DNA from: a virus
Reading direction: 5' to 3' (one strand)
Length of the DNA stretch: 64,000 bases
IMG/VR virus record: IMGVR_UViG_3300005329_000012
Location: 25,544-89,543 of that record
Part shown: piece after piece, positions 1 to 64,000 of the stretch
Layout of the letters: each line of letters begins with the position of its first letter
Position numbering within the stretch: the first letter of the stretch is position 1
Notes under the pieces: model-generated
Told to the model about the DNA's origin: nothing
The model's input: the letters and a program-made list of their open reading frames with translations, nothing else
The model's database searches: none
Position numbers and translations under genes: made by a program

Positions 1-1290
1 CTCCTTGACGCCCTTGTACTCGCCGTGGCCCTTGACGGTCCACTTGCCGGTGACGGTCGCGCCGACCTCCAGCGAGTAGGAGCCGAACCACTTGAAGACG
101 TTGCCGTCGGCGTCCTTGAGCTTCGTGATGAAGGTGGTGCCGTAGTCGCCGGGGTGCTCGAAGACCGAGGCGACGGTCAGGGTCAGCTCCAGCCGGTCCT
201 TGGGCTGGCCGACGTGCTCGCTCGCGGCGTCGTCCTTCGCGCGCTCGGCCCGCTCGACCTCGCGCTCCAGGAAGCGCGTGTGGGCGACGGGGAGGTAGGC
301 GAGGACGCCGAGGCCGCGCGACGGGGCGAAGTCCCCGGCGCAGGCGACGAGCATGTTGTGGTCGAAGTCGCTGGCCTTGCCCTCGTCCACGAGGCGGGCG
401 AAGTGCTCGCGGCCCCAGGCCAGCGCCTCGGCCGCGCGCTCGCCGTCCGCGGGGACCAGCTCGAAGTAGAGCGGCTTGCCGTCCCACGTCTTGCCGTAGT
501 CCTCCCAGTTCTGGAGCGCCTGCGCCTTCGTGGCGGGGTGGTTCGGGTTGTAGTCGCTCGCGGCGACCCAGCCGACGGTGCGGAGGCACCCGGCGACGTG
601 CGCGAGGAACTCCTCGGTGCCGACCTGCTGCTTCGCGCGCGGGCCGTAGGACTCCTCCTCGGAGAGCGCCTCGGTCGCGTCGCTGATGTAGGTGAGCCAG
701 CGGGCGATGTCGTGGGGGTCGGCGCCCAGGAAGTCGCGGAGGCAGTTGGCGCCCACCTGCTTGATCTCGCCGCCCGCGCGGGAGACGAGGTAGGTCTTCG
801 CGCGGTCGCGGTCGAGGTTGCAGTGGTCGCAGCGCGTCGCGGTCTCCACCTTCGCGAAGGACTGGAGGTTGAGCGCGTCCGCGGCGGGCGTCTTGCTGAT
901 CATGACGCCGCCCGGCTCGACCGTGAGGGTGGCGACGAACGTCCACCCCTCCAGGACGACCGTCTCGGCGTCGAGGACGAAGTAGTAGTACTTGGACTTC
1001 GCGGGCGGGACGTAGCCCAGCTCGACCGCGGCGATCATCGGGTCGATCGTCCGCTCGACGACCTCGACCTCGTTGTCCACGCGGTAGCTGACCTTCCCGG
1101 CCTTGAGCTTCGCGGCCCGCTTCGCGAGCTTGTCGAGCTTCTCGCGGAGCGACTCGGCGTTGCCCGCGGGGATGCGGTAGACGACGCCGCCGACGGCGGA
1201 CTGTGCCTCGCGCACCTGCAACGCGAGCGCCTCGTTCTCGGGCGCGTCGCGGAGGGCGAGTTGGAGCTGGTGTACCTCTCTCGCTGTCAT
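1..1290 (-). CDS. Unknown Zn-cysteine protein, C-terminus beyond window
   Basis: The frame runs from ATG at 1290 to the left edge with no stop, so at least 430 residues are present and the C-terminus is missing. I do not recognise the family with certainty. Residues 1-75 are charged and probably helical; C154, C157 and C183 form a CxxC...C cluster (CDHC, then NCLRDFLG) suggesting a zinc site. The last visible strand (TGKWTVKGHGEYKGVKE) has the look of an OB-like nucleic-acid-binding C-terminus seen in phage early proteins. It is transcribed away from the virion operon, from a -10 box only 7 nt before the ATG, so the mRNA is probably leaderless. Function is not assigned. Confidence 0.8.
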   Translation of the reverse strand, partial: MTAREVHQLQLALRDAPENEALALQVREAQSAVGGVVYRIPAGNAESLREKLDKLAKRAAKLKAGKVSYRVDNEVEVVERTIDPMIAAVELGYVPPAKSKYYYFVLDAETVVLEGWTFVATLTVEPGGVMISKTPAADALNLQSFAKVETATRCDHCNLDRDRAKTYLVSRAGGEIKQVGANCLRDFLGADPHDIARWLTYISDATEALSEEESYGPRAKQQVGTEEFLAHVAGCLRTVGWVAASDYNPNHPATKAQALQNWEDYGKTWDGKPLYFELVPADGERAAEALAWGREHFARLVDEGKASDFDHNMLVACAGDFAPSRGLGVLAYLPVAHTRFLEREVERAERAKDDAASEHVGQPKDRLELTLTVASVFEHPGDYGTTFITKLKDADGNVFKWFGSYSLEVGATVTGKWTVKGHGEYKGVKE

Positions 1291-1297
1291 TGACCTA

Positions 1298-1303
1298 AGT
1301 GTA
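1298..1303 (-). promoter_or_regulatory. -10 box of a leaderless promoter
   Basis: TACACT on the minus strand, followed by 7 nt and then ATG at 1290. This spacing puts the transcription start at or next to the start codon, and there is no ribosome-binding site. A CCCCC-AAAC-GGGGG inverted repeat lies 23 nt upstream (minus-strand sense). Confidence 0.6.
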
Positions 1304-1495
1304 GCCGCCGCTGGAGCCCGCCGCCTCCCCCGTTTGGGGGGTCTGCCAGTTTCGGCCTCCGTCCGTCACGTAAGGGGTAGACAAAGAGACCGCGACGGCG
1401 CAGCCGCACATCGAGGGTTCCAGGGCGAGTCCCCGGCATGACGATCAGGCGAAGCCTAGCGGTGAACGAGGGGCAACCGAGGAGAGAGGAGACAG

Positions 1496-2359
1496 ATGGC
1501 ATTCGGATACGAGCGCGTCGGGCGCATCTTCCTCAACAACTCCATGGTCCTGAACGCGTACCTGTACACGACAGACGACCAGACCCTCGTCCCGCAGGCC
1601 AGCATCAGCGGCGTCAAGTTCACCGTCCTCAAGCCCACGGACGAGCCGGACACGCCGACGGTCCTCGACGACGACGGCGACGTGGTCGCCGACGGCGCGG
1701 GCCAGTACGTGGTCAGCGCTGCCGTCAACGACACCGAGGGCGAGTACCGCGCCTTCGCGACCTTCACGTACGACGACGGGACCCTCACCGGCCTCACCAA
1801 GAGCGTCCCGGTCTTCTACGACGTCATCGACGTCTTCGAGCGCGCGGGCGAGAGCCCGCTCGACCCGGCCGTGGACATGGCCTGGCTCAAGCTGGAGGAC
1901 TGCTTCGACTCCGAGTTCGGCGGCCCCTGGCTCCGCGACATGACCCTCCGCGTCTTCGACAAGACCAAGATCCGCGAGCTGGCCCCGTCGGTCATGCTCC
2001 AGATCAACTCGCAGATGCCCTTCACCGACTACACGATCGACGGCTACCCGTGGGCGTCCGGCGACTCCACCGCGCTGTTCGGCCAGGGGCTCCTGGTCGA
2101 GGCGATCCGGCACCTAATCCGCTCCTACACGGAGCAGCCGGACATCGTGTCGAGCCCGGTCGCGTTCATGGACCGCAAGCGGTACGCCGACGCCTGGAAA
2201 GCCGTCCTCGACATCGAGACGCCCCTCTGGGAGCGGTGGCTCACGCGCTACAAGCTGCGGAGCTACGACCTCACGCACGCGTCGCTCCTCCTCGGCTCGA
2301 AGGCCGGGCGCATGCTGCCCGCGCCGCTGCGGTCGAGGAACGTCGGCAGAGGCTACTAA
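1496..2359 (+). CDS. Virion neck/adaptor-like structural protein
   Basis: First gene of the forward virion operon, 287 aa, ATG preceded by a strong purine-rich site (GAGGAGAGAGGAG). The N-terminal 100 residues are beta-rich (NAYLYTTDDQTLVP...YRAFATFTYDDGTLTG), and the C-terminal half is helical with Trp/Arg-rich segments (ETPLWERWLTRYKLRSYDL). No catalytic motif is visible. Position directly upstream of other short connector-like genes and the tail sheath suggests a head-tail connector or neck protein, an inference from myovirus gene order rather than sequence similarity. It could also be a minor capsid or tail-completion protein. Confidence 0.6.
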   Translation: MAFGYERVGRIFLNNSMVLNAYLYTTDDQTLVPQASISGVKFTVLKPTDEPDTPTVLDDDGDVVADGAGQYVVSAAVNDTEGEYRAFATFTYDDGTLTGLTKSVPVFYDVIDVFERAGESPLDPAVDMAWLKLEDCFDSEFGGPWLRDMTLRVFDKTKIRELAPSVMLQINSQMPFTDYTIDGYPWASGDSTALFGQGLLVEAIRHLIRSYTEQPDIVSSPVAFMDRKRYADAWKAVLDIETPLWERWLTRYKLRSYDLTHASLLLGSKAGRMLPAPLRSRNVGRGY

Positions 2360-2365
2360 CCTCCC

Positions 2366-3076
2366 GTGTACATCAACTCTGTCAAGGAGGTCGGCCCCCC
2401 GTACACCCCGCAGGAGATCAAGCGCCTGCGCCGGGAGAACATGGACATGTGCCGCAAGATGGGCCAGCCGGTCGTGCTCCGGCACATGTGGAACGAGGCC
2501 GACGCCGACGCGGGCTTCGCCGAGCGGTGCCCGGCCTGCTTCGACGCCGCCTACGACCAGCCCCGCAACGACTGCCCGGTCTGCTTCGGCTTCATGTTCG
2601 TGAGCGCCGAGAAGACGATCGACCCCGACGTGTACATCGACCGCAACGGCCAGCTCGTGACGACCCCGACGCCGCCCGCCGACTACGTGCGGGCGCCCAG
2701 GTACGGCGGCTTCGCCGAGAGCGTCCTCACCTGGCTCATGGAGCCGGACGTGGCCGTGGACGTCTTCCGCATCAGCGACCAGGGCACCATGATCAGGACC
2801 TACGACGCGACCGGCGTCGCGCCGTGGTTCCCGATGCTGTCGGACAACGACCTCTGCGTCAACGTGCAGCTCGCCGAGAACGACTACTCGATCATCGGCC
2901 AGGGCGACGACCGCTTCCAGCTCAAGATGGTCCAGCCGATCACCGTCCGCGGCTTCGGCAAGCGCGGCAGGCCCCCGGGCGCGGGCGGCCAGGCGTACCG
3001 CGTCGCCCAGAGCTTCCAGATGGCGAAGGCGCCCGCGAAGAACTCCCTCTACGACGTGCCCCTGGACGTGGCGTGA
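2366..3076 (+). CDS. Cys-rich neck/connector-like virion protein
   Basis: 236 aa starting at GTG 2366, six bases after the preceding stop, and ending in a GTGA overlap with the next gene, so probably translationally coupled. Residues about 54-72 carry two CPxCF pairs (CPACF...CPVCF), a likely structural zinc knuckle. The remainder is beta-rich with no enzyme motif (DVFRISDQGTMIRTYD, QLKMVQPITVRGF). Placement between other neck candidates and the tail sheath suggests a head-tail joining protein. I do not recognise a named family. Confidence 0.6.
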   Translation: MYINSVKEVGPPYTPQEIKRLRRENMDMCRKMGQPVVLRHMWNEADADAGFAERCPACFDAAYDQPRNDCPVCFGFMFVSAEKTIDPDVYIDRNGQLVTTPTPPADYVRAPRYGGFAESVLTWLMEPDVAVDVFRISDQGTMIRTYDATGVAPWFPMLSDNDLCVNVQLAENDYSIIGQGDDRFQLKMVQPITVRGFGKRGRPPGAGGQAYRVAQSFQMAKAPAKNSLYDVPLDVA

Positions 3077-3468
3077 GGGCCGCCGCCGCGGAGAGCCAGC
3101 GCAAGGTCAAGCGGCACGCCGTCCAGGCGGCGAACGCCCGCATGCGCTCGGAGGTCCTGGAGGACGCCCTGCGGTCGCTCCTGAAGAACGACGCGGCCAC
3201 CGCCGACGGCGAGCTGGCGGGCGGCTGGAACCCGTGGGTGCTCGACGCGACCGACGGCTTCGGCGCCACCCTGCGCGTCGAGGACCCGATCGCCATGGAG
3301 GTCCTGAGGACCCCGGCGCTGCTCACGCGCGCGCGGGAGATCATGACGGAGGAGTTCGGCCGCGCGCTGTTCGAGTCCGACGAGACCGCGGGCTTCTACC
3401 AGGCGCTCCTGGAGGACATCGTCGAGCGCCCCGAGGGTGCCATCTACGTAGCGGAGACGGTGCACTAG
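3073..3468 (+). CDS. Small virion-operon protein
   Basis: 131 aa from GTG 3073, whose codon overlaps the upstream TGA (GTGA). It ends in TAG overlapping the next GTG (TAGTG), so three neighbouring genes are likely coupled. It has a basic N-terminus (SQRKVKRHAVQAAN) and an acidic helical C-terminus (LLTRAREIMTEEFGRALFESDETAGFYQALLEDIVERP). Length and position fit a tail-completion or head-tail closure protein, but no motif decides this. Confidence 0.55.
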   Translation: MRAAAAESQRKVKRHAVQAANARMRSEVLEDALRSLLKNDAATADGELAGGWNPWVLDATDGFGATLRVEDPIAMEVLRTPALLTRAREIMTEEFGRALFESDETAGFYQALLEDIVERPEGAIYVAETVH

Positions 3469-4253
3469 TGGCGCTCAGGACCACCGACCTCGGCGTAGCG
3501 AGTCACAAGCGGCTCGTCTACCGCAACGTCGTCGCGGCCCTGAAGGCCGCGTTCGACGGCAGCTACGACCGCGAGCGCCAGCTCGCCGGGATCAAGGTCA
3601 CGCAGACGTACCCGAACAAGGAGCTGGACTTCCCGGCGATCGTCGTGGACTACCAGCCGCAGAAGGTCGTCGCCGCGGGCGTCGGCCACCTGGAGATCTT
3701 CCCGGACCCGCAGGGCAACCTCCGCAAGTGGAAGCACAGCCGCTTCGAGGGCTCGCTCGCGCTCCACATCTACGCCCTCTCGACGCTCGACCGCGACATC
3801 ATCGAGGACGCGGTGGCCGAGCTGGTCAGGTTCGGCAGCCTGGACGACCAGCTGAACAGGTTCTACGAGGTCGTCTACCCGTCGGACGAGGAGATGGAGG
3901 CCACGAAGGACGTCGAGGACGCCTACAGCTTCGGCCTGTTCGACCAGCTCATGCTCGACTCCGACCAGCTGTTCGCCGTCGGCAACTCGGCCACGATCGC
4001 GCCGTGGAGCCCGGAGGACGTGCTCGTCTACGCGGGCGGCTGGACCGTCAACCTCCACGGCGGCTACTACAACTGCTTCCCGCGCCACGACTGGTCCCTG
4101 GTGCGCCGCGTGGACATCCAGGCGTTCGAGGGCACGTTCGACTCGCCGCCCGTCGCGACGGCGGCGTTCAGCTGGGACTCGGAGGACGAGGGCGCCGCGA
4201 GCGGCTCGGGCTACGCGTCCTCTGAGGAGTCGTATACCGACGCCAGCCCGTGA
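3468..4253 (+). CDS. Tail-terminator/neck-like protein
   Basis: 261 aa, GTG at 3468 overlapping the upstream stop. The N-terminal region (VASHKRLVYRNVVAALKAAF) followed by a beta-rich segment (ELDFPAIVVDYQPQKVV) and ALHIYALSTLDRDIIEDAVAELVRFG resembles the layout of phage tail terminator or neck proteins, in which helix-strand-strand-helix domains form a hexameric ring. The C-terminal 20 residues are Ser/Glu-rich and disordered. Immediately followed by a hairpin and the sheath gene, the usual place for a tail-terminator. The function is an inference from architecture and order. Confidence 0.55.
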   Translation: MALRTTDLGVASHKRLVYRNVVAALKAAFDGSYDRERQLAGIKVTQTYPNKELDFPAIVVDYQPQKVVAAGVGHLEIFPDPQGNLRKWKHSRFEGSLALHIYALSTLDRDIIEDAVAELVRFGSLDDQLNRFYEVVYPSDEEMEATKDVEDAYSFGLFDQLMLDSDQLFAVGNSATIAPWSPEDVLVYAGGWTVNLHGGYYNCFPRHDWSLVRRVDIQAFEGTFDSPPVATAAFSWDSEDEGAASGSGYASSEESYTDASP

Positions 4254-4269
4254 TCGGGACTAAGAAACC

Positions 4270-4285
4270 GCGGGCTGCGGCCCGC
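4270..4285 (+). terminator. GC hairpin between neck and sheath genes
   Basis: Perfect 6-bp stem GCGGGC/GCCCGC with TGCG loop, without a U-tract. It lies just before the sheath gene and may attenuate read-through or protect a processed 5' end. TAAGAT follows at 4285-4290 and could be a -10 box. Confidence 0.4.
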
Positions 4286-4312
4286 TAAGATACGAGACCG
4301 CAAAGGAGCATC

Positions 4313-6352
4313 TTGGCCCTTCCCTACACAAAGCCCGGAGTCAGCATCAGCGAGGTCGTCTCGCCCCAGCTGGCGCCGGTTCTGCTCGATCCGAACGTCA
4401 TCGCCATCGTCGGTCCCGGGCGGGGCTACGAGGAGCACGTCGAGGTCTTCGTTCTGGACGACAACACGGCGGTCGCGCTCGCGGCCACGGGCGTCGACCC
4501 CTCCACCGTGGTAGTCCGCGACGCCGCGGACGTCACCCTCACCCCCTTCACCCCCTCCGTCTACGGCGTCACGCCCGGCGTGGACGTCCTGGCGGACTAC
4601 GACGTCGACACGACCGCGCTGGCCACGACCGGCCTGGTGAAGGTCGTGCGCTCCATGCAGACGGCGATCGCCAACGGCGAGCGCGTCACGGTCTACTACG
4701 AGACGAGCGGCACGCCGACCCAGGCGGACGGCGAGACCGTCCAGTTCGCCCTCTCGGCCCTCGACTCCTTCACCTTCACCCAGGGCACCGTCTCGGGCAT
4801 CCAGGACGGCACGATCTTCGTCGTCAGCGACGGCCTGCTCGTCAAGGCCACCGACTACAACCTGGACGACCCCGACGACCCGACGACCCTCGTGTGGATC
4901 AACACGTCCGCGCGCTCGAAGAAGTACCAGACCGTCTGGCTCGACTTCTCCGTGACGGGCGGCGCGACCTACACGGACGTCGCCCTCCAGCTCAACAACC
5001 TGACGCCGGTCGCGCTCCCCGCGAGCGTCGTCGGCGCCTCGCTCGTGGTCAAGACCGCGCCCGGCAACGGCGCAGCGGCCCCGGCCTCGAACGCCGTCGC
5101 CTACGACCGCTCGACGACCGAGGAGGACGACTACACGATCACCGGCACGGGCGCCGCGACGGCCATCCGCCGCTCGCAGGGCTCGACCACGATCGGCGGC
5201 CAGAGCGACAGGCTCACGGTGCGCGTCTCCTACCGGGCGACGCCGACCGACTACTTCCTCCCGACGCGCTGCTTCTCGCAGAACGACGTCGAGCAGAAGT
5301 TCGGCCCGGCCTTCGACTCGGCTGGCAACGTCCAGAACCCGCTCGCGCTCGGCACGCTGTTCGCGTTCCAGAACGGCGCGACGCAGATCGTGGCCCAGGC
5401 CCTTTTCTCGGGCACGCTCGACTCCCCGGCCGCGCCCACGGGCGCCGTCGGCGACTGGTCGGTCTCGCTGGAGCGCCTGCGCTCCGTGCAGGACATCAGC
5501 GTGATCGTCCCGATCCTGGCCTCCGGCCTCTCGACCCAGCTGAGCGACTCGCTCGCCCTCTCGGTCTTCCAGGCGGTGCAGTCGCACCTGCGCTACATGG
5601 CGGCCCAGGAGAACCAGTTCATCGTCGCCGTGCTCGGCGAGGACGGCACGGACAGCGTGCTCGCCACCCCGGCCACCCTCCAGGCGCACGCCGAGGGGCT
5701 CGGGCAGGGCTTCAGCTCGGAGGCGGTCTCGCTCGTCTCCCCGAGCGTCTACACCTACGCGAACCCGGTCACGGGCGCGACCAACGACATCGGCGGCCAG
5801 TACGTCGCCGCCGCGATCGCGGGCATGGCGGCCCGGTACCCGGTGCAGATGCCGCTCACGCGCAAGCGCGTCAACGGCGTCACGTCGCTCAAGACGGTCC
5901 GCACCGAGACCCAGAAGGACCAGGACGCCCAGAGCGGCCTCATGGTCGTGGAGAACAAGCGCGGGCGCATCCAGGTCCGCCACTCCATCACCACCAACCA
6001 GGACACGCGCGCGCAGCAGGAGTTCTCGGTCGTCCGGGCCAAGTACTGGATGATGAAGAACCTCGTCGAGGCGCTCGACACGCAGGCCGTCGGCCAGCTG
6101 ATCCTCGACGCGGAGAGCAACTTCCTCGTCCAGGTGCTCGTCTCGGCCGAGCTGGAGCTGCTCATCCAGCAGGGCGCGATCGTCTCCTACGACGGCGTGT
6201 CGGTCAGGCAGGACCCGTCCGACGCGACGGCCCTCCAGGTGCGGTTCTCGTACCTCCCGGCCTACCCGCTCAACCACATCAACATCAGCTTCTCGATCAG
6301 CGCCGCGCAGGGCGTCGAGTTCGAGCAGTCCACCGCGACGCAGGGCTTCTAA
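4313..6352 (+). CDS. Tail sheath protein
   Basis: 679 aa, TTG start with a good ribosome site (AAAGGAG) 6 nt upstream. The N-terminus (YTKPGVSISEV, then NVIAIVGPGRGYEE) and the C-terminal block (LQVRFSYLPAYPLNHINISFSI) are hallmarks of contractile tail sheaths: an N-terminal arm that meshes with neighbouring subunits and a conserved C-terminal domain holding the polymer on the tube. The central region carries beta-rich insertions. It is followed 11 nt later by the tail-tube gene, the standard myovirus pair. This is the main evidence that the phage has a contractile tail. Confidence 0.92.
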   Translation: MALPYTKPGVSISEVVSPQLAPVLLDPNVIAIVGPGRGYEEHVEVFVLDDNTAVALAATGVDPSTVVVRDAADVTLTPFTPSVYGVTPGVDVLADYDVDTTALATTGLVKVVRSMQTAIANGERVTVYYETSGTPTQADGETVQFALSALDSFTFTQGTVSGIQDGTIFVVSDGLLVKATDYNLDDPDDPTTLVWINTSARSKKYQTVWLDFSVTGGATYTDVALQLNNLTPVALPASVVGASLVVKTAPGNGAAAPASNAVAYDRSTTEEDDYTITGTGAATAIRRSQGSTTIGGQSDRLTVRVSYRATPTDYFLPTRCFSQNDVEQKFGPAFDSAGNVQNPLALGTLFAFQNGATQIVAQALFSGTLDSPAAPTGAVGDWSVSLERLRSVQDISVIVPILASGLSTQLSDSLALSVFQAVQSHLRYMAAQENQFIVAVLGEDGTDSVLATPATLQAHAEGLGQGFSSEAVSLVSPSVYTYANPVTGATNDIGGQYVAAAIAGMAARYPVQMPLTRKRVNGVTSLKTVRTETQKDQDAQSGLMVVENKRGRIQVRHSITTNQDTRAQQEFSVVRAKYWMMKNLVEALDTQAVGQLILDAESNFLVQVLVSAELELLIQQGAIVSYDGVSVRQDPSDATALQVRFSYLPAYPLNHINISFSISAAQGVEFEQSTATQGF

Positions 6353-6363
6353 GGGGCTAACGA

Positions 6364-6939
6364 ATGGCAACCAGCACCACCGCACTCGACACACTCCCCC
6401 GGCAGTTCCGCGTCGGCGGCTCCGGCTTCACGGCCTTCCAGTGGAAGGGCCACGTGATCGGGTTCGCCCAGAGCGTCCAGCACACGGCGCCGCAGCCCGT
6501 CGCCCCGCCGTCGCCGGTCCAGCCGCTCGACCAGCAGTACCCGATGCAGATCCTCGTCCCGGCCGCCATCGGCGCCGGAACGCTCCGCGTCCAGCTGTTC
6601 GAGATGTACAACAAGAAGGTCTGGGACCAGATCATGAAGATCACGGACACCCTCGACCCCTCGACGGCTGGCGTCAAGGACGTCTACAACGACCTCTCGG
6701 AGATCTTCCTGCGCCTCAGCGCGCTGGCCTCGCCGGTCACGTGCACCAAGATCGTCTACCCGCCCGGCACGGGCGTGCGCGGAGGCCCCGGCGTCCGCCA
6801 CTACGCCGACGTGTACTTCAACTGCATGATCACCGACGTCCGCGACGACGAGACGATCGAGATCGGCACCATGGAGGTCATCAAGAACATGACCATCATG
6901 TACACGCACTCCAGGCGCATCTTCGACAACAACGCCTAG
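6364..6939 (+). CDS. Tail tube protein
   Basis: 191 aa immediately downstream of the sheath gene, the typical size and position of a myovirus tube subunit. The sequence is a beta-barrel type protein (FRVGGSGFTAFQWKGHVIGFAQSVQH, and C-terminal DVYFNCMITDVRDDETIEIGTMEVIKNMTIMYTHSRRIF), with one central helix (FEMYNKKVWDQIMKI). Tube proteins stack as hexameric rings inside the sheath and conduct DNA. Identification rests on neighbour order, length and fold impression. Confidence 0.82.
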   Translation: MATSTTALDTLPRQFRVGGSGFTAFQWKGHVIGFAQSVQHTAPQPVAPPSPVQPLDQQYPMQILVPAAIGAGTLRVQLFEMYNKKVWDQIMKITDTLDPSTAGVKDVYNDLSEIFLRLSALASPVTCTKIVYPPGTGVRGGPGVRHYADVYFNCMITDVRDDETIEIGTMEVIKNMTIMYTHSRRIFDNNA

Positions 6940-6964
6940 CAGGCGCATTACACCCCCGCCGCTG

Positions 6965-6986
6965 CGAGGCCCCTCACGGGGCCTCG
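6965..6986 (+). terminator. Stem-loop after tail tube gene
   Basis: Perfect 9-bp stem CGAGGCCCC/GGGGCCTCG with TCAC loop, then TTCATTCG. It separates the highly expressed sheath/tube pair from the chaperone genes and likely acts as a partial terminator or stabilising end. Confidence 0.65.
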
Positions 6987-7007
6987 TTCATTCGAATAAG
7001 GGGTGTG

Positions 7008-7511
7008 ATGACTACAGCACCCGAAGCAGACCAGGACTACGGGGCCGCCGAGGGTCCGCCCGGGTTCGAGTTCGGCCACGACGGGACGGGCGCCCCGGTG
7101 CTCAACGCCGTCGAGGCCGACAGGTTCCCGGACCGCTCGCAGGAGGCCGTCAGCGGGCTCCTCTGGCTCGGCTACCTCACGGAGGAGGCCCACCTGTTCG
7201 GGCACTCCTTCACGCTCAAGACGCTCACGCGCGGCGACCGCCTCTCCGTCTCCCTGATCACCAAGGAGTGGGACGAGACGCTCGGCATGAACGACGCCTA
7301 CCAGGCGGCGGTCGTGGCCGCCAGCCTGCTCGCGTACGACGGCAAGCCCGTCGCCGACCTCGACAAGCGGGCCGACCGGCAGCAGCAGATCCGCGCGACG
7401 TTCGACGTCGTGCGCGGCTGGTACGACCCCGTGCTGGAGGCCCTGTACGAGCGGGCCGTCCTGCTCAACAACCGCCAGGCCGCGGCCTTCGTAGCCCTCC
7501 AGGGAAAATAG
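7008..7511 (+). CDS. Tail assembly chaperone, short form
   Basis: 167 aa from ATG 7008, preceded by TAAGGGGTG. Lies between tube and tape measure genes, the conserved place of tail assembly chaperones (lambda gpG, mycobacteriophage gp24-like). The protein is largely helical (QAVSGLLWLGYLTEEAHLFGHSFTLKTL...YQAAVVAASLLAYDGKPV). Its last sense codons are CAG GGA AAA before TAG, which form a slippery heptamer, so part of the translation should enter the -1 frame and extend the protein. The chaperone coats the tape measure protein during tail assembly. Confidence 0.8.
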   Translation: MTTAPEADQDYGAAEGPPGFEFGHDGTGAPVLNAVEADRFPDRSQEAVSGLLWLGYLTEEAHLFGHSFTLKTLTRGDRLSVSLITKEWDETLGMNDAYQAAVVAASLLAYDGKPVADLDKRADRQQQIRATFDVVRGWYDPVLEALYERAVLLNNRQAAAFVALQGK

Positions 7512-7870
7512 ACGGCGGCTCAGAGAGCGCCCTCGCTCTTTGCCGCCTAGCGTTCGAGCAGGGGGTTCTCGTCGGCGACCTCAACGAGGTCCAGCAGCTC
7601 GCGCTCGTCGCCGTCCTCAGCAGGCAGGGCGAGGAGAGGTTCGAGGAGCGTTGGCGCGACTTCATCATGAGCGCGATCGCGGCGCACCCGGAGAACGCGC
7701 GCAGGTACGTCAGGCTCCTGGGCGGCGAGCCCGAGGCCGAGGGCGAGTTCGCGCCCGAGCTGACCGACGACGAGATGCAGGAGTACGTGCCGCTCCAGGA
7801 GCGCGAGGACTTCGCCGAGACGATGCGCGACCTGTCGAAGTTCGGCTTCGCCGTCGTGGACGACGACTAG
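7008..7870 (+). CDS. Tail assembly chaperone, -1 frameshift fusion
   Basis: Predicted 287-aa fusion: 167 codons of the upstream gene, slip at 7502-7508, then 120 codons in the -1 frame (IDGGSESALALCRLAFEQG onward to FAVVDDD). The downstream frame has no sensible start of its own but is open from before the slip site to 7870. This exactly mirrors the lambda G/GT arrangement, in which a few percent of ribosomes make the fused form that binds both the tape measure and tube. The C-terminal part is acidic (GEPEAEGEFAPELTDDEMQEY), as in other GT-type extensions. Confidence 0.85.
7502..7508 (+). promoter_or_regulatory. Slippery heptamer for -1 frameshift
   Basis: GGGAAAA, read as G GGA AAA in frame 0 and re-paired as GGG AAA after slipping. 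It sits one codon before the TAG of the upstream chaperone gene, and the lambda equivalent is GGGAAAG. This is a classic X XXY YYZ site. Confidence 0.88.
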
Positions 7871-8418
7871 ACGGCGCCGTGTTCGCGGTCGTAGAGCCCG
7901 CGGGCGGCGTGCGCCCTGGTCGGCGAGGTCGAGACGGTGGCGCCGCGGCTCGCCGGGCGGACGGTCGTCTTCCTGACCGGCGCCTTTCGCTCCGGCCTGA
8001 GACGGGGAGGCCCGACCGGAGCCGGGGGTCCGGTCCTGGCGGGCGGCCTGGTCGGCGCGGGGCCGTGGGCGACGGGCTGGTAGCCGCCGCGCTTGGGCAT
8101 GGGCACCGGCATGAGCGCGCGGCCCTCGCTCTGGAGCTTCGGGCGCGGCCGGTTGTACGGGCGCCAGATCCAGCCCATGATGCCCAGGCAGACGGCGCCC
8201 CAGGCGACCGCGATCGGCGGCGCCGCGAGCGTGACGAGCCAGCTAACCACGACCGGCACGGAGGCGGCGACCCGCCACAGGACCGGGAGCGCGCGGCGCT
8301 TCGGCTCGGCGGGCTCGGGGGCGGCCACCTTCGTCATGACGAGCGTCGGCTGCTCGCGCTCGCGCTTGCGGGCGATGTACTCCTCGTAGGAGTCGAGCGG
8401 GCGGTGGTAGTCCTCCAT
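7867..8418 (-). CDS. Small membrane protein, antisense to virion operon
   Basis: 183 aa on the minus strand between chaperone and tape measure genes, overlapping stop-to-stop with the chaperone. ATG at 8418 was chosen because a CATAAT -10 box ends 6 nt upstream, implying a leaderless mRNA. Residues about 45-85 form one or two hydrophobic segments (VAASVPVVVSWLVTLAAPPIAVAWGAVCLGIMGWIW), preceded by basic residues. The C-terminal 90 residues are Pro/Arg-rich and probably disordered or surface-exposed. The separate promoter and reverse direction suggest a moron-like, independently expressed gene such as an exclusion or host-membrane modifier; the function is unknown. Confidence 0.7.
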   Translation of the reverse strand: MEDYHRPLDSYEEYIARKREREQPTLVMTKVAAPEPAEPKRRALPVLWRVAASVPVVVSWLVTLAAPPIAVAWGAVCLGIMGWIWRPYNRPRPKLQSEGRALMPVPMPKRGGYQPVAHGPAPTRPPARTGPPAPVGPPRLRPERKAPVRKTTVRPASRGATVSTSPTRAHAARGLYDREHGAV

Positions 8419-8424
8419 GCACTC

Positions 8425-8430
8425 ATTATG
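8425..8430 (-). promoter_or_regulatory. -10 box of a leaderless promoter
   Basis: CATAAT on the minus strand, 6 nt before the ATG at 8418. No ribosome-binding site fits between them. Confidence 0.55.
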
Positions 8431-8502
8431 CCCCGCGGGGCGGGCGAACGGGGGATAGAGCGACCTGTCCAAAGGACTAGATCAAGCCTGTAAGGGGTGA
8501 CG

Positions 8503-10644
8503 ATGGCGCCGGACGACAACAGGATCCAGATCGACCTCAAGCTGCTCCAGGACAAGAACCTGGAGCTGCTCAGGGACTTCTCGGACAAGTTCGAGCAGTC
8601 CGTCACCAACCTGGTGAAGCGGATCGACGACCTGGAGGCGGGTCGCAAGCCGACGACGACGGGCGCCGCGGGCCAGCTGAGCGGGCGCCAGTCCGACGCG
8701 CGCGACGTCGGCGAGGCGATGGAGAGCGGCACCACCAGGGGCCTCTGGCGCCCGGGCATGCCGGTCAACAGCGCGTGGGAGTTCGCGGCCCTCCCGGCGG
8801 CCCAGCGTTGGGAGCTGGAGCGCCAGGCGCAGCGGTACGGCGGGCCTCCCGGCTCGGTCCCCGGCGGCCCGTCCGGCCCCCTCGGCCCGCAGCCGAACCC
8901 GCAGGCGAGCGTGGCCCCGCGGCCGGGCATCGGCGGCGCGCGGTACGGCTTCGACACGCCGGACATGAACGACTACGAGCGCGCGAGCTTCCGCCTCGGC
9001 CAGGTCGGCGAGGGCGGCCTCGCGACGACTCGGTACATGTCGCACCTGTTCCAGCGCATGGGCCAGAGCGGCAGGCTCGGCTTCCGCGGCCAGATGGTGC
9101 AGAACCCGGAGACGGGCGAGCTGGAGTTCGGCGAGGACACGAACACCCTCGGCCGCGCGATGACCCGCTTCGGCGGTCGCGTCGGCCAGGCGGCCCTCAT
9201 CGGCACGTACGGGATGCAGTCGCTCCAGACCGCGCAGGGCATGGTCCCGATGCTCGGCGACCTCATGCCGGGCCAGATGGGCGAGCTGGCCGGTTACGGC
9301 ACGGAGGTCGGCCGGAGCCGCGCGGGCCTCCTCGGGACGCCCTACCTGAGCCCGGCGTGGCGCACCGGCCTCTCGGCGCAGTACGAGGCGTTCCGCCGGT
9401 CGCGCTGGGGCAGCTTCAACTGGAACCCGCTCAAGGGCTTCGGCCTCATCTCCGACCCGAACTACTCGCGCCAGCAGGCCGAGGAGGCGCTGAACATCAC
9501 CAACCAGTTCGGCTGGACCGGCGGGCAGCAGGACCGCGCCCTCGACATGATGCAGCACTACACCAGGCGGTACGGCGGCGCGATCCCGCAGGAGACGATC
9601 ATGCGCCTGATGGAGCCGGTCCTCAGGTACGGGACGTCGTCGCAGACGGAGGTCGCCAACTCCCTCGACCAGATGGCCGAGGCGGCCAAGAGCGCCCACA
9701 TGAGCCTGACCGAGTTCTCGCAGCGCGCCACCGCGGCGGCCGAGGAGCTTTCGACCGCCCTCGGCATCAGCGGCCCGGCCGCGCTGAACCAGGTGTCGGC
9801 CTACGTCGGGGCGACCGGCCAGACACCGGAGAACGCCGCCGCCGTGCTCGGCAACACGCGCAACCTCGTCATCGGCGCCGCCATGAGCGGCAAGGGCCTC
9901 TACGCCACGGCCCACAGCGGCCCCGGCGCGCTCGTGCAGGCCCAGAACGCGATCCTCGGCCCGCTCGCCGACCCGAACCACTGGCGCGGCATGAACAAGG
10001 CCGAGCGGGCGCAGGCGATGGAGCAGCTCCAGATCTACTACATGAGCGACCCGTCGCTGCTGGGCGGCAAGACGCCCGACCAGTTCGTGCGGCAGATCAA
10101 CCTCCAGCAGGAGACCGGCGTCACCGAGGCGCAGGGCTCGCAGGCCCGGTGGCTCATCGACCAGGGGCGGGCGTTCAGCGGCCCCGACTTCGCGCTGAGC
10201 GGCGACCGGATGCAGAGCATCCTCAGGATGGGCGGCGCGTCCGCCAACGACATCCAGGGCTTCATGGAGGCCGCGCGGACCGGCCACACCGGCAACGCCA
10301 AGATCAGCGGGCTCATCAAGGACCTCGACCTCGGCGAGGTCAGCGGCAAGCGCGAGATCAGCCTCCTCGCGAAGCGCCTGCTCGGCGCCAACGTCGAGGC
10401 GGCCGGGAAGGACGCCAACAACAGGACCCGCGTGGACATCAAGGTCGCGCCGCCGTACGACGAGATCTTCAAGGCGCTCGTCAACGGCGACGACGCGTCC
10501 AGCCGCAACTCGCGCAAGGGCTTCGGCCGCGCGGCGTCGGGCGCGGGCGACATGCTCCTCGACCTCGGCAAGGGCCTCGGCCCGATGGGCCTCCCGGTGG
10601 ACGCGGCTGGCCTGGCGGCGAAGGGCCTGGGCTCGATCTTCTAG
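8503..10644 (+). CDS. Tape measure-like protein
   Basis: 713 aa; ATG 8503 follows AAGGGG by 5 nt (GTG 8497 is the alternative start). It is the first long gene after the tail chaperones. The N-terminus is a coiled-coil-like helix (IQIDLKLLQDKNLELLRDFSDKFEQSVTNLVKR), then a Pro/Gly-rich linker (PGSVPGGPSGPLGPQPNPQ), long Ala/Met/Gln-rich helical stretches, and a Gly/Ala-rich hydrophobic C-terminus (GDMLLDLGKGLGPMGLPVDAAGLAAKGLGSIF). These are usual for tape measures that set tail length and are ejected through the tube. The length would correspond to roughly 100 nm of tail if mostly helical. Confidence 0.75.
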   Translation: MAPDDNRIQIDLKLLQDKNLELLRDFSDKFEQSVTNLVKRIDDLEAGRKPTTTGAAGQLSGRQSDARDVGEAMESGTTRGLWRPGMPVNSAWEFAALPAAQRWELERQAQRYGGPPGSVPGGPSGPLGPQPNPQASVAPRPGIGGARYGFDTPDMNDYERASFRLGQVGEGGLATTRYMSHLFQRMGQSGRLGFRGQMVQNPETGELEFGEDTNTLGRAMTRFGGRVGQAALIGTYGMQSLQTAQGMVPMLGDLMPGQMGELAGYGTEVGRSRAGLLGTPYLSPAWRTGLSAQYEAFRRSRWGSFNWNPLKGFGLISDPNYSRQQAEEALNITNQFGWTGGQQDRALDMMQHYTRRYGGAIPQETIMRLMEPVLRYGTSSQTEVANSLDQMAEAAKSAHMSLTEFSQRATAAAEELSTALGISGPAALNQVSAYVGATGQTPENAAAVLGNTRNLVIGAAMSGKGLYATAHSGPGALVQAQNAILGPLADPNHWRGMNKAERAQAMEQLQIYYMSDPSLLGGKTPDQFVRQINLQQETGVTEAQGSQARWLIDQGRAFSGPDFALSGDRMQSILRMGGASANDIQGFMEAARTGHTGNAKISGLIKDLDLGEVSGKREISLLAKRLLGANVEAAGKDANNRTRVDIKVAPPYDEIFKALVNGDDASSRNSRKGFGRAASGAGDMLLDLGKGLGPMGLPVDAAGLAAKGLGSIF

Positions 10645-10645
10645 C

Positions 10646-12466
10646 ATGGCGCTCGAACTCGTAGGGCAGCAGTCGATCGCGGTCGACCAGGCGGTCGAGC
10701 CCGCGCTGCGCTTCAGCCACCCGCAGATGGACACGGACCTCGTGATCCGGTCCGGCGCGAACTCCATCAAGTGGAGCTACGAGCTGAACACGCAGAGCAC
10801 GCCGACCCTCGGCGGCGAGGTCGTGCAGATCCTCTCGTGCTTCGTCGGCCCGATCACGATCGAGGGGATGGCCGCGGGCCTCCCGACCGACGGCTCGAAG
10901 GCGCGCTCGACCGGCTGGGCTGGGGGCTACACGCCCGCCGACGAGGCCCAGGACATCGTGCGCTGGTTCCTCCGCTACATGCACATGGCGGGCGGCGTGC
11001 AGGATCCGGGCGACTCCGACCGCAACCAGGCCGCGGTCCGGTTCACCTACGTCGCGCGCGGGTGGAGCTTCTTCATCATGCCGACGCAGCTCAGCGGCTT
11101 CGACTTCTCGGCCGACCAGGCGGGCGTCCCGTGGTCGATCACGGCCGAGATCGTGTCCGACGCCGGGCTCGACTACTTCCAGGCGGCGACGATGAACACC
11201 TTCACCGACTCGCTGACGGACCACGCCCTGCTCCAGACGGCCATCACGCCGGGCTTCGACTTCTCGCAGAACCCGTTCATCAACCCGACCCTGGCGGCGC
11301 CGGGCCTGGACAGCCTGGCCCAGCGGCTCGGCGACAACTTCCAGACGCTCGTGGCCTCGTGGGCGGGCTCGAACTTCATGACCTGGGGCTTCAACCCGCT
11401 CGGCGACCCGGGCGACATCAACAAGACCGACCCGTACTCGGTCTGGAACCAGCTCCTCGGCGGCGAGTACCTCGGCCAGATCCCGTCCGGCGGCTACACC
11501 GACTACCTCGGCAGCGCCTTCAACTCGTCGGTCTCGTCGGACGGCACCGACGGCGGCTCGGCGGTAACGATCGGCGGCGCCCAGGCCCCGCAGTGGGTGT
11601 CCGACGTGCTCAGCGGCCTCGGCTACCAGGCGACGCAGGAGAACGTCTGCTTCATGAAGTCCTGGTGGTCCGCCGAGGGCGGGGGCACCGGGTCGAGCAA
11701 GGCGAAGTTCAACTGGCTCAACGTCAACGCGGGGCCGCCGTCGCCCCCGGGCACGGACTTCTTCGTGTCCTCGAACGGCGTGCACATCGCCATCTTCCCC
11801 GACTACAAGACGGGCGTCGAGACGACCATTAAGTTCATCCGGGACACGGGGAACTACAACGACATCCTGGAGGCGCTCAAGAGCGGCAACCCGCTCCTGA
11901 ACTGGCCGACCACCGGGCTCGTGAAGTGGGTCGGCCCGGGCGGCGGGAACTACGGCGGCAACATCTACCAGGCGACCAAGCGGTGCGTCCAGGCGGCGCT
12001 CGACGCGGCGGACGCGCAGGTCGGCGACCAGGGCGGCAAGCGCGGCAAGATCCTGGAGTACATCCTCGCGGCCGAGGGCAACAAGGCGAACTGGCACTAC
12101 GCGTTCGGCGGCCCGGCGGGCAGGAGCGAGTTCGGCGTGGACCCGTCCAGGCGGACGCCGATCTACACCGACTGCTCGGGCTACACGGCCCTCTGCTACG
12201 ACGCCATCGGCATCCGCATCCCGGCCCAGAGCGACTCGCAGGGCCAGCTCTCGACCGCGCGCCACGTGACGGAGAACTACAAGTGCGGCGACCTCTGCAT
12301 CTACCCCGGCCACGTCACGATCGTCGCCACGGCGGGCAGCGCGTCCTCGGCCACGGTGTCGAGCTTCGGCGGCGACCCGCCGAGCTACGACGACCAGCCC
12401 GCCAGGCGGCAGGGCGTCAACTACCGCGGCGACCTGGAGTACGTCGTGAGGATCCTGGCGGACTGA
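10646..12466 (+). CDS. Tail lysin with lysozyme-like and NlpC/P60-like domains
   Basis: 606 aa. Residues 1-230 look structural (beta-rich, ITIEGMAAGLPTD..., FFIMPTQLSGFDF), resembling LysM-less baseplate adaptor domains. Residues about 325-430 look like a muralytic domain of the type in which a Glu follows a Trp-rich helix (FMKSWWSAEGGG, candidate E344, then KFNWLNV). Residues about 465-606 match an NlpC/P60 cysteine peptidase: C510 in TDCSGYTALCYDAIGI and H556 in YPGHVTIV. Such proteins sit at the baseplate hub and cut glycan and stem peptides during infection. It overlaps the next gene by TGATG. Domain calls are by motif only. Confidence 0.78.
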   Translation: MALELVGQQSIAVDQAVEPALRFSHPQMDTDLVIRSGANSIKWSYELNTQSTPTLGGEVVQILSCFVGPITIEGMAAGLPTDGSKARSTGWAGGYTPADEAQDIVRWFLRYMHMAGGVQDPGDSDRNQAAVRFTYVARGWSFFIMPTQLSGFDFSADQAGVPWSITAEIVSDAGLDYFQAATMNTFTDSLTDHALLQTAITPGFDFSQNPFINPTLAAPGLDSLAQRLGDNFQTLVASWAGSNFMTWGFNPLGDPGDINKTDPYSVWNQLLGGEYLGQIPSGGYTDYLGSAFNSSVSSDGTDGGSAVTIGGAQAPQWVSDVLSGLGYQATQENVCFMKSWWSAEGGGTGSSKAKFNWLNVNAGPPSPPGTDFFVSSNGVHIAIFPDYKTGVETTIKFIRDTGNYNDILEALKSGNPLLNWPTTGLVKWVGPGGGNYGGNIYQATKRCVQAALDAADAQVGDQGGKRGKILEYILAAEGNKANWHYAFGGPAGRSEFGVDPSRRTPIYTDCSGYTALCYDAIGIRIPAQSDSQGQLSTARHVTENYKCGDLCIYPGHVTIVATAGSASSATVSSFGGDPPSYDDQPARRQGVNYRGDLEYVVRILAD

Positions 12467-13518
12467 TGGCCTTCCGCCGACCCACCGACGACGACCGCCT
12501 CCCGTTCTACGCGAAGGGGACCGTCGACCGCAAGCCGCCGTTCCGGGCGACCGGCCAGGGGCTCAGCGTCGTGGACCCGGGGGCCAAGGCGGCCAGCGAG
12601 ATCACGTCCAACGCGTCGCTCAGCGCTAACGTCACGGCCGCGAACGGCTCGAAGTACCTGGAGAAGATCTACCTCTACGTCGCGCGCGTCTCCACCGGCT
12701 GGTCGCTCTCGGGCGACTTCGCCCAGGCGCTCAAGTCCCGCAGCTTCTACCCGCGCAACCTGAGCCAGGGCGACTTCGTGATCGAGGGCATCTGCCCGAG
12801 CCAGGACGAGTACGACAAGCTCGTGGAGTTCGTCCAGGCGCACCACCTGCGCATCGTGGACGACAGCACCGACCAGGACTTCTCCGAGTCGGCGGACCAG
12901 ACCGAGAGCGTCAAGTTCCGCATGGCGCCGTCCGGCCGCCCCGGCACGTACCGCCACGCGCCGAAGATCAGCTGGGACGTGGCCGTCACCAACATCGCCG
13001 CCGGGCACGAGCGGTTCAAGTTCCAGCCCGCGTTCACCCTCACCTGCAAGGTGCTGAACGACGACCTCCAGGGCGACGACGACGTCGAGTTCGACATCAT
13101 GACCAACCTGGAGTACAAGCAGGTGTTCACCGACGCCTTCGGCGACCTGTACCACCCGACGGCCACAGGCCCGGCCTTCTCGGCCGCGCTCGCGCCCGAC
13201 ACCCAGACCAAGTGGGACTTCACGGGCGGCGGCAACGGGGAAGCCGGGACCGGCGGGGGCGGGGGCGGCGGGTGCGACCGCGCGGCCGTCTTCGGCGACC
13301 ACGGCGACGGGAAGTGGGGCTACAGCAGCGACACGGAGTACATGGAGAAGAACAACCCCATGACGGGCTCGAACTTCGCGCCCGGCGTGGCCGCCCCGGT
13401 GAAGTTCCCCGGCGGCTGCCGCGGCCCCGGCTCGGACAACGCCTACGACGGGTCGTACATCAGGGACGGCGTGGACGGCGCGGGCAACCGCTACGACGAC
13501 AAGGGGCTCAAGCGGTGA
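12466..13518 (+). CDS. Baseplate/tail protein
   Basis: 350 aa, ATG overlapping the upstream TGA, and GTGA overlap with the hub gene downstream. Residues 60-260 are beta-rich (YLYVARVSTGWSLSGDFAQALKSRSFYPRNLSQGDFVIEG, FKFQPAFTLTCKVLNDD). Then comes a poly-glycine hinge (TGGGGGGGC) and an Asn/Gly/Asp-rich tail ending YDDKGLKR. In myoviruses the gene between tape measure/lysin and the hub is commonly a baseplate or tail-tube initiator protein, which fits. No specific family is recognised. Confidence 0.6.
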   Translation: MAFRRPTDDDRLPFYAKGTVDRKPPFRATGQGLSVVDPGAKAASEITSNASLSANVTAANGSKYLEKIYLYVARVSTGWSLSGDFAQALKSRSFYPRNLSQGDFVIEGICPSQDEYDKLVEFVQAHHLRIVDDSTDQDFSESADQTESVKFRMAPSGRPGTYRHAPKISWDVAVTNIAAGHERFKFQPAFTLTCKVLNDDLQGDDDVEFDIMTNLEYKQVFTDAFGDLYHPTATGPAFSAALAPDTQTKWDFTGGGNGEAGTGGGGGGGCDRAAVFGDHGDGKWGYSSDTEYMEKNNPMTGSNFAPGVAAPVKFPGGCRGPGSDNAYDGSYIRDGVDGAGNRYDDKGLKR

Positions 13519-16118
13519 GGAGGCTCGTCTACGCCCCCAAGGTCTGGGTCTTCATCCGGTCCTCGAACATCCTCGACGAGAAGGGCGACCCGAGGATCTA
13601 CGACGTGTCCAGCGACATCGTGCGCGGCTCCGTCACGCAGAACCTCGGCGACCTCTCGAAGGCGCGCTTCGAGCTGCGCAACCGCTTCCGCAAGTGGATC
13701 AGGAGCCCGAGCGACGGCTCGAAGCAGATCTTCCTGCCGATGGACCTCGTCACGATCTGGATGCAGCGCATCCCGGGCCACCCGGTCCAGGTCTTCACCG
13801 GCTACCTCGACTCGGTCCCGTACTACCAGGCGTACCCGGGCAACGCGATCTTCGAGGCGTCCTGCACGCTCAAGAAGCTGGCGTTCAACTGGTTCGACCC
13901 GGGCCTGCCGGTGTTCCGCAACTGGATGCAGGCGAACGGCTGGGCCTACGACCCGACGACCGGGAACGTGCTCGCCCAGACGCAGGGGAACACGAACTCC
14001 CCGAAGATCGCCTCGGACGCGAGCTTCGCCGACCTGCTCGGCCGGTTCCTGGTGGACATCGCCGGGTGGTCGCCGAAGGACATCGTGATCAGCAACATGC
14101 CGGTCGGCATCGCGGCCAAGGCGACCGAGCTGTACACGTCGGTCGAGGACGCGACCGAGCAGACCCTCCAGGACCTCAGCGGCCTGATGGGCAAGCTCCT
14201 CGGCGTGAGCGGCGTGACCGGCGTGGACAACAGCCCCGACGCCGCCCCGGACGACGACAGCGTGGCCGAGGCGGTCAAGAACTCCCTGCCGTCGGCGACC
14301 CTGGCCGAGGTCAGGAAGGTCTCGGCGGCGGCCACCGCCAGCAGCCTGCCGCCGTGGCTCCTCATCTTCGCGGGCCTGCTCGCAACCCACTTCCGCCCCG
14401 ACTACCACGTCACCGACACCAGCAACCCGGCGTGGGGCTACGGGCTCTACGCCCTGCGGCCCAACTCGGGCGGCCTCCTCAGCGGCGTGCCGATCATCGG
14501 CAGCGGCAACGACCAGATCGACGGCGTGGCCCCCGAGCGGGTGATGGACCCGACCCTCTCGGCGACCCTGTTCGCCAAGCGGCTCAACAAGAACAGGACC
14601 GACAAGGCCGACAAGGCCCTCGGCGGCGACGTGCAGGCCGCGCGCGAGTGGGTCGAGGCGGCGCTGGGCCGGAACGTCAGCCCGCCGGACACGCTCGACA
14701 ACCTCTACAAGGTCGCGCTCCAGGCGTCCGGCACGCAGAAGACCGACGTCGGCAAGCCGTCGGCGACGATCAGCGTGGACGTGAAGAACACGCCGCTCAC
14801 GGGCGACTTCGTCAAGGCACGCGTCACCCCGGCCGACTTCAAGGTCATCCAGTCGGGCAGCCTCAAGGACGCCGTGCCCGAGCTAGGCGCCGCGCTCATC
14901 CAGGCCAAGTCGATCGCGCCGAACATCCAGGTCCGCGGCGGCACGACCAACCCGCTCGACCTCGTGCTCACCGGCAGCGAGAAGGACCTCGCGCGCCTCT
15001 GGAGCTTCTACAAGGGGAAGCCCGAGTACCAGCGGATCGAGCTGCTCACCGCGAGCACGCACGTCGCCCTGGACAACGGTGTCACGAGCGGCATCCCGCT
15101 CACGATCGGCAACCCGCCCGCGATGCTCGTCAAGGTCAACGTGCCGCTGTTCGACAAGCTCGGGACGCTCACGCTCACCGACCCGCTCCTCGGCGGCGAC
15201 GCGGTGGACGCCGCGGGCGTCGAGGGAGGCATCACCTTCAAGCAGCTGGCCGCCTTCAGCGCCAACGCCGCGTTCGCGTCCAACTTCGCGTTCCCGGCCG
15301 ACTTCATCGCGTCGAACGTCCTGGTCGGCGACAAGGCGCTGATGAACGACGTGTCGTGCCTGAAGGGCGTGCAGCAGTTCTGCGCCGCCAGCCTCCGCAC
15401 CTTCCGCTCGCTCCCGGACGGCCGCTTCATGGCCTTCTACCCCGACTACTTCGGCGCGAGCCGCGACCCGTACTGGAAGATCTACGACATCGAGATCGTG
15501 GACTTCGGCATCCAGCTCAACGACGACGCCCTGGCGACGCACGTCTACGTCATCGGCGACTCGTTCGCGGGCGTCGGGGAGATGCAGGAGGCGTTCCAGC
15601 AGGCCGCCTCGCGCGGGCTCGCGACCCTGACCCAGCCGGGGATGCTCGACGCCTTCATCGTGCCGCTGAACATGACGAACGACGCGCAGGCGCGCGAGGG
15701 CGGCGACTCGGACTCGAACGTGACGATGGAGGAGGCGCGGCTCTCCAACGCCTTCAACTTCCTGGAGCACTACGGGGCCAGGCCGCACAAGGAGGACCAG
15801 CCGCTCATCCGCAACCCGTTCTACGAGTTCCTCATGGCCTGGCAGCGGTTCATGCAGCTCTGGGCGCAGCAGTTCGCGACGACGGTCCAGTTCTCCTTCC
15901 AGCCCGAGGTCATGGCGGGCGGCCTGATCGAGTTCCCGCAGCACCACATCCAGATGTTCTGCGACTCGGTCACGCACTCGTTCGACTACCAGGGCGGCTT
16001 CACCACGCAGGCGACGCTCACCGCGCCGTCCGTCTCGAAGGGCAAGGCGAACGCCTCGGCGACCGACCTGCCCGGCTTCGCGCTCGGCGGCACGATCAAC
16101 ACGGTGGGCGCGGCGTGA
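13515..16118 (+). CDS. Baseplate hub protein (gp27/gpD-like)
   Basis: 867 aa from GTG 13515. The N-terminus has the late-control/gp27 pattern: an initial strand set (YAPKVWVFIRSSN), SSDIVRGSVTQNLGDLSKARFELRNRFRKW, then MDLVTIWMQ....VQVFTGYLDSVPYYQ, which is typical of the tube-like hub ring. A central region (GLYALRPNSGG, GNDQIDGV) is inserted, and the C-terminus returns to beta structure (EFPQHHIQMFCDSVTHSFDYQGGFTTQATLTAPS). It is directly followed by a spike-like gene and gp25-like wedge gene, as expected for a hub. It is longer than P2 gpD, so it probably carries additional domains. Confidence 0.75.
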   Translation: MRRLVYAPKVWVFIRSSNILDEKGDPRIYDVSSDIVRGSVTQNLGDLSKARFELRNRFRKWIRSPSDGSKQIFLPMDLVTIWMQRIPGHPVQVFTGYLDSVPYYQAYPGNAIFEASCTLKKLAFNWFDPGLPVFRNWMQANGWAYDPTTGNVLAQTQGNTNSPKIASDASFADLLGRFLVDIAGWSPKDIVISNMPVGIAAKATELYTSVEDATEQTLQDLSGLMGKLLGVSGVTGVDNSPDAAPDDDSVAEAVKNSLPSATLAEVRKVSAAATASSLPPWLLIFAGLLATHFRPDYHVTDTSNPAWGYGLYALRPNSGGLLSGVPIIGSGNDQIDGVAPERVMDPTLSATLFAKRLNKNRTDKADKALGGDVQAAREWVEAALGRNVSPPDTLDNLYKVALQASGTQKTDVGKPSATISVDVKNTPLTGDFVKARVTPADFKVIQSGSLKDAVPELGAALIQAKSIAPNIQVRGGTTNPLDLVLTGSEKDLARLWSFYKGKPEYQRIELLTASTHVALDNGVTSGIPLTIGNPPAMLVKVNVPLFDKLGTLTLTDPLLGGDAVDAAGVEGGITFKQLAAFSANAAFASNFAFPADFIASNVLVGDKALMNDVSCLKGVQQFCAASLRTFRSLPDGRFMAFYPDYFGASRDPYWKIYDIEIVDFGIQLNDDALATHVYVIGDSFAGVGEMQEAFQQAASRGLATLTQPGMLDAFIVPLNMTNDAQAREGGDSDSNVTMEEARLSNAFNFLEHYGARPHKEDQPLIRNPFYEFLMAWQRFMQLWAQQFATTVQFSFQPEVMAGGLIEFPQHHIQMFCDSVTHSFDYQGGFTTQATLTAPSVSKGKANASATDLPGFALGGTINTVGAA

Positions 16119-16681
16119 GCAGCGTCTTCTCCACCGCGCCGCAGCAGCAGTACGAGTACGCGGCGGTCCTGATCGACGACGTCGACATCGAGGTCATGCA
16201 GGCGCACGCGCGCGACCGCACGGGCGCGATCATCCAGTGCTCGTACCGCGACCAGCCCGCCGGGCTCATGGCGATCCCGGCCCCGGGCGAGCGGTGGATC
16301 GCCATCCGCAAGGGGTACACGTGGTACCTCGAAAGCAGGATGGCGACGCCGGAGGAGATGGCGGGCCTCCAGCAGGGCGACCTCTCGATCGACGCCCCCG
16401 GGGACATCTACATCCAGGGCAAGAAGCTCTCGGCGATCGGCGGCAACGTCGTCCAGGACTTCGTCGAGCACCCGCTCGTCGGCGACGGGGGCTTCGCCAC
16501 CGCCGTCCTCACCCACGCGCCCCTGGGCGCCTCCAGCATCACGGTCTTCCTGAACGGCCTCCTCCTCTGGCCGGACCTGTGGACGTACGACGACGCGACG
16601 AAGACGATCACGTTCGACGCGACCATGGGGGAGATCGGCGCTCTCCTCGTCCGCTACGAGACCGCGGACGAGGTTAGCTAA
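16115..16681 (+). CDS. Baseplate spike-like OB-fold protein
   Basis: 188 aa; GTG overlaps the hub stop (GTGA). The first half reads as an OB-fold (YEYAAVLIDDVDIEVMQAHARDRTGAIIQCSYRDQPAGLMAIPAPGERWIAI), the fold at the base of phage spikes and gpV/gp5 proteins. The second half has repeated short strands (GDLSIDAPGDIYIQGKK) then SSITVFLNGLLLWPDLWTYDDATKTITF, a beta module common in tail tips. Placement between hub and wedge supports a membrane-piercing spike or its cap. No metal-binding HxH tip is seen. Confidence 0.65.
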   Translation: MSSVFSTAPQQQYEYAAVLIDDVDIEVMQAHARDRTGAIIQCSYRDQPAGLMAIPAPGERWIAIRKGYTWYLESRMATPEEMAGLQQGDLSIDAPGDIYIQGKKLSAIGGNVVQDFVEHPLVGDGGFATAVLTHAPLGASSITVFLNGLLLWPDLWTYDDATKTITFDATMGEIGALLVRYETADEVS

Positions 16682-16711
16682 CGCGCCCTCTCAAGCGCGT
16701 AAGGGGTGAGC

Positions 16712-17179
16712 ATGACCTGGAGTCTACAGATCAGGAACGGGGACCTCAACTTCGCTGGCCCGGGCGGCTTCGCCGTCGTCTCGGGGACGCAGAAGCTCGT
16801 CCAGGACATCCGCCACTGGCTGCTTGAGCCGCGCGGCACCGACCCGATGCACGCCGACTACGGCTCGACGCTCGACGGCGGGCAGCTCTCCGACGGCTCG
16901 ATCGTCGGCTCCTCGATCGGCGGCGTCTTTTCGGCCGAGGACACCCTCGTCATCGAGGCCGAGATCAGGCGGGTGCTCAACGCCTACCAGCTGCGCCAGG
17001 CCCAGCGCCTCCAGACGGAGGTCACGAGGTTCGGCGGCAAGAACACCTTCTCCACCGGGGAGATCCTCCGCACCGTCAACGCCGTCGAGGTTAAGCAGCT
17101 CGGCGACACGGCCGTCGTGACGATCTCCATCACCACCGCCAACGGCGACAACGTCAAGTTCGTCCAGCCCCTCGCGTAG
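16712..17179 (+). CDS. Baseplate wedge protein, gp25-like
   Basis: 155 aa. ATG 16712 is chosen because AAGGGG lies 5 nt upstream; GTG 16706 would add two residues. It matches the gp25/gpW-lysozyme-like wedge family: a segment around residues 20-50 (GTQKLVQDIRHWLLEPRGTDPMHADYGSTL, containing the family's EPxGxxxxxPxYG-like motif) and C-terminal strands (VEVKQLGDTAVVTISITTANGD). These proteins link the sheath to the baseplate wedge. It is followed 3 nt later by the baseplate J gene, its standard partner. Confidence 0.82.
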   Translation: MTWSLQIRNGDLNFAGPGGFAVVSGTQKLVQDIRHWLLEPRGTDPMHADYGSTLDGGQLSDGSIVGSSIGGVFSAEDTLVIEAEIRRVLNAYQLRQAQRLQTEVTRFGGKNTFSTGEILRTVNAVEVKQLGDTAVVTISITTANGDNVKFVQPLA

Positions 17180-17182
17180 CCC

Positions 17183-19579
17183 ATGTTCACAGTCGAGCAG
17201 ATCACCCAGAACATCATCAACCAGCTCCAGCTGCTCGACCCGTCGGTCAGCGCGGAGGTCGGCACCCCGGAGCGGAAGCTCATCGAGGCCACGGCCGAGA
17301 TGGCCGCCAGCTCGCAGGTCGACTTCACGGTCCTCAACCAGCAGCACGACCTCGACGCGATGGCGGGCGGCAGGCTCGACGCCTACCTCTCGGTCTTCAA
17401 CTTCTCCCGCCAGTCGGCCGTCCCGGCGTACGGCTCGGTCACGTTCAGCAGGACGACGGCGGCCACCAACGCCATCACCATCCCGCTCGGGACGCAGGTG
17501 CAGGCCCTCATCGACGACCTCCTGTTCCCGACCGTCACCTACGTCACGGTCCAGCAGGCGGTCCTGGAGGCCGGGCAGCTCAGCGTGGTCGTGCCGGTCC
17601 AGGCGACCGTCGCGGGCACGATCGGCAACGTGGACGCGGGCCAGGTCACGGGCTTTGGCGGCCTGAGGTCGATCAACGGCATCACGAACGTCACCAACGC
17701 GGCCCCGCTCGTCGGCGGCCTCGACGCCGAGAACGACGCGGCCTACAAGACGCGCTTCCAGAACACCTTCCTCCGCAACATCAGCGGCACGACGGACATG
17801 TTCCTCGCGCTCGCGGTCGCGATGAGCGGCGTCACCAAGGCGAACGTCGTCGGCCCGATGAGCCGGTACCAGGAGTACGTCCAGGTGCCCGCCGCGCGCG
17901 ACGTGGCGCTGGAGACGCAGGCTGGCGGCTACGACGACGACGGCACGCTGTTCCCGCACAAGCGGACGACGGCCCAGAGCACGGTCCCGTACTCGAAGTA
18001 CACCTGGCCGACCAACTTCTACCTCACCAACTCGACGCTCGACCCGGCGACCGCGGTGTTCTTCCGGCCGGACGTGGACTTCGTGTTCAACTCGCCGCCG
18101 GTCGACGCGTCGGCCGCGGGCACGAACGAGGTCCAGACCATCACCAGGACCGCCACGGGCGGCACCTTCACGATCTCGTTCAACGGCGTCGAGACGGGCG
18201 TGATCGGCGCGGGCGCCGCGGCCCCGACGGCGGCGGCCCTCCAGACGGCCCTCCGGGCGCTGGCCACGGTCGGCGACGGCAACGTGAACGTCACGGGCTC
18301 CGACGGCGGCCCGTTCACCGTCACCTTCGTCAACGAGCTGGGCGGTGCGGACGTGCCGACCCTGGTCATCGACGCCGCGCTCGCGACCGGCGGCACCGTC
18401 ACGGTCGGCGTCACCACGCCGGGCGCCGCGGGCGCGCAGGCGGACGACACCCCGGCCACGAGCCCGAACGTGACCCTGCTCAACCCGTACGACGCGGAGG
18501 CGAACCCCTTCGGCAACGCGCTGGCGGCCACGGGCGAGATCCTGCTCCTGGAGCACGCCTACATGAGCGTCAACTCCAGGAACGACATCGAGTTCGGCAT
18601 CCTCAACTGCGTGGACATCTTCGTGGACGGCCAGAACATCGCCGCGGCCAGCTCGACCGAGGTCCTCCCGGGCGACACGCACAACGTCCAGAACACCAAC
18701 GCGCTCCTCTGGACGTACCAGAAGCTGACGGCCCCGAAGGTCGTCAACTTCCGGCGCAAGATCGACTCGGCGCCGTGCGGCATCGGCAACCGCCTCCAGC
18801 CGCTCTACTGGCAGCCGGTCGTGGACCTCCCCGACACGATCCAGGTCGGCGCGGCCCTGTTCTTCCGGGCGAACTACTACAACCCCGGCGACGCGACGTA
18901 CTACAACCAGTACGACCCCGCGACGGGGACGTACAGCTACAAGGCGCACTACGCGACCGCGGTCGAGGTCAACTCGCACCACGGCTCCGTGCGCGCGCGC
19001 AACGGGATCGAGTGGTTCCTGGCCGGGAACAACTACCTCCCGGGCCAGCTCCCGGAGGACGGCGAGGTCTACTCGGGCAACAAGATCGACGAGCTGTTCG
19101 GGACGGCGTTCACGGTGGACTCGTACCTCTACGACCAGAACGTCAGCGACCTCCAGGCGATCACGGAGAAGAACAAGCAGGTCACGCAGGACGTGCTCGT
19201 GCACCGCGCCAAGCTCCGCTACTTCCGCCCGATCGTGACGGTCATGTACACGCTCGGCGCGACCCGGTCGACGGTCGACGCCTCGATCAGCGCCGCGCTC
19301 TCGACGTACTACCGGAACCAGTACTTCGGCAGCGCCGTGCAGCTCAGCGACATCCTCCAGGTCATCCACAACGTGCCCGGCGTGGACAACGTGCGGTGGA
19401 CGAACGACACGCCGAGCGGGAACAAGCTGGAGGAGGTCGGCGCCGACGGCTCGACCCTCGACGGCGGCCCGTACTACGTGACGACCGACTTCTTCCTCCA
19501 GGACAACGAGCTTCCGGCCGTCCCGAGCCGGAACCAGATCACCATCTCGGTCAGGGCTCAGAACACCTGGGGAACCTAG
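17183..19579 (+). CDS. Baseplate J-like protein with inserted Ig-like domain
   Basis: 798 aa. The N-terminal 230 residues match baseplate J (gp6/gpJ) proteins: ITQNIINQLQLLDPSVSAEVGTPERKLIEATA, AITIPLGTQVQ, TVAGTIGNVDAGQVTGF, and NDAAYKTRFQNTFLRNISGTTD. Residues about 315-410 look like a separate beta module (GGTFTISFNGVETGVIG...GNVNVTGSDGGPFTVTFVNELGGADVPTL), a domain common in phage structural proteins and not part of J. The C-terminus resumes J character (ARSTVDASISAALSTYYRNQYFGSAVQLSDILQVIHNVPGVDNV). The protein forms the baseplate wedge ring that triggers sheath contraction. Confidence 0.85.
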   Translation: MFTVEQITQNIINQLQLLDPSVSAEVGTPERKLIEATAEMAASSQVDFTVLNQQHDLDAMAGGRLDAYLSVFNFSRQSAVPAYGSVTFSRTTAATNAITIPLGTQVQALIDDLLFPTVTYVTVQQAVLEAGQLSVVVPVQATVAGTIGNVDAGQVTGFGGLRSINGITNVTNAAPLVGGLDAENDAAYKTRFQNTFLRNISGTTDMFLALAVAMSGVTKANVVGPMSRYQEYVQVPAARDVALETQAGGYDDDGTLFPHKRTTAQSTVPYSKYTWPTNFYLTNSTLDPATAVFFRPDVDFVFNSPPVDASAAGTNEVQTITRTATGGTFTISFNGVETGVIGAGAAAPTAAALQTALRALATVGDGNVNVTGSDGGPFTVTFVNELGGADVPTLVIDAALATGGTVTVGVTTPGAAGAQADDTPATSPNVTLLNPYDAEANPFGNALAATGEILLLEHAYMSVNSRNDIEFGILNCVDIFVDGQNIAAASSTEVLPGDTHNVQNTNALLWTYQKLTAPKVVNFRRKIDSAPCGIGNRLQPLYWQPVVDLPDTIQVGAALFFRANYYNPGDATYYNQYDPATGTYSYKAHYATAVEVNSHHGSVRARNGIEWFLAGNNYLPGQLPEDGEVYSGNKIDELFGTAFTVDSYLYDQNVSDLQAITEKNKQVTQDVLVHRAKLRYFRPIVTVMYTLGATRSTVDASISAALSTYYRNQYFGSAVQLSDILQVIHNVPGVDNVRWTNDTPSGNKLEEVGADGSTLDGGPYYVTTDFFLQDNELPAVPSRNQITISVRAQNTWGT

Positions 19580-19596
19580 TGAGGGGCAGGTAGCAG

Positions 19597-21642
19597 GTGC
19601 CCACCCTGACGGAGATCGCGAGCGGCAACGCGAGCCTGACGCAGACCGTCTTCACGACGGACAACCTCGTCGTGGAGCCGCTGAACGGCCCGCAGTCCGT
19701 CGAGGACCTGATGGACCGCTTCCCGGAGGAGGTCTACCACCAGGGCCGCGACACGCACCTGTTCCGCCTGCTCCAGGCGCTCTGCGGCGACTCGGGCGCG
19801 GGGCTCGCGAAGAAGCAGGCGTACGCCGCGCGGCTCAAGTACGAGGCCGAGTTCGTCAGCTTCGACATCCTGAACGACGTCTACGTCGCCCAGTTCCAGT
19901 TCCAGCGCCTCCGCAGCGAGACGTACACGTACAACGCCGACGCCGACGCGCTCACGCCGACGCAGTGGAACCTCGTCGAGCTGGCCGACCAGCGGTACTA
20001 CCAGCGCGTGGCGAAGTTCTGGACCGCGGTCCGGTACGGCAACAACGGCGAGGGCATCCGCCTGGCCGCCGAGAGCGGCACGGGCGTCACGTGCGACATC
20101 AGCCCGCAGTACCGCTTCATCTTCGACCAGTACAGCGACCTCGCGCTCGGGCTCAAGCCCGACGGCATCACGCCAGCGTGCGAGGAGGTCGCGGTGCTCC
20201 CGCGCTTCGACCCGGGCAACGACGTCTCGTACGTCACGCCCTACGAGCGCGTCTGGGAGTTCACGTCCCCGACCCTGGACGGCGGCGTCAGCCGCCCGGT
20301 GCCCGCGCCGGTCGCGCAGTTCGCGGCCGAGCTGTCCTACGTCCCGCCGCCCCAGGCGAAGATCGACGTCGTCGGCTCCGCGACCGGCGCGGGCGAGACG
20401 ATCGCCATCCCGCCGCACCTGCCCGGCGACCTGATCCTGATCGTGGCGGCCAACAAGAACCGGCAGCCGACCATCCCCGCCGCGGGCGGGACCGTCCCGG
20501 CGTTCTCCTCCCCGAACCCCACGGAGACGTCCTCGCAGACGATGGGCCTCTACCTCCTGGTGGGCACGGCGGTCGCGACCGACTCCGGCCACACGTCCGG
20601 CACCTGGGCTGGCGCCGCGGGCCTGAACGCGCTCGTGCTCCGGCCGACCAACGGCACCATCGCCCCCGGCAACTTCAGCGTCTACCGCTGGAACGAGCGC
20701 GGCGAGCCGCAGAGCCCGTACGTGACCTGGCCGTCGCTGGACCTCGACAACGAGAACGGCACGTCCGCGGTCGTCCGCATGGTGACCCAGTCGGAGACGA
20801 CGGACAGCAACCTCGACGCCCCGCCGGTCGGCTACACGTGGGCCGCGGGCGTCGGCCTGCCGTTCGCCAAGCCGTACGGGCTGGCGACGCACTACCGCGC
20901 GGCCGTGCTCGACGACCCGCCCGAGGAGCGCACCCGCGGCACCAGCTCGAACGGGCCGCTCGGCTTCGTCGCCTACAGCTTCGAGGTCAAGATCGCGCCG
21001 AACCCCGGCGCCTACGTCGAGACCAAGCCCGCGCGCGAGGAGCGGTACACGGTCGAGAGCGACCAGCTGCTCGTCAAGGATCCGTTCTTCCGCCTGCTTC
21101 CCGAGATCGAGCGCAACGCCGTCGAGCTGATCGACCGCCTGCGGCCGGTCTCGTCGGCCGTCACCTTCAAGCCCGAGACCGCCAGGTACGACATCGTGCC
21201 GATCGAGACGCCGCCCGTCGCCTCCTCCGAGAGGATGAACGTGACGCGGTTCGTCACCGGCAACGCCTCGGTGCCGTGGCCCGACACGGACCCGGAGAGC
21301 AACCTGTTCATGGTCGCGGGCGTCGAGACCGAGCCCGGCAACTACTACGGGATGAACCGCGACCTCCCGGTGGTCTTCCTGGACGTCGAGAGCGAGCACG
21401 CCTACACGGGCGAGGCCCTGCTCGACCCGACGTACGGCAGCAACAGCTTCTACACCGCGGTCAACAACGTGTCGCCCTACGAGCAGTACCGCTCGGAGCA
21501 CACGGGCGCGTTCTTCCCGGTCATCGGGGCGATCTTCCCGTTCCTGCTCAACGTCCTGCCGTCGGCGGGCTTCACCGCCGAGCAGGCCGTCGCCAGCCAG
21601 AACACCCCGCTCGTCTTCGAGGGGAGCTTCCTTGACAGCTAA
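19597..21642 (+). CDS. Baseplate/tail-tip protein (gpI position)
   Basis: 681 aa; GTG 19597 with GAGGGGCAGG upstream. It follows the J protein, where P2-like phages place gpI and larger phages place minor baseplate proteins. The N-terminus is helical (SVEDLMDRFPEEVYHQGRDTHLFRLLQALCGDSGAGLAKKQAY), compatible with a wedge-binding domain. Residues about 245-360 look beta-rich (KIDVVGSATGAGETIAIPPHLPGDLILIVAANKN...GLYLLVGTAVATD), like an adhesion or lectin-type module. The stop overlaps the next gene's TTG start. Function is inferred from order. Confidence 0.62.
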   Translation: MPTLTEIASGNASLTQTVFTTDNLVVEPLNGPQSVEDLMDRFPEEVYHQGRDTHLFRLLQALCGDSGAGLAKKQAYAARLKYEAEFVSFDILNDVYVAQFQFQRLRSETYTYNADADALTPTQWNLVELADQRYYQRVAKFWTAVRYGNNGEGIRLAAESGTGVTCDISPQYRFIFDQYSDLALGLKPDGITPACEEVAVLPRFDPGNDVSYVTPYERVWEFTSPTLDGGVSRPVPAPVAQFAAELSYVPPPQAKIDVVGSATGAGETIAIPPHLPGDLILIVAANKNRQPTIPAAGGTVPAFSSPNPTETSSQTMGLYLLVGTAVATDSGHTSGTWAGAAGLNALVLRPTNGTIAPGNFSVYRWNERGEPQSPYVTWPSLDLDNENGTSAVVRMVTQSETTDSNLDAPPVGYTWAAGVGLPFAKPYGLATHYRAAVLDDPPEERTRGTSSNGPLGFVAYSFEVKIAPNPGAYVETKPAREERYTVESDQLLVKDPFFRLLPEIERNAVELIDRLRPVSSAVTFKPETARYDIVPIETPPVASSERMNVTRFVTGNASVPWPDTDPESNLFMVAGVETEPGNYYGMNRDLPVVFLDVESEHAYTGEALLDPTYGSNSFYTAVNNVSPYEQYRSEHTGAFFPVIGAIFPFLLNVLPSAGFTAEQAVASQNTPLVFEGSFLDS

Positions 21643-24600
21643 CCTGCTCGTCAACGCGGTCTACCCGATCGAGTACTTCACGCTCCCGGGCGTGGACGAG
21701 GTCCAGTACCCGGACAAGTTCTGGTGGGCCAGCAAGCAGCGGTTCGCCGCGCTGTTCCCGGGCTCGGACGGCTCCGTCTACACCCCGCCCGACCAGGGCG
21801 GCCAGTACACCAAGGAGGTCCTGGAGATCGACCTCGGCCGCATCCGCGAGGTCAACTACGTCAACATGGACGTGCTCCGGGTGCCGGTCGACGTCACCAT
21901 CGAGTACGACGCGATCTCCGCGCCGGACCGCACGTCGCTCTGGACGCCGGTCGCCCCGGTCGAGGGCCAGCCCTTCGACGACCGGGTGTTCTTCGACGCC
22001 GGGAACCGGGCGGCGTGGCTCAACGCCGACTACGTGTTCGCTACCAAGCGCGGGAACATGGTCCACACGCGGTACCTCCGCTTCACGTTCACCCGGCGCA
22101 CGGACGCCTGGCCGGTCGCGACCAGCTCGCAGTTCAAGTGGGCGGTCATGGTCAAGCACATGCGGATCGGCCGCTTCATCTCGTCGGCCAAGGACACCGT
22201 GGGGCCGCTGCTCGCGCAGGACACCCCGGCCGACCTGGAGGCGTACGTCGTCCCCTCGACGGACAACGCGCTCACGCGCGAGGTCAAGCAGCAGTTCCGC
22301 GTCCCGGCCTCGGCCGCGCGCGGCGGCGACGTGTGGCCCAACATCCTCGGCTTCGGCCTCCTGGCGCAGGTCGAGCCGGTGCTGACGGAGGGGACCGAGA
22401 TGCCGACCGAGTCGGACGTCAGCCTGTCGTGGTCGCTGTGGGACGTGTCCGACGGCCTCGCCCCGAACCGGCTCCTCACCGGCATCCACGAGGGCAGCTA
22501 CGACGTCGGGCTCAACTGGATCAACTGGTACCTGGAGGACCAGGACGCGATCCCGACCAACCCGGACACGCTCTACGAGTTCCGCGTCCTCAGCCTGAAC
22601 GACACGACGGTCAACCAGGTCTCGCTGACCCAGCAGTTCCTCTCCAGCACCCCGCTCCCGGGCACGCTCGCGTTCGTCAGCGGCGACGCCACGGTGGCCG
22701 CCACCGCCCCGCAGGACCTCGTGCTGACCGAGGGCGCGTGGGTCCAGACGCCCGCGACCGGCGTGGCGCTCCAGGTGGACTCCATGACGAGCGACGTCGA
22801 GTTCGAGCTGACGACCGGCTTCCCGAGCGCGAGCGCGCCGACCGCGACCGCGAGCCGCGTCTACCCGGTCTCGAAGTACGACCCGGTGGTCGGCGACTAC
22901 GTGCAGGACGGCTCGCGCAACCTCGTGATGCGCGTCTGGGCGGACGTGGCCGACGAGGGCCGCGACTTCCTCGGCAACTCGTACCGCTACGGCGTCCGGC
23001 GCGAGAAGGCGCAGTACGTCGTGGACGGCAACAAGGCGGGCTGGATGAGCGACCCGGTCCCGAGCCCGGACGGCGTCGAGAGCCTCTACTTCGACCTCCG
23101 CGAGTGGAGCACGGACGACAACGAGTACCTGCTGCGCCTGATCGACGGCGTGCTCATCTCGGCCCGCACCCCGGGCGTCAAGATGAACGCCTACTACTCG
23201 CGCGAGAACGTGCAGGGCGACAAGCCGGTGCTGCCGGACGAGTGGGACCACCTGCTCTGGACGCCGGTCGCGCAGACGTCGTGGACGCTCCGCTCCAACG
23301 AGCACATCGAGTTCCCGCAGCCGGTCCGGTGCGCCTACGTCAAGCTGGAGTTCACGAGCCTGAACCCGCTCCCGTGGCGCGTGCCGACCTTCCCGCCGCT
23401 CCCGCCGAAGGTCTACCGCCGCTTCCCGACGTGGGTCGAGGACCAGTTCACCAACTCGCAGCTCCGCAACGTGGTCGAGGACTGGTGGCTCCGCTCGAAG
23501 ACGCCGGTCCAGACGCAGGTCCTCGACGACCTCACCGACCCGGTGCTGGAGTTCGAGTACAAGGAGCGCGAGTTCTTCTCCGCGCTGGCGCTCGGCGAGG
23601 TCAAGGAGTCGCAGCTCATCAACACGAACCTCGTGAACACCGACGAGCGCAGCGTCTTCGACCCGGTGACGGGCTCGAAGATCTTCCTGTCCTACTCGGA
23701 CAAGTACAAGTCGACCCTGCTCGCGAGCGTCGACCAGGACTCCGTGCTCGGCCGGATGGTCGTGCAGCGGTTCGACCCGTTCGCCTCGGGCACCACCGAG
23801 CGGCAGGTGAACCCCGTGCCGCTCGACGCCATCCCGACGGTCTCCAGCACCAACAACCGCGTCTCCGAGGCGTACTCCCACCTGGTCGGCGTCCCGATGC
23901 GGTTCAACCGCACCTGCCGCCACGTGTACCGCGAGGACGCCGCGGAGTTCAACCGCAAGGCGTACTTCGTCGGCATCGACGAGGTACAGTTCATCCGCAA
24001 CCGCTACACGGTCAAGCACGACGACGACATCATCAAGGACGTGCTCGCCGACGACGTGCTGCTGGAGGACAACACCTGGGAGCGCGAGACCGGCACGCAG
24101 ATCGAGGACGGCCAGACGGTCTACGTCACCTACCAGAACGACACGCAGTACACCGACGAGGCCGTGACCCTGACGGGCACCCTCCCGGTCAAGCTGGAGG
24201 GCCAGGGCGGCACCCTCGCGAACGTCCTCGTCTACAGCAGCCCCTCGAAGCTCGGCGTCCAGTACTGGCAGAACGACGACTGGGTCGTGGACCACAAGCG
24301 CGACGAGGACGGCGTGCTCACCCACTGGATCTCCCGCTCGGTCTACACCCAGCGCATGGGCGTCCCGGAGCAGCCGACGGTCTACGCGGACGCGGCCGTG
24401 GTCGTCGGGCGCGCGGCCATCCCGGCCCCGCCGACCGAGGACTCGGGCGTGGTCGTGGGCGCGGGCACCGTCCTGGCGGACGAGGGTCCGTACGCCCCGA
24501 GCTACGGCACCGGCACCTACGGCGGCCCCGGCCCGGCGCCGGGCGGCCAGTACGACAACATGGCGAGCGCCTACGCGGACGCCGCGACCTCGGTCGGCGA

Positions 24601-24703
24601 CGGCGACGCCTCCGTCACCGACGAGGGCATCCAGCACGACGACGGCGCGACCGCGACCGGCGTGGCGGTCCTCTCTGGCGCCGAGGACTTCACGGACGTA
24701 TAA
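21632..24703 (+). CDS. Large tail/baseplate structural protein
   Basis: 1023 aa starting at TTG 21632, with GAGGGGAG 5 nt upstream and overlapping the upstream gene by 11 nt. It is beta-rich throughout with many Trp/Tyr (YPDKFWWASKQRF, NWINWYLEDQDAIPTNPDTLYEFRVL). Several segments resemble coagulation-factor/discoidin-like modules (EIDLGRIREVNYVNMDVLRVPVDVTIEYD, VRCAYVKLEFTSLNPLPW), suggesting a carbohydrate-binding fibre or baseplate arm. The C-terminal 100 residues are Ala/Gly/Asp-rich and low in complexity. No catalytic motif is seen. Probably part of the host-recognition apparatus. Confidence 0.6.
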   Translation: MTANLLVNAVYPIEYFTLPGVDEVQYPDKFWWASKQRFAALFPGSDGSVYTPPDQGGQYTKEVLEIDLGRIREVNYVNMDVLRVPVDVTIEYDAISAPDRTSLWTPVAPVEGQPFDDRVFFDAGNRAAWLNADYVFATKRGNMVHTRYLRFTFTRRTDAWPVATSSQFKWAVMVKHMRIGRFISSAKDTVGPLLAQDTPADLEAYVVPSTDNALTREVKQQFRVPASAARGGDVWPNILGFGLLAQVEPVLTEGTEMPTESDVSLSWSLWDVSDGLAPNRLLTGIHEGSYDVGLNWINWYLEDQDAIPTNPDTLYEFRVLSLNDTTVNQVSLTQQFLSSTPLPGTLAFVSGDATVAATAPQDLVLTEGAWVQTPATGVALQVDSMTSDVEFELTTGFPSASAPTATASRVYPVSKYDPVVGDYVQDGSRNLVMRVWADVADEGRDFLGNSYRYGVRREKAQYVVDGNKAGWMSDPVPSPDGVESLYFDLREWSTDDNEYLLRLIDGVLISARTPGVKMNAYYSRENVQGDKPVLPDEWDHLLWTPVAQTSWTLRSNEHIEFPQPVRCAYVKLEFTSLNPLPWRVPTFPPLPPKVYRRFPTWVEDQFTNSQLRNVVEDWWLRSKTPVQTQVLDDLTDPVLEFEYKEREFFSALALGEVKESQLINTNLVNTDERSVFDPVTGSKIFLSYSDKYKSTLLASVDQDSVLGRMVVQRFDPFASGTTERQVNPVPLDAIPTVSSTNNRVSEAYSHLVGVPMRFNRTCRHVYREDAAEFNRKAYFVGIDEVQFIRNRYTVKHDDDIIKDVLADDVLLEDNTWERETGTQIEDGQTVYVTYQNDTQYTDEAVTLTGTLPVKLEGQGGTLANVLVYSSPSKLGVQYWQNDDWVVDHKRDEDGVLTHWISRSVYTQRMGVPEQPTVYADAAVVVGRAAIPAPPTEDSGVVVGAGTVLADEGPYAPSYGTGTYGGPGPAPGGQYDNMASAYADAATSVGDGDASVTDEGIQHDDGATATGVAVLSGAEDFTDV

Positions 24704-24709
24704 CAGGCG

Positions 24710-26917
24710 ATGCCCTTCCCCGTAGGAGACACCTTCGACGACCCGCGCGGGCGCTGGAACGTCCCGACCCCGTGGGACGACTCCATCACGGAGGAGGTCG
24801 CCAACCCCTCGGCGGCCGACTTCCTGGCGACGCAGGAGCACGTCGACCTGCGCTCGTTCCGCGTCGCGGCGGACTCCCTCGCGGTGCCGCAGTACCCCGA
24901 CCTGGACACGGTGCCCCAGGACCCGTACCTGGACGACGTCTTCCAGACGAACCTTGAGGTCAAGCTCGGCGACATCTTCTCCGAGGACTGGCTGACCGAC
25001 ACCCACAGCGGCCTGACGCACTCGTACAGGGGCGCGTGGGACGTGACGGTCGCCTACTCGTCGGGGGACGTGGTGGAGTACAAGGGGAAGCACTACTCCG
25101 CGACCGGCAGCACGACCGGCGAGGCGCCGACCGGCATCGGCGCGCCGTGGAGCGAGACGTTCTTCTACGGGAAGATCGCGTCGCGCGGCGGCTGGTACGG
25201 CCTCCAGGTCACGACCGACGGCTCGGCGCTGGACACCGCGCTCCGCAGCTCGATCCCCGGCGACGCGGTCGACATCTCGAACGAGGACAAGCTCTCGATC
25301 GTCTTCCCGGACTGGCACACGTTCACGGCCGCGACGAGCACGGTCCAGCTCACGTCGAGCCCCGACGGCTCGTTCGGGACGGCGGCCTTCAACTCGGCCG
25401 CGGTCGCGTTCACCGGCAACACCGCGACCCTCCCGGAGCTGAGGCTGGCCCTGTCCGGCTTCACGTCCGGCGCGGGCACGGGCTTCACCCTGTCGTCCGT
25501 CTCGGGCATCAAGATCACGCTGAAGGGCTCGCCCGGCGCGGCCCAGACGATCACCGTCATGGCCGTCAGGGCCGTGAAGGACTCCTGGGTGCCGAGCGCG
25601 CTCGACTTCGACACGCGCTGGGGCATCATCACCCCGCCGGTCACGCTCGACGGCGCCGCCTACGCGGGCAGCGTCGCCAGGGCGTTCGAGTTCATCCGCG
25701 GCAACGGCACGCCGGACGACCCGTTCCCGGTGGACGGCGCCTACACGCTGTTCTTCAGCGGCGGGGGCGGGACCTCCCCGGCCGACGCCGTGCCGCCGCT
25801 GGTCAACACGCTCGCGATCATCCTCCGCGAGACCAAGATCTCCGACTCCGACGACGGCTCCGCGATCGTGGTCAGGCTCAAGTGGAACGAGGACACGCTG
25901 GAGTTCGAGGCGCAGCGGCGCGACACGGCCGCGGGCGTCACGAGCTACACGACGCTCTACCAGGAGACGATCAGCGCGCAGGGGCCGGACCCCAACTCCC
26001 TGTACGCCTGGAACGTCAAGCTGGTCGGCAAGAGCCTCGACTCGCGCGTGCTCCAGGTCAACCGCTCGCACGACACCGTAAGCACGGTCTGGACGCTCGA
26101 CACGCAGAGCAGCGACGACTGGACCTTCCGCAACGGCCGCGTCGGCTTCATGGCCGACCTGCTCAACCGGGACGCCTACGTCTCCGAGCTGACGCAGGCG
26201 CCGGTCGGCTACGCCACCCTGACGACGCGCGTCTACGAGGCCAGGACGCCCGTGGACGGGGCGCGCCTCCAGGCGGTCTTCGCGCCGGACGGCGACCTGT
26301 TCCAGACGCTCGACGGCCCGGACGCCTTCCGCGACCAGACCAAGACCGTCTCGGGCGCGGGCGGCATCCGCACGCTCTCCGGGCTCGACACGAACCAGTT
26401 CGTCGTGGACGACTGGTACGAGACGTACCTGGAGGCGCAGATCTGGGTGCCCGCCAACGTCTCCCGGGCCAACCAGCCCACCATCTCGCTCCAGTCGGGC
26501 GGCTCCTCGTACCCGCTCGTGATGCCGAGCCTCCAGCCGTCGCAGTGGAACTCGCTCCGCTTCGAGCTGCGCCGCTTCAAGGACCTCATCACCGGCCTGC
26601 CGTACAGCTTCAACTTCGGCCCCGGCGAGGCGCCGGACACCCCGCTCGGCTTCTTCTGGGTCGACTCGGTCGTCATCGGCCGCCGCCGGGTCTCCTGGAG
26701 CGTTCGCGCGGTCGAGAACGGCCCGTGGCGGCGCTTCTACGGCCTGGTCAACGACCCGAAGGGCGCGGTCCACTTCAACCCCGACGAGAGGGGCCGGTTC
26801 CTCCAGCTGAGGGCCGAGGCGCTGACCAACGACGCCTGGGTCAGCGAGTTCACCCTGTTCCCGCACTACGCCGAGCTGGGCCTGCCGCTGTACGACCGCG
26901 GGTTCGAAACCCGCTAG
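24710..26917 (+). CDS. Receptor-binding/tail fibre-like protein with CBM5/12-like domain
   Basis: 735 aa, last large gene of the tail module. Residues about 108-147 show a chitin-binding-type module (YRGAWDVTVAYSSGDVVEYKGKHYSATG, then GAPWSE), matching the W...Y..GD.V.Y.G..Y pattern of CBM5/12-like domains that bind polysaccharides. The rest consists of concanavalin-like beta segments (DGSAIVVRLKWNEDTLEFEAQRRD, LQVNRSHDTVSTVWTLD), typical of glycan-binding tail proteins. Together these suggest a receptor-binding or fibre role on the cell-wall polysaccharide. The specific receptor cannot be inferred. Confidence 0.68.
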   Translation: MPFPVGDTFDDPRGRWNVPTPWDDSITEEVANPSAADFLATQEHVDLRSFRVAADSLAVPQYPDLDTVPQDPYLDDVFQTNLEVKLGDIFSEDWLTDTHSGLTHSYRGAWDVTVAYSSGDVVEYKGKHYSATGSTTGEAPTGIGAPWSETFFYGKIASRGGWYGLQVTTDGSALDTALRSSIPGDAVDISNEDKLSIVFPDWHTFTAATSTVQLTSSPDGSFGTAAFNSAAVAFTGNTATLPELRLALSGFTSGAGTGFTLSSVSGIKITLKGSPGAAQTITVMAVRAVKDSWVPSALDFDTRWGIITPPVTLDGAAYAGSVARAFEFIRGNGTPDDPFPVDGAYTLFFSGGGGTSPADAVPPLVNTLAIILRETKISDSDDGSAIVVRLKWNEDTLEFEAQRRDTAAGVTSYTTLYQETISAQGPDPNSLYAWNVKLVGKSLDSRVLQVNRSHDTVSTVWTLDTQSSDDWTFRNGRVGFMADLLNRDAYVSELTQAPVGYATLTTRVYEARTPVDGARLQAVFAPDGDLFQTLDGPDAFRDQTKTVSGAGGIRTLSGLDTNQFVVDDWYETYLEAQIWVPANVSRANQPTISLQSGGSSYPLVMPSLQPSQWNSLRFELRRFKDLITGLPYSFNFGPGEAPDTPLGFFWVDSVVIGRRRVSWSVRAVENGPWRRFYGLVNDPKGAVHFNPDERGRFLQLRAEALTNDAWVSEFTLFPHYAELGLPLYDRGFETR

Positions 26918-26950
26918 CTCCGAGCGGGTAAGTAGCGACATCAGTGGTTC

Positions 26951-26969
26951 CCGCGCCGCGGTGGCGCGG
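26951..26969 (+). terminator. Stem-loop after fibre gene
   Basis: 7-bp stem CCGCGCC/GGCGCGG with GCGGT loop, with no U-tract (ACGAAA follows). Weak terminator or processing hairpin. Confidence 0.35.
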
Positions 26970-26998
26970 ACGAAACTGGGCAGGAGGACAACACTGAC

Positions 26999-27919
26999 AT
27001 GGCAACGAACGTATACATCCGAGGGCTGAGCAGGCGCGGCTTCCGCGTGAAGTCCGTCGGCGGCACCATCAAGACCGTCAAGTTCGTCAAGGACGCGACG
27101 GCGGTCAACAACGTCCAGGTCGACATCGACGACCCGGCCACGCAGCAGGTCCTCTCGCGCGAGCGGGACAACTTCATCCGCGTGGCGAGCGCCACCGCCA
27201 ACACGACGTCGATCATCGGCCTCGACCGACGCGGCTTCCGCCTCACGAGCGGCGGCACGACCTCGAAGGTCAAGGTCGGCAACGTCGCCGTGACGACCGT
27301 GGACCTCGGCGACTACCGCGTCGCCCGCGTCCTGAGGCGCGAGAAGCGCGACTGGCTCCGCAGCACGTCGGTCTCGTCCGTGGCCATCCGCGGCCTGACC
27401 GAGGCGCAGGCGAGCTTCAACCTCTCCCGCGAGGCCGCCGCGACGGCGGTCCTCAACTCGACCGGCACGGCCCCGGCCGACGGCGCGACCGTCACCATCA
27501 ACGACCGCACCTACACCTGGAAGACCGCCCTCACCCCGACGGCGGGCCAGGTGCTCATCGGCGTGTCCTCGGACACGGCGCTCGACAACCTCGTGGCCGC
27601 CGTCAACGGCGCCGCGGGCTCGGGCACCACGTACGCGGCGGGCACCCTCAAGCCGACCGGCGTCACCGCTGGCGCGCGGGCGGGCACGGGGGCGACCGGC
27701 ACCGTGACCTTCACGGCCGCCGTCACCGGCTCGACCGGCAACACGTTCGCCTCGACCGAGACGTCGGCGCAGAACGCCTTCACCAACGGGGCCACCTTCA
27801 CGGGCGGCAGCTCGGTGGACAAGGTGCGCAAGAGCGCCACGGTCACGGTGGACCCGCGGCTCGCCAAGAACTACCAGCAGCTCCGCAGGCACTACCGGAG
27901 CTGGGTCGAGTCCGCGTAG
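26999..27919 (+). CDS. Repeat-containing virion decoration/minor tail protein
   Basis: 306 aa, ATG 26999 with AGGAGG 11 nt upstream. Residues 6-120 hold two tandem copies of a unit starting I(R/I)GL(S/D)RRGFR and ending VLxREx(D/R)x(F/W)(I/L)R. Residues 152-265 form a module often seen in phage structural proteins (APADGATVTINDRTYTWKTAL, VLIGVSSDTALDNLVAAVNG, GTVTFTAAVTGSTGNTFASTE). The C-terminus is basic (NYQQLRRHYRSW). No enzymatic motif is seen. Likely a surface decoration or minor tail protein; position at the end of the tail operon supports this. Confidence 0.6.
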   Translation: MATNVYIRGLSRRGFRVKSVGGTIKTVKFVKDATAVNNVQVDIDDPATQQVLSRERDNFIRVASATANTTSIIGLDRRGFRLTSGGTTSKVKVGNVAVTTVDLGDYRVARVLRREKRDWLRSTSVSSVAIRGLTEAQASFNLSREAAATAVLNSTGTAPADGATVTINDRTYTWKTALTPTAGQVLIGVSSDTALDNLVAAVNGAAGSGTTYAAGTLKPTGVTAGARAGTGATGTVTFTAAVTGSTGNTFASTETSAQNAFTNGATFTGGSSVDKVRKSATVTVDPRLAKNYQQLRRHYRSWVESA

Positions 27920-27962
27920 ACCAGTTTCCCCACCATACCTCACAGGAAACGGAGGAAAGCTG

Positions 27963-28217
27963 ATGAAGAAGCTGTTCGCACTGCTCGCCGTCGTCGGCAC
28001 TCTCCTGGTGGCAGGCTTCACCGGAGCGACGGCAGCGGCACCGGCCGCGTCCAACGTCGGCGCGATCGCGTACAACGTCGACCCAGGGGGCGGGTCCCCG
28101 ACCTCGTTCTTCTACTACTCGCGCGTGTACACGTTCTACGACGGGTACTGGCACTGGCTCAACTGCGAGTGGGTCATCTACTCGGACGGCAGCGCGATCC
28201 TGAACCGCTGCTGGTAA
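27963..28217 (+). CDS. Small secreted protein
   Basis: 84 aa; ATG with a strong GGAGGAAAG site. The N-terminus is a clear Sec signal peptide (MKKLFALLAVVGTLLVAG, likely cleavage after ATAAA). There is no lipobox cysteine. The mature part, about 58 residues, is aromatic-rich (FFYYSRVYTFYDGYWHWLN) with two Cys (C74 and C83) that could form a disulfide outside the cell. Followed by a strong stem-loop. An exported phage protein could act in lysis or superinfection exclusion; neither is shown by sequence. Confidence 0.75.
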   Translation: MKKLFALLAVVGTLLVAGFTGATAAAPAASNVGAIAYNVDPGGGSPTSFFYYSRVYTFYDGYWHWLNCEWVIYSDGSAILNRCW

Positions 28218-28242
28218 GCGCCTAGCAAGCAGACCGGCGAAA

Positions 28243-28266
28243 GAGAGGCCCCGGAAGGGGCCTCTC
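28243..28266 (+). terminator. Strong stem-loop terminator of the virion operon
   Basis: Perfect 10-bp stem GAGAGGCCCC/GGGGCCTCTC capped by a GGAA (GNRA) tetraloop, 25 nt after the secreted protein gene. No long U-tract. Confidence 0.72.
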
Positions 28267-28285
28267 ACTCGTCGAAAACCCGTTC

Positions 28286-28849
28286 ATGACGAAGATGTGG
28301 CGCCGCTGGGCTAGGGCCAGGTCCCGGATGGGCCAGAGCCGAGCGCACTCAGGCGGCCGGGTGCTGGGGATGGTGGCGTTCGCCGCCGTGGTCCTGGCGG
28401 ACGGCCTCACGAAGCTCCTCCTCCCGAGCGAGACGCAGGTCGAGGACCACGGCCGCTGGAGCATGGTCCTGCACGGGGACCACGCCGGGAGCCTGTGGCC
28501 GGGCTGGGTCCCGCTCGCGGGCTACCTGTGCTTCCTCGCCTTCGCCCTCTGGCCGCCGACGCGCGTCGCCGGGTGCGCGGTCCTCGCGGCCTCGCTCTCG
28601 AACCGGCTCTGGACTCTCGCGCCGGGCGGCGTGCCCAACCCGTTCGTGGCCGACGGCCGCGACGGCGCTGGTGCGCTCGACCGCCTCGTCGGCGCCGGGT
28701 GGGTCTCCTACAACGTGGCCGACGTGGTCATCATCGTCGGCTGCTGGGCCATCGTCGCCCTGGTGGCCGTCTACACCGCGCGGGCCGCGCTCCGGGTCGG
28801 CGCAGAGTGGCGTTCTCTGCGCGCCGCGGAGGCGGGCGGGAAAGGGTAA
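28286..28849 (+). CDS. LspA-like four-helix membrane protein
   Basis: 187 aa. Four hydrophobic segments (about 27-46, 77-103, 135-160) and a signal peptidase II-like layout: ADGLTKLLL near the first helix, SNRLWTLAPGGVPNPFVAD where LspA has GNxxDR...GxVxDF, and YNVADVVIIVG matching the (F/Y)NxAD motif with the second catalytic Asp. The first Asp (the DR motif) is not obviously present, so it may be inactive or divergent. ATG 28286 has no clear ribosome site. It follows a secreted protein without lipobox. Called LspA-like by motif, not by search. Confidence 0.55.
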   Translation: MTKMWRRWARARSRMGQSRAHSGGRVLGMVAFAAVVLADGLTKLLLPSETQVEDHGRWSMVLHGDHAGSLWPGWVPLAGYLCFLAFALWPPTRVAGCAVLAASLSNRLWTLAPGGVPNPFVADGRDGAGALDRLVGAGWVSYNVADVVIIVGCWAIVALVAVYTARAALRVGAEWRSLRAAEAGGKG

Positions 28850-28869
28850 GGGCGCGGGCGACCGCGCCC
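28850..28869. terminator. Stem-loop between convergent genes
   Basis: 8-bp stem GGGCGCGG/CCGCGCCC with GCGA tetraloop, immediately after the LspA-like stop and before the 3' end of the minus-strand thioredoxin gene. Probably bidirectional. Confidence 0.6.
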
Positions 28870-28903
28870 CACAGGTGCCCAGAGGCGGCCGGAGAGGGGC
28901 CTT

Positions 28904-29182
28904 CTAGCCGACGCGCTCGGTCGGCTTGAGCCCGAGGTCGCGCTCGGCCGCCGCGAACATGCGGGCGCCGGTCGTCCGGGCCAGCTCCTCGCCGTCGTGG
29001 TCCTCCAGGACGACGGTCGGCAGGCCGCGCACCCCGGCGGCCTCGGCCTGGTCGGGGTGCTCGTCCACGTCCACGTGCACCAGCTCCAGGCCGTAGCTCT
29101 CGGCGAGCCTCTGGATCACCGGCTCCCACGCGCGGCACGGGCCGCACCAGGACGCCTCGTACTTCACCAGCTTGCGGGTCAC
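28904..29182 (-). CDS. Thioredoxin/glutaredoxin-like protein
   Basis: 92 aa from GTG 29182, overlapping the upstream TGA (GTGA), with GAGGAGG 5 nt before the start. It has the canonical active site WCGPC at residues 12-16, the LVHVDVDEHPD strand-helix, and the cis-Pro motif GLPTVVLED. Shorter than host thioredoxins but with a complete core. It is the third gene of an operon that starts with ribonucleotide reductase, so its role is most likely reduction of the reductase C-terminal cysteine pair after each turnover, in the cytoplasm. Confidence 0.88.
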   Translation of the reverse strand: MTRKLVKYEASWCGPCRAWEPVIQRLAESYGLELVHVDVDEHPDQAEAAGVRGLPTVVLEDHDGEELARTTGARMFAAAERDLGLKPTERVG

Positions 29183-29367
29183 GCGATCCTCCTCGCGGCG
29201 AAGGCGGGCTTCCTGCCCTCGGCGGCCATGTCCGCCCGGATCTTCTCGATGGCCCGGGCGGTCAGCGGGTTCGTCGACGCGGCCTTGTCCAGGCAGATGC
29301 TCGGCGAGATCCAGGGGAGCGCCTGGAGCATCAGGCCGCAGTGCTCGTGGCCGCACTCAGCTCCCAC
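29179..29367 (-). CDS. Small protein between nrd and thioredoxin genes
   Basis: 62 aa from GTG 29367, overlapping the end of the reductase gene by 11 nt and the thioredoxin start by GTGA. It has CGHEHC near the N-terminus, then a helical ALPWISPSICLDKAASTNPLTARAIEKIRADM. The overlaps at both ends suggest real translational coupling, but the protein has no recognised family. It might be a small redox or metal-binding accessory protein. Confidence 0.5.
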   Translation of the reverse strand: MGAECGHEHCGLMLQALPWISPSICLDKAASTNPLTARAIEKIRADMAAEGRKPAFAARRIA

Positions 29368-31084
29368 AGACGCCCCCGACGCACGACTCCTCGTTCTCCT
29401 CGAACACGACGCCGGTCTGGCCGAGCGCGACCTCGTACGGCACGACGCTGAGCGGCTGGCCGCCGCGGGCGCCGTCCGGGTAGACGGTGATGCCGCGGAG
29501 CCTCGGCAGGTAGCGGATCAGCATGTCGCCGAAGTCGCGCTGGTCCCGCCCGTCCGTGAGCGGGTGCGGGAGGTTGATCGTGCTGCTGATGCCGTGGTCC
29601 ACGTACCGCTGGACCCACGCCTGGAACGCCACGCGCCGCTCGACGTCGAGCGAGAGCGAGTAGGCGTCCTCGATGTCCGCCGGGTCTCCCCCGCGGGCGA
29701 CGTGCCGCTCGGCGGCCGGGTCGATGACGTACTGGAACTGCGTCACGTCGTTGCCGTCGGACTTCGCCGTCTTGTACCGGCGCTTGTAGGCGACGCAGAA
29801 CACCGGCTCGATGCCGGTCGTGGTCTCGGCGATGATGCCGATGGTGCCGGTCGGCGCGATCGCGCGCGTCTTCACCGGGACGGTCAGGCCGTGCTCGCCC
29901 GCGTACTCGCGCGCGTAGAGGTCGGCCTCCTCGTAGACCTCCAGCCACTCGGCCAGCTCGCCGTCCGGGCCGTAGGGCTTCCCGCGCATGACGAGCCACT
30001 CGGCGACGCCCATGAGGCCGAGGCCGAGGCGCCGGTTCTTCGAGCGGACCGCGTGGACCTCCTCGTACGGCAGGTGCGAGTACACCGTGCCCGCCAGGAG
30101 GAACAGCGTCCCGAGGCGGACGGCCTCGCGCATCTCGTCCTTGTCGCCGATGCGGCTCAGGTTGATGCTCCCGAGGTTGCAGATGTCGTCGCCGTCGGCC
30201 GACGTGACCTCCGTGCAGGCGTTCCGCAGGGTCTCGCCCGCGTTGCCGCCCGTGTCGACCGAGAAGCCGGGCTCGGCGGTCGTGAGCATGCGGTCGAGCG
30301 TGCCCCAGTAGACGGCCTGCGCCAGCTTGTGCCGGATGTGGTCCTCGTTGCCGAACGCCTCGAAGAACTCGTCGTCGAGGATGACGGACACGTTCGTCAT
30401 GTCCATCGGGGCGCCGAAGTTGAAGTCGCGCTCCTTGATCGAGCGCACGTCCTCGCTCCAGTCCTTGACGCGGATGAAGTCCATCACGTCGTCGTGCTTC
30501 CAGCTGAGCCCGGCCCAGATCGCCGAGCGGCGCGAGCCGCCCTGCATGACGTTCCGGCCGATCTCGTTGACGATCTTCATGAGCGCGATCGGGCCGCTCG
30601 CGAGGCCGCCGGTCTTGTGGATCGGCTGGCCGCTCGCCCGGACGTCGCTGTAGTCGACGCCGATCCCGGCGCCGGTCATCAGGGCCATCCCCGCCTTCCG
30701 CATCAGGTCGCTCCAGCCCTCGCGCGAGTCGTCCGCGCGCAGCAGGAGGCAGTTCTGCGTCTGGTGCAGGGGTCGGCCGGAGGCGTAGAGGTAGCGCCCT
30801 CCCGGGAGGAACTTGCGCTGCTCGACCAGGCGCAGGACGCCGTCGAACTCCTCGTCGCCGGGGCTGTAGCCGAGCGCGCCCATCACGTTCGAGACGACCC
30901 TGTGGGCCGTCTCCCGCCACGTCTCCACCGCGCCCGCCTCGTCCCTCATGGCGTACTTGGCCCGGAACTGCGTCTCCGCCCAGGCCGAAAACTGGTCGGG
31001 GTCGGGGGCTTCGGTGTCTGTGTCGGTCGCGTCGTGGAGGTGGCTCGTTTCCTTTGTTTCTGTCAAAACTTCCGCTGCGGACAT
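29357..31084 (-). CDS. nrdJ: Class II (adenosylcobalamin) ribonucleotide reductase
   Basis: 575 aa from ATG 31084 (AAAGAG ribosome site). Converts ribonucleotides to deoxyribonucleotides for phage DNA synthesis. It has the reductase catalytic set: C112 in QNCLLL, the N-x-C-x-E motif (N288, thiyl C290, E292) and C302 in ICNLGSINLS. It ends with a CVGGVC pair (C568, C573) that shuttles electrons from thioredoxin, which is encoded just downstream. There is no separate small subunit and no glycyl radical motif, pointing to the B12-dependent class. No cobalamin riboswitch box was found in the 165-nt divergent leader. Confidence 0.9.
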   Translation of the reverse strand: MSAAEVLTETKETSHLHDATDTDTEAPDPDQFSAWAETQFRAKYAMRDEAGAVETWRETAHRVVSNVMGALGYSPGDEEFDGVLRLVEQRKFLPGGRYLYASGRPLHQTQNCLLLRADDSREGWSDLMRKAGMALMTGAGIGVDYSDVRASGQPIHKTGGLASGPIALMKIVNEIGRNVMQGGSRRSAIWAGLSWKHDDVMDFIRVKDWSEDVRSIKERDFNFGAPMDMTNVSVILDDEFFEAFGNEDHIRHKLAQAVYWGTLDRMLTTAEPGFSVDTGGNAGETLRNACTEVTSADGDDICNLGSINLSRIGDKDEMREAVRLGTLFLLAGTVYSHLPYEEVHAVRSKNRRLGLGLMGVAEWLVMRGKPYGPDGELAEWLEVYEEADLYAREYAGEHGLTVPVKTRAIAPTGTIGIIAETTTGIEPVFCVAYKRRYKTAKSDGNDVTQFQYVIDPAAERHVARGGDPADIEDAYSLSLDVERRVAFQAWVQRYVDHGISSTINLPHPLTDGRDQRDFGDMLIRYLPRLRGITVYPDGARGGQPLSVVPYEVALGQTGVVFEENEESCVGGVCGS

Positions 31085-31199
31085 CTTCTCTTTCGGTCGT
31101 CGGGATGGGGGAACAGCCCCCCTTATGCGCCGCACCCCGGCGGAAGCATGGGCCGCCGCCGGGCCGGGCTCCGCAACGTGCGCGCGCGCCCGAAAACGG

Positions 31200-31205
31200 A
31201 TTGTA
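31200..31205 (-). promoter_or_regulatory. -10 box for the nrd operon
   Basis: TACAAT on the minus strand, 115 nt before the reductase ATG. The long GC-rich leader contains a GGGGGG...CCCCC hairpin (31105-31122) and could be regulated post-transcriptionally. Confidence 0.45.
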
Positions 31206-31249
31206 GCGACCCCGTAAGGGGCGAGAGGTACCCTTCGAAGGAGGTACGA

Positions 31250-31675
31250 GTGAGCAAGTTCAAGGAAGTGTTCAGTTCGGCGGCCAGGGCGTTCGCGATC
31301 GCCTTCGGCTCGTCCGCGCTGATCCTGGCTGGCCCGGTGCTGGACGCCGCGGACGTGAAGACGGCCGTGGCCCTCGGCATCGCGGCGCTGATCGCGTCCA
31401 TCGCGGCAGGCGTCAAGGCCCTCCAGGAGTACATCCCGCAGATCTCGGTCGGCAGCTACGTCAAGCAGCCGTTCGGGGCGTGGATCGACGCGTTCCTCCA
31501 GGGCGGCATCGGCGCGTTCGCCGTGCTGCTGTTCAACTGGCTGAGCGCGGGAGACGTGACCGACTGGAAGAACTGGATCGCCGCAGCCGCGATCGGCGCT
31601 CTCCAGGCGGGCCTCCGTGCCCTCCAGGGCGCGGTCACGAAGGGCGAGGACCCCGCCCCCGCGACGGGCTTCTAG
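31250..31675 (+). CDS. Holin-like membrane protein
   Basis: 141 aa from GTG 31250 with AAGGAGG 5 nt upstream. Three to four hydrophobic segments: AFAIAFGSSALILAG, VKTAVALGIAALIASIAAGVKAL, FLQGGIGAFAVLLFNWLSAG, and NWIAAAAIGALQAGL, with a charged C-terminus (TKGEDPAPATGF). This size and topology fit a phage holin, which opens the inner membrane to release endolysin. No endolysin gene is adjacent; the visible wall hydrolase domains are in the tail lysin. A strong terminator follows. Confidence 0.72.
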   Translation: MSKFKEVFSSAARAFAIAFGSSALILAGPVLDAADVKTAVALGIAALIASIAAGVKALQEYIPQISVGSYVKQPFGAWIDAFLQGGIGAFAVLLFNWLSAGDVTDWKNWIAAAAIGALQAGLRALQGAVTKGEDPAPATGF

Positions 31676-31721
31676 GTCGGCAACAGGCCGACTCAAGCTC
31701 CGAGCGAGGCAGGGAACGAAC

Positions 31722-31743
31722 GAGGGGGCCGGAAGGCCCCCTC
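31722..31743 (+). terminator. Terminator after holin gene
   Basis: 9-bp stem GAGGGGGCC/GGCCCCCTC with GGAA tetraloop, followed by GCCCTTT, a short U-run. Classic intrinsic terminator shape. Confidence 0.75.
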
Positions 31744-31750
31744 GCCCTTT

Positions 31751-31796
31751 CAAGGCTCAAGGCTCGAAACCCTAGGGGACCGAGCCTTGAGCCTTG
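31751..31796. repeat. 16-bp perfect inverted repeat, probable bidirectional terminator
   Basis: CAAGGCTCAAGGCTCG (31751-31766) pairs perfectly with CGAGCCTTGAGCCTTG (31781-31796). The 14-nt loop itself contains the palindrome CCCTAGGG. It lies between the convergent holin and P-loop genes, directly at the 3' end of the minus-strand gene. Confidence 0.8.
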
Positions 31797-31797
31797 G

Positions 31798-32739
31798 CTA
31801 CGCGCCGACGGCCTCCAGGACCGAGCGCGGCACGAGGACGCCCTCGGTCATGATCTGCTTAACGGTGGCGACCGCCACCGCGACGCGCTCCTCGGTCGTC
31901 CCGTCGAGGCGCTGGAAGTTCATCCCGAACCCGTCGAGCACCTGCCGGAGGGCGTTGTCCACCCGCGCGGCGTGGCGCTTGGCCGCGTCGGCCTCCTCGC
32001 CGGGGACCTCGATCGCCGGGGCCAGCGGGAGGTAGAACGCGAACTTCACGCCCATGTGCTCCAGCAGGAACGTCAGCGTCGAGAGCGTGGCCTGGAGCTG
32101 CTGCATCCTGACCTGCGTGTCCGGCGTGACCAGACCGCTCTGCTGGAGGCCGAGCATCACCATCTCGAAGTTCGCGCCCGCGTGGGCGATGTTGCCCAGG
32201 GCGGTCCCGTTGACGATGTAGCTCGCGCCGTCGCGGCGCGCCTCGGCCTCGCGGGCCTGCGAGATCCCCCACGCGAGCAGGTGCTCGCGGTAGCCGCCGA
32301 ACATGCCGACGGCGTCCCCGAGGGCCTCGACCTCCAGGCCGGGGTTGCCGATCTGCTGGAGGGCCTCCCGGCCCAGGAACTCGTCCTCGGCCCAGGCCGC
32401 GGCGAACCCCTCGACGAACGGGGCCTTGCCCGAGCCCGGCGCGCCGACGACGGCCACGCTGACCGGGAACTCCGGTACGACCAGCACGGGGTCGTCGCCG
32501 CCCTGCTCGGGCTGCTCGGGCTCCTCGCCTCCGGGCACGACGCCCGCCAGCTCGGCGTGCGCCTCGCCCGTGTGCGTCACCGGGTCGCGGACCTCGCCCG
32601 TCTCCGGGTCGAGGACCTTGCCCGTCGGCACGAAGACCTCGGTGCCGTCGAACGTCTTCCGCATCTCTCCGGTCATCGCGTAGTCGGCCTGCGGCTGGCC
32701 GCCCTCGCCCTCGAACCTCTCCAGGTCCTCCGCACTCAT
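31798..32739 (-). CDS. P-loop NTPase-like protein
   Basis: 313 aa. Residues 92-104 read VSVAVVGAPGSGK, a Walker A loop, but the position after Lys is Ala instead of Thr/Ser, so nucleotide hydrolysis may be weakened. An acidic, Pro/Glu-rich N-terminus (about 75 residues) precedes it. The C-terminal half is helical (QVRMQQLQATLSTLTFLLEHMGVKFAFYLPLAPAIEVPG). No recognisable Walker B. ATG 32739 overlaps the stop of the upstream gene (ATGA). The fold resembles P-loop kinases or ATPases of phages; the substrate is unknown. Confidence 0.65.
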   Translation of the reverse strand: MSAEDLERFEGEGGQPQADYAMTGEMRKTFDGTEVFVPTGKVLDPETGEVRDPVTHTGEAHAELAGVVPGGEEPEQPEQGGDDPVLVVPEFPVSVAVVGAPGSGKAPFVEGFAAAWAEDEFLGREALQQIGNPGLEVEALGDAVGMFGGYREHLLAWGISQAREAEARRDGASYIVNGTALGNIAHAGANFEMVMLGLQQSGLVTPDTQVRMQQLQATLSTLTFLLEHMGVKFAFYLPLAPAIEVPGEEADAAKRHAARVDNALRQVLDGFGMNFQRLDGTTEERVAVAVATVKQIMTEGVLVPRSVLEAVGA

Positions 32740-33428
32740 GCGTCCTCCTTGAGCTGGCTGAACGGGAGGAGCCGCGCCGACACCTTGCCGGGGGTCGTGT
32801 GCCTGGCGAACACCGTGGCGCTCTCCGGGTTGGCGACCATGAAGCGTGTCGCGGCCTTCTCGTCCAGCTCGTAGATCGTGTGCTCCACGACTACATCTTC
32901 GGCGCCGAGGGCCTGGAACTGCTCGTCCTCGCGCAGGGCTCCCGCGTCGATCGTGGGCGCCGACGTGCTCGTGGTGCGGCCGAACTTGTAGTCGCCGACC
33001 GCGAACTCGAACTTGACCAGGGAGTCATTCTCCTGGATCTCCAGAGTGAACGTCTCGCCGTCGGTCGTCGCGTTCAGGAGCGTCCACTCCGGGTGGTGCA
33101 TGGCCAGCCAGGCCCGGACGTCGCCGCCGTAGACGTCGTCGACCTCGGCCTTGTCGGCCGGGACGACCTTCGTCGCCAGCGGTACCTCGTCGCGGACGAC
33201 CTCGCTGATCAGCTCCATGATCGGGCCGCGCAGCAGCTCCTTCTGCTGCTTCGCCGCCTTCTCCTTGATGTCGGCCTCCAGGTACAGCTCGGCAAGCTCC
33301 GTAAGCTCCTCGCGGGCCGTGGCGGTCTCGACCTCGGCCAGGACGACCGTCCCCTCGGGGACCGACTCGTCCTCGACCACCGGGATGCCCGCGACCTCGC
33401 CGACCTTCCTCCGCTTCAGGTTCGCCAT
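32736..33428 (-). CDS. Unknown protein, coupled to P-loop gene
   Basis: 230 aa from ATG 33428 with AGGAG 5 nt upstream, ending in an ATGA overlap. The centre has a helical charged segment (TATAREELTELAELYLEADIKEKAAKQQKELLRGPIMELISEVVRDE), probably coiled coil, followed by beta strands (FTLEIQENDSLVKFEFAVGDYKF). I do not recognise a family. Operon context (SWIM protein, this, P-loop protein) suggests an early-expressed function. Confidence 0.65.
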   Translation of the reverse strand: MANLKRRKVGEVAGIPVVEDESVPEGTVVLAEVETATAREELTELAELYLEADIKEKAAKQQKELLRGPIMELISEVVRDEVPLATKVVPADKAEVDDVYGGDVRAWLAMHHPEWTLLNATTDGETFTLEIQENDSLVKFEFAVGDYKFGRTTSTSAPTIDAGALREDEQFQALGAEDVVVEHTIYELDEKAATRFMVANPESATVFARHTTPGKVSARLLPFSQLKEDA

Positions 33429-33493
33429 CGTCTCCTCTCTCGTAGCCGCCAGCCAAGCCTCGTCCAGCTCGCCGTGCAGCCGCTCCGTCCTGT

Positions 33494-33790
33494 TCACTCC
33501 TCGACCAGGACCGTGTTCCGCCCGCACCGCGGGCAGACGTGGTTCCTCCGCTGCTCCTCGCTCTGGGGCACCGGGTCGTTCGACGTCCAGTTGCAGATCT
33601 TCCGCATCGCCTCCCGCGTGTGGCGGCAGTACCCGCGGTACGTCCAGCTCGGGCAGTCGCAGGTGATGTCCTCCGTCCCCTCCCACGGCGGGATCGACAC
33701 GGAGTAGGTCTTCTTCGGGTCGGTCGACGACCTGACCTCGACCTCCTGCCACTCCAGGTTGGACTCGCACTCCTGAGCGAACTGCGTCAC
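33494..33790 (-). CDS. SWIM-type zinc finger protein with C-terminal zinc ribbon
   Basis: 98 aa; GTG 33790 is chosen because a TACAAT box ends 6 nt upstream and the protein then starts right before the conserved region. It contains a SWIM signature CDCPSWTYRGYCRH (CxC...CxH) and a second pair HVCPRC near the C-terminus. SWIM fingers bind DNA or proteins and occur in transposases, SNF2-associated proteins and phage early proteins. Its small size suggests an adaptor or DNA-binding regulator. It is the first gene of the minus-strand cluster and probably leaderless. Confidence 0.75.
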   Translation of the reverse strand: MTQFAQECESNLEWQEVEVRSSTDPKKTYSVSIPPWEGTEDITCDCPSWTYRGYCRHTREAMRKICNWTSNDPVPQSEEQRRNHVCPRCGRNTVLVEE

Positions 33791-33796
33791 GCGCCC

Positions 33797-33802
33797 ATTG
33801 TA
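33797..33802 (-). promoter_or_regulatory. -10 box of a leaderless promoter
   Basis: TACAAT (minus strand) with 6 nt GGGCGC before GTG 33790. Drives the SWIM/P-loop cluster. Confidence 0.65.
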
Positions 33803-33993
33803 ACCGACGGTTGGGGGACCAAAGGACCTCATTTCCCTCGCGCGCGCGAGAAGGTTCTTAGCAGTTTTCATGCACCAGTGGTAGGTGTTGAAGGACCAAA
33901 CTGCTGGACACCACAGGTGTTCGTCGTTCCGGCGCGCTTTCCCCACGTCCGGCCCCGAACCCCCCGTTTGGGGGACGTCCCCTCCGCGCCGGT

Positions 33994-33999
33994 CACTAT
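33994..33999 (+). promoter_or_regulatory. -10 box of a leaderless promoter
   Basis: CACTAT, 6 nt before GTG 34006. A CCCCC-GTTT-GGGGG inverted repeat (33961-33974) lies 19 nt upstream. Start of the replication operon. Confidence 0.5.
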
Positions 34000-34005
34000 C
34001 CGGCC

Positions 34006-34596
34006 GTGGACCACTGGCTCAACCTTGAGACGTGGGTCGTCGCCGACAACCACTGGGGCCACGGCAACATCAGGGCCTACGGCGCGCGGCCGGACAACCA
34101 CTACGAGCTGATGCGGAGCCTCTGGCTCGAACGGGTCGGCGGGCGCGAGTCCGTCCTGCACCTGGGCGACCTGCTCTGGGGCGGCTTCACCGAGGACCCG
34201 CCCTGGTGGGTGCTCGACCTTCCCGGCATGAAGCGGCTGGTGCGCGGCAACCACGACAAGTACTCCGCGAAGTGGTACCGGGCCATCGGCTTCGAGGTCA
34301 TCGGCCGGGGCGACAAGGCCGTCCGGCGCCTGCACCTGCCCGAGCACGACCTGGTGGTCGCGTTCTCCCACGAGCCCCTGGTCGCCGACCGGGACGACGG
34401 CGGCTGGGACGTGAACGTCCACGGCCACGTGCACCAGAACCCGGTGAGGTACGTCACGGCCCCGCGCAGCCCCGCCGACTACGTGAACGCCTGCGTCGAG
34501 GCCATCGGCTACGGGCCGGTGCGGCTCCGCGAGCTGCTTGAGCGCGCGGGCGCCCTCGGGAAGCCCGGCGAAACGCCGAATAAGGGCGGCTCATGA
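34006..34596 (+). CDS. Metallophosphoesterase
   Basis: 196 aa, GTG start 6 nt after a -10 box and no ribosome site. It carries the full calcineurin-like metal set: D14 and H16 in VVADNHWGHGN, D55 in LHLGD, GNHD at 81-84, SHEPL, and HGHVHQN. Phage homologues remove phosphate from nucleotides, RNA or proteins; the substrate is not evident. It overlaps the next gene by ATGA and heads the replication operon, so a DNA or nucleotide role is plausible. Confidence 0.9.
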   Translation: MDHWLNLETWVVADNHWGHGNIRAYGARPDNHYELMRSLWLERVGGRESVLHLGDLLWGGFTEDPPWWVLDLPGMKRLVRGNHDKYSAKWYRAIGFEVIGRGDKAVRRLHLPEHDLVVAFSHEPLVADRDDGGWDVNVHGHVHQNPVRYVTAPRSPADYVNACVEAIGYGPVRLRELLERAGALGKPGETPNKGGS

Positions 34597-35480
34597 CACC
34601 ACCGCGACTCCGGCCTCCCGGCAAGGTTGAGGCCACAGCACTACGGGACCTCTGGGCAGAACGAGGCTACAGGGTCCCCCACACGCTCACCCCGTCCCAG
34701 GAGGCCGTCCTGGAGAGCAACACGCAGTACCGCAAGTCGCGCCGCGACGACGGCGGCTGCGTGGTCTGCGAGGGGCAGGGCGAACACTACTGGCTCGGCG
34801 AGCGGCTGGAGTGCCCCGACGACTCCTTCGGGCACCCCGCGCAGCGCCTCGCGGAGTGGTACTGGGTGCACAACATCCCGCTCCAGTACCAGCTCCTCGA
34901 CTGGCGCGACTGGCCGACGGACACCGGCGTCAAGCTCCAGGCGAAGGCGATCGCCGAGGCGTACCTGGACTCGTACAAGGGGCTGTCCTTCTACGGCCAG
35001 GGGCTCAACATCTACTCGAAGACGCAGGGCACCGGCAAGACGTGGGTCGCCACCGCGATCCAGAAGGACCTGACCAAGTCCGGCGTGGACACGTGGTTCG
35101 TCCGCTTCCTGGACGTCGTCTCCTTGTACGACTGGGAGGACAAGGCGAAGAAGGCCCTGTACACGGACCGCATCAAGGGCGCGTCGTTCCTGGTGCTGGA
35201 CGAGGTACAGCCCGGCTGGACGCCGAAGCAGGCGTCGCTCTACCGCGAGAAGCTGGAGGAGCTGATCCGGCCGCGCGAGAGCGACAACCTCGTGACCGTC
35301 CTGACCACCAACATGACCCGCGACGAGCTGGCCGACGAGTACGGCCGCGTGTTCTCCCTGCTGAGCGCCAAGAACGAGTGGATCAGCCTGGAGGGCGCGG
35401 TCGACGCGCGCATCAGCTCCGACCTCTGGCGCCAACAGGCCGAGGCGGGGGAGAACAACGAGAGGCCGCCGATCACATGA
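34593..35480 (+). CDS. DnaC/DnaI-like helicase loader ATPase
   Basis: 295 aa. AAA+ type: Walker A in KTQGTGKTWVA (residues 143-153), Walker B FLVLDEV (199-205), and sensor-1-like LTTNM (about residue 229). Near the N-terminus is a Cys cluster (C56, C59, C74; CVVCEG...LEC), probably a zinc site that contacts DNA or the helicase. It lies directly before a DnaB-like helicase gene, sharing ATGA, as expected for a loader that opens the hexamer onto the origin. Family assignment rests on motifs and order. Confidence 0.82.
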   Translation: MTPPRLRPPGKVEATALRDLWAERGYRVPHTLTPSQEAVLESNTQYRKSRRDDGGCVVCEGQGEHYWLGERLECPDDSFGHPAQRLAEWYWVHNIPLQYQLLDWRDWPTDTGVKLQAKAIAEAYLDSYKGLSFYGQGLNIYSKTQGTGKTWVATAIQKDLTKSGVDTWFVRFLDVVSLYDWEDKAKKALYTDRIKGASFLVLDEVQPGWTPKQASLYREKLEELIRPRESDNLVTVLTTNMTRDELADEYGRVFSLLSAKNEWISLEGAVDARISSDLWRQQAEAGENNERPPIT

Positions 35481-36742
35481 CAGAGCTGTACGTGGGGCTG
35501 GACATCGACGAGCAGATCGTCGCCCACCTGGCGACGCCGGGCGGCGCGAAGATCGCCGAGGAACTCGACCCGGAGTTCCTGAGCGACGACGCCGCGGAGG
35601 CGCTGACGCGCTGGCGCGAGTACAAGGACCAGTACGGCGGGGTCATCCCGCCCGACATCCTCGCCGACGAGATGGACTGGGACGGCGAGTTCCCCGAGGC
35701 CCTCGGCGAGCCCGAGTACTGGCTCAACGAGGCCCGCACCCGGCAGCTGCGCCGCGAGGGCGCCGCGGCCATCAAGCGCGCGGGCGCGATGGGGAAGGAG
35801 GACCCGGTCGAGGCGTTCACCTGGCTCGGGAAGGAGTCCGTGCGGCTGGTCGAGCTGGCCGCGCCGCCCACCCGCGCCGTCCGCAGCCTCGGCACCGAGG
35901 GCGGCGCCGAGTGGTACCGCCAGCAGACGACCGAGGCGGCCAAGGGCCTCTCGTGGGGCTTCAAGGACATCGACGAGGCCGTCGGCGGGCTCCGCAACGG
36001 CACGCTGAACGTCATCGTCGCCCGGCTCAAGCGGTACAAGAGCTGGCTGGCGCAGAAGTCGGCCATGGAGACGTTCTACAACGGCAAGCGGGTCACGTTC
36101 GCCCCGCTGGAGCTGCCGGTGGGCGAGTTCAAGACGCGGCTCAACTGCATGATCGGCGACGTGCCGTGGTCGGTCGTCGGCCGCTACGTCGCCGGACCGG
36201 AGCACGTCGAGCGGATGGAGGAGGTCGAGGCTTGGATGCGCGAGCAGGCCAACCCGATCAACATCGTCAAGCCCGCGCCGGGCGCCGTCACGGCGGCCAC
36301 CCTGGCGGCCGAGGCGAAGCGGTACGAGAGCGACATCCTCTACGTGGACCAGCTCGACTTCATGGAGCGCGACCGCTCCCTCCCGGAGTGGGTCGAGTAC
36401 GGCCGCATCGCCACGGAGCTGAAGCAGGTGGCGATGGAGCTGGACATCCCGGTCGTCCTGGTCGTCCAGTTCAACCGGCAGGCCACCGTCAAGAAGTTCG
36501 TCGACCTGGGCGCGGAGTTCGTCGGCCACGCCGACAAGATCCCGCAGGTGCTCGACGTCCTGATGGCGAGCTTCGCCACCGGCCGGATGAAGGACAACGG
36601 CATCATCCACTACGGCATCCTGGAGTCCCGGTCGGCCACCGCTCCCCGCGCGTGGGAGATCAAGGTCGAGCTGGACGACAGAGCCGACTTCGTCCTCTCG
36701 CGCGAGCACGACCTCCACGCGGACGACGAGAGTGACGACTAG
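35477..36742 (+). CDS. DnaB-like replicative helicase with atypical P-loop
   Basis: 421 aa. RecA-fold helicase of the DnaB/gp4 type: SWGFKDIDEAVGGLRNGTLNVIVA precedes the P-loop, and Walker B is ILYVDQLDFM (287-296) followed by AMELDIPVVLVVQFNR (the DnaB Q/R motif). The P-loop position reads ARLKRYKSW (182-190) where active enzymes have GxxGxGKS; Lys and Ser remain but the glycines are lost. Unwinds DNA at the fork as a hexamer. Neighbours are loader and primase. Either the loop is functionally divergent or the ATPase is impaired. Confidence 0.85.
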   Translation: MTELYVGLDIDEQIVAHLATPGGAKIAEELDPEFLSDDAAEALTRWREYKDQYGGVIPPDILADEMDWDGEFPEALGEPEYWLNEARTRQLRREGAAAIKRAGAMGKEDPVEAFTWLGKESVRLVELAAPPTRAVRSLGTEGGAEWYRQQTTEAAKGLSWGFKDIDEAVGGLRNGTLNVIVARLKRYKSWLAQKSAMETFYNGKRVTFAPLELPVGEFKTRLNCMIGDVPWSVVGRYVAGPEHVERMEEVEAWMREQANPINIVKPAPGAVTAATLAAEAKRYESDILYVDQLDFMERDRSLPEWVEYGRIATELKQVAMELDIPVVLVVQFNRQATVKKFVDLGAEFVGHADKIPQVLDVLMASFATGRMKDNGIIHYGILESRSATAPRAWEIKVELDDRADFVLSREHDLHADDESDD

Positions 36743-37856
36743 CTTCCGACGCGGCAAGCAGGGCCTCCCACGGGAGGCCCGCCGCCCGCGGCTGGACTGG
36801 GACGAGGTACGCGAGTCCCTGGCCGCGGACGAGGCCCTGGCGGCGCTCGACGTGGACGTGGCCCGGGAGTCGCGCGGCGAGATGTGGGCGTTCTGCCCGC
36901 TCCCCGACCACCCCGGCGCCGACCGCTCCGGGAGCAACTTCTCGATCCACGAGGGCTCCCTCGTCTGGAAGTGCTTCACCTGCGACGAGGGTGGGGCGTT
37001 CCCCGAGCTGGTGATCAAGCTCCGCGGCCTGGAGGACGGCCCCGAGGGCTCGGCGTGGCAGCAGGCGCTCCGGTTCCTGGCCGAGTACTCCGACGTGGCG
37101 CTCGACGGCACGGTGGACGAGGTCTACAACAAGCAGGTCGAGCGCGCCGCGAAGGCGGCCGACTCGTGGGGCGCCCGCCGCCAGCGCGACCGGCGGCAGA
37201 TGCCCGCGTTCGCGCCCGGCGTCCTCGACCGCATGGGCGGCCCGGCGCCGCTCTCCGTCCTGGCGAAGTGGCACGTCGACGACGAGGAAGTGGTCGAGGC
37301 GTACGGCGTCAGGTACAGCGCGGAGAGCGAGCACCACGGCTACGTCGCCCCGGCGATCACGATCCCGCACTTCTTCGGCGGCAGGCTGGTCGGCTACCAG
37401 CGCCGCTGGCTCGCCGACGACCGTCCCGACTGGGTCCCGAAGTACACGAACACGGAGGACTTTCCGAAGGCCGACACCCTGTACGGCTGGGACGTCGCCC
37501 TCCCGTTCGCGCGCGCGGGCCACACGACGGCGGTGGTCGAGTCGGCCATGACCGTCCTGCGGCTGGCGTGCCTCGGAATCCCGGCCGTCGGCACCTTCGG
37601 CGCCAGCGTGACGGACGAGCAGATCCGGCTCCTCGGGACGCTGCGCCCCGGGCTGGCGCTCGCGTACGACAACGACCGGCCCGGCAGGAAGGCCACCCGG
37701 CGCATCGCCGACGAGCTGAGCTACCTGCCGCTCGACGTCGTCCCGCCGCCCCGCGGGGCCAAGGCCGACCTGGCCGACGCCGACGAGGCGGGCGTCCGCG
37801 ACGCGTTCGCGAGGGCCTATCCTGCGTACGACTCCGACCGAATAAAGGGTGAGTAA
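36732..37856 (+). CDS. dnaG: DnaG-like DNA primase
   Basis: 374 aa from GTG 36732, overlapping the helicase gene by 11 nt. N-terminal zinc domain: C55, H60, C81, C84 (FCPLPDH...WKCFTC). TOPRIM core: E270 in AVVESAMTVL and the D313-x-D315 motif in AYDNDRPGRK. It makes RNA primers for lagging-strand synthesis. Shorter than cellular DnaG (about 600 aa) because the C-terminal helicase-binding domain is missing, which is usual for phage primases. Gene order loader-helicase-primase supports a complete primosome. Confidence 0.9.
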   Translation: MTTSFRRGKQGLPREARRPRLDWDEVRESLAADEALAALDVDVARESRGEMWAFCPLPDHPGADRSGSNFSIHEGSLVWKCFTCDEGGAFPELVIKLRGLEDGPEGSAWQQALRFLAEYSDVALDGTVDEVYNKQVERAAKAADSWGARRQRDRRQMPAFAPGVLDRMGGPAPLSVLAKWHVDDEEVVEAYGVRYSAESEHHGYVAPAITIPHFFGGRLVGYQRRWLADDRPDWVPKYTNTEDFPKADTLYGWDVALPFARAGHTTAVVESAMTVLRLACLGIPAVGTFGASVTDEQIRLLGTLRPGLALAYDNDRPGRKATRRIADELSYLPLDVVPPPRGAKADLADADEAGVRDAFARAYPAYDSDRIKGE

Positions 37857-37857
37857 G

Positions 37858-37980
37858 ATGGCATTCGTGAAGCGAACCCGAGCCGAGTCCTACGAGCCCG
37901 TCCAGAAGGACGAGCCCGAGGCCACGCAGAAGGAGATCAAGGAGCCGGAGCCCAAGGCCCCGGCGTCCCCCGCGAAGTAG
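37858..37980 (+). CDS. 40-aa acidic/basic small protein
   Basis: ATG 37858 with AAAGGGTGAGTAAG upstream; 40 codons of typical GC-rich usage ending at TAG 37980. Starts MAFVKRTRAESYEP and ends in Pro/Lys/Ala repeats (EPEPKAPASPAK), probably disordered. It fills the gap between primase and the ssDNA-binding-like gene. No function assigned. Confidence 0.55.
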   Translation: MAFVKRTRAESYEPVQKDEPEATQKEIKEPEPKAPASPAK

Positions 37981-37981
37981 C

Positions 37982-37987
37982 TACAAT
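37982..37987 (+). promoter_or_regulatory. -10 box upstream of ssDNA-binding-like gene
   Basis: TACAAT, 42 nt before the next start codon, giving a short leader with AGGAGG. Allows separate, higher expression of the DNA-binding protein. Confidence 0.5.
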
Positions 37988-38029
37988 CTTACCGCAAAGC
38001 CACAACACTCAACGTACAGGAGGCATTAG

Positions 38030-38929
38030 GTGGCACAGTTCCGTAGGGGCGCCGACGCGATCGCGCAGGCGGCCAAGCGCAAGGGAGGCGGCAAGTTCGC
38101 CCCGGTCTTCAAGTTCGAGGCCGACGAGACGAAGTACCTCCAGTTCCTCGTCCCGATGGAGGACATCCCGACGGTGCTCATGCACCAGTTCATCATCATC
38201 GGCTCCCGCGAGGACGGGTCGCCGAAGTACGAGCGGTTCATCTCGCGCCGCGACCCGGGCCTCGACGGGCCGGACGGGTACGACGAGATCATCGACCGCT
38301 TCGGCCTGACGCCGACGGAGCGCAGCGTCGCCCTCGCGGTCGAGGTCGAGCCCGTCTACGGCGAGGGCACCGGCCGACGCAAGAAGATCGAGGGCTTCGA
38401 CCTGGCCATGCGCCAGTTCGAGAAGGACGGCGAGACCGTGGAGGTCCCGGCGTTCCAGCTCGTGATCGAGAGCCCGAAGACCTTCTTCAACCACCTGGCG
38501 GCGCAGGACGACGTCAAGGCGATCGAGGAGACGATCTGGGCCGTCAAGCGGAATGGGAAGGGCACGGACACGACCTACACGTTCATCGACACGGGCGAGG
38601 ACGCCCTGGACGTGGAGGACGAGCTGAACGCCTTCACCGAGACGTTCGACTTCGAGGCGTGGCTCGACGAGCTGGCCGACGAGGAGCGCATGCGCGAGCT
38701 GATCGAGCCGCTCCCGGACGACCACCGCCTCAGCCGCTTCGGCGGCAAGGGGAAGAAGGACGACGACGCCGAGGCGCCGAAGCGGGGCCGCAGGGCCTCG
38801 TCCCGCGCCCGCGCGGCGGACGTCGAGGAAGACGACAGCGAGCCCGAGGCAGAGCCCGCGGCCGAGAAGCCCAAGGCGGGCGAGCGGTCGAAGCGGTTCT
38901 CGGCGCTTCGGGACTCCGTCAAGGCGTGA
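38030..38929 (+). CDS. ssDNA-binding-like protein
   Basis: 299 aa from GTG 38030 with AGGAGG 8 nt upstream. Residues 25-210 form a beta-rich core with FKFEADETKYLQFLVPMEDIPTVLMHQFI and many Tyr/Phe. The C-terminal 70 residues are low-complexity, with an acidic tail and basic patches (KGKKDDDAEAPKRGRRASSRARAADVEEDDSEPEAEP), the layout of gp32/SSB proteins that recruit partners through the tail. Its own promoter and position just before the DNA polymerase fit. Identification is by architecture; another replication accessory is possible. Confidence 0.65.
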   Translation: MAQFRRGADAIAQAAKRKGGGKFAPVFKFEADETKYLQFLVPMEDIPTVLMHQFIIIGSREDGSPKYERFISRRDPGLDGPDGYDEIIDRFGLTPTERSVALAVEVEPVYGEGTGRRKKIEGFDLAMRQFEKDGETVEVPAFQLVIESPKTFFNHLAAQDDVKAIEETIWAVKRNGKGTDTTYTFIDTGEDALDVEDELNAFTETFDFEAWLDELADEERMRELIEPLPDDHRLSRFGGKGKKDDDAEAPKRGRRASSRARAADVEEDDSEPEAEPAAEKPKAGERSKRFSALRDSVKA

Positions 38930-38943
38930 CGGCCGCCAGCAAC

Positions 38944-38970
38944 CCGGCCCCGGGCGACCCCCGGGGCCGG
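38944..38970 (+). terminator. GC-rich stem-loop before polymerase gene
   Basis: 8-bp stem CCGGCCCC/GGGGCCGG, loop GGGCGACCCCC. Likely attenuates transcription into the polymerase gene. Confidence 0.5.
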
Positions 38971-38978
38971 AGGGCCTC

Positions 38979-41900
38979 ATGATCCCCGTACACAACCACA
39001 GCGAGTACAGCGCCCTCGACGGCTACTCCAAGCCCGAGGAGATCGCGGCCCGCATCCTGGAGGTCGGCGCCCCGGGCGCCTTCCTGACCGACCACGGCAC
39101 TGTGGCCGGGTTCCCGGAGTTCCGCAAGGCGATGGAGAGGGAGGGCCTCAAGGTCGGCTACGGGATGGAGGCGTACCAGGCCCGCGGCAGCCGCCTCATC
39201 AAGAAGAACGCCGAGACGGACAAGAGCTACCGGAAGGGCGAGGACGCCTTCCACCTGGTCCTCCTGGCCATGACCAACGAGGGCTACAGGAACCTGCTCC
39301 GCATCAGCGACAAGGCCCACCGCACCGGGTTCCACTACGACCCGCGGGTGGACGCCGAGCTGCTCGCGCAGTACAGCGAGGGCATCGTCGCCACGACGGC
39401 CTGCATCGGCTCGCTGGTCAACCAGCGGCTCATGGAGGACGACCTCGGCCCGTTCGACGACCTGATCGGCATCTTCGGCGACAACCTCCTGGTCGAGGTC
39501 CACACCTACGACTCGAAGCTCCAGCGCGCCCTCAACGAGGAGCTTGCCCGCCTCGCGGCCGAGCGCGGCCTGCGTCTCGTCTACGCGAACGACGCGCACT
39601 ACGCCGTCCCGGAGCAGTACGACATCCACGAGGTTCTCCTCTGCGCGCAGATGAACGAGAAGTTCGGCAACCTGCGCTACGCCCACTTCCTGGACGAGAA
39701 CGGCGAGCAGCGCCACCACCCGCCCTGCCTCTACATCATGGACGAGGCCGAGGTCCGGGAGCGGCTCGCCGACGGCTACCGCCCCGGGCAGGGCGGCCTG
39801 ACGCCGGGCCAGATCGACGAGGCCATCGCGACGAGCGACTGGCTCATGGAGAGCAACGCGGTCTCGCTGGGGGAGAAGTCGAACCAGGTCTACCTGCCGA
39901 AGGTCAGCGAGAAGGGCCGCGGGGCCGACGACCTGCTCCTCGACCTCATCGAGTCCGGGCTGGCGCGGCGCTACCCCGGCGGCAAGCTGACGCGCGAGAT
40001 CGTCGACCGGGCCGAGGAGGAGTACGACACCCTCTGCGGGGCCATCGGCGGGATGGGCGCCGACTACTTCCTCGTCGTGCACGACTACATCACGTGGGCG
40101 AAGGCGCAGGGCATCCTCGTCGGCCCGGGCCGCGGCTCCGTCGGCGGCTCGCTCGTCGCGTACTTGATCGGCCTGACCAACGTGGACCCGCTCAAGCACG
40201 ACCTCCAGTTCCAGCGGTTCTGGAACGTGGGGCGCACCGACGGCCTGCCGGACGTGGACACCGATTTCCAGAAGACGCGGCGCCACGACATGATCGAGTA
40301 CGTCCAGGGCAAGTACGGCGACGACAAGGTGCTCATGATCGGCAGCCACGTCTACCTCGCGCCGAAGGCGGCCGTCCGCAAGGCGGCGACCGTGGTCTAC
40401 GACGACCCTCCCTACGGCCTGGTCAACAAGATCACGCACGACATCATGAAGAAGACCGACACGGTGCGCGCGGGCCAGCTGCTCACGTGGGAGGAGCTGT
40501 TCGAGAAGGACCCCGAGTCGTTCCTGGACGAGAAGGGCGCCGCCATCCTGCGGGACGCCCGGGAGGAGCTGGCGCCGTACCTCGCCGACGAGCAGTGGCA
40601 GCCCATGTTCGACGCGGCCGAGGGCCTGTCCGGCCGTCTCTCGACCTACGGCGTGCACGCCTCCGCGGTCGTCATCAGCGAGGTCCCGCTGGACGAGCAC
40701 CTGCCCGCGCGGTCGGCGTCGGACTCGGACATCGCGAAGGACCGCGTCATGGTGACGCAGGCAGAGATGGACGTGGTCGAGAAGGCCGGGTTCCCGAAGT
40801 TCGACTTCCTGGGCCTCAAGACGCTCGACATGCTGATGCGCGCGGCCAAGCTGGCCAACCCCGGCTGGACGGACCAGGACGCGGTCGAGTACTACTGGTC
40901 CCTCGACGTCGAGGACCCGGAGACCGTCAGCGAGGAGTACTACGAGCTGATCGACAAGGGCCAGACCCTCGGCCTGTTCCAGATCGACGACAAGTACGGC
41001 GCGAAGAAGATCGGCCGGGACCTCAAGCCCCGCACGCTCGCGCACCTGGGAGCCATCGTGGCCCTGAACAACCCGGGGCCGCAGCGCACCGGGGTCGTGG
41101 ACGCCTACCTGGCCTGCCGCAACGGCGAGGCCGACCCGCAGGAGCGCGACGCGATCCTGGCGCCCATCCTCACCGACACCTACGGCGAGTTCGTCTACCA
41201 GGAGCAGGTCATCGCGTACTTCACGGAGCTGTACAAGCGCAGCCACCCGCGCGGGTTCGACGAGGACGACAAGGACCTCCAGAAGGCGATCCTCTCCGAG
41301 GCGGACCACATCCGCAAGATGGTCGGCAAGCGGCTGTTCCGCGACATGGCCGCCTACCTCCCCGTCTACGTGGCGATCGCCACCGACGGCGACATCCACC
41401 GCTGCATGGAGAAGTACGGCGACGAGGTCGACCCGCGCGACCGCGAGGAGATCATCAAGGACTTCGAGAAGGCCGGGTACACCGGGGCCAGGATGCACGA
41501 GGACGACGCCCTCGCCAACTGGGACGACATCGTGGCCTTCTCCCTCTACGGCTTCAACAAGGCGCACGCGATCGAGTACGGCACGGTGCTCGCCTGGACG
41601 CTCCACGCGAAGGGCAAGTGGCCGACCGAGTTCGGGATGGCCGGAATCGAGTACGCCGACAAGCCGGAGAAGGTCGCCGGGTACGTCAACGAGTCGCGCG
41701 CGAGGGGCGTCGCCGTCCTGCCGCCGGACGTCAACCGCTCCGAGGAGGTCATCTCCAAGGCGGGCGACGGCGAGATCATCTACGGCCTCGCGGACGTCAA
41801 GGGCGTCGGCGTGGCGTCCGCGCGCTGGGTCGTGCAGAACCGGCCGTACGCGAGCCCCGAGGCGTTCGTCCAGAAGCTCAAGCTCCAGGACAAGCCCGCG

Positions 41901-42512
41901 TGCAACATGGGCCACTTCAAGGTGCTGATGGAGGCCGGGGCGTTCGACCCGTTCGGCCACCGCCTGCGCGAGTGCGACTTCGACTCGTGCGCGGGCACCG
42001 GCCGCGCGGTCCGCATGGTCCCGAAGAAGTCCGGCGACGGCGAGAAGCGCGAGCGGTACGAGTGCCCCGAGTGCGGCGGCGTCGGCTGGGTGCCGTGCGA
42101 CCTCCCGACCGAGGGCAAGCGCGCGGCGGCCGAGAAGGCGCTGCTCGGCGTCGAGCTGACCAACAGCTACGAGAAGCTGATGAAGAAGCACGCGAAGCGG
42201 CTCGGCAAGCTGCCGCCCCTGTCCACCGTCGAGGACAAGGAGTTCCCGAAGGGCGAGACCACCATCACCGTGGCGGGCGTCATCACCGACGTCAGGGACA
42301 TCGTGATCCGGTCGGACGCGCACGCGCGCGTCGCGGGCCGGAAGATGGCACGCGCCACGATCCAGTGGGAGGGCGAGGAGCTTTCGTTCGCCGTGTTCCC
42401 CGACACGCTCGAAAACTACGAGTACCTCGTCCAGGAGAACACGCTGGGCGAGTTCACCCTCAAGCAGTCACCGAAGGGACCCTCCCTTGTGAAAGGATGG
42501 AAGGCGCTTTGA
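38979..42512 (+). CDS. dnaE: DNA polymerase III alpha subunit (DnaE-like)
   Basis: 1177 aa, family C replicative polymerase. PHP domain at the N-terminus is intact (VHNHSEYSALDG with H5 and H7; LTDHGTVAG), so a proofreading-type nuclease may be active. Palm: RGSV(G)GSLVAYLIGLTNVDPL, then PDVDTDF with catalytic D425/D427, and third acidic D609 in KFDFLGLKTL. Residues 999-1040 carry an extra Cys cluster (C999...C1029, C1032, C1040; YECPECGGVGW) that looks like an inserted zinc ribbon. An OB-fold-like C-terminus (TTITVAGVITDVRDIV) follows. It synthesises phage DNA and is followed by recA. Confidence 0.95.
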   Translation: MIPVHNHSEYSALDGYSKPEEIAARILEVGAPGAFLTDHGTVAGFPEFRKAMEREGLKVGYGMEAYQARGSRLIKKNAETDKSYRKGEDAFHLVLLAMTNEGYRNLLRISDKAHRTGFHYDPRVDAELLAQYSEGIVATTACIGSLVNQRLMEDDLGPFDDLIGIFGDNLLVEVHTYDSKLQRALNEELARLAAERGLRLVYANDAHYAVPEQYDIHEVLLCAQMNEKFGNLRYAHFLDENGEQRHHPPCLYIMDEAEVRERLADGYRPGQGGLTPGQIDEAIATSDWLMESNAVSLGEKSNQVYLPKVSEKGRGADDLLLDLIESGLARRYPGGKLTREIVDRAEEEYDTLCGAIGGMGADYFLVVHDYITWAKAQGILVGPGRGSVGGSLVAYLIGLTNVDPLKHDLQFQRFWNVGRTDGLPDVDTDFQKTRRHDMIEYVQGKYGDDKVLMIGSHVYLAPKAAVRKAATVVYDDPPYGLVNKITHDIMKKTDTVRAGQLLTWEELFEKDPESFLDEKGAAILRDAREELAPYLADEQWQPMFDAAEGLSGRLSTYGVHASAVVISEVPLDEHLPARSASDSDIAKDRVMVTQAEMDVVEKAGFPKFDFLGLKTLDMLMRAAKLANPGWTDQDAVEYYWSLDVEDPETVSEEYYELIDKGQTLGLFQIDDKYGAKKIGRDLKPRTLAHLGAIVALNNPGPQRTGVVDAYLACRNGEADPQERDAILAPILTDTYGEFVYQEQVIAYFTELYKRSHPRGFDEDDKDLQKAILSEADHIRKMVGKRLFRDMAAYLPVYVAIATDGDIHRCMEKYGDEVDPRDREEIIKDFEKAGYTGARMHEDDALANWDDIVAFSLYGFNKAHAIEYGTVLAWTLHAKGKWPTEFGMAGIEYADKPEKVAGYVNESRARGVAVLPPDVNRSEEVISKAGDGEIIYGLADVKGVGVASARWVVQNRPYASPEAFVQKLKLQDKPACNMGHFKVLMEAGAFDPFGHRLRECDFDSCAGTGRAVRMVPKKSGDGEKRERYECPECGGVGWVPCDLPTEGKRAAAEKALLGVELTNSYEKLMKKHAKRLGKLPPLSTVEDKEFPKGETTITVAGVITDVRDIVIRSDAHARVAGRKMARATIQWEGEELSFAVFPDTLENYEYLVQENTLGEFTLKQSPKGPSLVKGWKAL

Positions 42513-43606
42513 GCAAGAAGGTACGGCAGATCGCCAGCGCCGGGGCCATGGACGGCCTCGTGTCGTCGCTCCAGAAGTCGTTCGGCCAGAACTCGGCCCG
42601 CAAGGGAGGGCTACAGCGCGCCCTCCGCTCCGTCCCGACGGGCTCCCTCGCGCTCGACTTCGAGCTGGGGACCGGCGGCTGGCCGCTCGGCTACCTCTGC
42701 GGCGTCTTCGGCCCGCGCGACATCGGCAAGTCCTCGATGGTCGGCTTCAACGCCATCCGCAACGCGCAGGCGATGGGCCTGAACTGCGCCTACATCGCCG
42801 TCGAGCCCGCGGGCTCCGAGAACTGGGAGGCGTGGGCCACGCTCAACGGCGTGAACGTGGACGAGCTGCTGCTGACCTGGCCGGAGACCGGCGAGGAGGC
42901 GTTCGAGATGCTGCTCAAGATCCTCCGGTCGGAGGTCGTGGACTTCGTCGTCTTCGACTCCATCGGCGCGATCCTCGGCGAGGGCGAGCTGAAGGAGGAC
43001 GGCAAGGCCCGCCAGGGCGGCCAGTCCTCGCTCATCAGCTGGGGCGTCAAGGCCGCGGCCCCGCTCGCGTTCAAGAACGACGTCGGCGTCCTCCTGTTCA
43101 ACCAGGTGAGGCACCTGATGAGCCCGGGCGTCCGCGGCACCGTGTACAAGCAGCCCGGCGGCGAGGCCCTGGAGCACTCCGAGGCCATCATCGTCCAGCT
43201 CAAGCGCGGCAAGGCGAAGTACACCGTCAAGGACAACGGCAACGACGTCACGATCGGCGGGGAGATCGTCGCCGACATCCGCCGCAACAAGCTGAGCCAG
43301 GGCACCGGCAAGCGCGCGGCGTTCGACTACTACCACACGCAGGCCGACGGCTACCCGTTCGGCATCGACGCCGACTCGGACGTGGTGAACACCGCGGTCC
43401 GCACGGGCGTCATCGAGCGGGCCGGGTCGTTCTACCGGCTGCCGGACGGCACGCAGCACCAGGGCATGACCAAGGTCGGCGAGCACATGGCGGCCAACCC
43501 CGAGGCGTTCGCCCAGGTCCGCGAGGGCGTCCTCCAGGCGATGCTCGCGCGCGGCCAGACCGCCAACCCCAAGACGCTGGAGGAGGTCCAGTCCGATGCA
43601 GGCTAA
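42509..43606 (+). CDS. recA: RecA/UvsX-like recombinase
   Basis: 365 aa from TTG 42509 overlapping the polymerase stop (TTGA); an in-frame ATG at 42497 is an alternative start. RecA core: PTGSLALDFELGTGGWPLGYLCGVFGP with Walker A GPRDIGKS (68-75), FVVFDSIGAI as Walker B, and the L1/L2-like region FNQVRHLMSPGVRGT. It forms filaments on ssDNA for strand exchange, recombination-dependent replication and repair. The C-terminal 100 residues (DADSDVVNTAVRTGVIERAGSFYRLPDG) correspond to the RecA C-terminal domain. Confidence 0.92.
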   Translation: MSKKVRQIASAGAMDGLVSSLQKSFGQNSARKGGLQRALRSVPTGSLALDFELGTGGWPLGYLCGVFGPRDIGKSSMVGFNAIRNAQAMGLNCAYIAVEPAGSENWEAWATLNGVNVDELLLTWPETGEEAFEMLLKILRSEVVDFVVFDSIGAILGEGELKEDGKARQGGQSSLISWGVKAAAPLAFKNDVGVLLFNQVRHLMSPGVRGTVYKQPGGEALEHSEAIIVQLKRGKAKYTVKDNGNDVTIGGEIVADIRRNKLSQGTGKRAAFDYYHTQADGYPFGIDADSDVVNTAVRTGVIERAGSFYRLPDGTQHQGMTKVGEHMAANPEAFAQVREGVLQAMLARGQTANPKTLEEVQSDAG

Positions 43607-43928
43607 CAGGTTCCGCAAGAAGCCCGTCGTCGTCGTGGCGGCGCAGTGGGACGGCACGAACGAGGAGGCCGGGGAGATCGTCGAGTGGATCAAGCGGCTC
43701 AAGGGCGACGCCCAGCTCACGAGCGTCCCGAACCTGACGCACACCATCTCGATCTACACGCTGGAGGGCGTCATGCACGCGATGCCCGGCGACTGGATCA
43801 TCCGCGGCGTCAAGGGCGAGTTCTACCCCTGCAAGCCCGACATCTTCGAGCAGACCTACGAGCCGAACGGTACGACGCTCATCACCGACATGGAGGTCAC
43901 GGGACTGTCGTATGGCGAAGCGGGGTAG
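43596..43928 (+). CDS. Conserved-type phage protein with PGDWIIRG motif
   Basis: 110 aa, ATG overlapping the recA end. Central motif MPGDWIIRGVKGEFYPCKPDIFEQTYEP is characteristic of a small family widespread in phages, with no established activity that I know of. The N-terminus is basic (MQANRFRKKPVVVVAAQWDG). Probably a small cytoplasmic protein expressed with recombination genes. Confidence 0.7.
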   Translation: MQANRFRKKPVVVVAAQWDGTNEEAGEIVEWIKRLKGDAQLTSVPNLTHTISIYTLEGVMHAMPGDWIIRGVKGEFYPCKPDIFEQTYEPNGTTLITDMEVTGLSYGEAG

Positions 43929-44295
43929 CACGAAGGCCCTCTCCGTCCTCCAGGAGGAGCGGGTCGCGCGGGCGTACGGCGGCAAGCGGTCGCCGTCGTC
44001 CGGCGGCGCCGTCACCGACAACGGGGACGTGCGCGTGACAGCGTTCAACACGCTGGTCGAGTGCAAGCACACCGGCACGTACGACAAGCCGTCCAAGAGC
44101 GTCAGCGTCAAGCTCTCCGACCTGGAGAAGGCGCACGACGAGGCGGCGGCCGAGGGCAAGATGGTCCTGGTCGCCCTCTCGATGTACGCGCCCGACTCCG
44201 TCCTCGCCGACCGCAACGGCTTCGTGGACCTATCCGTCCGGCTGATGCGGGACGACGCGAACCTCCTGGACGAGTACTACCGCTACCGTGGCTAG
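43912..44295 (+). CDS. PD-(D/E)xK nuclease-like protein
   Basis: 127 aa, overlapping both neighbours. The segment NGDVRVTAFNTLVECKHTG gives D39, E50 and K52 in the D...ExK arrangement of Holliday-junction-resolvase-like or VRR-type nucleases. The N-terminus is basic and likely contacts DNA. Lies between RecA and another nuclease, so a recombination or repair role is probable. Exact substrate unknown. Confidence 0.65.
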   Translation: MAKRGSTKALSVLQEERVARAYGGKRSPSSGGAVTDNGDVRVTAFNTLVECKHTGTYDKPSKSVSVKLSDLEKAHDEAAAEGKMVLVALSMYAPDSVLADRNGFVDLSVRLMRDDANLLDEYYRYRG

Positions 44296-45058
44296 GGTCG
44301 GCCAGACGGCGCGGCGCAAGCCCCTCGGCTCGCAGTTCGCCAAGCACTTCCAGAAGGGCGAGGTCCTCGTCCCGCACCTGAACAACTGGTTCGCCAACGG
44401 CGAGTTCCCGGACGAGATCCCGATCACGCTCCGGCCCAACAAGGAGCACGACGACGCCTTCCACCCGTCGAGCGCCCTGATGTGCGAGCGGGCGCTCTAC
44501 GCGAAGCTGGAGGGCGACCTCCCCGCCGAGGAGACCGCGATGGACATGCAGAAGGTCTTCATGATCGGCCGGTACTACCACGAGCTGGTCCAGTGGATCG
44601 TGGTCGAGGGGCTCGGCTTCGCCACCTGGGAGGACGTCGAGAAGGAGCACGACCTCCACTTCGCGACCGCGAAGGGCAACCCGTACCGCGTCCGCGGCTT
44701 CATCGACGTGGCCCGGATGGCCCTCCCCGGCCTGGACACGGCGGTCCTGCTCGACGTCAAGACGATGGCCTCGCGCCTGTACGGGATGGGCGAGCCGCCC
44801 CGGTCCCTCATGGAGAAGTACGAGGCCCAGGTGAGGCTCTACCTGGAGTTCGAGGACCTGCCGCGCGGCATCATCCTGTTCATGGAGAAGGACAACCCGC
44901 ACCGCTTCCGGGAGGCCGTCGTCGAGCGCGACGGCGCCCAGGTCGACAGGATCATGGAGGGCTGGGAGTTCGTCACCGACAGCCGCGCCGAGGGCCTGGT
45001 GCCCGACTGCACGTGCTCCAGCCCGTCCTCCTGCCCGGCCAAGAACGTCTACCTCTAG
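44288..45058 (+). CDS. Cas4/RecB-like exonuclease with Fe-S cysteines
   Basis: 256 aa from GTG 44288. RecB-family nuclease core: H99, D140 (GFIDVARM), D156-x-K158 (LLDVKTM), and a QxxxY motif (Q181, Y185). C66 (ALMCERALY) plus C241, C243 and C249 near the C-terminus form the four-cysteine pattern that holds an iron-sulfur cluster in Cas4 and AddB nucleases. No CRISPR array or other cas gene is present, so this is a stand-alone phage exonuclease, likely for DNA end processing in recombination. Confidence 0.82.
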   Translation: MARVGQTARRKPLGSQFAKHFQKGEVLVPHLNNWFANGEFPDEIPITLRPNKEHDDAFHPSSALMCERALYAKLEGDLPAEETAMDMQKVFMIGRYYHELVQWIVVEGLGFATWEDVEKEHDLHFATAKGNPYRVRGFIDVARMALPGLDTAVLLDVKTMASRLYGMGEPPRSLMEKYEAQVRLYLEFEDLPRGIILFMEKDNPHRFREAVVERDGAQVDRIMEGWEFVTDSRAEGLVPDCTCSSPSSCPAKNVYL

Positions 45059-45120
45059 AGCGGATCGTCTCAAACAGTGGGTTCCCGGCGCCCCCGCCGA
45101 ACAGGGGTGGCAGAGACCCT

Positions 45121-45510
45121 ATGGCGACCAAGAGAAAGAGACAGTGGACGTGCCGCGGCTGCAAGGCCGTCCACGCGAACACACGGCTGAGGAAGTGCCC
45201 CGCCTGCAAGAAGGCGAGGCCCGCTCCCCGGCGCGCAGCCCACATGAAGGCGCTGGACCACCCGTACGAGTTCTACGTCGAGCTGAACGGCGGCGAGCAC
45301 TGCGGCATCTGCGGGAAGAAGCCCAAGAAGCGCGCCGACGGCACCGTCACCAGGCGGCTGGACCGCGACCACGACCACCGCACCGGGAAGCCCCGCGGCC
45401 TCCTCTGCGGCGGCCGGATGGGCTGCAACCGGCGGCTGGGGCGCGTCGACGACCGGAAGTGGCTCAACGCTACGATCGCCTACCTCGACCGCGCGGACGG
45501 CGCGCTGTGA
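45121..45510 (+). CDS. Endonuclease VII-like recombination nuclease
   Basis: 129 aa. N-terminal zinc ribbon C11, C14, C26, C29 (TCRGCK...KCPACK), then the EndoVII/HNH core: C61, C64 (HCGICGK), DRDHDHRTGKPRG with the catalytic DHDH (83-86), and LLCGGRMGCNRRLG. T4 EndoVII resolves branched DNA before packaging. The ATG has only a weak ribosome site (GGCAGAGACCCT). The gene ends in GTGA overlap with a sigma-like regulator. Confidence 0.9.
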   Translation: MATKRKRQWTCRGCKAVHANTRLRKCPACKKARPAPRRAAHMKALDHPYEFYVELNGGEHCGICGKKPKKRADGTVTRRLDRDHDHRTGKPRGLLCGGRMGCNRRLGRVDDRKWLNATIAYLDRADGAL

Positions 45511-45863
45511 GCGTCATGCCAGGGGTCGAGAAGCACCGCGTCCTGCGCGAGGTCCTGAGGCACTACCTGGAGTTCCGCAGCTACGTTTCGTGGACGGACA
45601 ACAGCTCGTCGGCCGGAAGCTCCGGGACCGACCGCTGGGAGATCGAGCACAAGGGGCTCCGCATCAGCTTCCTGGACCTGCGCGACTGCCTCGCCCAGCT
45701 GAGCGTCCGCAAGAAAGAGGCGGTCTTCTGGAACGTAATCATGGACAAGAAGCAGAAGGACGTGGCAGAGATCATGGGAATCACCACGGGGTCGGTGAAC
45801 CAGTACGTCGAACAGGGCATGCTCCAGATCGCGCAGACGCTCTGGCCCGAGGAGGGCGAGTAG
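45507..45863 (+). CDS. Sigma region 4-like HTH regulator
   Basis: 118 aa from GTG 45507 (ATG 45516 alternative). The C-terminal half (FLDLRDCLAQLSVRKKEAVFWNVIMDKKQKDVAEIMGITTGSVNQYVEQGMLQIAQTLW) has the length and pattern of sigma-70 region 4: a helix-turn-helix that recognises -35 elements, with the typical QKDVAEIMGIT...VNQYVEQG. No region 2 is visible, so it is not a complete sigma factor. It may redirect host RNA polymerase to late genes, a known role of small phage region-4 proteins. Inference from motif. Confidence 0.7.
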   Translation: MSVMPGVEKHRVLREVLRHYLEFRSYVSWTDNSSSAGSSGTDRWEIEHKGLRISFLDLRDCLAQLSVRKKEAVFWNVIMDKKQKDVAEIMGITTGSVNQYVEQGMLQIAQTLWPEEGE

Positions 45864-46211
45864 GTGCCGGGCTGGAAGCGCCGCCCGAGCTTCGCCCGCC
45901 AGGAGGCGATCGTCTTCGAGGAGGGGAAGGACTACACCCCGCGCGAGCTTGAGCAGCTCGCCGACCAGCTGCTCCGCGCCGAGGCGAGGTCGATCGACCC
46001 CGAGACCGGCAAGGAGCGCGGCATCGGCGGCGACAAGCCGATCCTGTTCGAGGAGCACATCCACCAGCGCAGGAGGAGGGAGATCCTGAACGAGAACGGC
46101 GTGCCGGACCCGGCCCTCGGCCGCGGCCTCTACTTCCGCACCCACCCGGAGGGCCGCAAGGTCAACTCCGAGGAGGCCAGGAAGAAGCACGGCGCCTCGT
46201 ACTACCGCTGA
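45864..46211 (+). CDS. Unknown small protein
   Basis: 115 aa, GTG immediately after the sigma-like stop and TGATG overlap with the next gene. Charged and mostly helical (TPRELEQLADQLLRAEARSIDPETGKERG, HIHQRRRREILNENGVPDPALGRG). No motif recognised. Its coupling between a transcription regulator and the small-terminase candidate suggests late expression. Confidence 0.6.
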   Translation: MPGWKRRPSFARQEAIVFEEGKDYTPRELEQLADQLLRAEARSIDPETGKERGIGGDKPILFEEHIHQRRRREILNENGVPDPALGRGLYFRTHPEGRKVNSEEARKKHGASYYR

Positions 46212-46891
46212 TGGCCACGTTCAAGAAGACCGACGCGCCCGCGCGCAAGCAGCGCCTCGTGGCTGGCGGCACCGTGCCGGTCGCGGCCCCGCTCGGGACG
46301 TTCCTGGTGGTCGCTCCGCTCTGCAAGGTCTGCAACCACCCGAACCGCCGGGAGATCGACATGATGCTCGCGCTCGGCTGGAGCCAGCGCGAGTGCACCC
46401 GCTACTGGAACGACCTGATCGAGGCCGAGACCGGCGACGTTGACTTCTTCTCGAAGTCCGGTATGGGGACGCACGCCCAGAAGCACCTGTCGGTCAAGGA
46501 CGCGGCGATCGTCCGCATCATCGAGGAGCGGGCGCGCCTGGAGGGGATGGACGTCGAGGCGGTCCGCGGCTTCATCCTGACCAAGCAGGCGGTCGCCGAG
46601 GCGATCGTCCACCGCGGCCTGGAGCTGATGCAGCGGGACGACGCGGTCGTGGAGCCGAAGGACGTGCTCGCGGCGCTCGACCTCCTGATGCGGCTGGAGG
46701 AGAAGCGCAGCGTCGTCGCTGAGGAGACCATGCTCAGGGAGATCAGGGCCTTCATGAACGCCGTCCGCCGGAACGTGGACGAGAGCCTGCTGGAGCAGAT
46801 CTACGCCGACTACCGGATCGAGCTGGGCGAGGTCCCGCCCGCCGTCCAGCTGCTCCCGCCCGACGAGGAGGACGACGATGGACATCAGTGA
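46211..46891 (+). CDS. Small terminase subunit candidate
   Basis: 226 aa. Residues 38-60 have CKVCNHPNRREIDMMLALGWSQRECTRYW, a zinc-knuckle/HTH-like DNA-binding start, followed by long amphipathic helices (DAAIVRIIEERARLEGMDVEAVRGFILTKQAV) suited to oligomerisation, and an acidic C-terminus (PPDEEDDDGHQ). Small terminases bind packaging sites and lie near the large subunit, three genes downstream here. Identification is by architecture and position only. Confidence 0.55.
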   Translation: MATFKKTDAPARKQRLVAGGTVPVAAPLGTFLVVAPLCKVCNHPNRREIDMMLALGWSQRECTRYWNDLIEAETGDVDFFSKSGMGTHAQKHLSVKDAAIVRIIEERARLEGMDVEAVRGFILTKQAVAEAIVHRGLELMQRDDAVVEPKDVLAALDLLMRLEEKRSVVAEETMLREIRAFMNAVRRNVDESLLEQIYADYRIELGEVPPAVQLLPPDEEDDDGHQ

Positions 46892-47237
46892 CCTGTACGA
46901 CCACGAGATCGCCAAGATCGGCCCGCTCTGGCAGGGGCTCATGCAGCGGTTCGCCCGAAAGGCGAACAGCCGCCGGAACCTGGAGGAGCTGGCCCGCGTC
47001 GCCGCCGACGAGTTCCAGAAGATCGGCCTGGTGGTCGAGGTCAACACGGCCCCGTGCCTGATCTTCAACCCGATCACCCAGACGACCGGCAGCCCGGAGA
47101 TCATCGTCGTCGGCCGCGTCCCCGGGACGCACTACGCCGAGGACGGCACGGTCCTGTTCGACCACGAGCGCAAGCGGGACGAGGTCCTGCGCAGCCGCGA
47201 GCGGGGAGAGGACTTCCTGGGCCAGAAGGGGGGCTGA
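46878..47237 (+). CDS. Unknown small protein
   Basis: 119 aa; ATG overlaps the upstream gene by 14 nt and TGATG couples it to the next. Beta-rich centre (TAPCLIFNPITQTTGSPEIIVVGRVPG) and a charged C-terminus. No motif recognised. Sits in the packaging gene cluster. Confidence 0.6.
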   Translation: MDISDLYDHEIAKIGPLWQGLMQRFARKANSRRNLEELARVAADEFQKIGLVVEVNTAPCLIFNPITQTTGSPEIIVVGRVPGTHYAEDGTVLFDHERKRDEVLRSRERGEDFLGQKGG

Positions 47238-47503
47238 TGGGCGAGAGCTACCACTACGTCTGCGAGGGGTGCCGCTTCGACATCGTGGCGGGCTCGCTCT
47301 GCGTCGAGTGCCCGCGGTGCGGCGGCGGCCTCAAGCTGATCAACGTGGGCCAGCTCTCCCTCCCGATCGCGCCGCTCAGGGACGGCCCGCCGGTCACGCC
47401 GGGCGGCATCGTCCGCACGGCTGCCAACGACGGCACGCTCGACAAGCTGTTCGAGGACCTGGGGAGCATGCTGCGCCAGGCGGCCGAGGAGCACGGCGAG
47501 TGA
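47237..47503 (+). CDS. Zinc ribbon protein
   Basis: 88 aa. Two CxxC pairs (CEGC...CVECPRCGGG) in the first 30 residues form a zinc ribbon; the rest is short strands and an acidic helix (KLFEDLGSMLRQAAEEHGE). It ends in GTGA overlap with the large terminase. Small zinc-ribbon proteins can act as DNA-binding or protein-contact factors in packaging; not proven. Confidence 0.65.
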   Translation: MGESYHYVCEGCRFDIVAGSLCVECPRCGGGLKLINVGQLSLPIAPLRDGPPVTPGGIVRTAANDGTLDKLFEDLGSMLRQAAEEHGE

Positions 47504-49527
47504 GCATCATCGACAACTACATCAAGAAGACGGTCGCCATGCGGCACGTCAGCGTCGCCGAGTTCGCCGAGAGCAGCGACTACTGCGGCAAGCCCCTCTA
47601 CCCGCTCCAGCGCGTCCTCCTGAAGACGATGTTCCTGGAGGAGCTGTCCGGCAAGGAGGAGGACCAGCTCACCTGGCTCATGAGGGGCGGCCGGTCGGGC
47701 GAGGTCTTCATGTCGCCGGACGTCCGCCGCCGCCGCGACATCATGCGCGAGCGCGGCGCGGCCCACTTCGGCGAGATCAACCTCGTCGGCGGCAGGCGGT
47801 CCTCGAAGGGCCACATCACCGGCCTCGCGGGCGCGTACAAGCTCTGGCTGGTGCAGCAGCTCGACGACCCGGGCGAGTACTTCAACCTTGACCCGGACAA
47901 GGTGCTCGACTTCGTCTGCGTGGCGGCCTCGTTCGACCAGGCCAAGACGCTCCAGTTCGCCGACCTCCGCGCGTCCATCTCGGCGTGCAAGCCGCTCCAG
48001 CCGTACCTCTCGAAGGACCTGGAGGAGATCCTCACCATCAAGACCGACGCCGACATCGAGCAGGTACGCGAGCGCGGCTCCAGCGGGCGCGACTTCGCGC
48101 GCCTCCGCGTCCGGCCGATGGCCGCGAACTCGGACACCATCCGAGGCACCGCGAGCCTCCTGCTGGTCTTCGACGAGTTCGCGTTCTTCCTCCCCGGCGA
48201 GAGCCGCCAGTCGGCGCAGCAGGTGTACGGCGCCGCCGAGCCGTCGCTGGCGCAGTTCGGCCACCACGCCCTCGTCTTCGCCAACTCGTCGCCGTGGACC
48301 AGGGTCGGGCAGTTCTTCGAGCAGTACAGCCTCTCGATGCGGCCGGAGGACCACCCGGAGGGCTGGTACCCGCAGAACCTCGCGGTCCAGTTCCCGTCGT
48401 GGGCGCTGTTCGACAAGTGGTGGGAGGACGAGAACGGCCGGTGGAAGAACGCCATCATGGTCTCGCCCGACTGGCCCGACCTCCTGGAGCCCGAGGAGCC
48501 GCGCTCCGCGCTGGACCCGATGTCGCAGGGCAAGCGCGAGAACGAGAAGCTCAAGGAGAAGGCCAACAAGGAGACGTACAAGGTCGAGCGGCGCGCGCAG
48601 TGGGCCGAGGTCCTGGACGCGTACTTCGACCCCGACGTCGTCGACCGGGTGTTCAGCGGGTGGCTGCCGGACGGCAGGCAGTGCGGCGCGAACTACAGCG
48701 GCACCTACAGGTTCGCCTTCGTCGGCCACTGCGACCCGTCGAGCACGACGGCGGGCTTCGGCTTCGCCATGGGCCACGTCGAGGAGTTCCCGTGCGTCGA
48801 CCCGGCGATGGCCGAGATCTGGCCCGGCGGCATGGAACGGCACGTCGTCTTCGACTTCGTGAAGCGGTGGAACCCGGACGACTTCGCCGGGCACACGATC
48901 AACTACATCGAGGTCCGCAAGGAGCTGGCCCACTGGGTCAGCATCTTCCGGCCCGTGTCGCTCACCTTCGACCAGTACAACAGCGTCGGCCTGATCCAGG
49001 AGCTTCGCGAGGACGCGCGCAAGATGGGCGTCTTCAACACGCAGATCGGCGAGGTCACGGCCACCGCCGCGATCAACTGGAACCGCTGGGAGGCGACCAA
49101 GACGGCGTTCAACCTCGGGCTCGTGCACATCCCGCCCGACTGCCTCGACCCGAGGACCGGCTTCGACCACTCGGGCTACGCCTCGCTGGAGCTGAAGTTC
49201 CTCCAGGAGATCCAGACCGGCCAGACCAAGCGCGTCGACAAGCAGAGCATGGGGCCGGTCCAGACGAAGGACGTCGCGGACTGCATCGCCGAGGTCACGG
49301 TCAAGTTCCTCGGCTCGTACCTGGGCGACATCACCGGCAAGGCGTTCACCGAGGCCCAGCTGGCGACGGGCGCCGAGGGCGGCTACCAGATCGGCGGCCG
49401 GAACCCGAACGCCCCGCGCGGCGGCGAGAGGTTCGAGGAGTTCATGAAGGGCCGCGGCCAGGCGGGAGCCCAGGCCGCGAGAGGGTTCGACATGACCGGG
49501 CGCCACCCGCGCCGCCGCGGCCGCTGA
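47500..49527 (+). CDS. terL: Large terminase subunit
   Basis: 675 aa from GTG 47500. ATPase: Walker A-like GGRRSSKG (97-104), Walker B LLLVFDEF (220-227). Nuclease: D412 in FVGHCDPSS, D491 in LTFDQYNS, and a C-terminal acidic helix VADCIAEVTVKFLG, the RNase H-like set that cuts concatemers. An insertion between residues 50-90 (EEDQLTWLMRGGRSGEVFMSPDVRRRRD) precedes Walker A. It powers DNA packaging into the prohead through the portal. C-terminus basic (HPRRRGR). Last gene before the RNA island. Confidence 0.92.
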   Translation: MSIIDNYIKKTVAMRHVSVAEFAESSDYCGKPLYPLQRVLLKTMFLEELSGKEEDQLTWLMRGGRSGEVFMSPDVRRRRDIMRERGAAHFGEINLVGGRRSSKGHITGLAGAYKLWLVQQLDDPGEYFNLDPDKVLDFVCVAASFDQAKTLQFADLRASISACKPLQPYLSKDLEEILTIKTDADIEQVRERGSSGRDFARLRVRPMAANSDTIRGTASLLLVFDEFAFFLPGESRQSAQQVYGAAEPSLAQFGHHALVFANSSPWTRVGQFFEQYSLSMRPEDHPEGWYPQNLAVQFPSWALFDKWWEDENGRWKNAIMVSPDWPDLLEPEEPRSALDPMSQGKRENEKLKEKANKETYKVERRAQWAEVLDAYFDPDVVDRVFSGWLPDGRQCGANYSGTYRFAFVGHCDPSSTTAGFGFAMGHVEEFPCVDPAMAEIWPGGMERHVVFDFVKRWNPDDFAGHTINYIEVRKELAHWVSIFRPVSLTFDQYNSVGLIQELREDARKMGVFNTQIGEVTATAAINWNRWEATKTAFNLGLVHIPPDCLDPRTGFDHSGYASLELKFLQEIQTGQTKRVDKQSMGPVQTKDVADCIAEVTVKFLGSYLGDITGKAFTEAQLATGAEGGYQIGGRNPNAPRGGERFEEFMKGRGQAGAQAARGFDMTGRHPRRRGR

Positions 49528-49633
49528 CGACCCTGTTTTTCGCCCCCGTCCGAAAAGGTAAGTTGCGTGAACCAACACGCACCAACGGCGGCGTAACCCC
49601 CAGGTGGGGGACGCGCTTCCCCCGCGGTGCAGG

Positions 49634-49639
49634 TATGAT
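49634..49639 (+). promoter_or_regulatory. -10 box of the RNA island promoter
   Basis: TATGAT, near consensus, 107 nt after the terminase stop. A CCCCC-AGGT-GGGGG inverted repeat (49597-49610) lies 23 nt upstream, as at other promoters in this window. Likely main promoter of the tRNA array. Confidence 0.6.
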
Positions 49640-49644
49640 TCGCA

Positions 49645-49885
49645 ACAGATAGCTCAGGGTGCCTCCGTCCCACAGCAGGGATGTGAAGGTCGTCAGTGGC
49701 CTCGGCCACCAGGAAAGGCGACCGGATCGGATGGCCCGCCAGTCAGATCGGCGGGGCAGAGAGAGCCTCCTGAGGGATTCGTCCCTCAGGGAAACACGGG
49801 GCCGCTGCATGCCCCGTGACCGAGTCGGCGCAGGATTCGACGCCTGCCGTCACGCTGGAAGGCGCGGCCCGGAATGCAGCTGCGA
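49645..49885 (+). ncRNA. Structured leader RNA of the tRNA operon, unknown
   Basis: About 240 nt between the promoter and first tRNA, with no credible ORF. Hairpins: GTGGCC/GGCCAC near 49695; CCTGAGGGA-TTCG-TCCCTCAGG (49769-49790, 9 bp with a stable UUCG loop); ACGGGGC/GCCCCGT (49796-49817); and GTGAC...GTCAC enclosing GCAGG/CCTGC (49815-49857). The ACGGGGC/GCCCCGT stem recurs at 54285-54309. It could be a free small RNA or an operon leader. I do not recognise it. Confidence 0.5.
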
Positions 49886-49959
49886 CGCGGGGTAGAGCAG
49901 TTTGGTAGCTCGCCAGGCTCATAACCTGGAGGTCGTGGGTTCAAATCCCACTCCCGCTA
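49886..49959 (+). tRNA. tRNA-Met (CAT), initiator-like
   Basis: Cloverleaf with anticodon loop CTCATAA, T-arm GTGGG-TTCAAAT-CCCAC. Position 1:72 is an unpaired C/T, as in initiator tRNAs (C1 x A72 in bacteria), although the three G-C pairs in the anticodon stem are incomplete. A73, no encoded CCA. Confidence 0.85.
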
Positions 49960-50154
49960 CTTGAGGTACAAGTTCGAGCCCGCCACGGCGGGCAGCCCCG
50001 CAAGGGGCGATTGAGCCCGGGCCGAGCCCTCCCGGGACCTAAAAAGGGGCTTCTGGCTTCGCTGTTACCAGGAACCGAACAGCGTGGTGGAGGCTGGCGT
50101 ACCGCGTCAGGCCCTCGCACGGGGAGGCACGGCGTCAACTGGTGCCTCAGAATA
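49960..50154 (+). other. 195-nt spacer with hairpins and a T-arm-like fragment
   Basis: Between tRNA-Met and tRNA-Pro. It contains AAGTTCGAGCCC (T-loop-like), hairpins GCCCCG-CAAG-GGGC-like near 49997 and GAGCCCGGG...CCCGGG near 50014. No complete cloverleaf or ORF is found. Possibly tRNA remnants. Confidence 0.3.
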
Positions 50155-50229
50155 CAGGGTGTAGCTCAGTCTGGTGAGAGTACTCCGTTGGGGACGGAGA
50201 GGTCGTGGGTTCAAGTCCCACCACCCTGA
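50155..50229 (+). tRNA. tRNA-Pro (GGG)
   Basis: Acceptor CAGGGTG/CACCCTG with C1-G72 and A73 typical of proline. Anticodon stem CTCCG/CGGAG, loop TTGGGGA, T-arm GTGGG-TTCAAGT-CCCAC. No CCA encoded. Confidence 0.92.
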
Positions 50230-50279
50230 TGGCGACCGCGGCCGGTAACGGCGGGGACGGCTCGGAGAGACGAGCGCAT

Positions 50280-50353
50280 CAGCGTGTAGCTCAGTCTGGC
50301 AGAGTCGCCGCTTCGGGAGCGGATGGTCGCAGGTTCGAATCCTGCCACGCTGA
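50280..50353 (+). tRNA. tRNA-Pro (CGG)
   Basis: Acceptor CAGCGTG/CACGCTG, C1-G72, A73. Anticodon loop TTCGGGA within CCGC/GCGG; T-arm GCAGG-TTCGAAT-CCTGC. Second proline tRNA. Confidence 0.92.
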
Positions 50354-50412
50354 CTGGCCCCTTCGGGGGCCGTGTCCGACCGGGCGCGGGAACACCTTCC
50401 CCGGTCGGCCCT

Positions 50413-50786
50413 GGGCCAGCCATGGCTTTCGACAGTCGAGCATGGACGGCGAGATCGCAGCGGGTCGCGGCCTACCGCGCCTAGCCCCGGATCGGGCAAA
50501 CCCAAATGCGAACGACAACGATCGCATCGAGGTCGCGGACACGTTCCCGGCAGAGTGGCTCGCCGCTCCCGCCGAGTCGGCCCTCGTCGCTGCCTGACGA
50601 GCACCAACAGGTAGACCGCACCCGCCGGTAGCGGGTGACGCCCCGGAGAGACGGGTCGCCGCAGGGGTGAACGGCGCTAAACCGATGGACCCCCGAGCCC
50701 GGGGTACGCTGGCCGGGCACACAAGCTGCTAGAAGGTCTTGACGGAACCACCCGGCTGGACGCGGGTTCGACTCCCGCCTGGTCCA
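50413..50786 (+). ncRNA. ssrA: tmRNA
   Basis: Transfer-messenger RNA, 374 nt. The tRNA-like ends pair: GGGCCAG (50413-50419) with CTGGTCC (50779-50785), including the G3-U70 wobble that marks alanine charging, then A73. The 5' part has GGCTTTCGACA, the D-loop-like signature. The 3' part has GCGGG-TTCGACT-CCCGC closely matching bacterial tmRNA 3' ends. The tag frame (50508-50597) starts ANDNDR and ends ALVAA-stop, 29 residues, long but with the usual C-terminal degradation signal. It rescues stalled ribosomes and may serve phage late translation. Confidence 0.92.
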
Positions 50787-50927
50787 CTCCACTGCACCAA
50801 GCGTTGCCCCGACGGCGACGGGTCCCGGCTCTGCGGAGCACACTGCAACCGGGCCGCGGACGTGCTCACCGCGCGGTCGCTGATGAACGACGGAGGCCCG
50901 ACCAGTTCGGGGCTGAGGTCTCCACCT

Positions 50928-51001
50928 ATGCCGCTAGCTCAATCAGGCAGAGCAGGTGTCTCCAAAGCACAAGGTTCCGGGTTCGATTCCTGGGCGGCAT
51001 G
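50928..51001 (+). tRNA. tRNA-Trp (CCA)
   Basis: Acceptor ATGCCGC/GCGGCAT, G73. Anticodon loop CTCCAAA; T-arm CCGGG-TTCGATT-CCTGG. Confidence 0.9.
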
Positions 51002-51015
51002 CCTCGCACCACCCT

Positions 51016-51088
51016 GTCCGGTTCGTCTAGTGGACCAGGATGCCGCCCTCTCACGGCGGAGACACGGGATCGTAGCCCGTACTGGACA
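51016..51088 (+). tRNA. tRNA-Glu (CTC)
   Basis: Acceptor GTCCGGT/ACTGGAC, A73; D-arm TCGTCTAGTGG typical of Glu. Anticodon loop CTCTCAC between CCGCC and GGCGG. T-loop ATCGTAG lacks the usual T54-T55. Confidence 0.88.
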
Positions 51089-51125
51089 TAGGGCACGCTC
51101 GGCCGCGAGGCCGCCGTGCCCGCAT

Positions 51126-51198
51126 TGGCGGGTAGCTCAGTCGGTAGAGCGGCTCCCTGTTAAGGAGAAGGTCGTGGGATCGAAGCCCACCCTGCCAG
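51126..51198 (+). tRNA. tRNA-Asn (GTT)
   Basis: Acceptor TGGCGGG/CCTGCCA, G73. Anticodon loop CTGTTAA in CTCC/GGAG. T-loop ATCGAAG has A54 instead of T. Confidence 0.9.
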
Positions 51199-51246
51199 CT
51201 CACAGCGCCCTAGCAGGGGGCGCGGACACAAGTACCCTGCGCGCGT

Positions 51247-51319
51247 AGCCCGTTCGACTAGCGGACAGGTCGCCGCTCTTTCAAGGCGGTAGGCGCGGGT
51301 TCGAATCCCGCACGGGCCA
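51247..51319 (+). tRNA. tRNA-Glu (TTC)
   Basis: Anticodon loop CTTTCAA between CCGCT and GGCGG; T-arm GCGGG-TTCGAAT-CCCGC; A73. Acceptor pairs 2-7 but A1/C72 mismatch. Confidence 0.87.
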
Positions 51320-51352
51320 TTGCCAGGCAGCACAGCAAGACCGCAGCGCCAC

Positions 51353-51423
51353 TGGGAGGTCGTCTAATGGTAGGACGCCGGGTTCTGGCCCCGGAAACTG
51401 AGGTTCGACCCCTTGCCACCCAG
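51353..51423 (+). tRNA. tRNA-Gln (CTG)
   Basis: D-arm TCGTCTAATGGTAGGAC as in glutamine tRNAs; anticodon loop TTCTGGC in CCGGG/CCCGG; G73. Acceptor TGGGAGG/CCACCCA has one A-A mismatch at 5:68. Confidence 0.87.
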
Positions 51424-51435
51424 CTCGCAACACCC

Positions 51436-51508
51436 GCCTCGCTAGCTCAGTCGGTAGAGCAGGGGACTTTTAATCCCAAGGTCCTAGGTTCGAACCCTAG
51501 GCGGGGCA
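51436..51508 (+). tRNA. tRNA-Lys (TTT)
   Basis: Acceptor GCCTCGC/GCGGGGC, A73. Anticodon loop CTTTTAA; T-arm CTAGG-TTCGAAC-CCTAG. Confidence 0.92.
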
Positions 51509-51539
51509 CTGCAACAACTTCTCGACGTGGCGTCCCGCG

Positions 51540-51632
51540 AGGGGCGCTGGCGAAGCCGTCCGACGCATCCCTGGATCGCGACCAGGCTCTCAGTGGCGGG
51601 GGAACGCGGGTTCGATTCCCGCAACGCTCCTA
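51540..51632 (+). tRNA. tRNA-like gene, identity unclear (possible CGC anticodon)
   Basis: A good T-arm (GCGGG-TTCGATT-CCCGC) and a near-complete acceptor (GGGGCGC against ACGCTCC, with G3-U70 but C7/A66 mismatch). A hairpin CCTGG-ATCGCGA-CCAGG would give anticodon CGC. The D-arm lacks GG and the variable region is long, like type II tRNAs. Could be a decaying tRNA-Ala or a divergent type II tRNA. Confidence 0.4.
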
Positions 51633-51660
51633 ACCGGGCGGGCCTGGCACGTCGGGGCGC

Positions 51661-51733
51661 GGACCGCTAGCTCAGTCGGCAGAGCAGGGGCCTCTTAAGC
51701 CCAAGGTCCAGGGTTCGATCCCCTGGCGGTCCA
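51661..51733 (+). tRNA. tRNA-Lys (CTT)
   Basis: Acceptor GGACCGC/GCGGTCC, A73. Anticodon loop CTCTTAA; T-arm CAGGG-TTCGATC-CCCTG. Confidence 0.93.
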
Positions 51734-51821
51734 CTCAGGGAGGCGCGACGGAGTTCGGCCTGACGGCCGCCGTTGGGAAGCCCCGGCCCCGGTGCCGGGT
51801 GGCCTACCCCTCCCTGTACAC

Positions 51822-51903
51822 GCTCCTGTGGCGGAACAGGTAGACGCGCTGGTTTCAGGAACCAGTGTCTTCGGACGTGGGGGTTCGGATCCCTCCGGGA
51901 GCA
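51822..51903 (+). tRNA. tRNA-Leu (CAG)
   Basis: Type II with long variable arm (TGTCTTCGGACG). Acceptor GCTCCTG/CGGGAGC, A73; anticodon loop TTCAGGA in CTGGT/ACCAG. T-loop TTCGGAT. Confidence 0.92.
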
Positions 51904-51974
51904 CTTGACAACCCCGGCTTCGGCCGGAGACGCGCGGGGCGGCGTGGGCCTTCGGGCCGGGACAGCCCCAACAT

Positions 51975-52058
51975 GCGCTCGTGGTGGAATCGGTAGACAC
52001 GTCGGCTTGAGGAGCCGGTGGCCGCGAGGTCGTGGGGGTTCAACTCCCTCCGGGCGCA
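51975..52058 (+). tRNA. tRNA-Leu (GAG)
   Basis: Type II. Acceptor GCGCTCG/CGGGCGC, A73; anticodon loop TTGAGGA in CGGC/GCCG; T-arm GGGGG-TTCAACT-CCCTC. Confidence 0.92.
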
Positions 52059-52157
52059 CTAGGCTGGCCGTCAGACGGTGAGAACGCGGCCCGCTCAGGG
52101 AAGGCACCTACCCGGGCCGACTGCTCACCTCTTTGCCCGGACGTAGCCTTCCCGCAC

Positions 52158-52230
52158 GGCGACGTAACTCAGTCGGTAGAGTGTCTGTCTGAAAAGCAGA
52201 AGGTCGGCGGTTCAAGTCCGCCCGTCGCCA
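52158..52230 (+). tRNA. tRNA-Phe (GAA)
   Basis: Acceptor GGCGACG/CGTCGCC, A73; anticodon loop CTGAAAA in TCTGT/GCAGA; T-arm GGCGG-TTCAAGT-CCGCC. Confidence 0.93.
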
Positions 52231-52372
52231 TCGAGAGAGGGAAACATCCCGGAAGCGGTAGTGTGTTGAGGCCGGGGCCGAACCGCCTGACGCTGGCGGG
52301 GGAATGGGAGCACCCGGGCGCACCCGGAGTCCCGGTTCGAGTCCGGGCCGCGAGACCCTCCCTCGGAACCGC

Positions 52373-52454
52373 GCCCGCCTGGCGGAACAGGTAGACGCCC
52401 CGGCTTCAAACACCGGCGCCACCAGGCGTTCGGGTTCGAGTCCCGAGGCGGGCA
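52373..52454 (+). tRNA. tRNA-Leu (CAA)
   Basis: Type II. Acceptor GCCCGCC/GGCGGGC, A73; anticodon loop TTCAAAC; T-arm TCGGG-TTCGAGT-CCCGA. The 118 nt upstream (52250-52365) hold a lone T-arm (CCCGG-TTCGAGT-CCGGG) without a matching acceptor, probably a tRNA remnant. Confidence 0.9.
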
Positions 52455-52469
52455 TAGCAAGACCAGCAT

Positions 52470-52542
52470 GGAGGACGTAGCTCAGTGGTAGAGTCGCGGG
52501 TTGTGGTCCCGTCGGTCGTGGGTTCGATCCCCACCGTCCTCC
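52470..52542 (+). tRNA. tRNA-His (GTG)
   Basis: Acceptor GAGGACG/CGTCCTC with an extra G at -1 (52470) opposite C73, the histidine identity pair. Anticodon loop TTGTGGT in GCGGG/CCCGT; T-arm GTGGG-TTCGATC-CCCAC. Confidence 0.93.
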
Positions 52543-52640
52543 CTCCCTGTGGCCCCGCATTGCCAAAGCAGAGGAACCACCGGCCCGTTACGCGGGGAAG
52601 CACCGGGCGCCGTCGGCCTGTGAACAGAACGGACGGACAC

Positions 52641-52714
52641 GTGGGAGTAGCTCAGTTCGGTAGAGTGTCGGCTTGCCAAGTCGAAGGTCGCGGGTTCGAT
52701 CCCCGTCTCCCACA
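52641..52714 (+). tRNA. tRNA-Gly (GCC)
   Basis: Acceptor GTGGGAG/CTCCCAC, A73; anticodon loop TTGCCAA in TCGGC/GTCGA; T-arm GCGGG-TTCGATC-CCCGT. Confidence 0.91.
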
Positions 52715-52716
52715 CT

Positions 52717-52746
52717 GCCGCCCAGGCCCGGAAGGGAGCAAGCGGC
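52717..52746 (+). ncRNA. ffs: SRP RNA (4.5S) domain IV-like hairpin
   Basis: The 30-nt hairpin carries the full universal SRP RNA signature: outer stem GCCGC/GCGGC, symmetric loop CAGG (52723-52726) against AGCA (52737-52740), inner CCC/GGG, and a GGAA tetraloop (52730-52733). This is the binding site of Ffh and FtsY in every bacterial SRP RNA. The outer boundaries are uncertain; the next 100 nt contain further stems (GCAGCCC at 52783 with GGGCTGC at 52836). It lies between tRNA-Gly and tRNA-Thr and has no coding potential. A tRNA-array-borne minimal SRP RNA is the simplest reading. Confidence 0.72.
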
Positions 52747-52847
52747 CACAGCAGTCCGCCGGGGGCACGCCGAGGCGCATGCGCCGAAGCAGCCCTAAGA
52801 CAGAGCCGCGTTCCGGTCGCGGCCTAATCCCTAAGCGGGCTGCACAC

Positions 52848-52921
52848 GCCACCGTAGCTCAGTCGGCAAGAGCGCCCGCCTTGTAAGCGGGAGGTCCGGG
52901 GCTCGACCCCCCGCGGTGGCT
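52848..52921 (+). tRNA. tRNA-Thr (TGT)
   Basis: Acceptor GCCACCG/CGGTGGC, T73; anticodon loop CTTGTAA in CCCGC/GCGGG. T-loop CTCGACC has C54. Confidence 0.9.
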
Positions 52922-52930
52922 CTCGTACAC

Positions 52931-53003
52931 GCCCCGCTAGCTCAGCGGAAAGAGCGACGGGTTCCTAACCCGCAGGTCGCAGGTTCGATCCCTGCGCGGG
53001 GCA
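52931..53003 (+). tRNA. tRNA-Arg (CCT)
   Basis: Acceptor GCCCCGC/GCGGGGC, A73; anticodon loop TTCCTAA in ACGGG/CCCGC; T-arm GCAGG-TTCGATC-CCTGC. Confidence 0.92.
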
Positions 53004-53138
53004 TCCACCGAGGCTGGGCGCGCGAGGTCCGTCGCCGGACGCGTCCGCTGCCGTAGTACCCTCTGACGACACGGGAGAGCGGCAGGCGCCTTCGGGCGCG
53101 TGAAAGGCTTAGCGGCCCGGTAGCCAACTCGGTGATTT
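53004..53138 (+). other. Structured spacer, possible small RNA
   Basis: 135 nt with CTGCCG/CGGCAG enclosing a further stem, GTCC-GTCGCC-GGAC, and GCGCC-TTCG-GGCGC. No ORF or cloverleaf. Could be an RNA of unknown type or processing signals. Confidence 0.3.
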
Positions 53139-53212
53139 GCGCTGGTAGCTCAGTCGGATAGAGCCACGGGCTTCTAACCCGTCGGTCGGGGGTTCGAGTC
53201 CCTCTCGGCGCA
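53139..53212 (+). tRNA. tRNA-Arg (TCT)
   Basis: Acceptor GCGCTGG/TCGGCGC, A73; anticodon loop CTTCTAA in ACGGG/CCCGT; T-arm GGGGG-TTCGAGT-CCCTC. Confidence 0.92.
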
Positions 53213-53311
53213 TCGTGGGTCCTCCAGGAGGGGTGACAGCGAGGACATCTGGCCGGGCATTCGTGGAGCCGCCCCTGCCCGGGAACAACTGGCGGCCTAG
53301 ACCCTCCACCC

Positions 53312-53385
53312 GCACGCATAGCTCAGTCTGGCAGAGCGACGCGCTTCCAACGCGTAGGTCAGGGGTTCGAGGCCCCTTGCGTGCT
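53312..53385 (+). tRNA. tRNA-Gly (TCC)
   Basis: Acceptor GCACGCA/TGCGTGC, T73; anticodon loop CTTCCAA in ACGCG/CGCGT; T-arm AGGGG-TTCGAGG-CCCCT. Confidence 0.92.
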
Positions 53386-53392
53386 TCATCGC

Positions 53393-53466
53393 TGCTCCGT
53401 AGCTCAGTCAGGCAGAGCGTCCGGCTCATAACCGGCAGGTCGAGGGTTCGAGTCCCTCCGGAGCGA
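53393..53466 (+). tRNA. tRNA-Met (CAT), second copy
   Basis: Acceptor TGCTCCG/CGGAGCG, A73; anticodon loop CTCATAA in TCCGG/CCGGC; T-arm GAGGG-TTCGAGT-CCCTC. Could be elongator Met, or Ile2 if C34 is modified to lysidine. Confidence 0.9.
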
Positions 53467-53669
53467 CTGGGGACAGCGGGGCGGACCGCCCGCCGGGAAC
53501 ACACTTCGCCGTGCACGGCGCAAGGCACGTCCTGGCAGCAGTGGCCACCGGACGGAATCCGATCGACCGCGCCCTACCTAACTGCTGGCCACCGGCCGAT
53601 GGTCATTCCGCCGTTCGACTCGGCGAGCCGGGGAGGGTGGCTCCCTCCAGCCAGGCCAGCAGGTCTTTC
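53467..53669 (+). other. 203-nt structured spacer
   Basis: No ORF or tRNA. CAGCAGT (53539 region) can pair with ACTGCTG about 45 nt later, and TGGCCACCGG occurs twice. Likely part of a folded RNA or a remnant; not recognised. Confidence 0.3.
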
Positions 53670-53743
53670 GCCCGTGTAGCTCAGTCAGGCAGAGCACTTC
53701 CCTCGTAAGGAAGGGGTCCGGGGTTCAACTCCCCGCGCGGGCT
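53670..53743 (+). tRNA. tRNA-Thr (CGT)
   Basis: Acceptor GCCCGTG/CGCGGGC, T73; anticodon loop CTCGTAA in CTTCC/GGAAG; T-arm CGGGG-TTCAACT-CCCCG. Confidence 0.92.
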
Positions 53744-53798
53744 CTTGGGTGCCGGTTCGTCGATCGTGGGCCGGTCCCCAGCAGCTTCATGAAGAACC

Positions 53799-53814
53799 GC
53801 GCGATGCATCGCGC
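53799..53814. repeat. 16-nt perfect palindrome
   Basis: GCGCGATGCATCGCGC is exactly self-complementary. It lies in the spacer between two tRNA-Thr genes, together with an isolated GTGCGAATCCC fragment. Confidence 0.7.
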
Positions 53815-53909
53815 ATAGGAGGGCCGGGGTGCGAATCCCTGTAGAGAAAACGGTTGCCTCCGAACCGGGAGCGGTTGACGGGCCAGATCACCCGCGGCGC
53901 TCCCGACCC

Positions 53910-53984
53910 GCCGACGTAGCTCAGTCAGGCCAGAGCACTTCCTCGGTAAGGAAGGGGTCCAGGGTTCAAGTCCCTGCGTCGGCT
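53910..53984 (+). tRNA. tRNA-Thr (GGT)
   Basis: Acceptor GCCGACG/CGTCGGC, T73; anticodon loop TCGGTAA in CTTCC/GGAAG; T-arm AGGG-TTCAAGT-CCCT. Shares its anticodon stem with tRNA-Thr(CGT), suggesting duplication. Confidence 0.92.
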
Positions 53985-53990
53985 TCGCAC

Positions 53991-54063
53991 GGCCCGTTAG
54001 CTCAGTGGACAGAGTGTCCGGCTTCGAACCGGATGGTCGGGGGTTCGACTCCCTCACGGGCCG
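53991..54063 (+). tRNA. tRNA-Arg (TCG)
   Basis: Acceptor GGCCCGT/ACGGGCC, G73; anticodon loop CTTCGAA in TCCGG/CCGGA; T-arm GGGGG-TTCGACT-CCCTC. Confidence 0.92.
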
Positions 54064-54170
54064 CTTCCGTGGAACGTCGGGTAGGTCGCCACTGGCGGCC
54101 AGGCCCGGCGCGATCGGTTCACGCGGGAGGCAGCGCGTGAGAGGGGTGGAAGTCCCCACTGCCACAACAC

Positions 54171-54245
54171 GGACCGTTAGCTCAGCATGGTCAGAGTAGC
54201 GCCCTGTCGAGGCGATGGTCACGGGTTCGAATCCCGTACGGTCCG
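54171..54245 (+). tRNA. tRNA-Asp (GTC)
   Basis: Acceptor GGACCGT/ACGGTCC, G73 as expected for Asp; anticodon loop CTGTCGA in GCGCC/GGCGA; T-arm ACGGG-TTCGAAT-CCCGT. Confidence 0.92.
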
Positions 54246-54284
54246 CTCCGTTTCAGAACGCACGAAAACGGGTAGAAACAACCC

Positions 54285-54309
54285 ACGGGGCCGTCTTCGG
54301 GCGCCCCGT
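54285..54309 (+). terminator. Hairpin between tRNA-Asp and the acidic protein gene
   Basis: Stem ACGGGGC/GCCCCGT (7 bp), loop CGTCTTCGGGC. The same stem sequence occurs in the island leader at 49796-49817. May be a processing site. Confidence 0.4.
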
Positions 54310-54342
54310 CCAAACCAAGCACCAGGGGGCAAGACAGCAACG

Positions 54343-55044
54343 ATGGCAGACCAGAAGTACTACGACTCGACGGACACCGAGCGGACCAACCCGCTCAGCC
54401 GTCAGCAGGCGGCGCAGGTCCAGATGGGCGGACACGCGGTGGTCGACGAAGACGGCCAGCCCGCGACACTCTACGCGTACGACGTGCTCCACGGCCGCGA
54501 GGCCGTGACCGGCGAGGTATCGGCGGACCAGCTCGACCGCGAGGCCCTCAAGGCCAACGGCGGCGAGGCCCGCGACGCCTGGCAGGAGCAGGCCGACGAG
54601 AACGCCGCCGACGGCGGCGACGAGCCCGAGCGGCTCACGATCCCGCAGCTCAAGGAGCAGATCGCGGACCTCAGCGACGAGGACCTCGACAGCTACGCGA
54701 ACGACGACCGCAAGGGCGCCCAGGAGGCCGCGAAGGCCGAGCAGGCGCGCCGCGCGGAGGCCGCCGAGGCCGACGAGAAGAACGAGGACGAGAACAGCAC
54801 GGCCAGCGGCGCCGAGGGCGTCGAGGCCGCCGTCCAGGGCGTCCTGGAGTCGCAGCAGGCCGCCAGCAACCGGCCGCCCGACTCCGACGAGGCGCAGGCG
54901 CTTCTCGCGCAGGCCACCGTCGGCGGCGACAGCGGCGACGCGACCGTGGAGGGCGTCGTCGAGGACGACGGCTCCCCGGGCGACAAGGAGTTCGACCCGG
55001 ACGCCGCGGCGGACGAGAAGGACTCCGAGGACGAGGACAAGTAG
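54343..55044 (+). CDS. Acidic protein with HeH/SAP-like motif inside tRNA array
   Basis: 233 aa from ATG 54343. The central segment LTIPQLKEQIADLSDEDLDSYANDDRKGAQEAAKAEQARR fits the short helix-extended-loop-helix (HeH/LEM/SAP-like) motif found in phage head-associated proteins. The C-terminal 90 residues are Asp/Glu-rich and disordered, and overall charge is strongly negative. No clear ribosome site (GACAGCAACG). It sits between tRNAs and is followed by a strong hairpin; related acidic proteins lie near the portal at 59991-63049. Possibly a capsid-associated or DNA-mimic protein. Confidence 0.7.
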   Translation: MADQKYYDSTDTERTNPLSRQQAAQVQMGGHAVVDEDGQPATLYAYDVLHGREAVTGEVSADQLDREALKANGGEARDAWQEQADENAADGGDEPERLTIPQLKEQIADLSDEDLDSYANDDRKGAQEAAKAEQARRAEAAEADEKNEDENSTASGAEGVEAAVQGVLESQQAASNRPPDSDEAQALLAQATVGGDSGDATVEGVVEDDGSPGDKEFDPDAAADEKDSEDEDK

Positions 55045-55049
55045 CACAC

Positions 55050-55071
55050 GAGGCCCCCGCGAGGGGGCCTC
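55050..55071 (+). terminator. Terminator after acidic protein gene
   Basis: Perfect 9-bp stem GAGGCCCCC/GGGGGCCTC with GCGA (GNRA) tetraloop, 6 nt after the stop. tRNA-Val follows immediately, so read-through or a new promoter is needed for the second half of the island. Confidence 0.68.
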
Positions 55072-55075
55072 ACCA

Positions 55076-55148
55076 GGGCGGCTAGCTCAGTAGGGAGAGC
55101 GCCGGTTTCACACGCCGTAGGTCGCAGGTTCGAGCCCTGCGCCGCCCA
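55076..55148 (+). tRNA. tRNA-Val (CAC)
   Basis: Acceptor GGGCGGC/GCCGCCC, A73; anticodon loop TTCACAC; T-arm GCAGG-TTCGAGC-CCTGC. One pair of the anticodon stem (27:43) is mismatched. Confidence 0.88.
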
Positions 55149-55390
55149 TCGACCGTAGGACCGTTGGCCTAAAAGCAGCCACCGGCTAAGGAGTGGCGAG
55201 GCAGGGATCGGGGACCGGAACCAGAAGGGTCGATCCGATCTTCAAAGATTCACCGGGCCTGGTAAGGGAGAAGCCCGGGCATCTGCCGCGAAGGCCCGAC
55301 GCAAGGAGAAGCGTCGGGGAGAAGCCCGGAACGGAAGCGAGCCGCATACCCTGCGCGGCGAGCCGACGAGGACTGACCGTCCTACCGGGA
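55149..55390 (+). ncRNA. Structured RNA with 23S helix 43-like hairpin
   Basis: About 240 nt without coding potential, closed by GTAGGAC (55155-55161) pairing with GTCCTAC (55379-55385). The first hairpin, GGCCTAAAAGCAGCC and its flanks (55163-55182), matches the bacterial 23S rRNA L11-binding hairpin (E. coli about 1057-1081, GGCUUAGAAGCAGCC) at most positions, and the similarity continues as TAAGGAGTGGCG versus UAAAGAGUGCG. Two later hairpins show purine loops: CCGGGC/GCCCGG with loop ending AAGGGAGAA (55253-55278) and CCCGACGC/GCGTCGGG with loop AAGGAGAA (55295-55318). It directly precedes the RNase P RNA. Not a family I know. Confidence 0.6.
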
Positions 55391-55445
55391 TGCCGACTTC
55401 GCACGTGAGCCTTTGGCGTAGCAGCACACCTTCGGTCGAACCCAT

Positions 55446-55680
55446 TCGAAGGGGAAGACACGCGCGGCGCGGTGCTTCGAGACGCGTCGAGGAAAGTCAG
55501 GCCACCTGCCGCCCGGGGACGGGACGGCAAACGCGCGGCGACCGAGCGGGAGGGCTCCGGCCCGTCTCACCGCCAGGACCGGCGGGGTGCAACCCCAAGC
55601 GCGGCGCCCAGACCGGGCGTCCAGGTAGGGGGCACAGATGGATGCGTGTCCTAGACAGAAGCCTGCTTACGAACCTTCGA
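55446..55680 (+). ncRNA. rnpB: RNase P RNA, compact phage version
   Basis: Catalytic RNA that trims tRNA 5' leaders. Signatures: CR-I as CGAGGAAAGTC (55488-55498) and CR-V as GACAGAAGCCTGCTTAC (55654-55670), with AGATGGATG before it as in bacterial RNAs (AGAUGAAUG). Helices: P1 TCGAAGG/CCTTCGA (55446-55452 with 55674-55680), P2 GACACGC/GCGTGTC (55457-55463 with 55644-55650), and P4 AAG(T)CAGGC with GCCTGCTT, which keeps the universal bulged U while its pairs covary from E. coli. At about 235 nt it is far shorter than the usual 350-400 nt, so the specificity domain is reduced. It sits within the tRNA array it would process. Confidence 0.9.
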
Positions 55681-55729
55681 GACACGGTCCCTAACCGCTT
55701 AGGCTAACAACCGCGGGGCGGGGCCTCCA

Positions 55730-55803
55730 GACCGCGTAGCTCAGTCGGGACGAGCGCCACGTTGACATCGTGGAGGTCGGTGGTTCGAGCCCACCCGTGG
55801 TCA
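55730..55803 (+). tRNA. tRNA-Val (GAC)
   Basis: Acceptor GACCGCG/CGTGGTC, A73; anticodon loop TTGACAT in CCACG/CGTGG; T-arm GGTGG-TTCGAGC-CCACC. Confidence 0.92.
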
Positions 55804-55809
55804 CTGCAA

Positions 55810-55882
55810 GTCCCAGTAGCTCAGAGGACAGAGTGCAGCCCTGCGAAGGCTGAGGTCGGCGGTTCGATCCCGCCCTGGGACG
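55810..55882 (+). tRNA. tRNA-Arg (GCG)
   Basis: Acceptor GTCCCAG/CTGGGAC, G73; anticodon loop CTGCGAA in CAGCC/GGCTG; T-arm GGCGG-TTCGATC-CCGCC. GCG is an unusual bacterial Arg anticodon; bacteria normally read CGC with ACG edited to ICG. Confidence 0.9.
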
Positions 55883-55883
55883 C

Positions 55884-55889
55884 TACACT
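55884..55889 (+). promoter_or_regulatory. -10 box of a leaderless promoter
   Basis: TACACT starting two nt after tRNA-Arg(GCG) ends, 7 nt before ATG 55897. No ribosome site in between. Confidence 0.6.
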
Positions 55890-55896
55890 TTGGGGC

Positions 55897-56100
55897 ATGG
55901 CGAAGAAGATCAACGCGAAGAAGGAGAAGGCCCTCCGCAACGAGGCGTACGCGAAGCAGTTCCGCAAGCGGACGCCCGGCCGGAAGGACCGGGACAAGAA
56001 GCGGCTCGGCGGCCCCTGGGGCAACTGGTGCCGCATCAAGGGGCACCCGCAGAACTGCGGTTGCGTGTACGGCGTAGGGACTGGTAGCTCAGCTGGTTAG
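55897..56100 (+). CDS. Small basic protein overlapping a tRNA gene
   Basis: 67 aa, leaderless ATG 55897. Very Lys/Arg-rich N-terminus (MAKKINAKKEKALRNEAYAKQFRKR), then GGPWGNWCRIKGHPQNCGC with three cysteines, possibly a metal site. The stop (TAG 56098-56100) lies inside the D-loop of tRNA-Ile, so mRNA and tRNA share 23 nt. Basic composition suggests nucleic-acid binding, perhaps to the RNAs encoded around it. I do not recognise a family. Confidence 0.65.
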   Translation: MAKKINAKKEKALRNEAYAKQFRKRTPGRKDRDKKRLGGPWGNWCRIKGHPQNCGCVYGVGTGSSAG

Positions 56101-56151
56101 AGTGGCGCTCTGATAAGGCGCAGGTCGGTGGTTCGAGTCCACCCCAGTCCA
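56078..56151 (+). tRNA. tRNA-Ile (GAT)
   Basis: Acceptor GGACTGG/CCAGTCC, A73; anticodon loop CTGATAA in GCGCT/GGCGC; T-arm GGTGG-TTCGAGT-CCACC. The first 23 nt are also the 3' end of the upstream small CDS. Confidence 0.93.
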
Positions 56152-56153
56152 TC

Positions 56154-56247
56154 GGAAGGTAGCTCAGACCCCATGCGAGCGCAATGGCGTGTCGCGGAGA
56201 GCTGGCCCTAACGGGTCGAGACGGCGCGGTGGGAGGCGCCCCTTCCG
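56154..56247 (+). pseudogene. tRNA-like remnant with enlarged D-loop
   Basis: Starts GGAAGG-TAGCTCAG like a tRNA and ends CCTTCC-G complementary to its 5' end, but has no TTCRA T-loop, a long D-loop insertion and no clear anticodon arm. Looks like a decayed tRNA. Confidence 0.4.
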
Positions 56248-56252
56248 TACAG

Positions 56253-56323
56253 GGCGACGTGGCCGAGCGGTTAGGCGGTTGGCTGCAACCCTTCACACAC
56301 AGGTTCGAGTCCTGTCGTCGCCT
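56253..56323 (+). tRNA. tRNA-Cys (GCA)
   Basis: Acceptor GGCGACG/CGTCGCC, T73 as expected for Cys; anticodon loop CTGCAAC; T-arm ACAGG-TTCGAGT-CCTGT. The anticodon stem (GTTGG/CCTTC) has two mismatches. Confidence 0.85.
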
Positions 56324-56434
56324 CTAGGTGGCCCCTACGCGGCCACCAGTGCCCCACTCTGGCCCACCGAGGGCCGGGGCGGGGAGTTCCATTGCTTCGC
56401 GAGGTCGGCGCCAGAGGCGCCCACTCTCGTGCTC

Positions 56435-56507
56435 GGGCCGGTAGCTCAGTCGGGAGAGCGACGCACTCGCACTGCGTAGGTCAAGGGTTCGACTCCCTTC
56501 CGGTCCA
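56435..56507 (+). tRNA. tRNA-Ala (CGC)
   Basis: Acceptor GGGCCGG/CCGGTCC with G3-U70, A73; anticodon loop CTCGCAC in ACGCA/TGCGT; T-arm AAGGG-TTCGACT-CCCTT. Confidence 0.93.
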
Positions 56508-56599
56508 CTGCTCCGTCGGGGTACCCGGGTGGTTCCCGGGACTGTCTGAGGAGCGCCCTCTCGGCAGAGGCCGCGTAACCGCGCGGTGTCGGGAGGCCC

Positions 56600-56672
56600 G
56601 GGGCGTTAGCTCAGCTGGGAGAGCATTTGGCTGGCAGCCAAAAGGTCGAGGGTTCAAGTCCCTCACGCTCCA
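56600..56672 (+). tRNA. tRNA-Ala (GGC)
   Basis: Acceptor GGGGCGT/ACGCTCC with G3-U70, A73; anticodon loop CTGGCAG in TTTGG/CCAAA; T-arm GAGGG-TTCAAGT-CCCTC. Confidence 0.93.
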
Positions 56673-56673
56673 T

Positions 56674-56704
56674 GGGTGATCCGGGTTCGAGTCCCGGGCG
56701 CACC
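56674..56704 (+). pseudogene. tRNA minihelix remnant
   Basis: GGGTG / CGCACC acceptor-like ends directly flank a perfect T-arm (CCGGG-TTCGAGT-CCCGG). D-arm and anticodon arm are absent, as if deleted from a tRNA. Confidence 0.5.
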
Positions 56705-56818
56705 TGCCCCGATAGCAGGCCCCGCGAAGGGCCGCAAGCCATGGCTGGCGGGCAAACGTCGGCCCGGTTCGCGCCGGTCCCGGCGGGGAGCGTTGGTGCA
56801 ACGGCAGCACACCCTCAC

Positions 56819-56906
56819 GGAAGGGCTAGCCGACAGTCGGCGACGGCACCCGGTTGCTAACCGGACGAGGCGCAAGCCCTTGAGGGATCATCCCCCTCCC
56901 CTTCCG
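56819..56906 (+). tRNA. tRNA-Ser (GCT)
   Basis: Type II. Acceptor GGAAGGG/CCCTTCC, G73; anticodon loop TTGCTAA in CCGG/CCGG; variable arm GAGGCGCAAGCCC. T-loop ATCATCC is atypical. A tRNA-like 5' half (GGAGCGTTGGTGCAACGG, 56788 on) runs into its start. Confidence 0.85.
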
Positions 56907-56932
56907 CTCGTTTCGACCGCCCCTACCCCGGG

Positions 56933-56938
56933 TACAAT
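56933..56938 (+). promoter_or_regulatory. -10 box for small membrane protein
   Basis: TACAAT, 19 nt before ATG 56958, with GGAGGAGG as ribosome site in the short leader. A possible -35 TTTCGA lies 16 nt upstream. Confidence 0.55.
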
Positions 56939-56957
56939 CACGGGGGAGGAGGCAAAC

Positions 56958-57128
56958 ATGGGAGTGATCGGAGTCATCCTGCGCGTGGTCGCGTTCGTGC
57001 TGTTCGTCGTGGCGGGGGTCAACGAGACCCTGCTCAACCAGCCGCCCGCCGACCTCGTCGCATTCGGCCTGGCCGCCTGGGTCCTCGCCGTCCTGCTGGA
57101 CGGCGTCGACGTCGGCCGCCTCGGCTGA
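56958..57128 (+). CDS. Small two-helix membrane protein
   Basis: 56 aa with ATG and a near-perfect GGAGGAGG site. Two hydrophobic segments (VIGVILRVVAFVLFVVAGV and LVAFGLAAWVLAVLLDGV) separated by NETLLNQPPAD. Has its own promoter and a following hairpin, so it is an independent unit within the tRNA island. Could alter the host membrane or help lysis; unknown. Confidence 0.75.
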   Translation: MGVIGVILRVVAFVLFVVAGVNETLLNQPPADLVAFGLAAWVLAVLLDGVDVGRLG

Positions 57129-57137
57129 GACACGGAC

Positions 57138-57156
57138 TGGCCGCCCCTAGCGGCCA
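57138..57156 (+). terminator. Hairpin after small membrane protein gene
   Basis: 7-bp stem TGGCCGC/GCGGCCA with loop CCCTA, 10 nt after the stop codon and just before tRNA-Ser(CGA). Confidence 0.5.
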
Positions 57157-57159
57157 CAC

Positions 57160-57248
57160 GGAAGGGCAAGCCGACGGTTGGCTGACGGCACCGGATTCGA
57201 AACCCGGCGAGGCGAGAGCCCTTGTGAGTTCGATCCTCACTCCTTCCG
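57160..57248 (+). tRNA. tRNA-Ser (CGA)
   Basis: Type II. Acceptor GGAAGGG/TCCTTCC, G73; anticodon loop TTCGAAA in CCGG/CCGG; T-arm GTGAG-TTCGATC-CTCAC. Confidence 0.92.
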
Positions 57249-57253
57249 CTCAC

Positions 57254-57342
57254 GGAGAGGCAACCCGACGGCTGGCGACGGGACCCGCTTGGAAAGCGGA
57301 CGAGCCTTTGCGGCCTTGCGGGATCGTTCCCCGCCTTCTCCG
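57254..57342 (+). tRNA. tRNA-Ser (GGA)
   Basis: Type II. Acceptor GGAGAGG/CTTCTCC, G73; anticodon loop TTGGAAA in CCGC/GCGG. T-loop ATCGTTC lacks T54. Confidence 0.9.
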
Positions 57343-57356
57343 CTCGCGTAAGGGGT

Positions 57357-57470
57357 GTGAGGATCATCCCGACGCAGAAGGGTCCCGACCGGGACCTGGC
57401 AATCCTCCTCTGGACCACGGTCGCCGTCCTGGCGACGGTGATCTTCGTCGCGTACCACGCATTCCACTGA
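57357..57470 (+). CDS. 37-aa single-helix membrane protein
   Basis: Small frame between two tRNAs: GTG 57357, TGA 57470 immediately before tRNA-Tyr. The sequence has a basic start (VRIIPTQKGPDRDL) and one clear transmembrane helix (AILLWTTVAVLATVIFVAYHAF). TAAGGGGTG, found before several other phage genes, lies at 57349-57357; it is close to this GTG, so the exact start is uncertain. Probably expressed with the island. Confidence 0.5.
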   Translation: MRIIPTQKGPDRDLAILLWTTVAVLATVIFVAYHAFH

Positions 57471-57550
57471 GCCGACGCTGGGGCTGGGACCCCGACCTGG
57501 CTGTAAACCAGGCGTCTCGTACTAGGCAGGTTCGATTCCTGACGGCGGCA
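57471..57550 (+). tRNA. tRNA-Tyr (GTA)
   Basis: Type II-like with extended variable region. Anticodon loop CTGTAAA in CCTGG/CCAGG, T-loop TTCGATT, A73. Acceptor GCCGACG/CGGCGGC has an A5/G68 mismatch. Confidence 0.87.
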
Positions 57551-57601
57551 TCACGCCCCGCGCCAAACACCCTGAGCTATCTGTGCCCCCTCCCGGGCAG
57601 C

Positions 57602-57607
57602 TACACT
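57602..57607 (+). promoter_or_regulatory. -10 box of a leaderless promoter
   Basis: TACACT, 6 nt before GTG 57614, no ribosome site. Confidence 0.6.
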
Positions 57608-57613
57608 TCGTCC

Positions 57614-57913
57614 GTGAGCCAAGTCACGCCGGTCCACGACCCCACCCTCGTCCTCAGCGCGCCGCTCCCGAGCTACGGGTTCGACGCCGCGATGGCGGGC
57701 GACGCGGCCTACGAGGCGAGCCCGCTCCCGGGCGACTTCCACACCCACCGCGACGAGCGCGGCCTCGCGGTCCGCTGCTACCACACGTGCCGGTCGGCCG
57801 TCCTCAGCTGGCAGCTGTGGCTCGGCTTCACCCTGAGCTTCCCGTTCGAGCACGCGCTCTGGGAGAAGGTGCCGCCGTTCAACCTCATCGCCCAGAGGCT
57901 CGGGCTGCTCTGA
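57614..57913 (+). CDS. Unknown small protein
   Basis: 99 aa from leaderless GTG 57614. The C-terminal half is hydrophobic and aromatic (VRCYHTCRSAVLSWQLWLGFTLSFPFEHALWEKVPPFNLIAQRLGLL), maybe a membrane-associated helix. H64/H72-type residues with C-x5-C (RCYHTCRS) could bind metal. The stop overlaps the next ATG (TGATG). No family recognised. Confidence 0.65.
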   Translation: MSQVTPVHDPTLVLSAPLPSYGFDAAMAGDAAYEASPLPGDFHTHRDERGLAVRCYHTCRSAVLSWQLWLGFTLSFPFEHALWEKVPPFNLIAQRLGLL

Positions 57914-58254
57914 TGGGGATGTTCGACTGGGTCCAGTGCGACGCGCCCCTGCCTGACGGCTGGGAGCCGCACCGCGGCCTCTACAGCGACTTCAGCGACG
58001 GCGGCTTCCAGACCAAGAGCTTCGAGTGCCTCCTGCTCACGTTTACGATCACGGCCGAGGGCCGCCTGACCGTCCAAGGCTACGGTGGCGCGCGCGAGGA
58101 GTACGAGCCCGAGGGCGTGCCCTACTCCGGGACGTTCGTCTTCTACGGGACGGATGACCACACGGACGGCGGACGCTGGCACGAGTACGCCGCCGAGTTC
58201 CAGGGCGGCCAGCTCCAGGGGATCGTGGCGCATGACCGCAGTGGCGGCGCCTGA
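57913..58254 (+). CDS. Unknown beta-rich small protein
   Basis: 113 aa, coupled by TGATG. Starts MGMFDWVQCDAPLP, a start seen in many small phage proteins, followed by short strands (QTKSFECLLLTFTITAEGRLTVQGY, GTFVFYGTDD) and WHEYAAEFQGGQLQGIVAHD. Function unknown. Its end overlaps the helicase start by 23 nt. Confidence 0.65.
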   Translation: MGMFDWVQCDAPLPDGWEPHRGLYSDFSDGGFQTKSFECLLLTFTITAEGRLTVQGYGGAREEYEPEGVPYSGTFVFYGTDDHTDGGRWHEYAAEFQGGQLQGIVAHDRSGGA

Positions 58255-59968
58255 CGTCCGCGTCGAGAGCGGCCTCGAAGGGCGCCTCGACCGCGCCGGG
58301 AACCCGCTCAGGCTGACCAACGGCTTCCTGCCCTTCCAGTGGGAGGGCGTCCAGCACATCGCCGCCATGGACCGCGCGGCGTACATGCGCTGGGACACCG
58401 GCACCGGCAAGACCCTGGCGGCCGAGGCCGCCATCCTCCTCAAGCGCCAGGAGGGCTTCCAGCTGACGCTCTACGTCGTCCGGCCGAACCACCTGGAGGG
58501 CGCCCGGCGCAAGCTGCGGCAGCACACCGGCATCGAGGCCCACATGCTCACCGGCACGGCGAAGCAGCGCCAGAGGGTCTTCCTGGAGGTCGACGACGCC
58601 GTGTACGAGCGCGAGCAGCCGGTCCTCATCTTCAACCCCGAGAAGCTCAGCACCGACACGGAGAACTTCAAGGAGCTGATCGAGGGCCGCTCCGTCCTGC
58701 TGATCCTGGACGAGGCCCAGAAGCGGTTCGGCAACCGGGCCACCAAGCTGTACCGGAACGCCTGCGAGGTCCTGTACACGAGCAAGACCGACCGCGGCAT
58801 CCACTACCCGCGCGGCGGCTACGAGCGGCCGAGCCACATGTTCGCCGTGGCCCTGAGCGCGACGCCGATCACGAAGTCGCCGGACAACCTGTTCAACACC
58901 GTCCGGCTCATCTACCCCGGCCTGCTGGGCTCGGTCCAGGACTTCAACAACAAGTACGCCGGGCCGCGCAACCGCTGGAACGAGGTCGTCTACTGGAAGA
59001 ACCTCGACCTCCTCGCCGAGGAGGTCGCGCCGATCGTCCACCAGGCGAGCAAGAGCGACCCGGAGATCGCGGCCCAGTTCCCAGAGGTCATGGAGGAGAC
59101 GGCCTTCTGCGCCATGGACGACGCGACGTCGCGCCTTTACGAGAGGCTCCAGCGCGAGTACAGCAACATCGGCGCCGCCTCCCTGCTGTCCTACGACGAG
59201 GTCCTCGCCGCGATCAACTGCCTCCAGCAGCTCGTCTCCAACCCGAAGGCCGTCCTGCACTCCGCGATGGAGCGCGACGCCTACGAGCTGGAGCTGGAGC
59301 GGTTCCTGGAGGAGCCGCGGAAGGCGGCCGAGATACGCGAGTTCGAGAAGAAGCACAAGCGAGGCTCGGACGTGGCGCTCAAGCTGCGCGCGCTCGTGGA
59401 CAACGACTTCGCCTTCACGGATGGCAACAAGAAGGGCGAGGCGACCAACGGGAAGCTCGTCGTCCTCCGGGAGTACCTGGAGGAGCACGACGGCAAGGCG
59501 GTCGTGTTCTGCTCCGAGGTCGTGATGCAGGAGATCATCAGCCAGTGGCTCACCACCTGGGGCGTCCGGCACGTCCTCTACCGCGGCGGCATGACGCCCA
59601 AGAGCGGCCAGTGGGCGATCGACCACTTTCGCACCGACCCCGACTGCAAGGTCTTCCTCTCGACGGACGCGGGCCAGGACTCGATCGACCTCCCGGAGGC
59701 CAGCCTGACCATCCACTACGACTACCCGATGGACTGGTCGTGGTCGGCGTGGCTCCAGCGCGGCAATCGGCAGCACCGCATCGACTCGGAGCAGGACTCC
59801 GTGCGCGTCGTGACGCTCACGGTCCCCGGCACGGTCGAGGACCGGAAGGCCGAGGTCGTCGCCAAGAAGAAGGGCTACCACGACGCGATCTTCGACGGCG
59901 CCGAGGCGCCCGAGGAGGAGATGGAGCCGACGGACTACCTGTACGTGCTGACGGGGCAGGAAAGCTAG
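58232..59968 (+). CDS. SNF2-family (SF2) helicase
   Basis: 578 aa. Motif I WDTGTGKT (54-61), Ia VVRPNHLEG, II LDEAQK (D160, E161, Q163), III LSATP, IV-like VVFCSEVV, V STDAGQDSIDLPEA, and VI LQRGNRQHRI. The DEAQ box and short motif spacing place it in the SNF2-like group common in large phages. SNF2-type phage helicases act on DNA or protein-DNA complexes in replication or recombination. It starts the portal-side gene group after the RNA island. Confidence 0.9.
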   Translation: MTAVAAPDVRVESGLEGRLDRAGNPLRLTNGFLPFQWEGVQHIAAMDRAAYMRWDTGTGKTLAAEAAILLKRQEGFQLTLYVVRPNHLEGARRKLRQHTGIEAHMLTGTAKQRQRVFLEVDDAVYEREQPVLIFNPEKLSTDTENFKELIEGRSVLLILDEAQKRFGNRATKLYRNACEVLYTSKTDRGIHYPRGGYERPSHMFAVALSATPITKSPDNLFNTVRLIYPGLLGSVQDFNNKYAGPRNRWNEVVYWKNLDLLAEEVAPIVHQASKSDPEIAAQFPEVMEETAFCAMDDATSRLYERLQREYSNIGAASLLSYDEVLAAINCLQQLVSNPKAVLHSAMERDAYELELERFLEEPRKAAEIREFEKKHKRGSDVALKLRALVDNDFAFTDGNKKGEATNGKLVVLREYLEEHDGKAVVFCSEVVMQEIISQWLTTWGVRHVLYRGGMTPKSGQWAIDHFRTDPDCKVFLSTDAGQDSIDLPEASLTIHYDYPMDWSWSAWLQRGNRQHRIDSEQDSVRVVTLTVPGTVEDRKAEVVAKKKGYHDAIFDGAEAPEEEMEPTDYLYVLTGQES

Positions 59969-59990
59969 CCCCCGCGCGCCGTAAAGTTCG

Positions 59991-62093
59991 ATGCACTCCG
60001 AGCGGTTCCAGGTAAACAGCCCGGTCGGGCTCCACGGCGGCCCCATGAGCGGGCTGATGAAGGTCCCGGTCATGATCAACGGCCAGCCGGTCAACCGGGA
60101 GACCGCCGACCAGCTGTACGGCCTCGGCCGCGACGAGCCGATCCACGTCTCGGCCGACACGGGCAACCCCCAGCTCGACCGCGACGTCGTGCACCTGGCG
60201 CAGGGCGTCATCAACCTGGAGCGCGACCCGTGGCCCGGCAACCGGGAGCCGATCCCGCCCGAGCACGTGAACCTCTGGGCCAACTTCGCCAGGAGCGCCC
60301 CGACGTTCGGCCTCGGCATCCCGCAGGAGGGGCCGAACCAGATCGACCCGGCGAAGATCGAGGCGCTCACCAGGAAGTACCTCCCGCAGGAGGGCGCCGC
60401 GCCCACCACCAGCAAGACCGAGAAAAGCTCTGCCCGCGAGCCGGTAAACGGTGAGATGACCGCCCGACTGAGCAAGTGGCACGTCGTCGCGCTCGGCGAG
60501 ATGCAGCAGCCCGGCGGCGTCGGCGCGGCCGACTACAACCCCGTGCTCGACGGCGCCAACCCCGACGACCCGCCGCAGTCCGACACGTCGCAGAACAGCT
60601 TCGAGCAGGACGTGGCCCTGGAGACCTGGGTCAACGCGGCCGTGGACATGCTCAACCGCGGCGAGCCCGAGGAGGCCATCCTCGCGCAGCTCGCGCACGA
60701 CGGCTGCCCGAACCCGCAGGAGATCCTCCAGCGCGCCCAGGAGCAGCCGCTCGGCGAGGAGAAGCCGATCAGCGACGAGATCGGCCAGGATCCGTTCAAC
60801 GCCCCGCCGTCGGCCGACGCGCCGTCCGGCCAGATGGAGAGCGTCAGCCAGCAGCCGCCCGTCCTCGGCTCGATGGTCAAGGAGGCACCCGGCAAGGAGC
60901 ACATGAAGGGCGTCTCGGACAAGCGCAACCGCCAGTACGAGCACGTGCTGGAGAGCTGCAAGGAGTCGCACCCCGAGTGGGACGAGGACCGCTGCAAGGA
61001 GTACGCCGCGCGCACCGTCAACAAGACGCGCAGCGAGAAGGGCGAGACCAAGTCCGCCGCGGGCTACTGGGAGCAGCAGGGCGTCGAGACGTCCGGCGCC
61101 CCGGAGGTCGGCGACACCTACACCTTCCAGCCCGAGGGCACGACCCTCTACGTCCAGGCGGTCACGCCGGACGGCGTCTCCGTGACGGAGAGCGGCATGG
61201 ACCCGCAGGAGGCCAAGCACCTGAGCATGGAGGAGTTCCTCGGCATGGTCGGCGAGGGCACCCTCATCAAGGACGAGGGGCCGCTCGACCCCGACACCGA
61301 CATCACCAACCCCGACTACCCGCTGTTCGAGGCCGGGGACACGGGCAGCGGCGGCGCCGGAGGGCGCTTCGCCCAGAAGGTACGCATCGCCAACACGAGC
61401 ATGACAGGAACCGTGATCGACCGCTACGAGGACACCTGGGGTCAGGGCCTCGTCATGGTCGCGCTGGACGACGGGGGCACAGTCACCGTCGCGCCGACCG
61501 CGGTCGAGGAGGTAGACGCCGAGAGCGCGCCTCACCCCGTCTCGCAGATCCAGGAGTTCATCGACAGCATGGAGCCCGTGCAGCCGACCCGGCCGCACAT
61601 CGAGGCCCGCATCGCCAACCTACGGCTCGTCCGCAAGGCGTGCCAGAGCGCGGTCAGCAGGCTCGGCTTCAGCGACCAGGTCAAGGTCGCGTCGATCGAC
61701 TCGGACGCGCAGGCGGAAATCGCAGCCCTGGAGGACTTCTTGGGCGCGGTCGCTTCGCAGTCTGACGTCGCCTACCTGAGCGGGCTCCAGACATACCGCA
61801 CCCACGGCCTGGAGCTGCCCGGCGTGAAGCGCGCCTCGCTCCAGGGAACTTTCGCCGCCGAGCAGCCCGCCATCTTCGTGGCAGAGCTGGACGAGGCGGT
61901 TTCGCGCGACCCCGAGGCGACTGCCTACGCAGCCGCCCGGCACGCGCAGGCAAACAACCTGAACATCCCCGAGTTCGTCGCCGCCGCGGAGGACCACCGC
62001 AAGGTGCGCACCGAGGAGTTCGCGGACGTGGAGCACACCACGACCGAGCCCGAAATCGACGCCGAGGGACCGGCAGAGCAGCTGTTCGTCTAG
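59991..62093 (+). CDS. Virion-associated multidomain protein
   Basis: 700 aa. Residues about 305-350 hold KGVSDKRNRQYEHVLESCKESHPEWDEDRCKEYAARTVNKTRSEKG, a small helical module (ChaB-like/phage head-associated) seen in several phage proteins. A segment around 375-430 is beta-rich (VGDTYTFQPEGTTLYVQAVTPDGVSVTES), and 470-520 has a second strand set. The rest is Pro/Glu/Asp-rich. TAAAGT lies 3 nt before the ATG, so the promoter/start is uncertain; ATG 60047 is an alternative. Proximity to the portal suggests a head-associated or maturation protein. Confidence 0.6.
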   Translation: MHSERFQVNSPVGLHGGPMSGLMKVPVMINGQPVNRETADQLYGLGRDEPIHVSADTGNPQLDRDVVHLAQGVINLERDPWPGNREPIPPEHVNLWANFARSAPTFGLGIPQEGPNQIDPAKIEALTRKYLPQEGAAPTTSKTEKSSAREPVNGEMTARLSKWHVVALGEMQQPGGVGAADYNPVLDGANPDDPPQSDTSQNSFEQDVALETWVNAAVDMLNRGEPEEAILAQLAHDGCPNPQEILQRAQEQPLGEEKPISDEIGQDPFNAPPSADAPSGQMESVSQQPPVLGSMVKEAPGKEHMKGVSDKRNRQYEHVLESCKESHPEWDEDRCKEYAARTVNKTRSEKGETKSAAGYWEQQGVETSGAPEVGDTYTFQPEGTTLYVQAVTPDGVSVTESGMDPQEAKHLSMEEFLGMVGEGTLIKDEGPLDPDTDITNPDYPLFEAGDTGSGGAGGRFAQKVRIANTSMTGTVIDRYEDTWGQGLVMVALDDGGTVTVAPTAVEEVDAESAPHPVSQIQEFIDSMEPVQPTRPHIEARIANLRLVRKACQSAVSRLGFSDQVKVASIDSDAQAEIAALEDFLGAVASQSDVAYLSGLQTYRTHGLELPGVKRASLQGTFAAEQPAIFVAELDEAVSRDPEATAYAAARHAQANNLNIPEFVAAAEDHRKVRTEEFADVEHTTTEPEIDAEGPAEQLFV

Positions 62094-62101
62094 GAGGAAC
62101 A

Positions 62102-63049
62102 ATGAGCGTTTTCGAGGTACTCGCAAGCAACGACCAGTCCGCCGCCGACGCCCAGCGCCGGGCCGAGATCGCGGCCCAGGAGCGCGCCAAGGCGCGGTTC
62201 GGGTCGTTCCTCGCCAACGCGGGCGACGACAAGGAGTTCGAGTCGCGGCGCTTCCTCGTCGAGGACGAGGTACGCGCGATCGGCCAGGCCGTCGCGGCCG
62301 AGTACGGCGGCGACGCCGAGCTGGCCATCACCGCCGCCAACGAGGCCCTGGAGGCCCACGTGCTCGCGGCCCACGACGCCGACTGCAAGTGCGGCTTCTG
62401 CGCCAACAAGGGCAAGCTGCCCGGCGCGAAGAAGGACGAGGACAAGGACGACGGCAAGAGCGACGAGAAGAAGGACGGCAACCCGTTCGCGGAGAAGGGC
62501 AAGGACGACGACGACGAGGACGACAAGAAGGAGTCCGCCGTCAAGACCGCCTGCTCCTGCGAGGACGGGTGCGACTGCGGAGGGTGCGGCGCCGACTGCG
62601 AGCACTCGAAGAAGACCGCGCGCTGGTCCGTCGTCGCGGCCGGGGCCACCCTGGAAGACGTCGACCACTACCAGACCGAGCGCGTCGACGTGCAGGGCAC
62701 CGAAGGCCCGGTCCCGAAGATCGACAAGTCCAAGAGCGGAGACGTGGACGGCTGGACCACCGAGCCGATCGACGTCGGCTCCGTCCGGCACCGCAACGTG
62801 GGTCAGGACGCCGAGGGCATCGACCACTGGAAGGCCGAGCAGCCCGAGGGCGAGGACGGCCCGGTCGTGCTGGTCAACAAGGACATCAACGCCGACCCCT
62901 TCGCCGACAGTGGCCCGCTCCTCAAGAGCGTGGACGCCGACTCCCCGATCGGCTCCGAGGAGACCGGCACCGCCGACTCCTGGAGCGGGACGGAGCGCCA
63001 GGCGGACCCCGTCACGAGCCGCTACCACATCATCGCGACTGAGGACTAG
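62102..63049 (+). CDS. Acidic Cys-cluster protein near portal
   Basis: 315 aa, ATG after TAGGAGGAAC. Residues 95-160 contain a Lys/Asp-rich stretch (KKDEDKDDGKSDEKKDGN) between two Cys clusters, CKCGFC and CSCEDGCDCGGCGADC, together ten cysteines in about 70 residues, suggesting zinc or iron-sulfur binding. The N-terminus is helical (SAADAQRRAEIAAQERAKARFGSFLANAG). The C-terminal part is Asp/Gly-rich. Next to the portal and the 700-aa protein; a virion or head role is likely but unproven. Confidence 0.6.
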   Translation: MSVFEVLASNDQSAADAQRRAEIAAQERAKARFGSFLANAGDDKEFESRRFLVEDEVRAIGQAVAAEYGGDAELAITAANEALEAHVLAAHDADCKCGFCANKGKLPGAKKDEDKDDGKSDEKKDGNPFAEKGKDDDDEDDKKESAVKTACSCEDGCDCGGCGADCEHSKKTARWSVVAAGATLEDVDHYQTERVDVQGTEGPVPKIDKSKSGDVDGWTTEPIDVGSVRHRNVGQDAEGIDHWKAEQPEGEDGPVVLVNKDINADPFADSGPLLKSVDADSPIGSEETGTADSWSGTERQADPVTSRYHIIATED

Positions 63050-63060
63050 GGAGTGCAGGC

Positions 63061-63483
63061 TTGGGGGCTGAGTCGCGCCGAAAGCGGGACGCCCTCTCGC
63101 CTCGGCACTGTGAGATCCCCGGGTGCTGGTGGCCGCACAAGATCCAGCGTCACCGGATCGTCCGCGGCGAGCACGGGGGCAAGTACAGGCTCGGCAACGT
63201 CATCTCCCTGTGCCCGAACCACCACTGGATGGCGGACCGGGACATGTTCGACGCCGAGTACCTGCTGGAGCTAGTCCGACTACGAATAGAAGACGATGGC
63301 CGACGACCTGAACAAGACGATCCAGAACCTGCGGAAGCAGGGCGTCGTCCTGCCCCGGAACCCGAGCAGGGCGATGGAGACGGCCAGGTCGATGGCGAAG
63401 CAGGCGACGACCCCGGGCTCGCTCCAGAAGGACGTCGCCGGGATCGACGCGCTGGACAGGTGGTCGAGCCGACAGGGGGGTGA
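63061..63483 (+). CDS. HNH-type endonuclease-like protein
   Basis: TTG 63061 with AGGGAG 8 nt upstream; 140 residues to TGA 63483. The first 80 residues match an HNH module: CEIPGCWWPHKIQRHRIVRGEHGG (Cys pair and first His), NVISLCPNHHWMADRDMF (second Cys and HH). The last 60 residues run out of frame over the portal start and are Pro/Glu-rich, so the protein may effectively end earlier or simply overlap. HNH proteins near portal/terminase genes can assist DNA packaging. Confidence 0.65.
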   Translation: MGAESRRKRDALSPRHCEIPGCWWPHKIQRHRIVRGEHGGKYRLGNVISLCPNHHWMADRDMFDAEYLLELVRLRIEDDGRRPEQDDPEPAEAGRRPAPEPEQGDGDGQVDGEAGDDPGLAPEGRRRDRRAGQVVEPTGG

Positions 63484-64000
63484 GGACAGCCCCGAGGTCG
63501 CCTCCATCCGCAAGAACAACGCGGCGCTGATGAGCGCCATGGGCCAGTCCCGCCGCATCGGCTCCATGCAGCGCACCGCCTCGTCGCAGGACGTGGCGAT
63601 CGCCATCCCGCGCTTCTACGACCCGCTGGAGTACTGGGACCTCTCGGGCCTGCCGTGGAACATGGCGGACGAGGGCCACCGCCACAAGCTGCACAAGTGG
63701 CTCCGGCTCTACTACGCGACCCACTGGCTCGTCCCGATCCTCATCGACATCTTCACGCGCTTCCCGCTCATCGGCATCCACATGTACTCGAAGGACCGGA
63801 AGATCACCGAGTTCTACGAGGACCTGTTCCTGAACGAGCTGAAGTACGAGGACTTCCTCGTCAACATGGGGCGCGAGTACTGGACCGTCGGCGAGGCGTT
63901 CCCGCTCGGCTCGTTCAACGAGTCCCTGGGCGTCTGGGAGCGCGAGGAGCTGCTCAACCCCGAGGACATCATCATCGAGAACTTCCCGCTGCTCGGCACG
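63296..64000 (+). CDS. Portal protein, N-terminal part
   Basis: ATG 63296, 235 codons visible, cut by the window edge. The N-terminus (MADDLNKTIQNLRKQG) is followed by a portal-like region: YDPLEYWDLSGLPWNMADEGHRHKLHKWLRLYYATHWLVPILIDIFTRFPLIGI, KITEFYEDLFLNELKYEDFLVNMGREYWTVGEAFPLGSFNESLGVWEREELLNPEDI, as in portals of large actinophage myoviruses. The portal is the dodecameric gate for packaging and ejection. The upstream HNH frame overlaps its start by 188 nt. Confidence 0.78.
   Translation, partial: MADDLNKTIQNLRKQGVVLPRNPSRAMETARSMAKQATTPGSLQKDVAGIDALDRWSSRQGGEDSPEVASIRKNNAALMSAMGQSRRIGSMQRTASSQDVAIAIPRFYDPLEYWDLSGLPWNMADEGHRHKLHKWLRLYYATHWLVPILIDIFTRFPLIGIHMYSKDRKITEFYEDLFLNELKYEDFLVNMGREYWTVGEAFPLGSFNESLGVWEREELLNPEDIIIENFPLLGT

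Follow-up and report, generated by a model that had tools for sequence, protein, structure and literature searches.

Naturally small RNase P RNAs are known from archaea: as described in PMC4919922 (after Lai et al. 2010), the Pyrobaculum type P/T RNA consists of the catalytic domain only, with nearly no specificity domain (S-domain). In the laboratory, the catalytic domain (C-domain) of the E. coli RNase P RNA (RPR) is catalytically active without the S-domain, both with and without the C5 protein; P18 is dispensable, and a P6-like contact helps the activity of C-domain constructs (PMC5839562). Among phages, the theta ribozymes of gut phages are phage-encoded and tied to phage tRNA processing, at 3' trailers rather than 5' leaders (PMC10879173). 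The translation gene sets of huge phages comprise large tRNA sets, tmRNA, tRNA synthetases and a CCA-adding enzyme (PMC7162821; PMC8172020). RNase P goes unmentioned in the main text of PMC7162821, and an Rfam check of the megaphages of PMC8172020 detected tRNAs and a tmRNA only. RNase P belongs to the small number of nearly universal ribozymes, and its carriage by viruses is not known as far as we found: a search of the open-access literature, with subscription papers and preprints outside its scope, returned no report of a phage or viral RNase P RNA.

We analysed a 64,000-nt stretch of DNA, hereafter the window, which corresponds to bases 25544-89543 of a virus record totalling 89,543 bases. 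An earlier note had identified an RNase P RNA within it and had proposed a covariance-model search as the check. That search supports the identification. The Rfam model of class A RNase P RNA (RF00010) matches a 241-nt segment end to end, with a score of 46.4 bits and an E value of 3.3e-13 in a local scan (1.1e-14 when the whole virus record was searched), and the bacterial class A model is the best match within its clan. The score nevertheless stays below the curated Rfam cut-off (gathering score, 100 bits), and the RNA is therefore missed by routine annotation; a routine Rfam run over the region reports tRNAs only. The RNA of a diverged relative, L095, likewise falls short, at 49.4 bits. We infer that the scores are low because the model expects an S-domain that the window RNA does not have.

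The conserved core is readily located. The three motifs named in the earlier note stand where it placed them: the CR-I string GAGGAAAGTCAGG at 55489-55501, of which the window has one copy against none expected, AGATGGATG at 55636-55644 and GACAGAAGCCTGCTTAC at 55654-55670. Helices P1-P4 can all be drawn (8, 7, 7 and 8 bp, respectively), and the canonical nested helices, with P4 not counted, lie only 4.1 kcal/mol from the minimum free energy fold (-107.8 vs -111.9 kcal/mol). Plain folding free energy gave no signal for the window RNA (z = -0.55); it was uninformative and was not used. P4 joins AAG(U)CAGGC to GCCUGCUU and keeps the bulged U at 55497, as had been claimed. The accompanying claim that three P4 pairs differ from those of E. 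coli was too high, since only two of the eight do so. These are C-G to A-U and G-C to C-G, judged against the M1 RNA sequence.

The window RNA thus keeps P1-P5, P15, P16/17, CR-I/IV/V, the P4 bulged U, the L15 GGU and the J5/15 CAA, the last including the equivalent of A248 (A248/A249 in the numbering of E. coli M1 RNA). The specificity domain had been described as reduced, which is correct but understates the change. No CR-II/CR-III signature (specificity domain P7-P14) was found in the window RNA or in that of L095, and P18 is absent between P15 and CR-V of the window RNA. By motif content, the specificity domain is lost: its tRNA-binding core, CR-II/CR-III, is gone, and an unrelated 79-nt plug stands in its place. 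P6, which is important for the activity of C-domain constructs (PMC5839562), is seen clearly in L100, L076 and L092, which are other minimal viral RNAs, but not in the window, where the best complement does not rise above shuffles (p about 0.11).

Table 1. Features of the window that bear on the RNase P RNA and its viral setting (window coordinates)
Feature	Position	Strand	Basis or remark
Tail sheath protein (phage hallmark)	4313..6352	+	phrog_2839, E 1.3e-63
tRNA array: 36 tRNA genes (all 20 amino acids) and one tmRNA	49886..57550	+	ARAGORN
tmRNA	50413..50787	+	ARAGORN; weak in Rfam (24 bits)
Reduced class A RNase P RNA	55445..55685	+	RF00010 1-367/367; syntenic homologue in L095
P1 5' strand UUCGAAGG	55445..55452	+	pairs with 55674-55681; 8 bp
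P2 5' strand GACACGC	55457..55463	+	pairs with 55644-55650; 7 bp
P3 hairpin	55465..55489	+	55465-55471 with 55483-55489; 7 bp
CR-I and P4 5' strand	55489..55502	+	AAG 55494-55496, bulged U 55497, CAGGC 55498-55502; P4 8 bp
P5 5' strand CACC	55503..55506	+	pairs with GGUG 55586-55589; 4 bp
79-nt hairpin region replacing specificity domain	55507..55585	+	no CR-II/CR-III signature
P5 3' strand and J5/15 CAA	55586..55592	+	includes A248 equivalent
P15-P16/17	55593..55632	+	P15 CCCC 55593-55596 with GGGG 55629-55632 (4 bp)
P16/17 hairpin and L15	55604-55609/55615-55620	+	6 bp; L15 GGU 55624-55626
CR-V first part AGAUGGAUG and P2 3' strand	55636..55650	+	
CR-V ACAGAA and P4 3' strand GCCUGCUU	55655..55669	+	P4 strand 55661-55668
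P1 3' strand CCUUCGAG	55674..55681	+	pairs with 55445-55452

The RNA is flanked by tRNA-Val(cac) and tRNA-Val(gac), and ARAGORN bears out the earlier placement inside a 36-tRNA array. No tRNA gene of the array appears, by eye, to encode CCA after the discriminator. The array tmRNA has a syntenic copy in L095 (404-770) that scores 56.7 bits, above the Rfam cut-off; the tag predicted from the window tmRNA is unusually long (ANDNDRIEVADTFPAEWLAAPAESALVAA). Just upstream of the RNase P RNA, the array also holds a 285-aa reading frame (54187-55044), for which nothing was found in Pfam, PHROGs or PDB sequences.

The viral setting that the earlier note had inferred is also well supported. Besides the sheath, which is 33-35% identical to the Myrna and Rhodococcus E3 sheaths, the same contig encodes a baseplate wedge, virion structural proteins, a primase, a DnaE-type DNA polymerase, an exonuclease and a ribonucleotide reductase. 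The sheath and a second structural protein resemble those of the Myrna/Bixzunavirus/Rhodococcus E3 actinobacterial myophages at about 33-35% identity, and the phage kin of the window infect actinobacteria. These similarities point to a contractile-tailed phage of actinobacterial type as the putative carrier. Positions 24710-26914 encode what may be a tail fibre, which carries a carbohydrate-binding domain (CBM_5_12). In another metagenome record, one contig is 100% identical over 6.6 kb and a second encodes an identical sheath; the assembly is therefore sound, although such identity provides no independent evolutionary evidence. The gene for the RNase P protein, rnpA (PF00825), was found in none of the 29 virus records tested, including this one, while ten bacterial controls were positive; the second survey set was outside this test. 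Since our own record covers only a fragment (89.5 kb) of the genome, an RnpA encoded elsewhere in it is not excluded. The CCA-adding/poly(A) polymerase head domain (PF01743) was likewise not found in this fragmentary record. It does occur alongside the RNase P RNA in three relatives, G067 (15844-16230), G027 (2822-3211) and G025 (222153-222524), within reading frames of more than 1000 aa in the first two.

Comparison with diverged relatives shows which parts of the RNA are held and which drift. L095 (virus record G067, 150 kb) carries 37 tRNAs whose order is nearly that of the window, with the tmRNA and the RNase P RNA both in matching places, and its DnaE is 45-55% identical to that of the window by segment. 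Between the two RNAs, identity is 71% (5') and 81% (3') in the catalytic domain and 56% in the plug, where shuffled plugs give 46% on average. The plug that replaces the S-domain thus drifts while the helices P1, P2 and P15 compensate: P1 of L095 is rebuilt by compensating changes, a C-G pair of P2 becomes A-U, and P15 is CCCC/GGGG in the window and CCUC/GAGG in L095. The same CCUC/GAGG P15, within the same J5/15-P15 stretch, is found in L007, a further, distant relative with sheath and DnaE homologues. Together, the sequence data show an intact catalytic core, a fold under selection, a phage gene, and a place in the array that is kept in a diverged relative.

Viral RNase P RNAs are not confined to this lineage. 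The conserved 3' core was searched for as a pattern in 2.9 million viral contigs; two such scans produced 35 and 41 loci, with RF00010 matches at E 1e-3 or better in 28 and 32 records, respectively (60 in all), so the window RNA is no one-off. Many of these RNAs lie in tRNA arrays, of up to 37 tRNAs. The survey records are mostly fragments, and some may include host flanks. Terminase was above cut-off in 13 of them (8 + 5) and below it in one more; the sheath family occurs in six, our own included, and head-tail adaptor and virion proteins in two more. Two loci recovered with the pattern GAGGAAAGTCAGGCCAC (L105 and L106) were rejected as coding-like sequence in which the 3' core is missing. 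When the locus was compared with phage records by nucleotide BLAST, no match was returned. A query of nine joined viral RNAs matched six records, namely phage scaffolds from the human gut, one Salmonella genome record and two contigs of Acinetobacter, and a second joined query matched none. The cultured distant relatives Myrna, E3, Finch, Pupper, Skog, Stormageddon, Phrappuccino, Alice and LE2-3 have no RF00010 match, so this body plan can do without the RNA. The jumbo phages XacN1 and G, both rich in tRNAs, also gave no RF00010 match, under stricter filters only.

Pairing was counted in 41 of the 47 distinct full RNAs. The covariation set excludes six full-size RNAs (L009, L016, L017, L066, L073 and L102) that have no local tRNAs or weaker viral support, so that a host flank or prophage is possible; L029, L070, L085, L091 and L096, which lack CR-I or are cut by contig ends, were left out of the counts. 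Over P1, P2 and P4, 98.3% of cells are paired (96.5%, 99.2% and 99.1%, respectively) and 287 are changed on both sides; covariation is 0.855, compared with 0.192 after shuffling and no more than 0.134 when partners are slid. The offsets of P1 and P2 were chosen by best pairing within a narrow range, which leaves P4 as the only fully unbiased helix; taken alone, P4 has four pairs changed on both sides.

Of the 47 RNAs, 16 do not exceed 250 nt and, by the motif test, have no CR-III; a full S-domain is present in many other viruses whose RNA has the same tRNA-array setting. Automatic S-domain lengths misplace P5 in a few full-size RNAs (L004, L008 and L079), and lengths were judged jointly with the CR-III test. 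The smallest viral RNA, L076 (8982-9139), has 158 nt, with 8 nt between the P5 strands; L100 (9778-9941, 164 nt) and L104 (1545-1710, 166 nt) have 6 nt there. In these, the P5-loop bases can pair with the P16/17 loop to form P6, as GGCAG/CTGCC in L076 and GTTGAG/CTCAAC in L100/L104, with shuffle fractions of 0.022 and 0.006/0.004, respectively. All three are predicted candidates for very small bacterial-type RNase P RNAs, with P6 likely. A compact plug, GCTTAAGGTGGGAGAG...GCACCACC, is common, with variation, to L064, L069, L078, L082, L088, L097 and L098, which apparently form a separate viral subclass. In L096 (924-1760, minus strand, record G068), the specificity domain is split by an insert with an HNH endonuclease-like frame (...HKNGISNDNRPENLEFLCPNCH...), and L099 has an apparent remnant at the same place; the arrangement resembles homing of the insert into a viral RNase P RNA.

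We consider it likely that the segment, as a functional viral gene, encodes an RNase P RNA derived from class A and cut down essentially to the catalytic domain, and that this RNA works with host RnpA on the phage's own tRNAs; no activity, expression, cleavage or binding data bear on this. The earlier note suggested that the phage provides a tRNA-processing ribozyme of its own; this, like catalysis, expression and use of host RnpA, is still inferred. The RNA would be co-transcribed with the tRNA array and freed from the transcript by the tRNA-processing cuts themselves. In L095, tRNA-Ile ends at 4965 and the RNase P RNA starts at 4966, and the RNA abuts tRNA genes in L092 and L076 too, so tRNA processing itself could release it. 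It would then bind host RnpA, a step inferred because no viral rnpA was found in the 29 records tested, and cleave the 5' leaders of phage tRNAs and of pre-tmRNA, such that the full tRNA set might mature even if host rnpB were limiting, shut off or degraded. Without a specificity domain, the acceptor stem and leader (with RnpA) should be recognised rather than the T-loop. The activity of the E. coli C-domain (PMC5839562) makes such minimal viral forms plausible enzymes. The CCA-adding-type enzyme of the relatives could complete the 3' ends of tRNAs without an encoded CCA. A broader proposal is that many unrelated phages hold RNase P RNA in their tRNA arrays as a self-supplied tRNA-making module, and that several lineages have separately stripped it to the catalytic domain (down to 158 nt, with the S-domain turned into a 6-8 nt loop forming P6), working with host RnpA and self-freeing from the array transcript; this we regard as evenly poised between right and wrong.

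Two other readings cannot be excluded from sequence. A C-domain that binds protein is kept while the S-domain that binds substrate is lost, and no viral rnpA was found in the records tested, both as expected if the RNA were mainly a sponge for host RnpA or tRNA precursors that blocks host tRNA maturation, with the phage relying on a small residual activity. This seems to us very unlikely, given that the catalytic residues (P4 bulged U, CR-I, CR-IV, CR-V) are kept as strictly as the protein-binding parts, that the L15 GGU is retained, and that a phage with a huge tRNA array depends on RNase P activity. The RNA might instead act on substrates other than ordinary pre-tRNA 5' ends, e.g. inter-tRNA spacers, phage mRNAs or its own precursor. 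Loss of the T-loop-binding module would fit, as would the adjoining tRNAs in L095, L092 and L076 and the tRNA genes that do not encode CCA; however, 36 ordinary tRNA genes surround the RNA, and a full S-domain is retained by many other viruses in the same setting, so we judge this unlikely as well.

That the RNA is a relic or passenger from a host, with no present function, might be suggested by a score below the Rfam cut-off and by its absence from cultured relatives, but we find it barely credible. Compensatory changes have accumulated across the distance at which DnaE is 45-55% identical, as well as in the 41 viral RNAs, which means that the fold is under selection, and no close relative was seen with a broken P1, P2 or P4. 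Host flanks do occur in virus collections (L049 looks like one and L016 may be), which raises the question of an assembly artefact or of host DNA mislabelled as viral. The 100% identical stretch on a contig of another metagenome record, the sheath, baseplate and DnaE on the same contig, and the same, syntenic array in L095 render this extremely improbable. Both of these readings conflict with the compensatory changes and the synteny.

If viral RNase P RNAs recur as the survey indicates, they would show that the takeover of tRNA maturation by some phages reaches back to its first step, and natural S-domain-free RNAs of bacterial type would provide direct material on a long-standing question, the purpose of the specificity domain and the minimum size of a natural RNase P RNA. 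Because many matches fall below annotation cut-offs, such RNAs have probably been overlooked in public data. The RNA family is known; the viral, specificity-domain-free and recurrent form appears to be new. With bacterial class A RNA (RF00010), the window RNA has the full catalytic domain in common (P1-P5, P15, P16/17, P4 bulged U, CR-I/IV/V, L15 GGU), but it is viral, scores below the cut-off, lacks CR-II/CR-III and P18, and has 241 nt instead of about 350-400. The Pyrobaculum type P/T RNA is likewise catalytic-domain-only (PMC4919922); however, that RNA is archaeal and cellular, with archaeal protein partners, whereas the window RNA is bacterial-type and in a phage, and we infer that the phage minimal form was probably reached separately. 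Theta ribozymes are HDV-like self-cleaving RNAs, not RNase P (PMC10879173). The engineered E. coli RPR (PMC5839562), also a C-domain without an S-domain, is a laboratory construct, whereas the phage RNAs have evolved, and some of these retain a P6-like pseudoknot.
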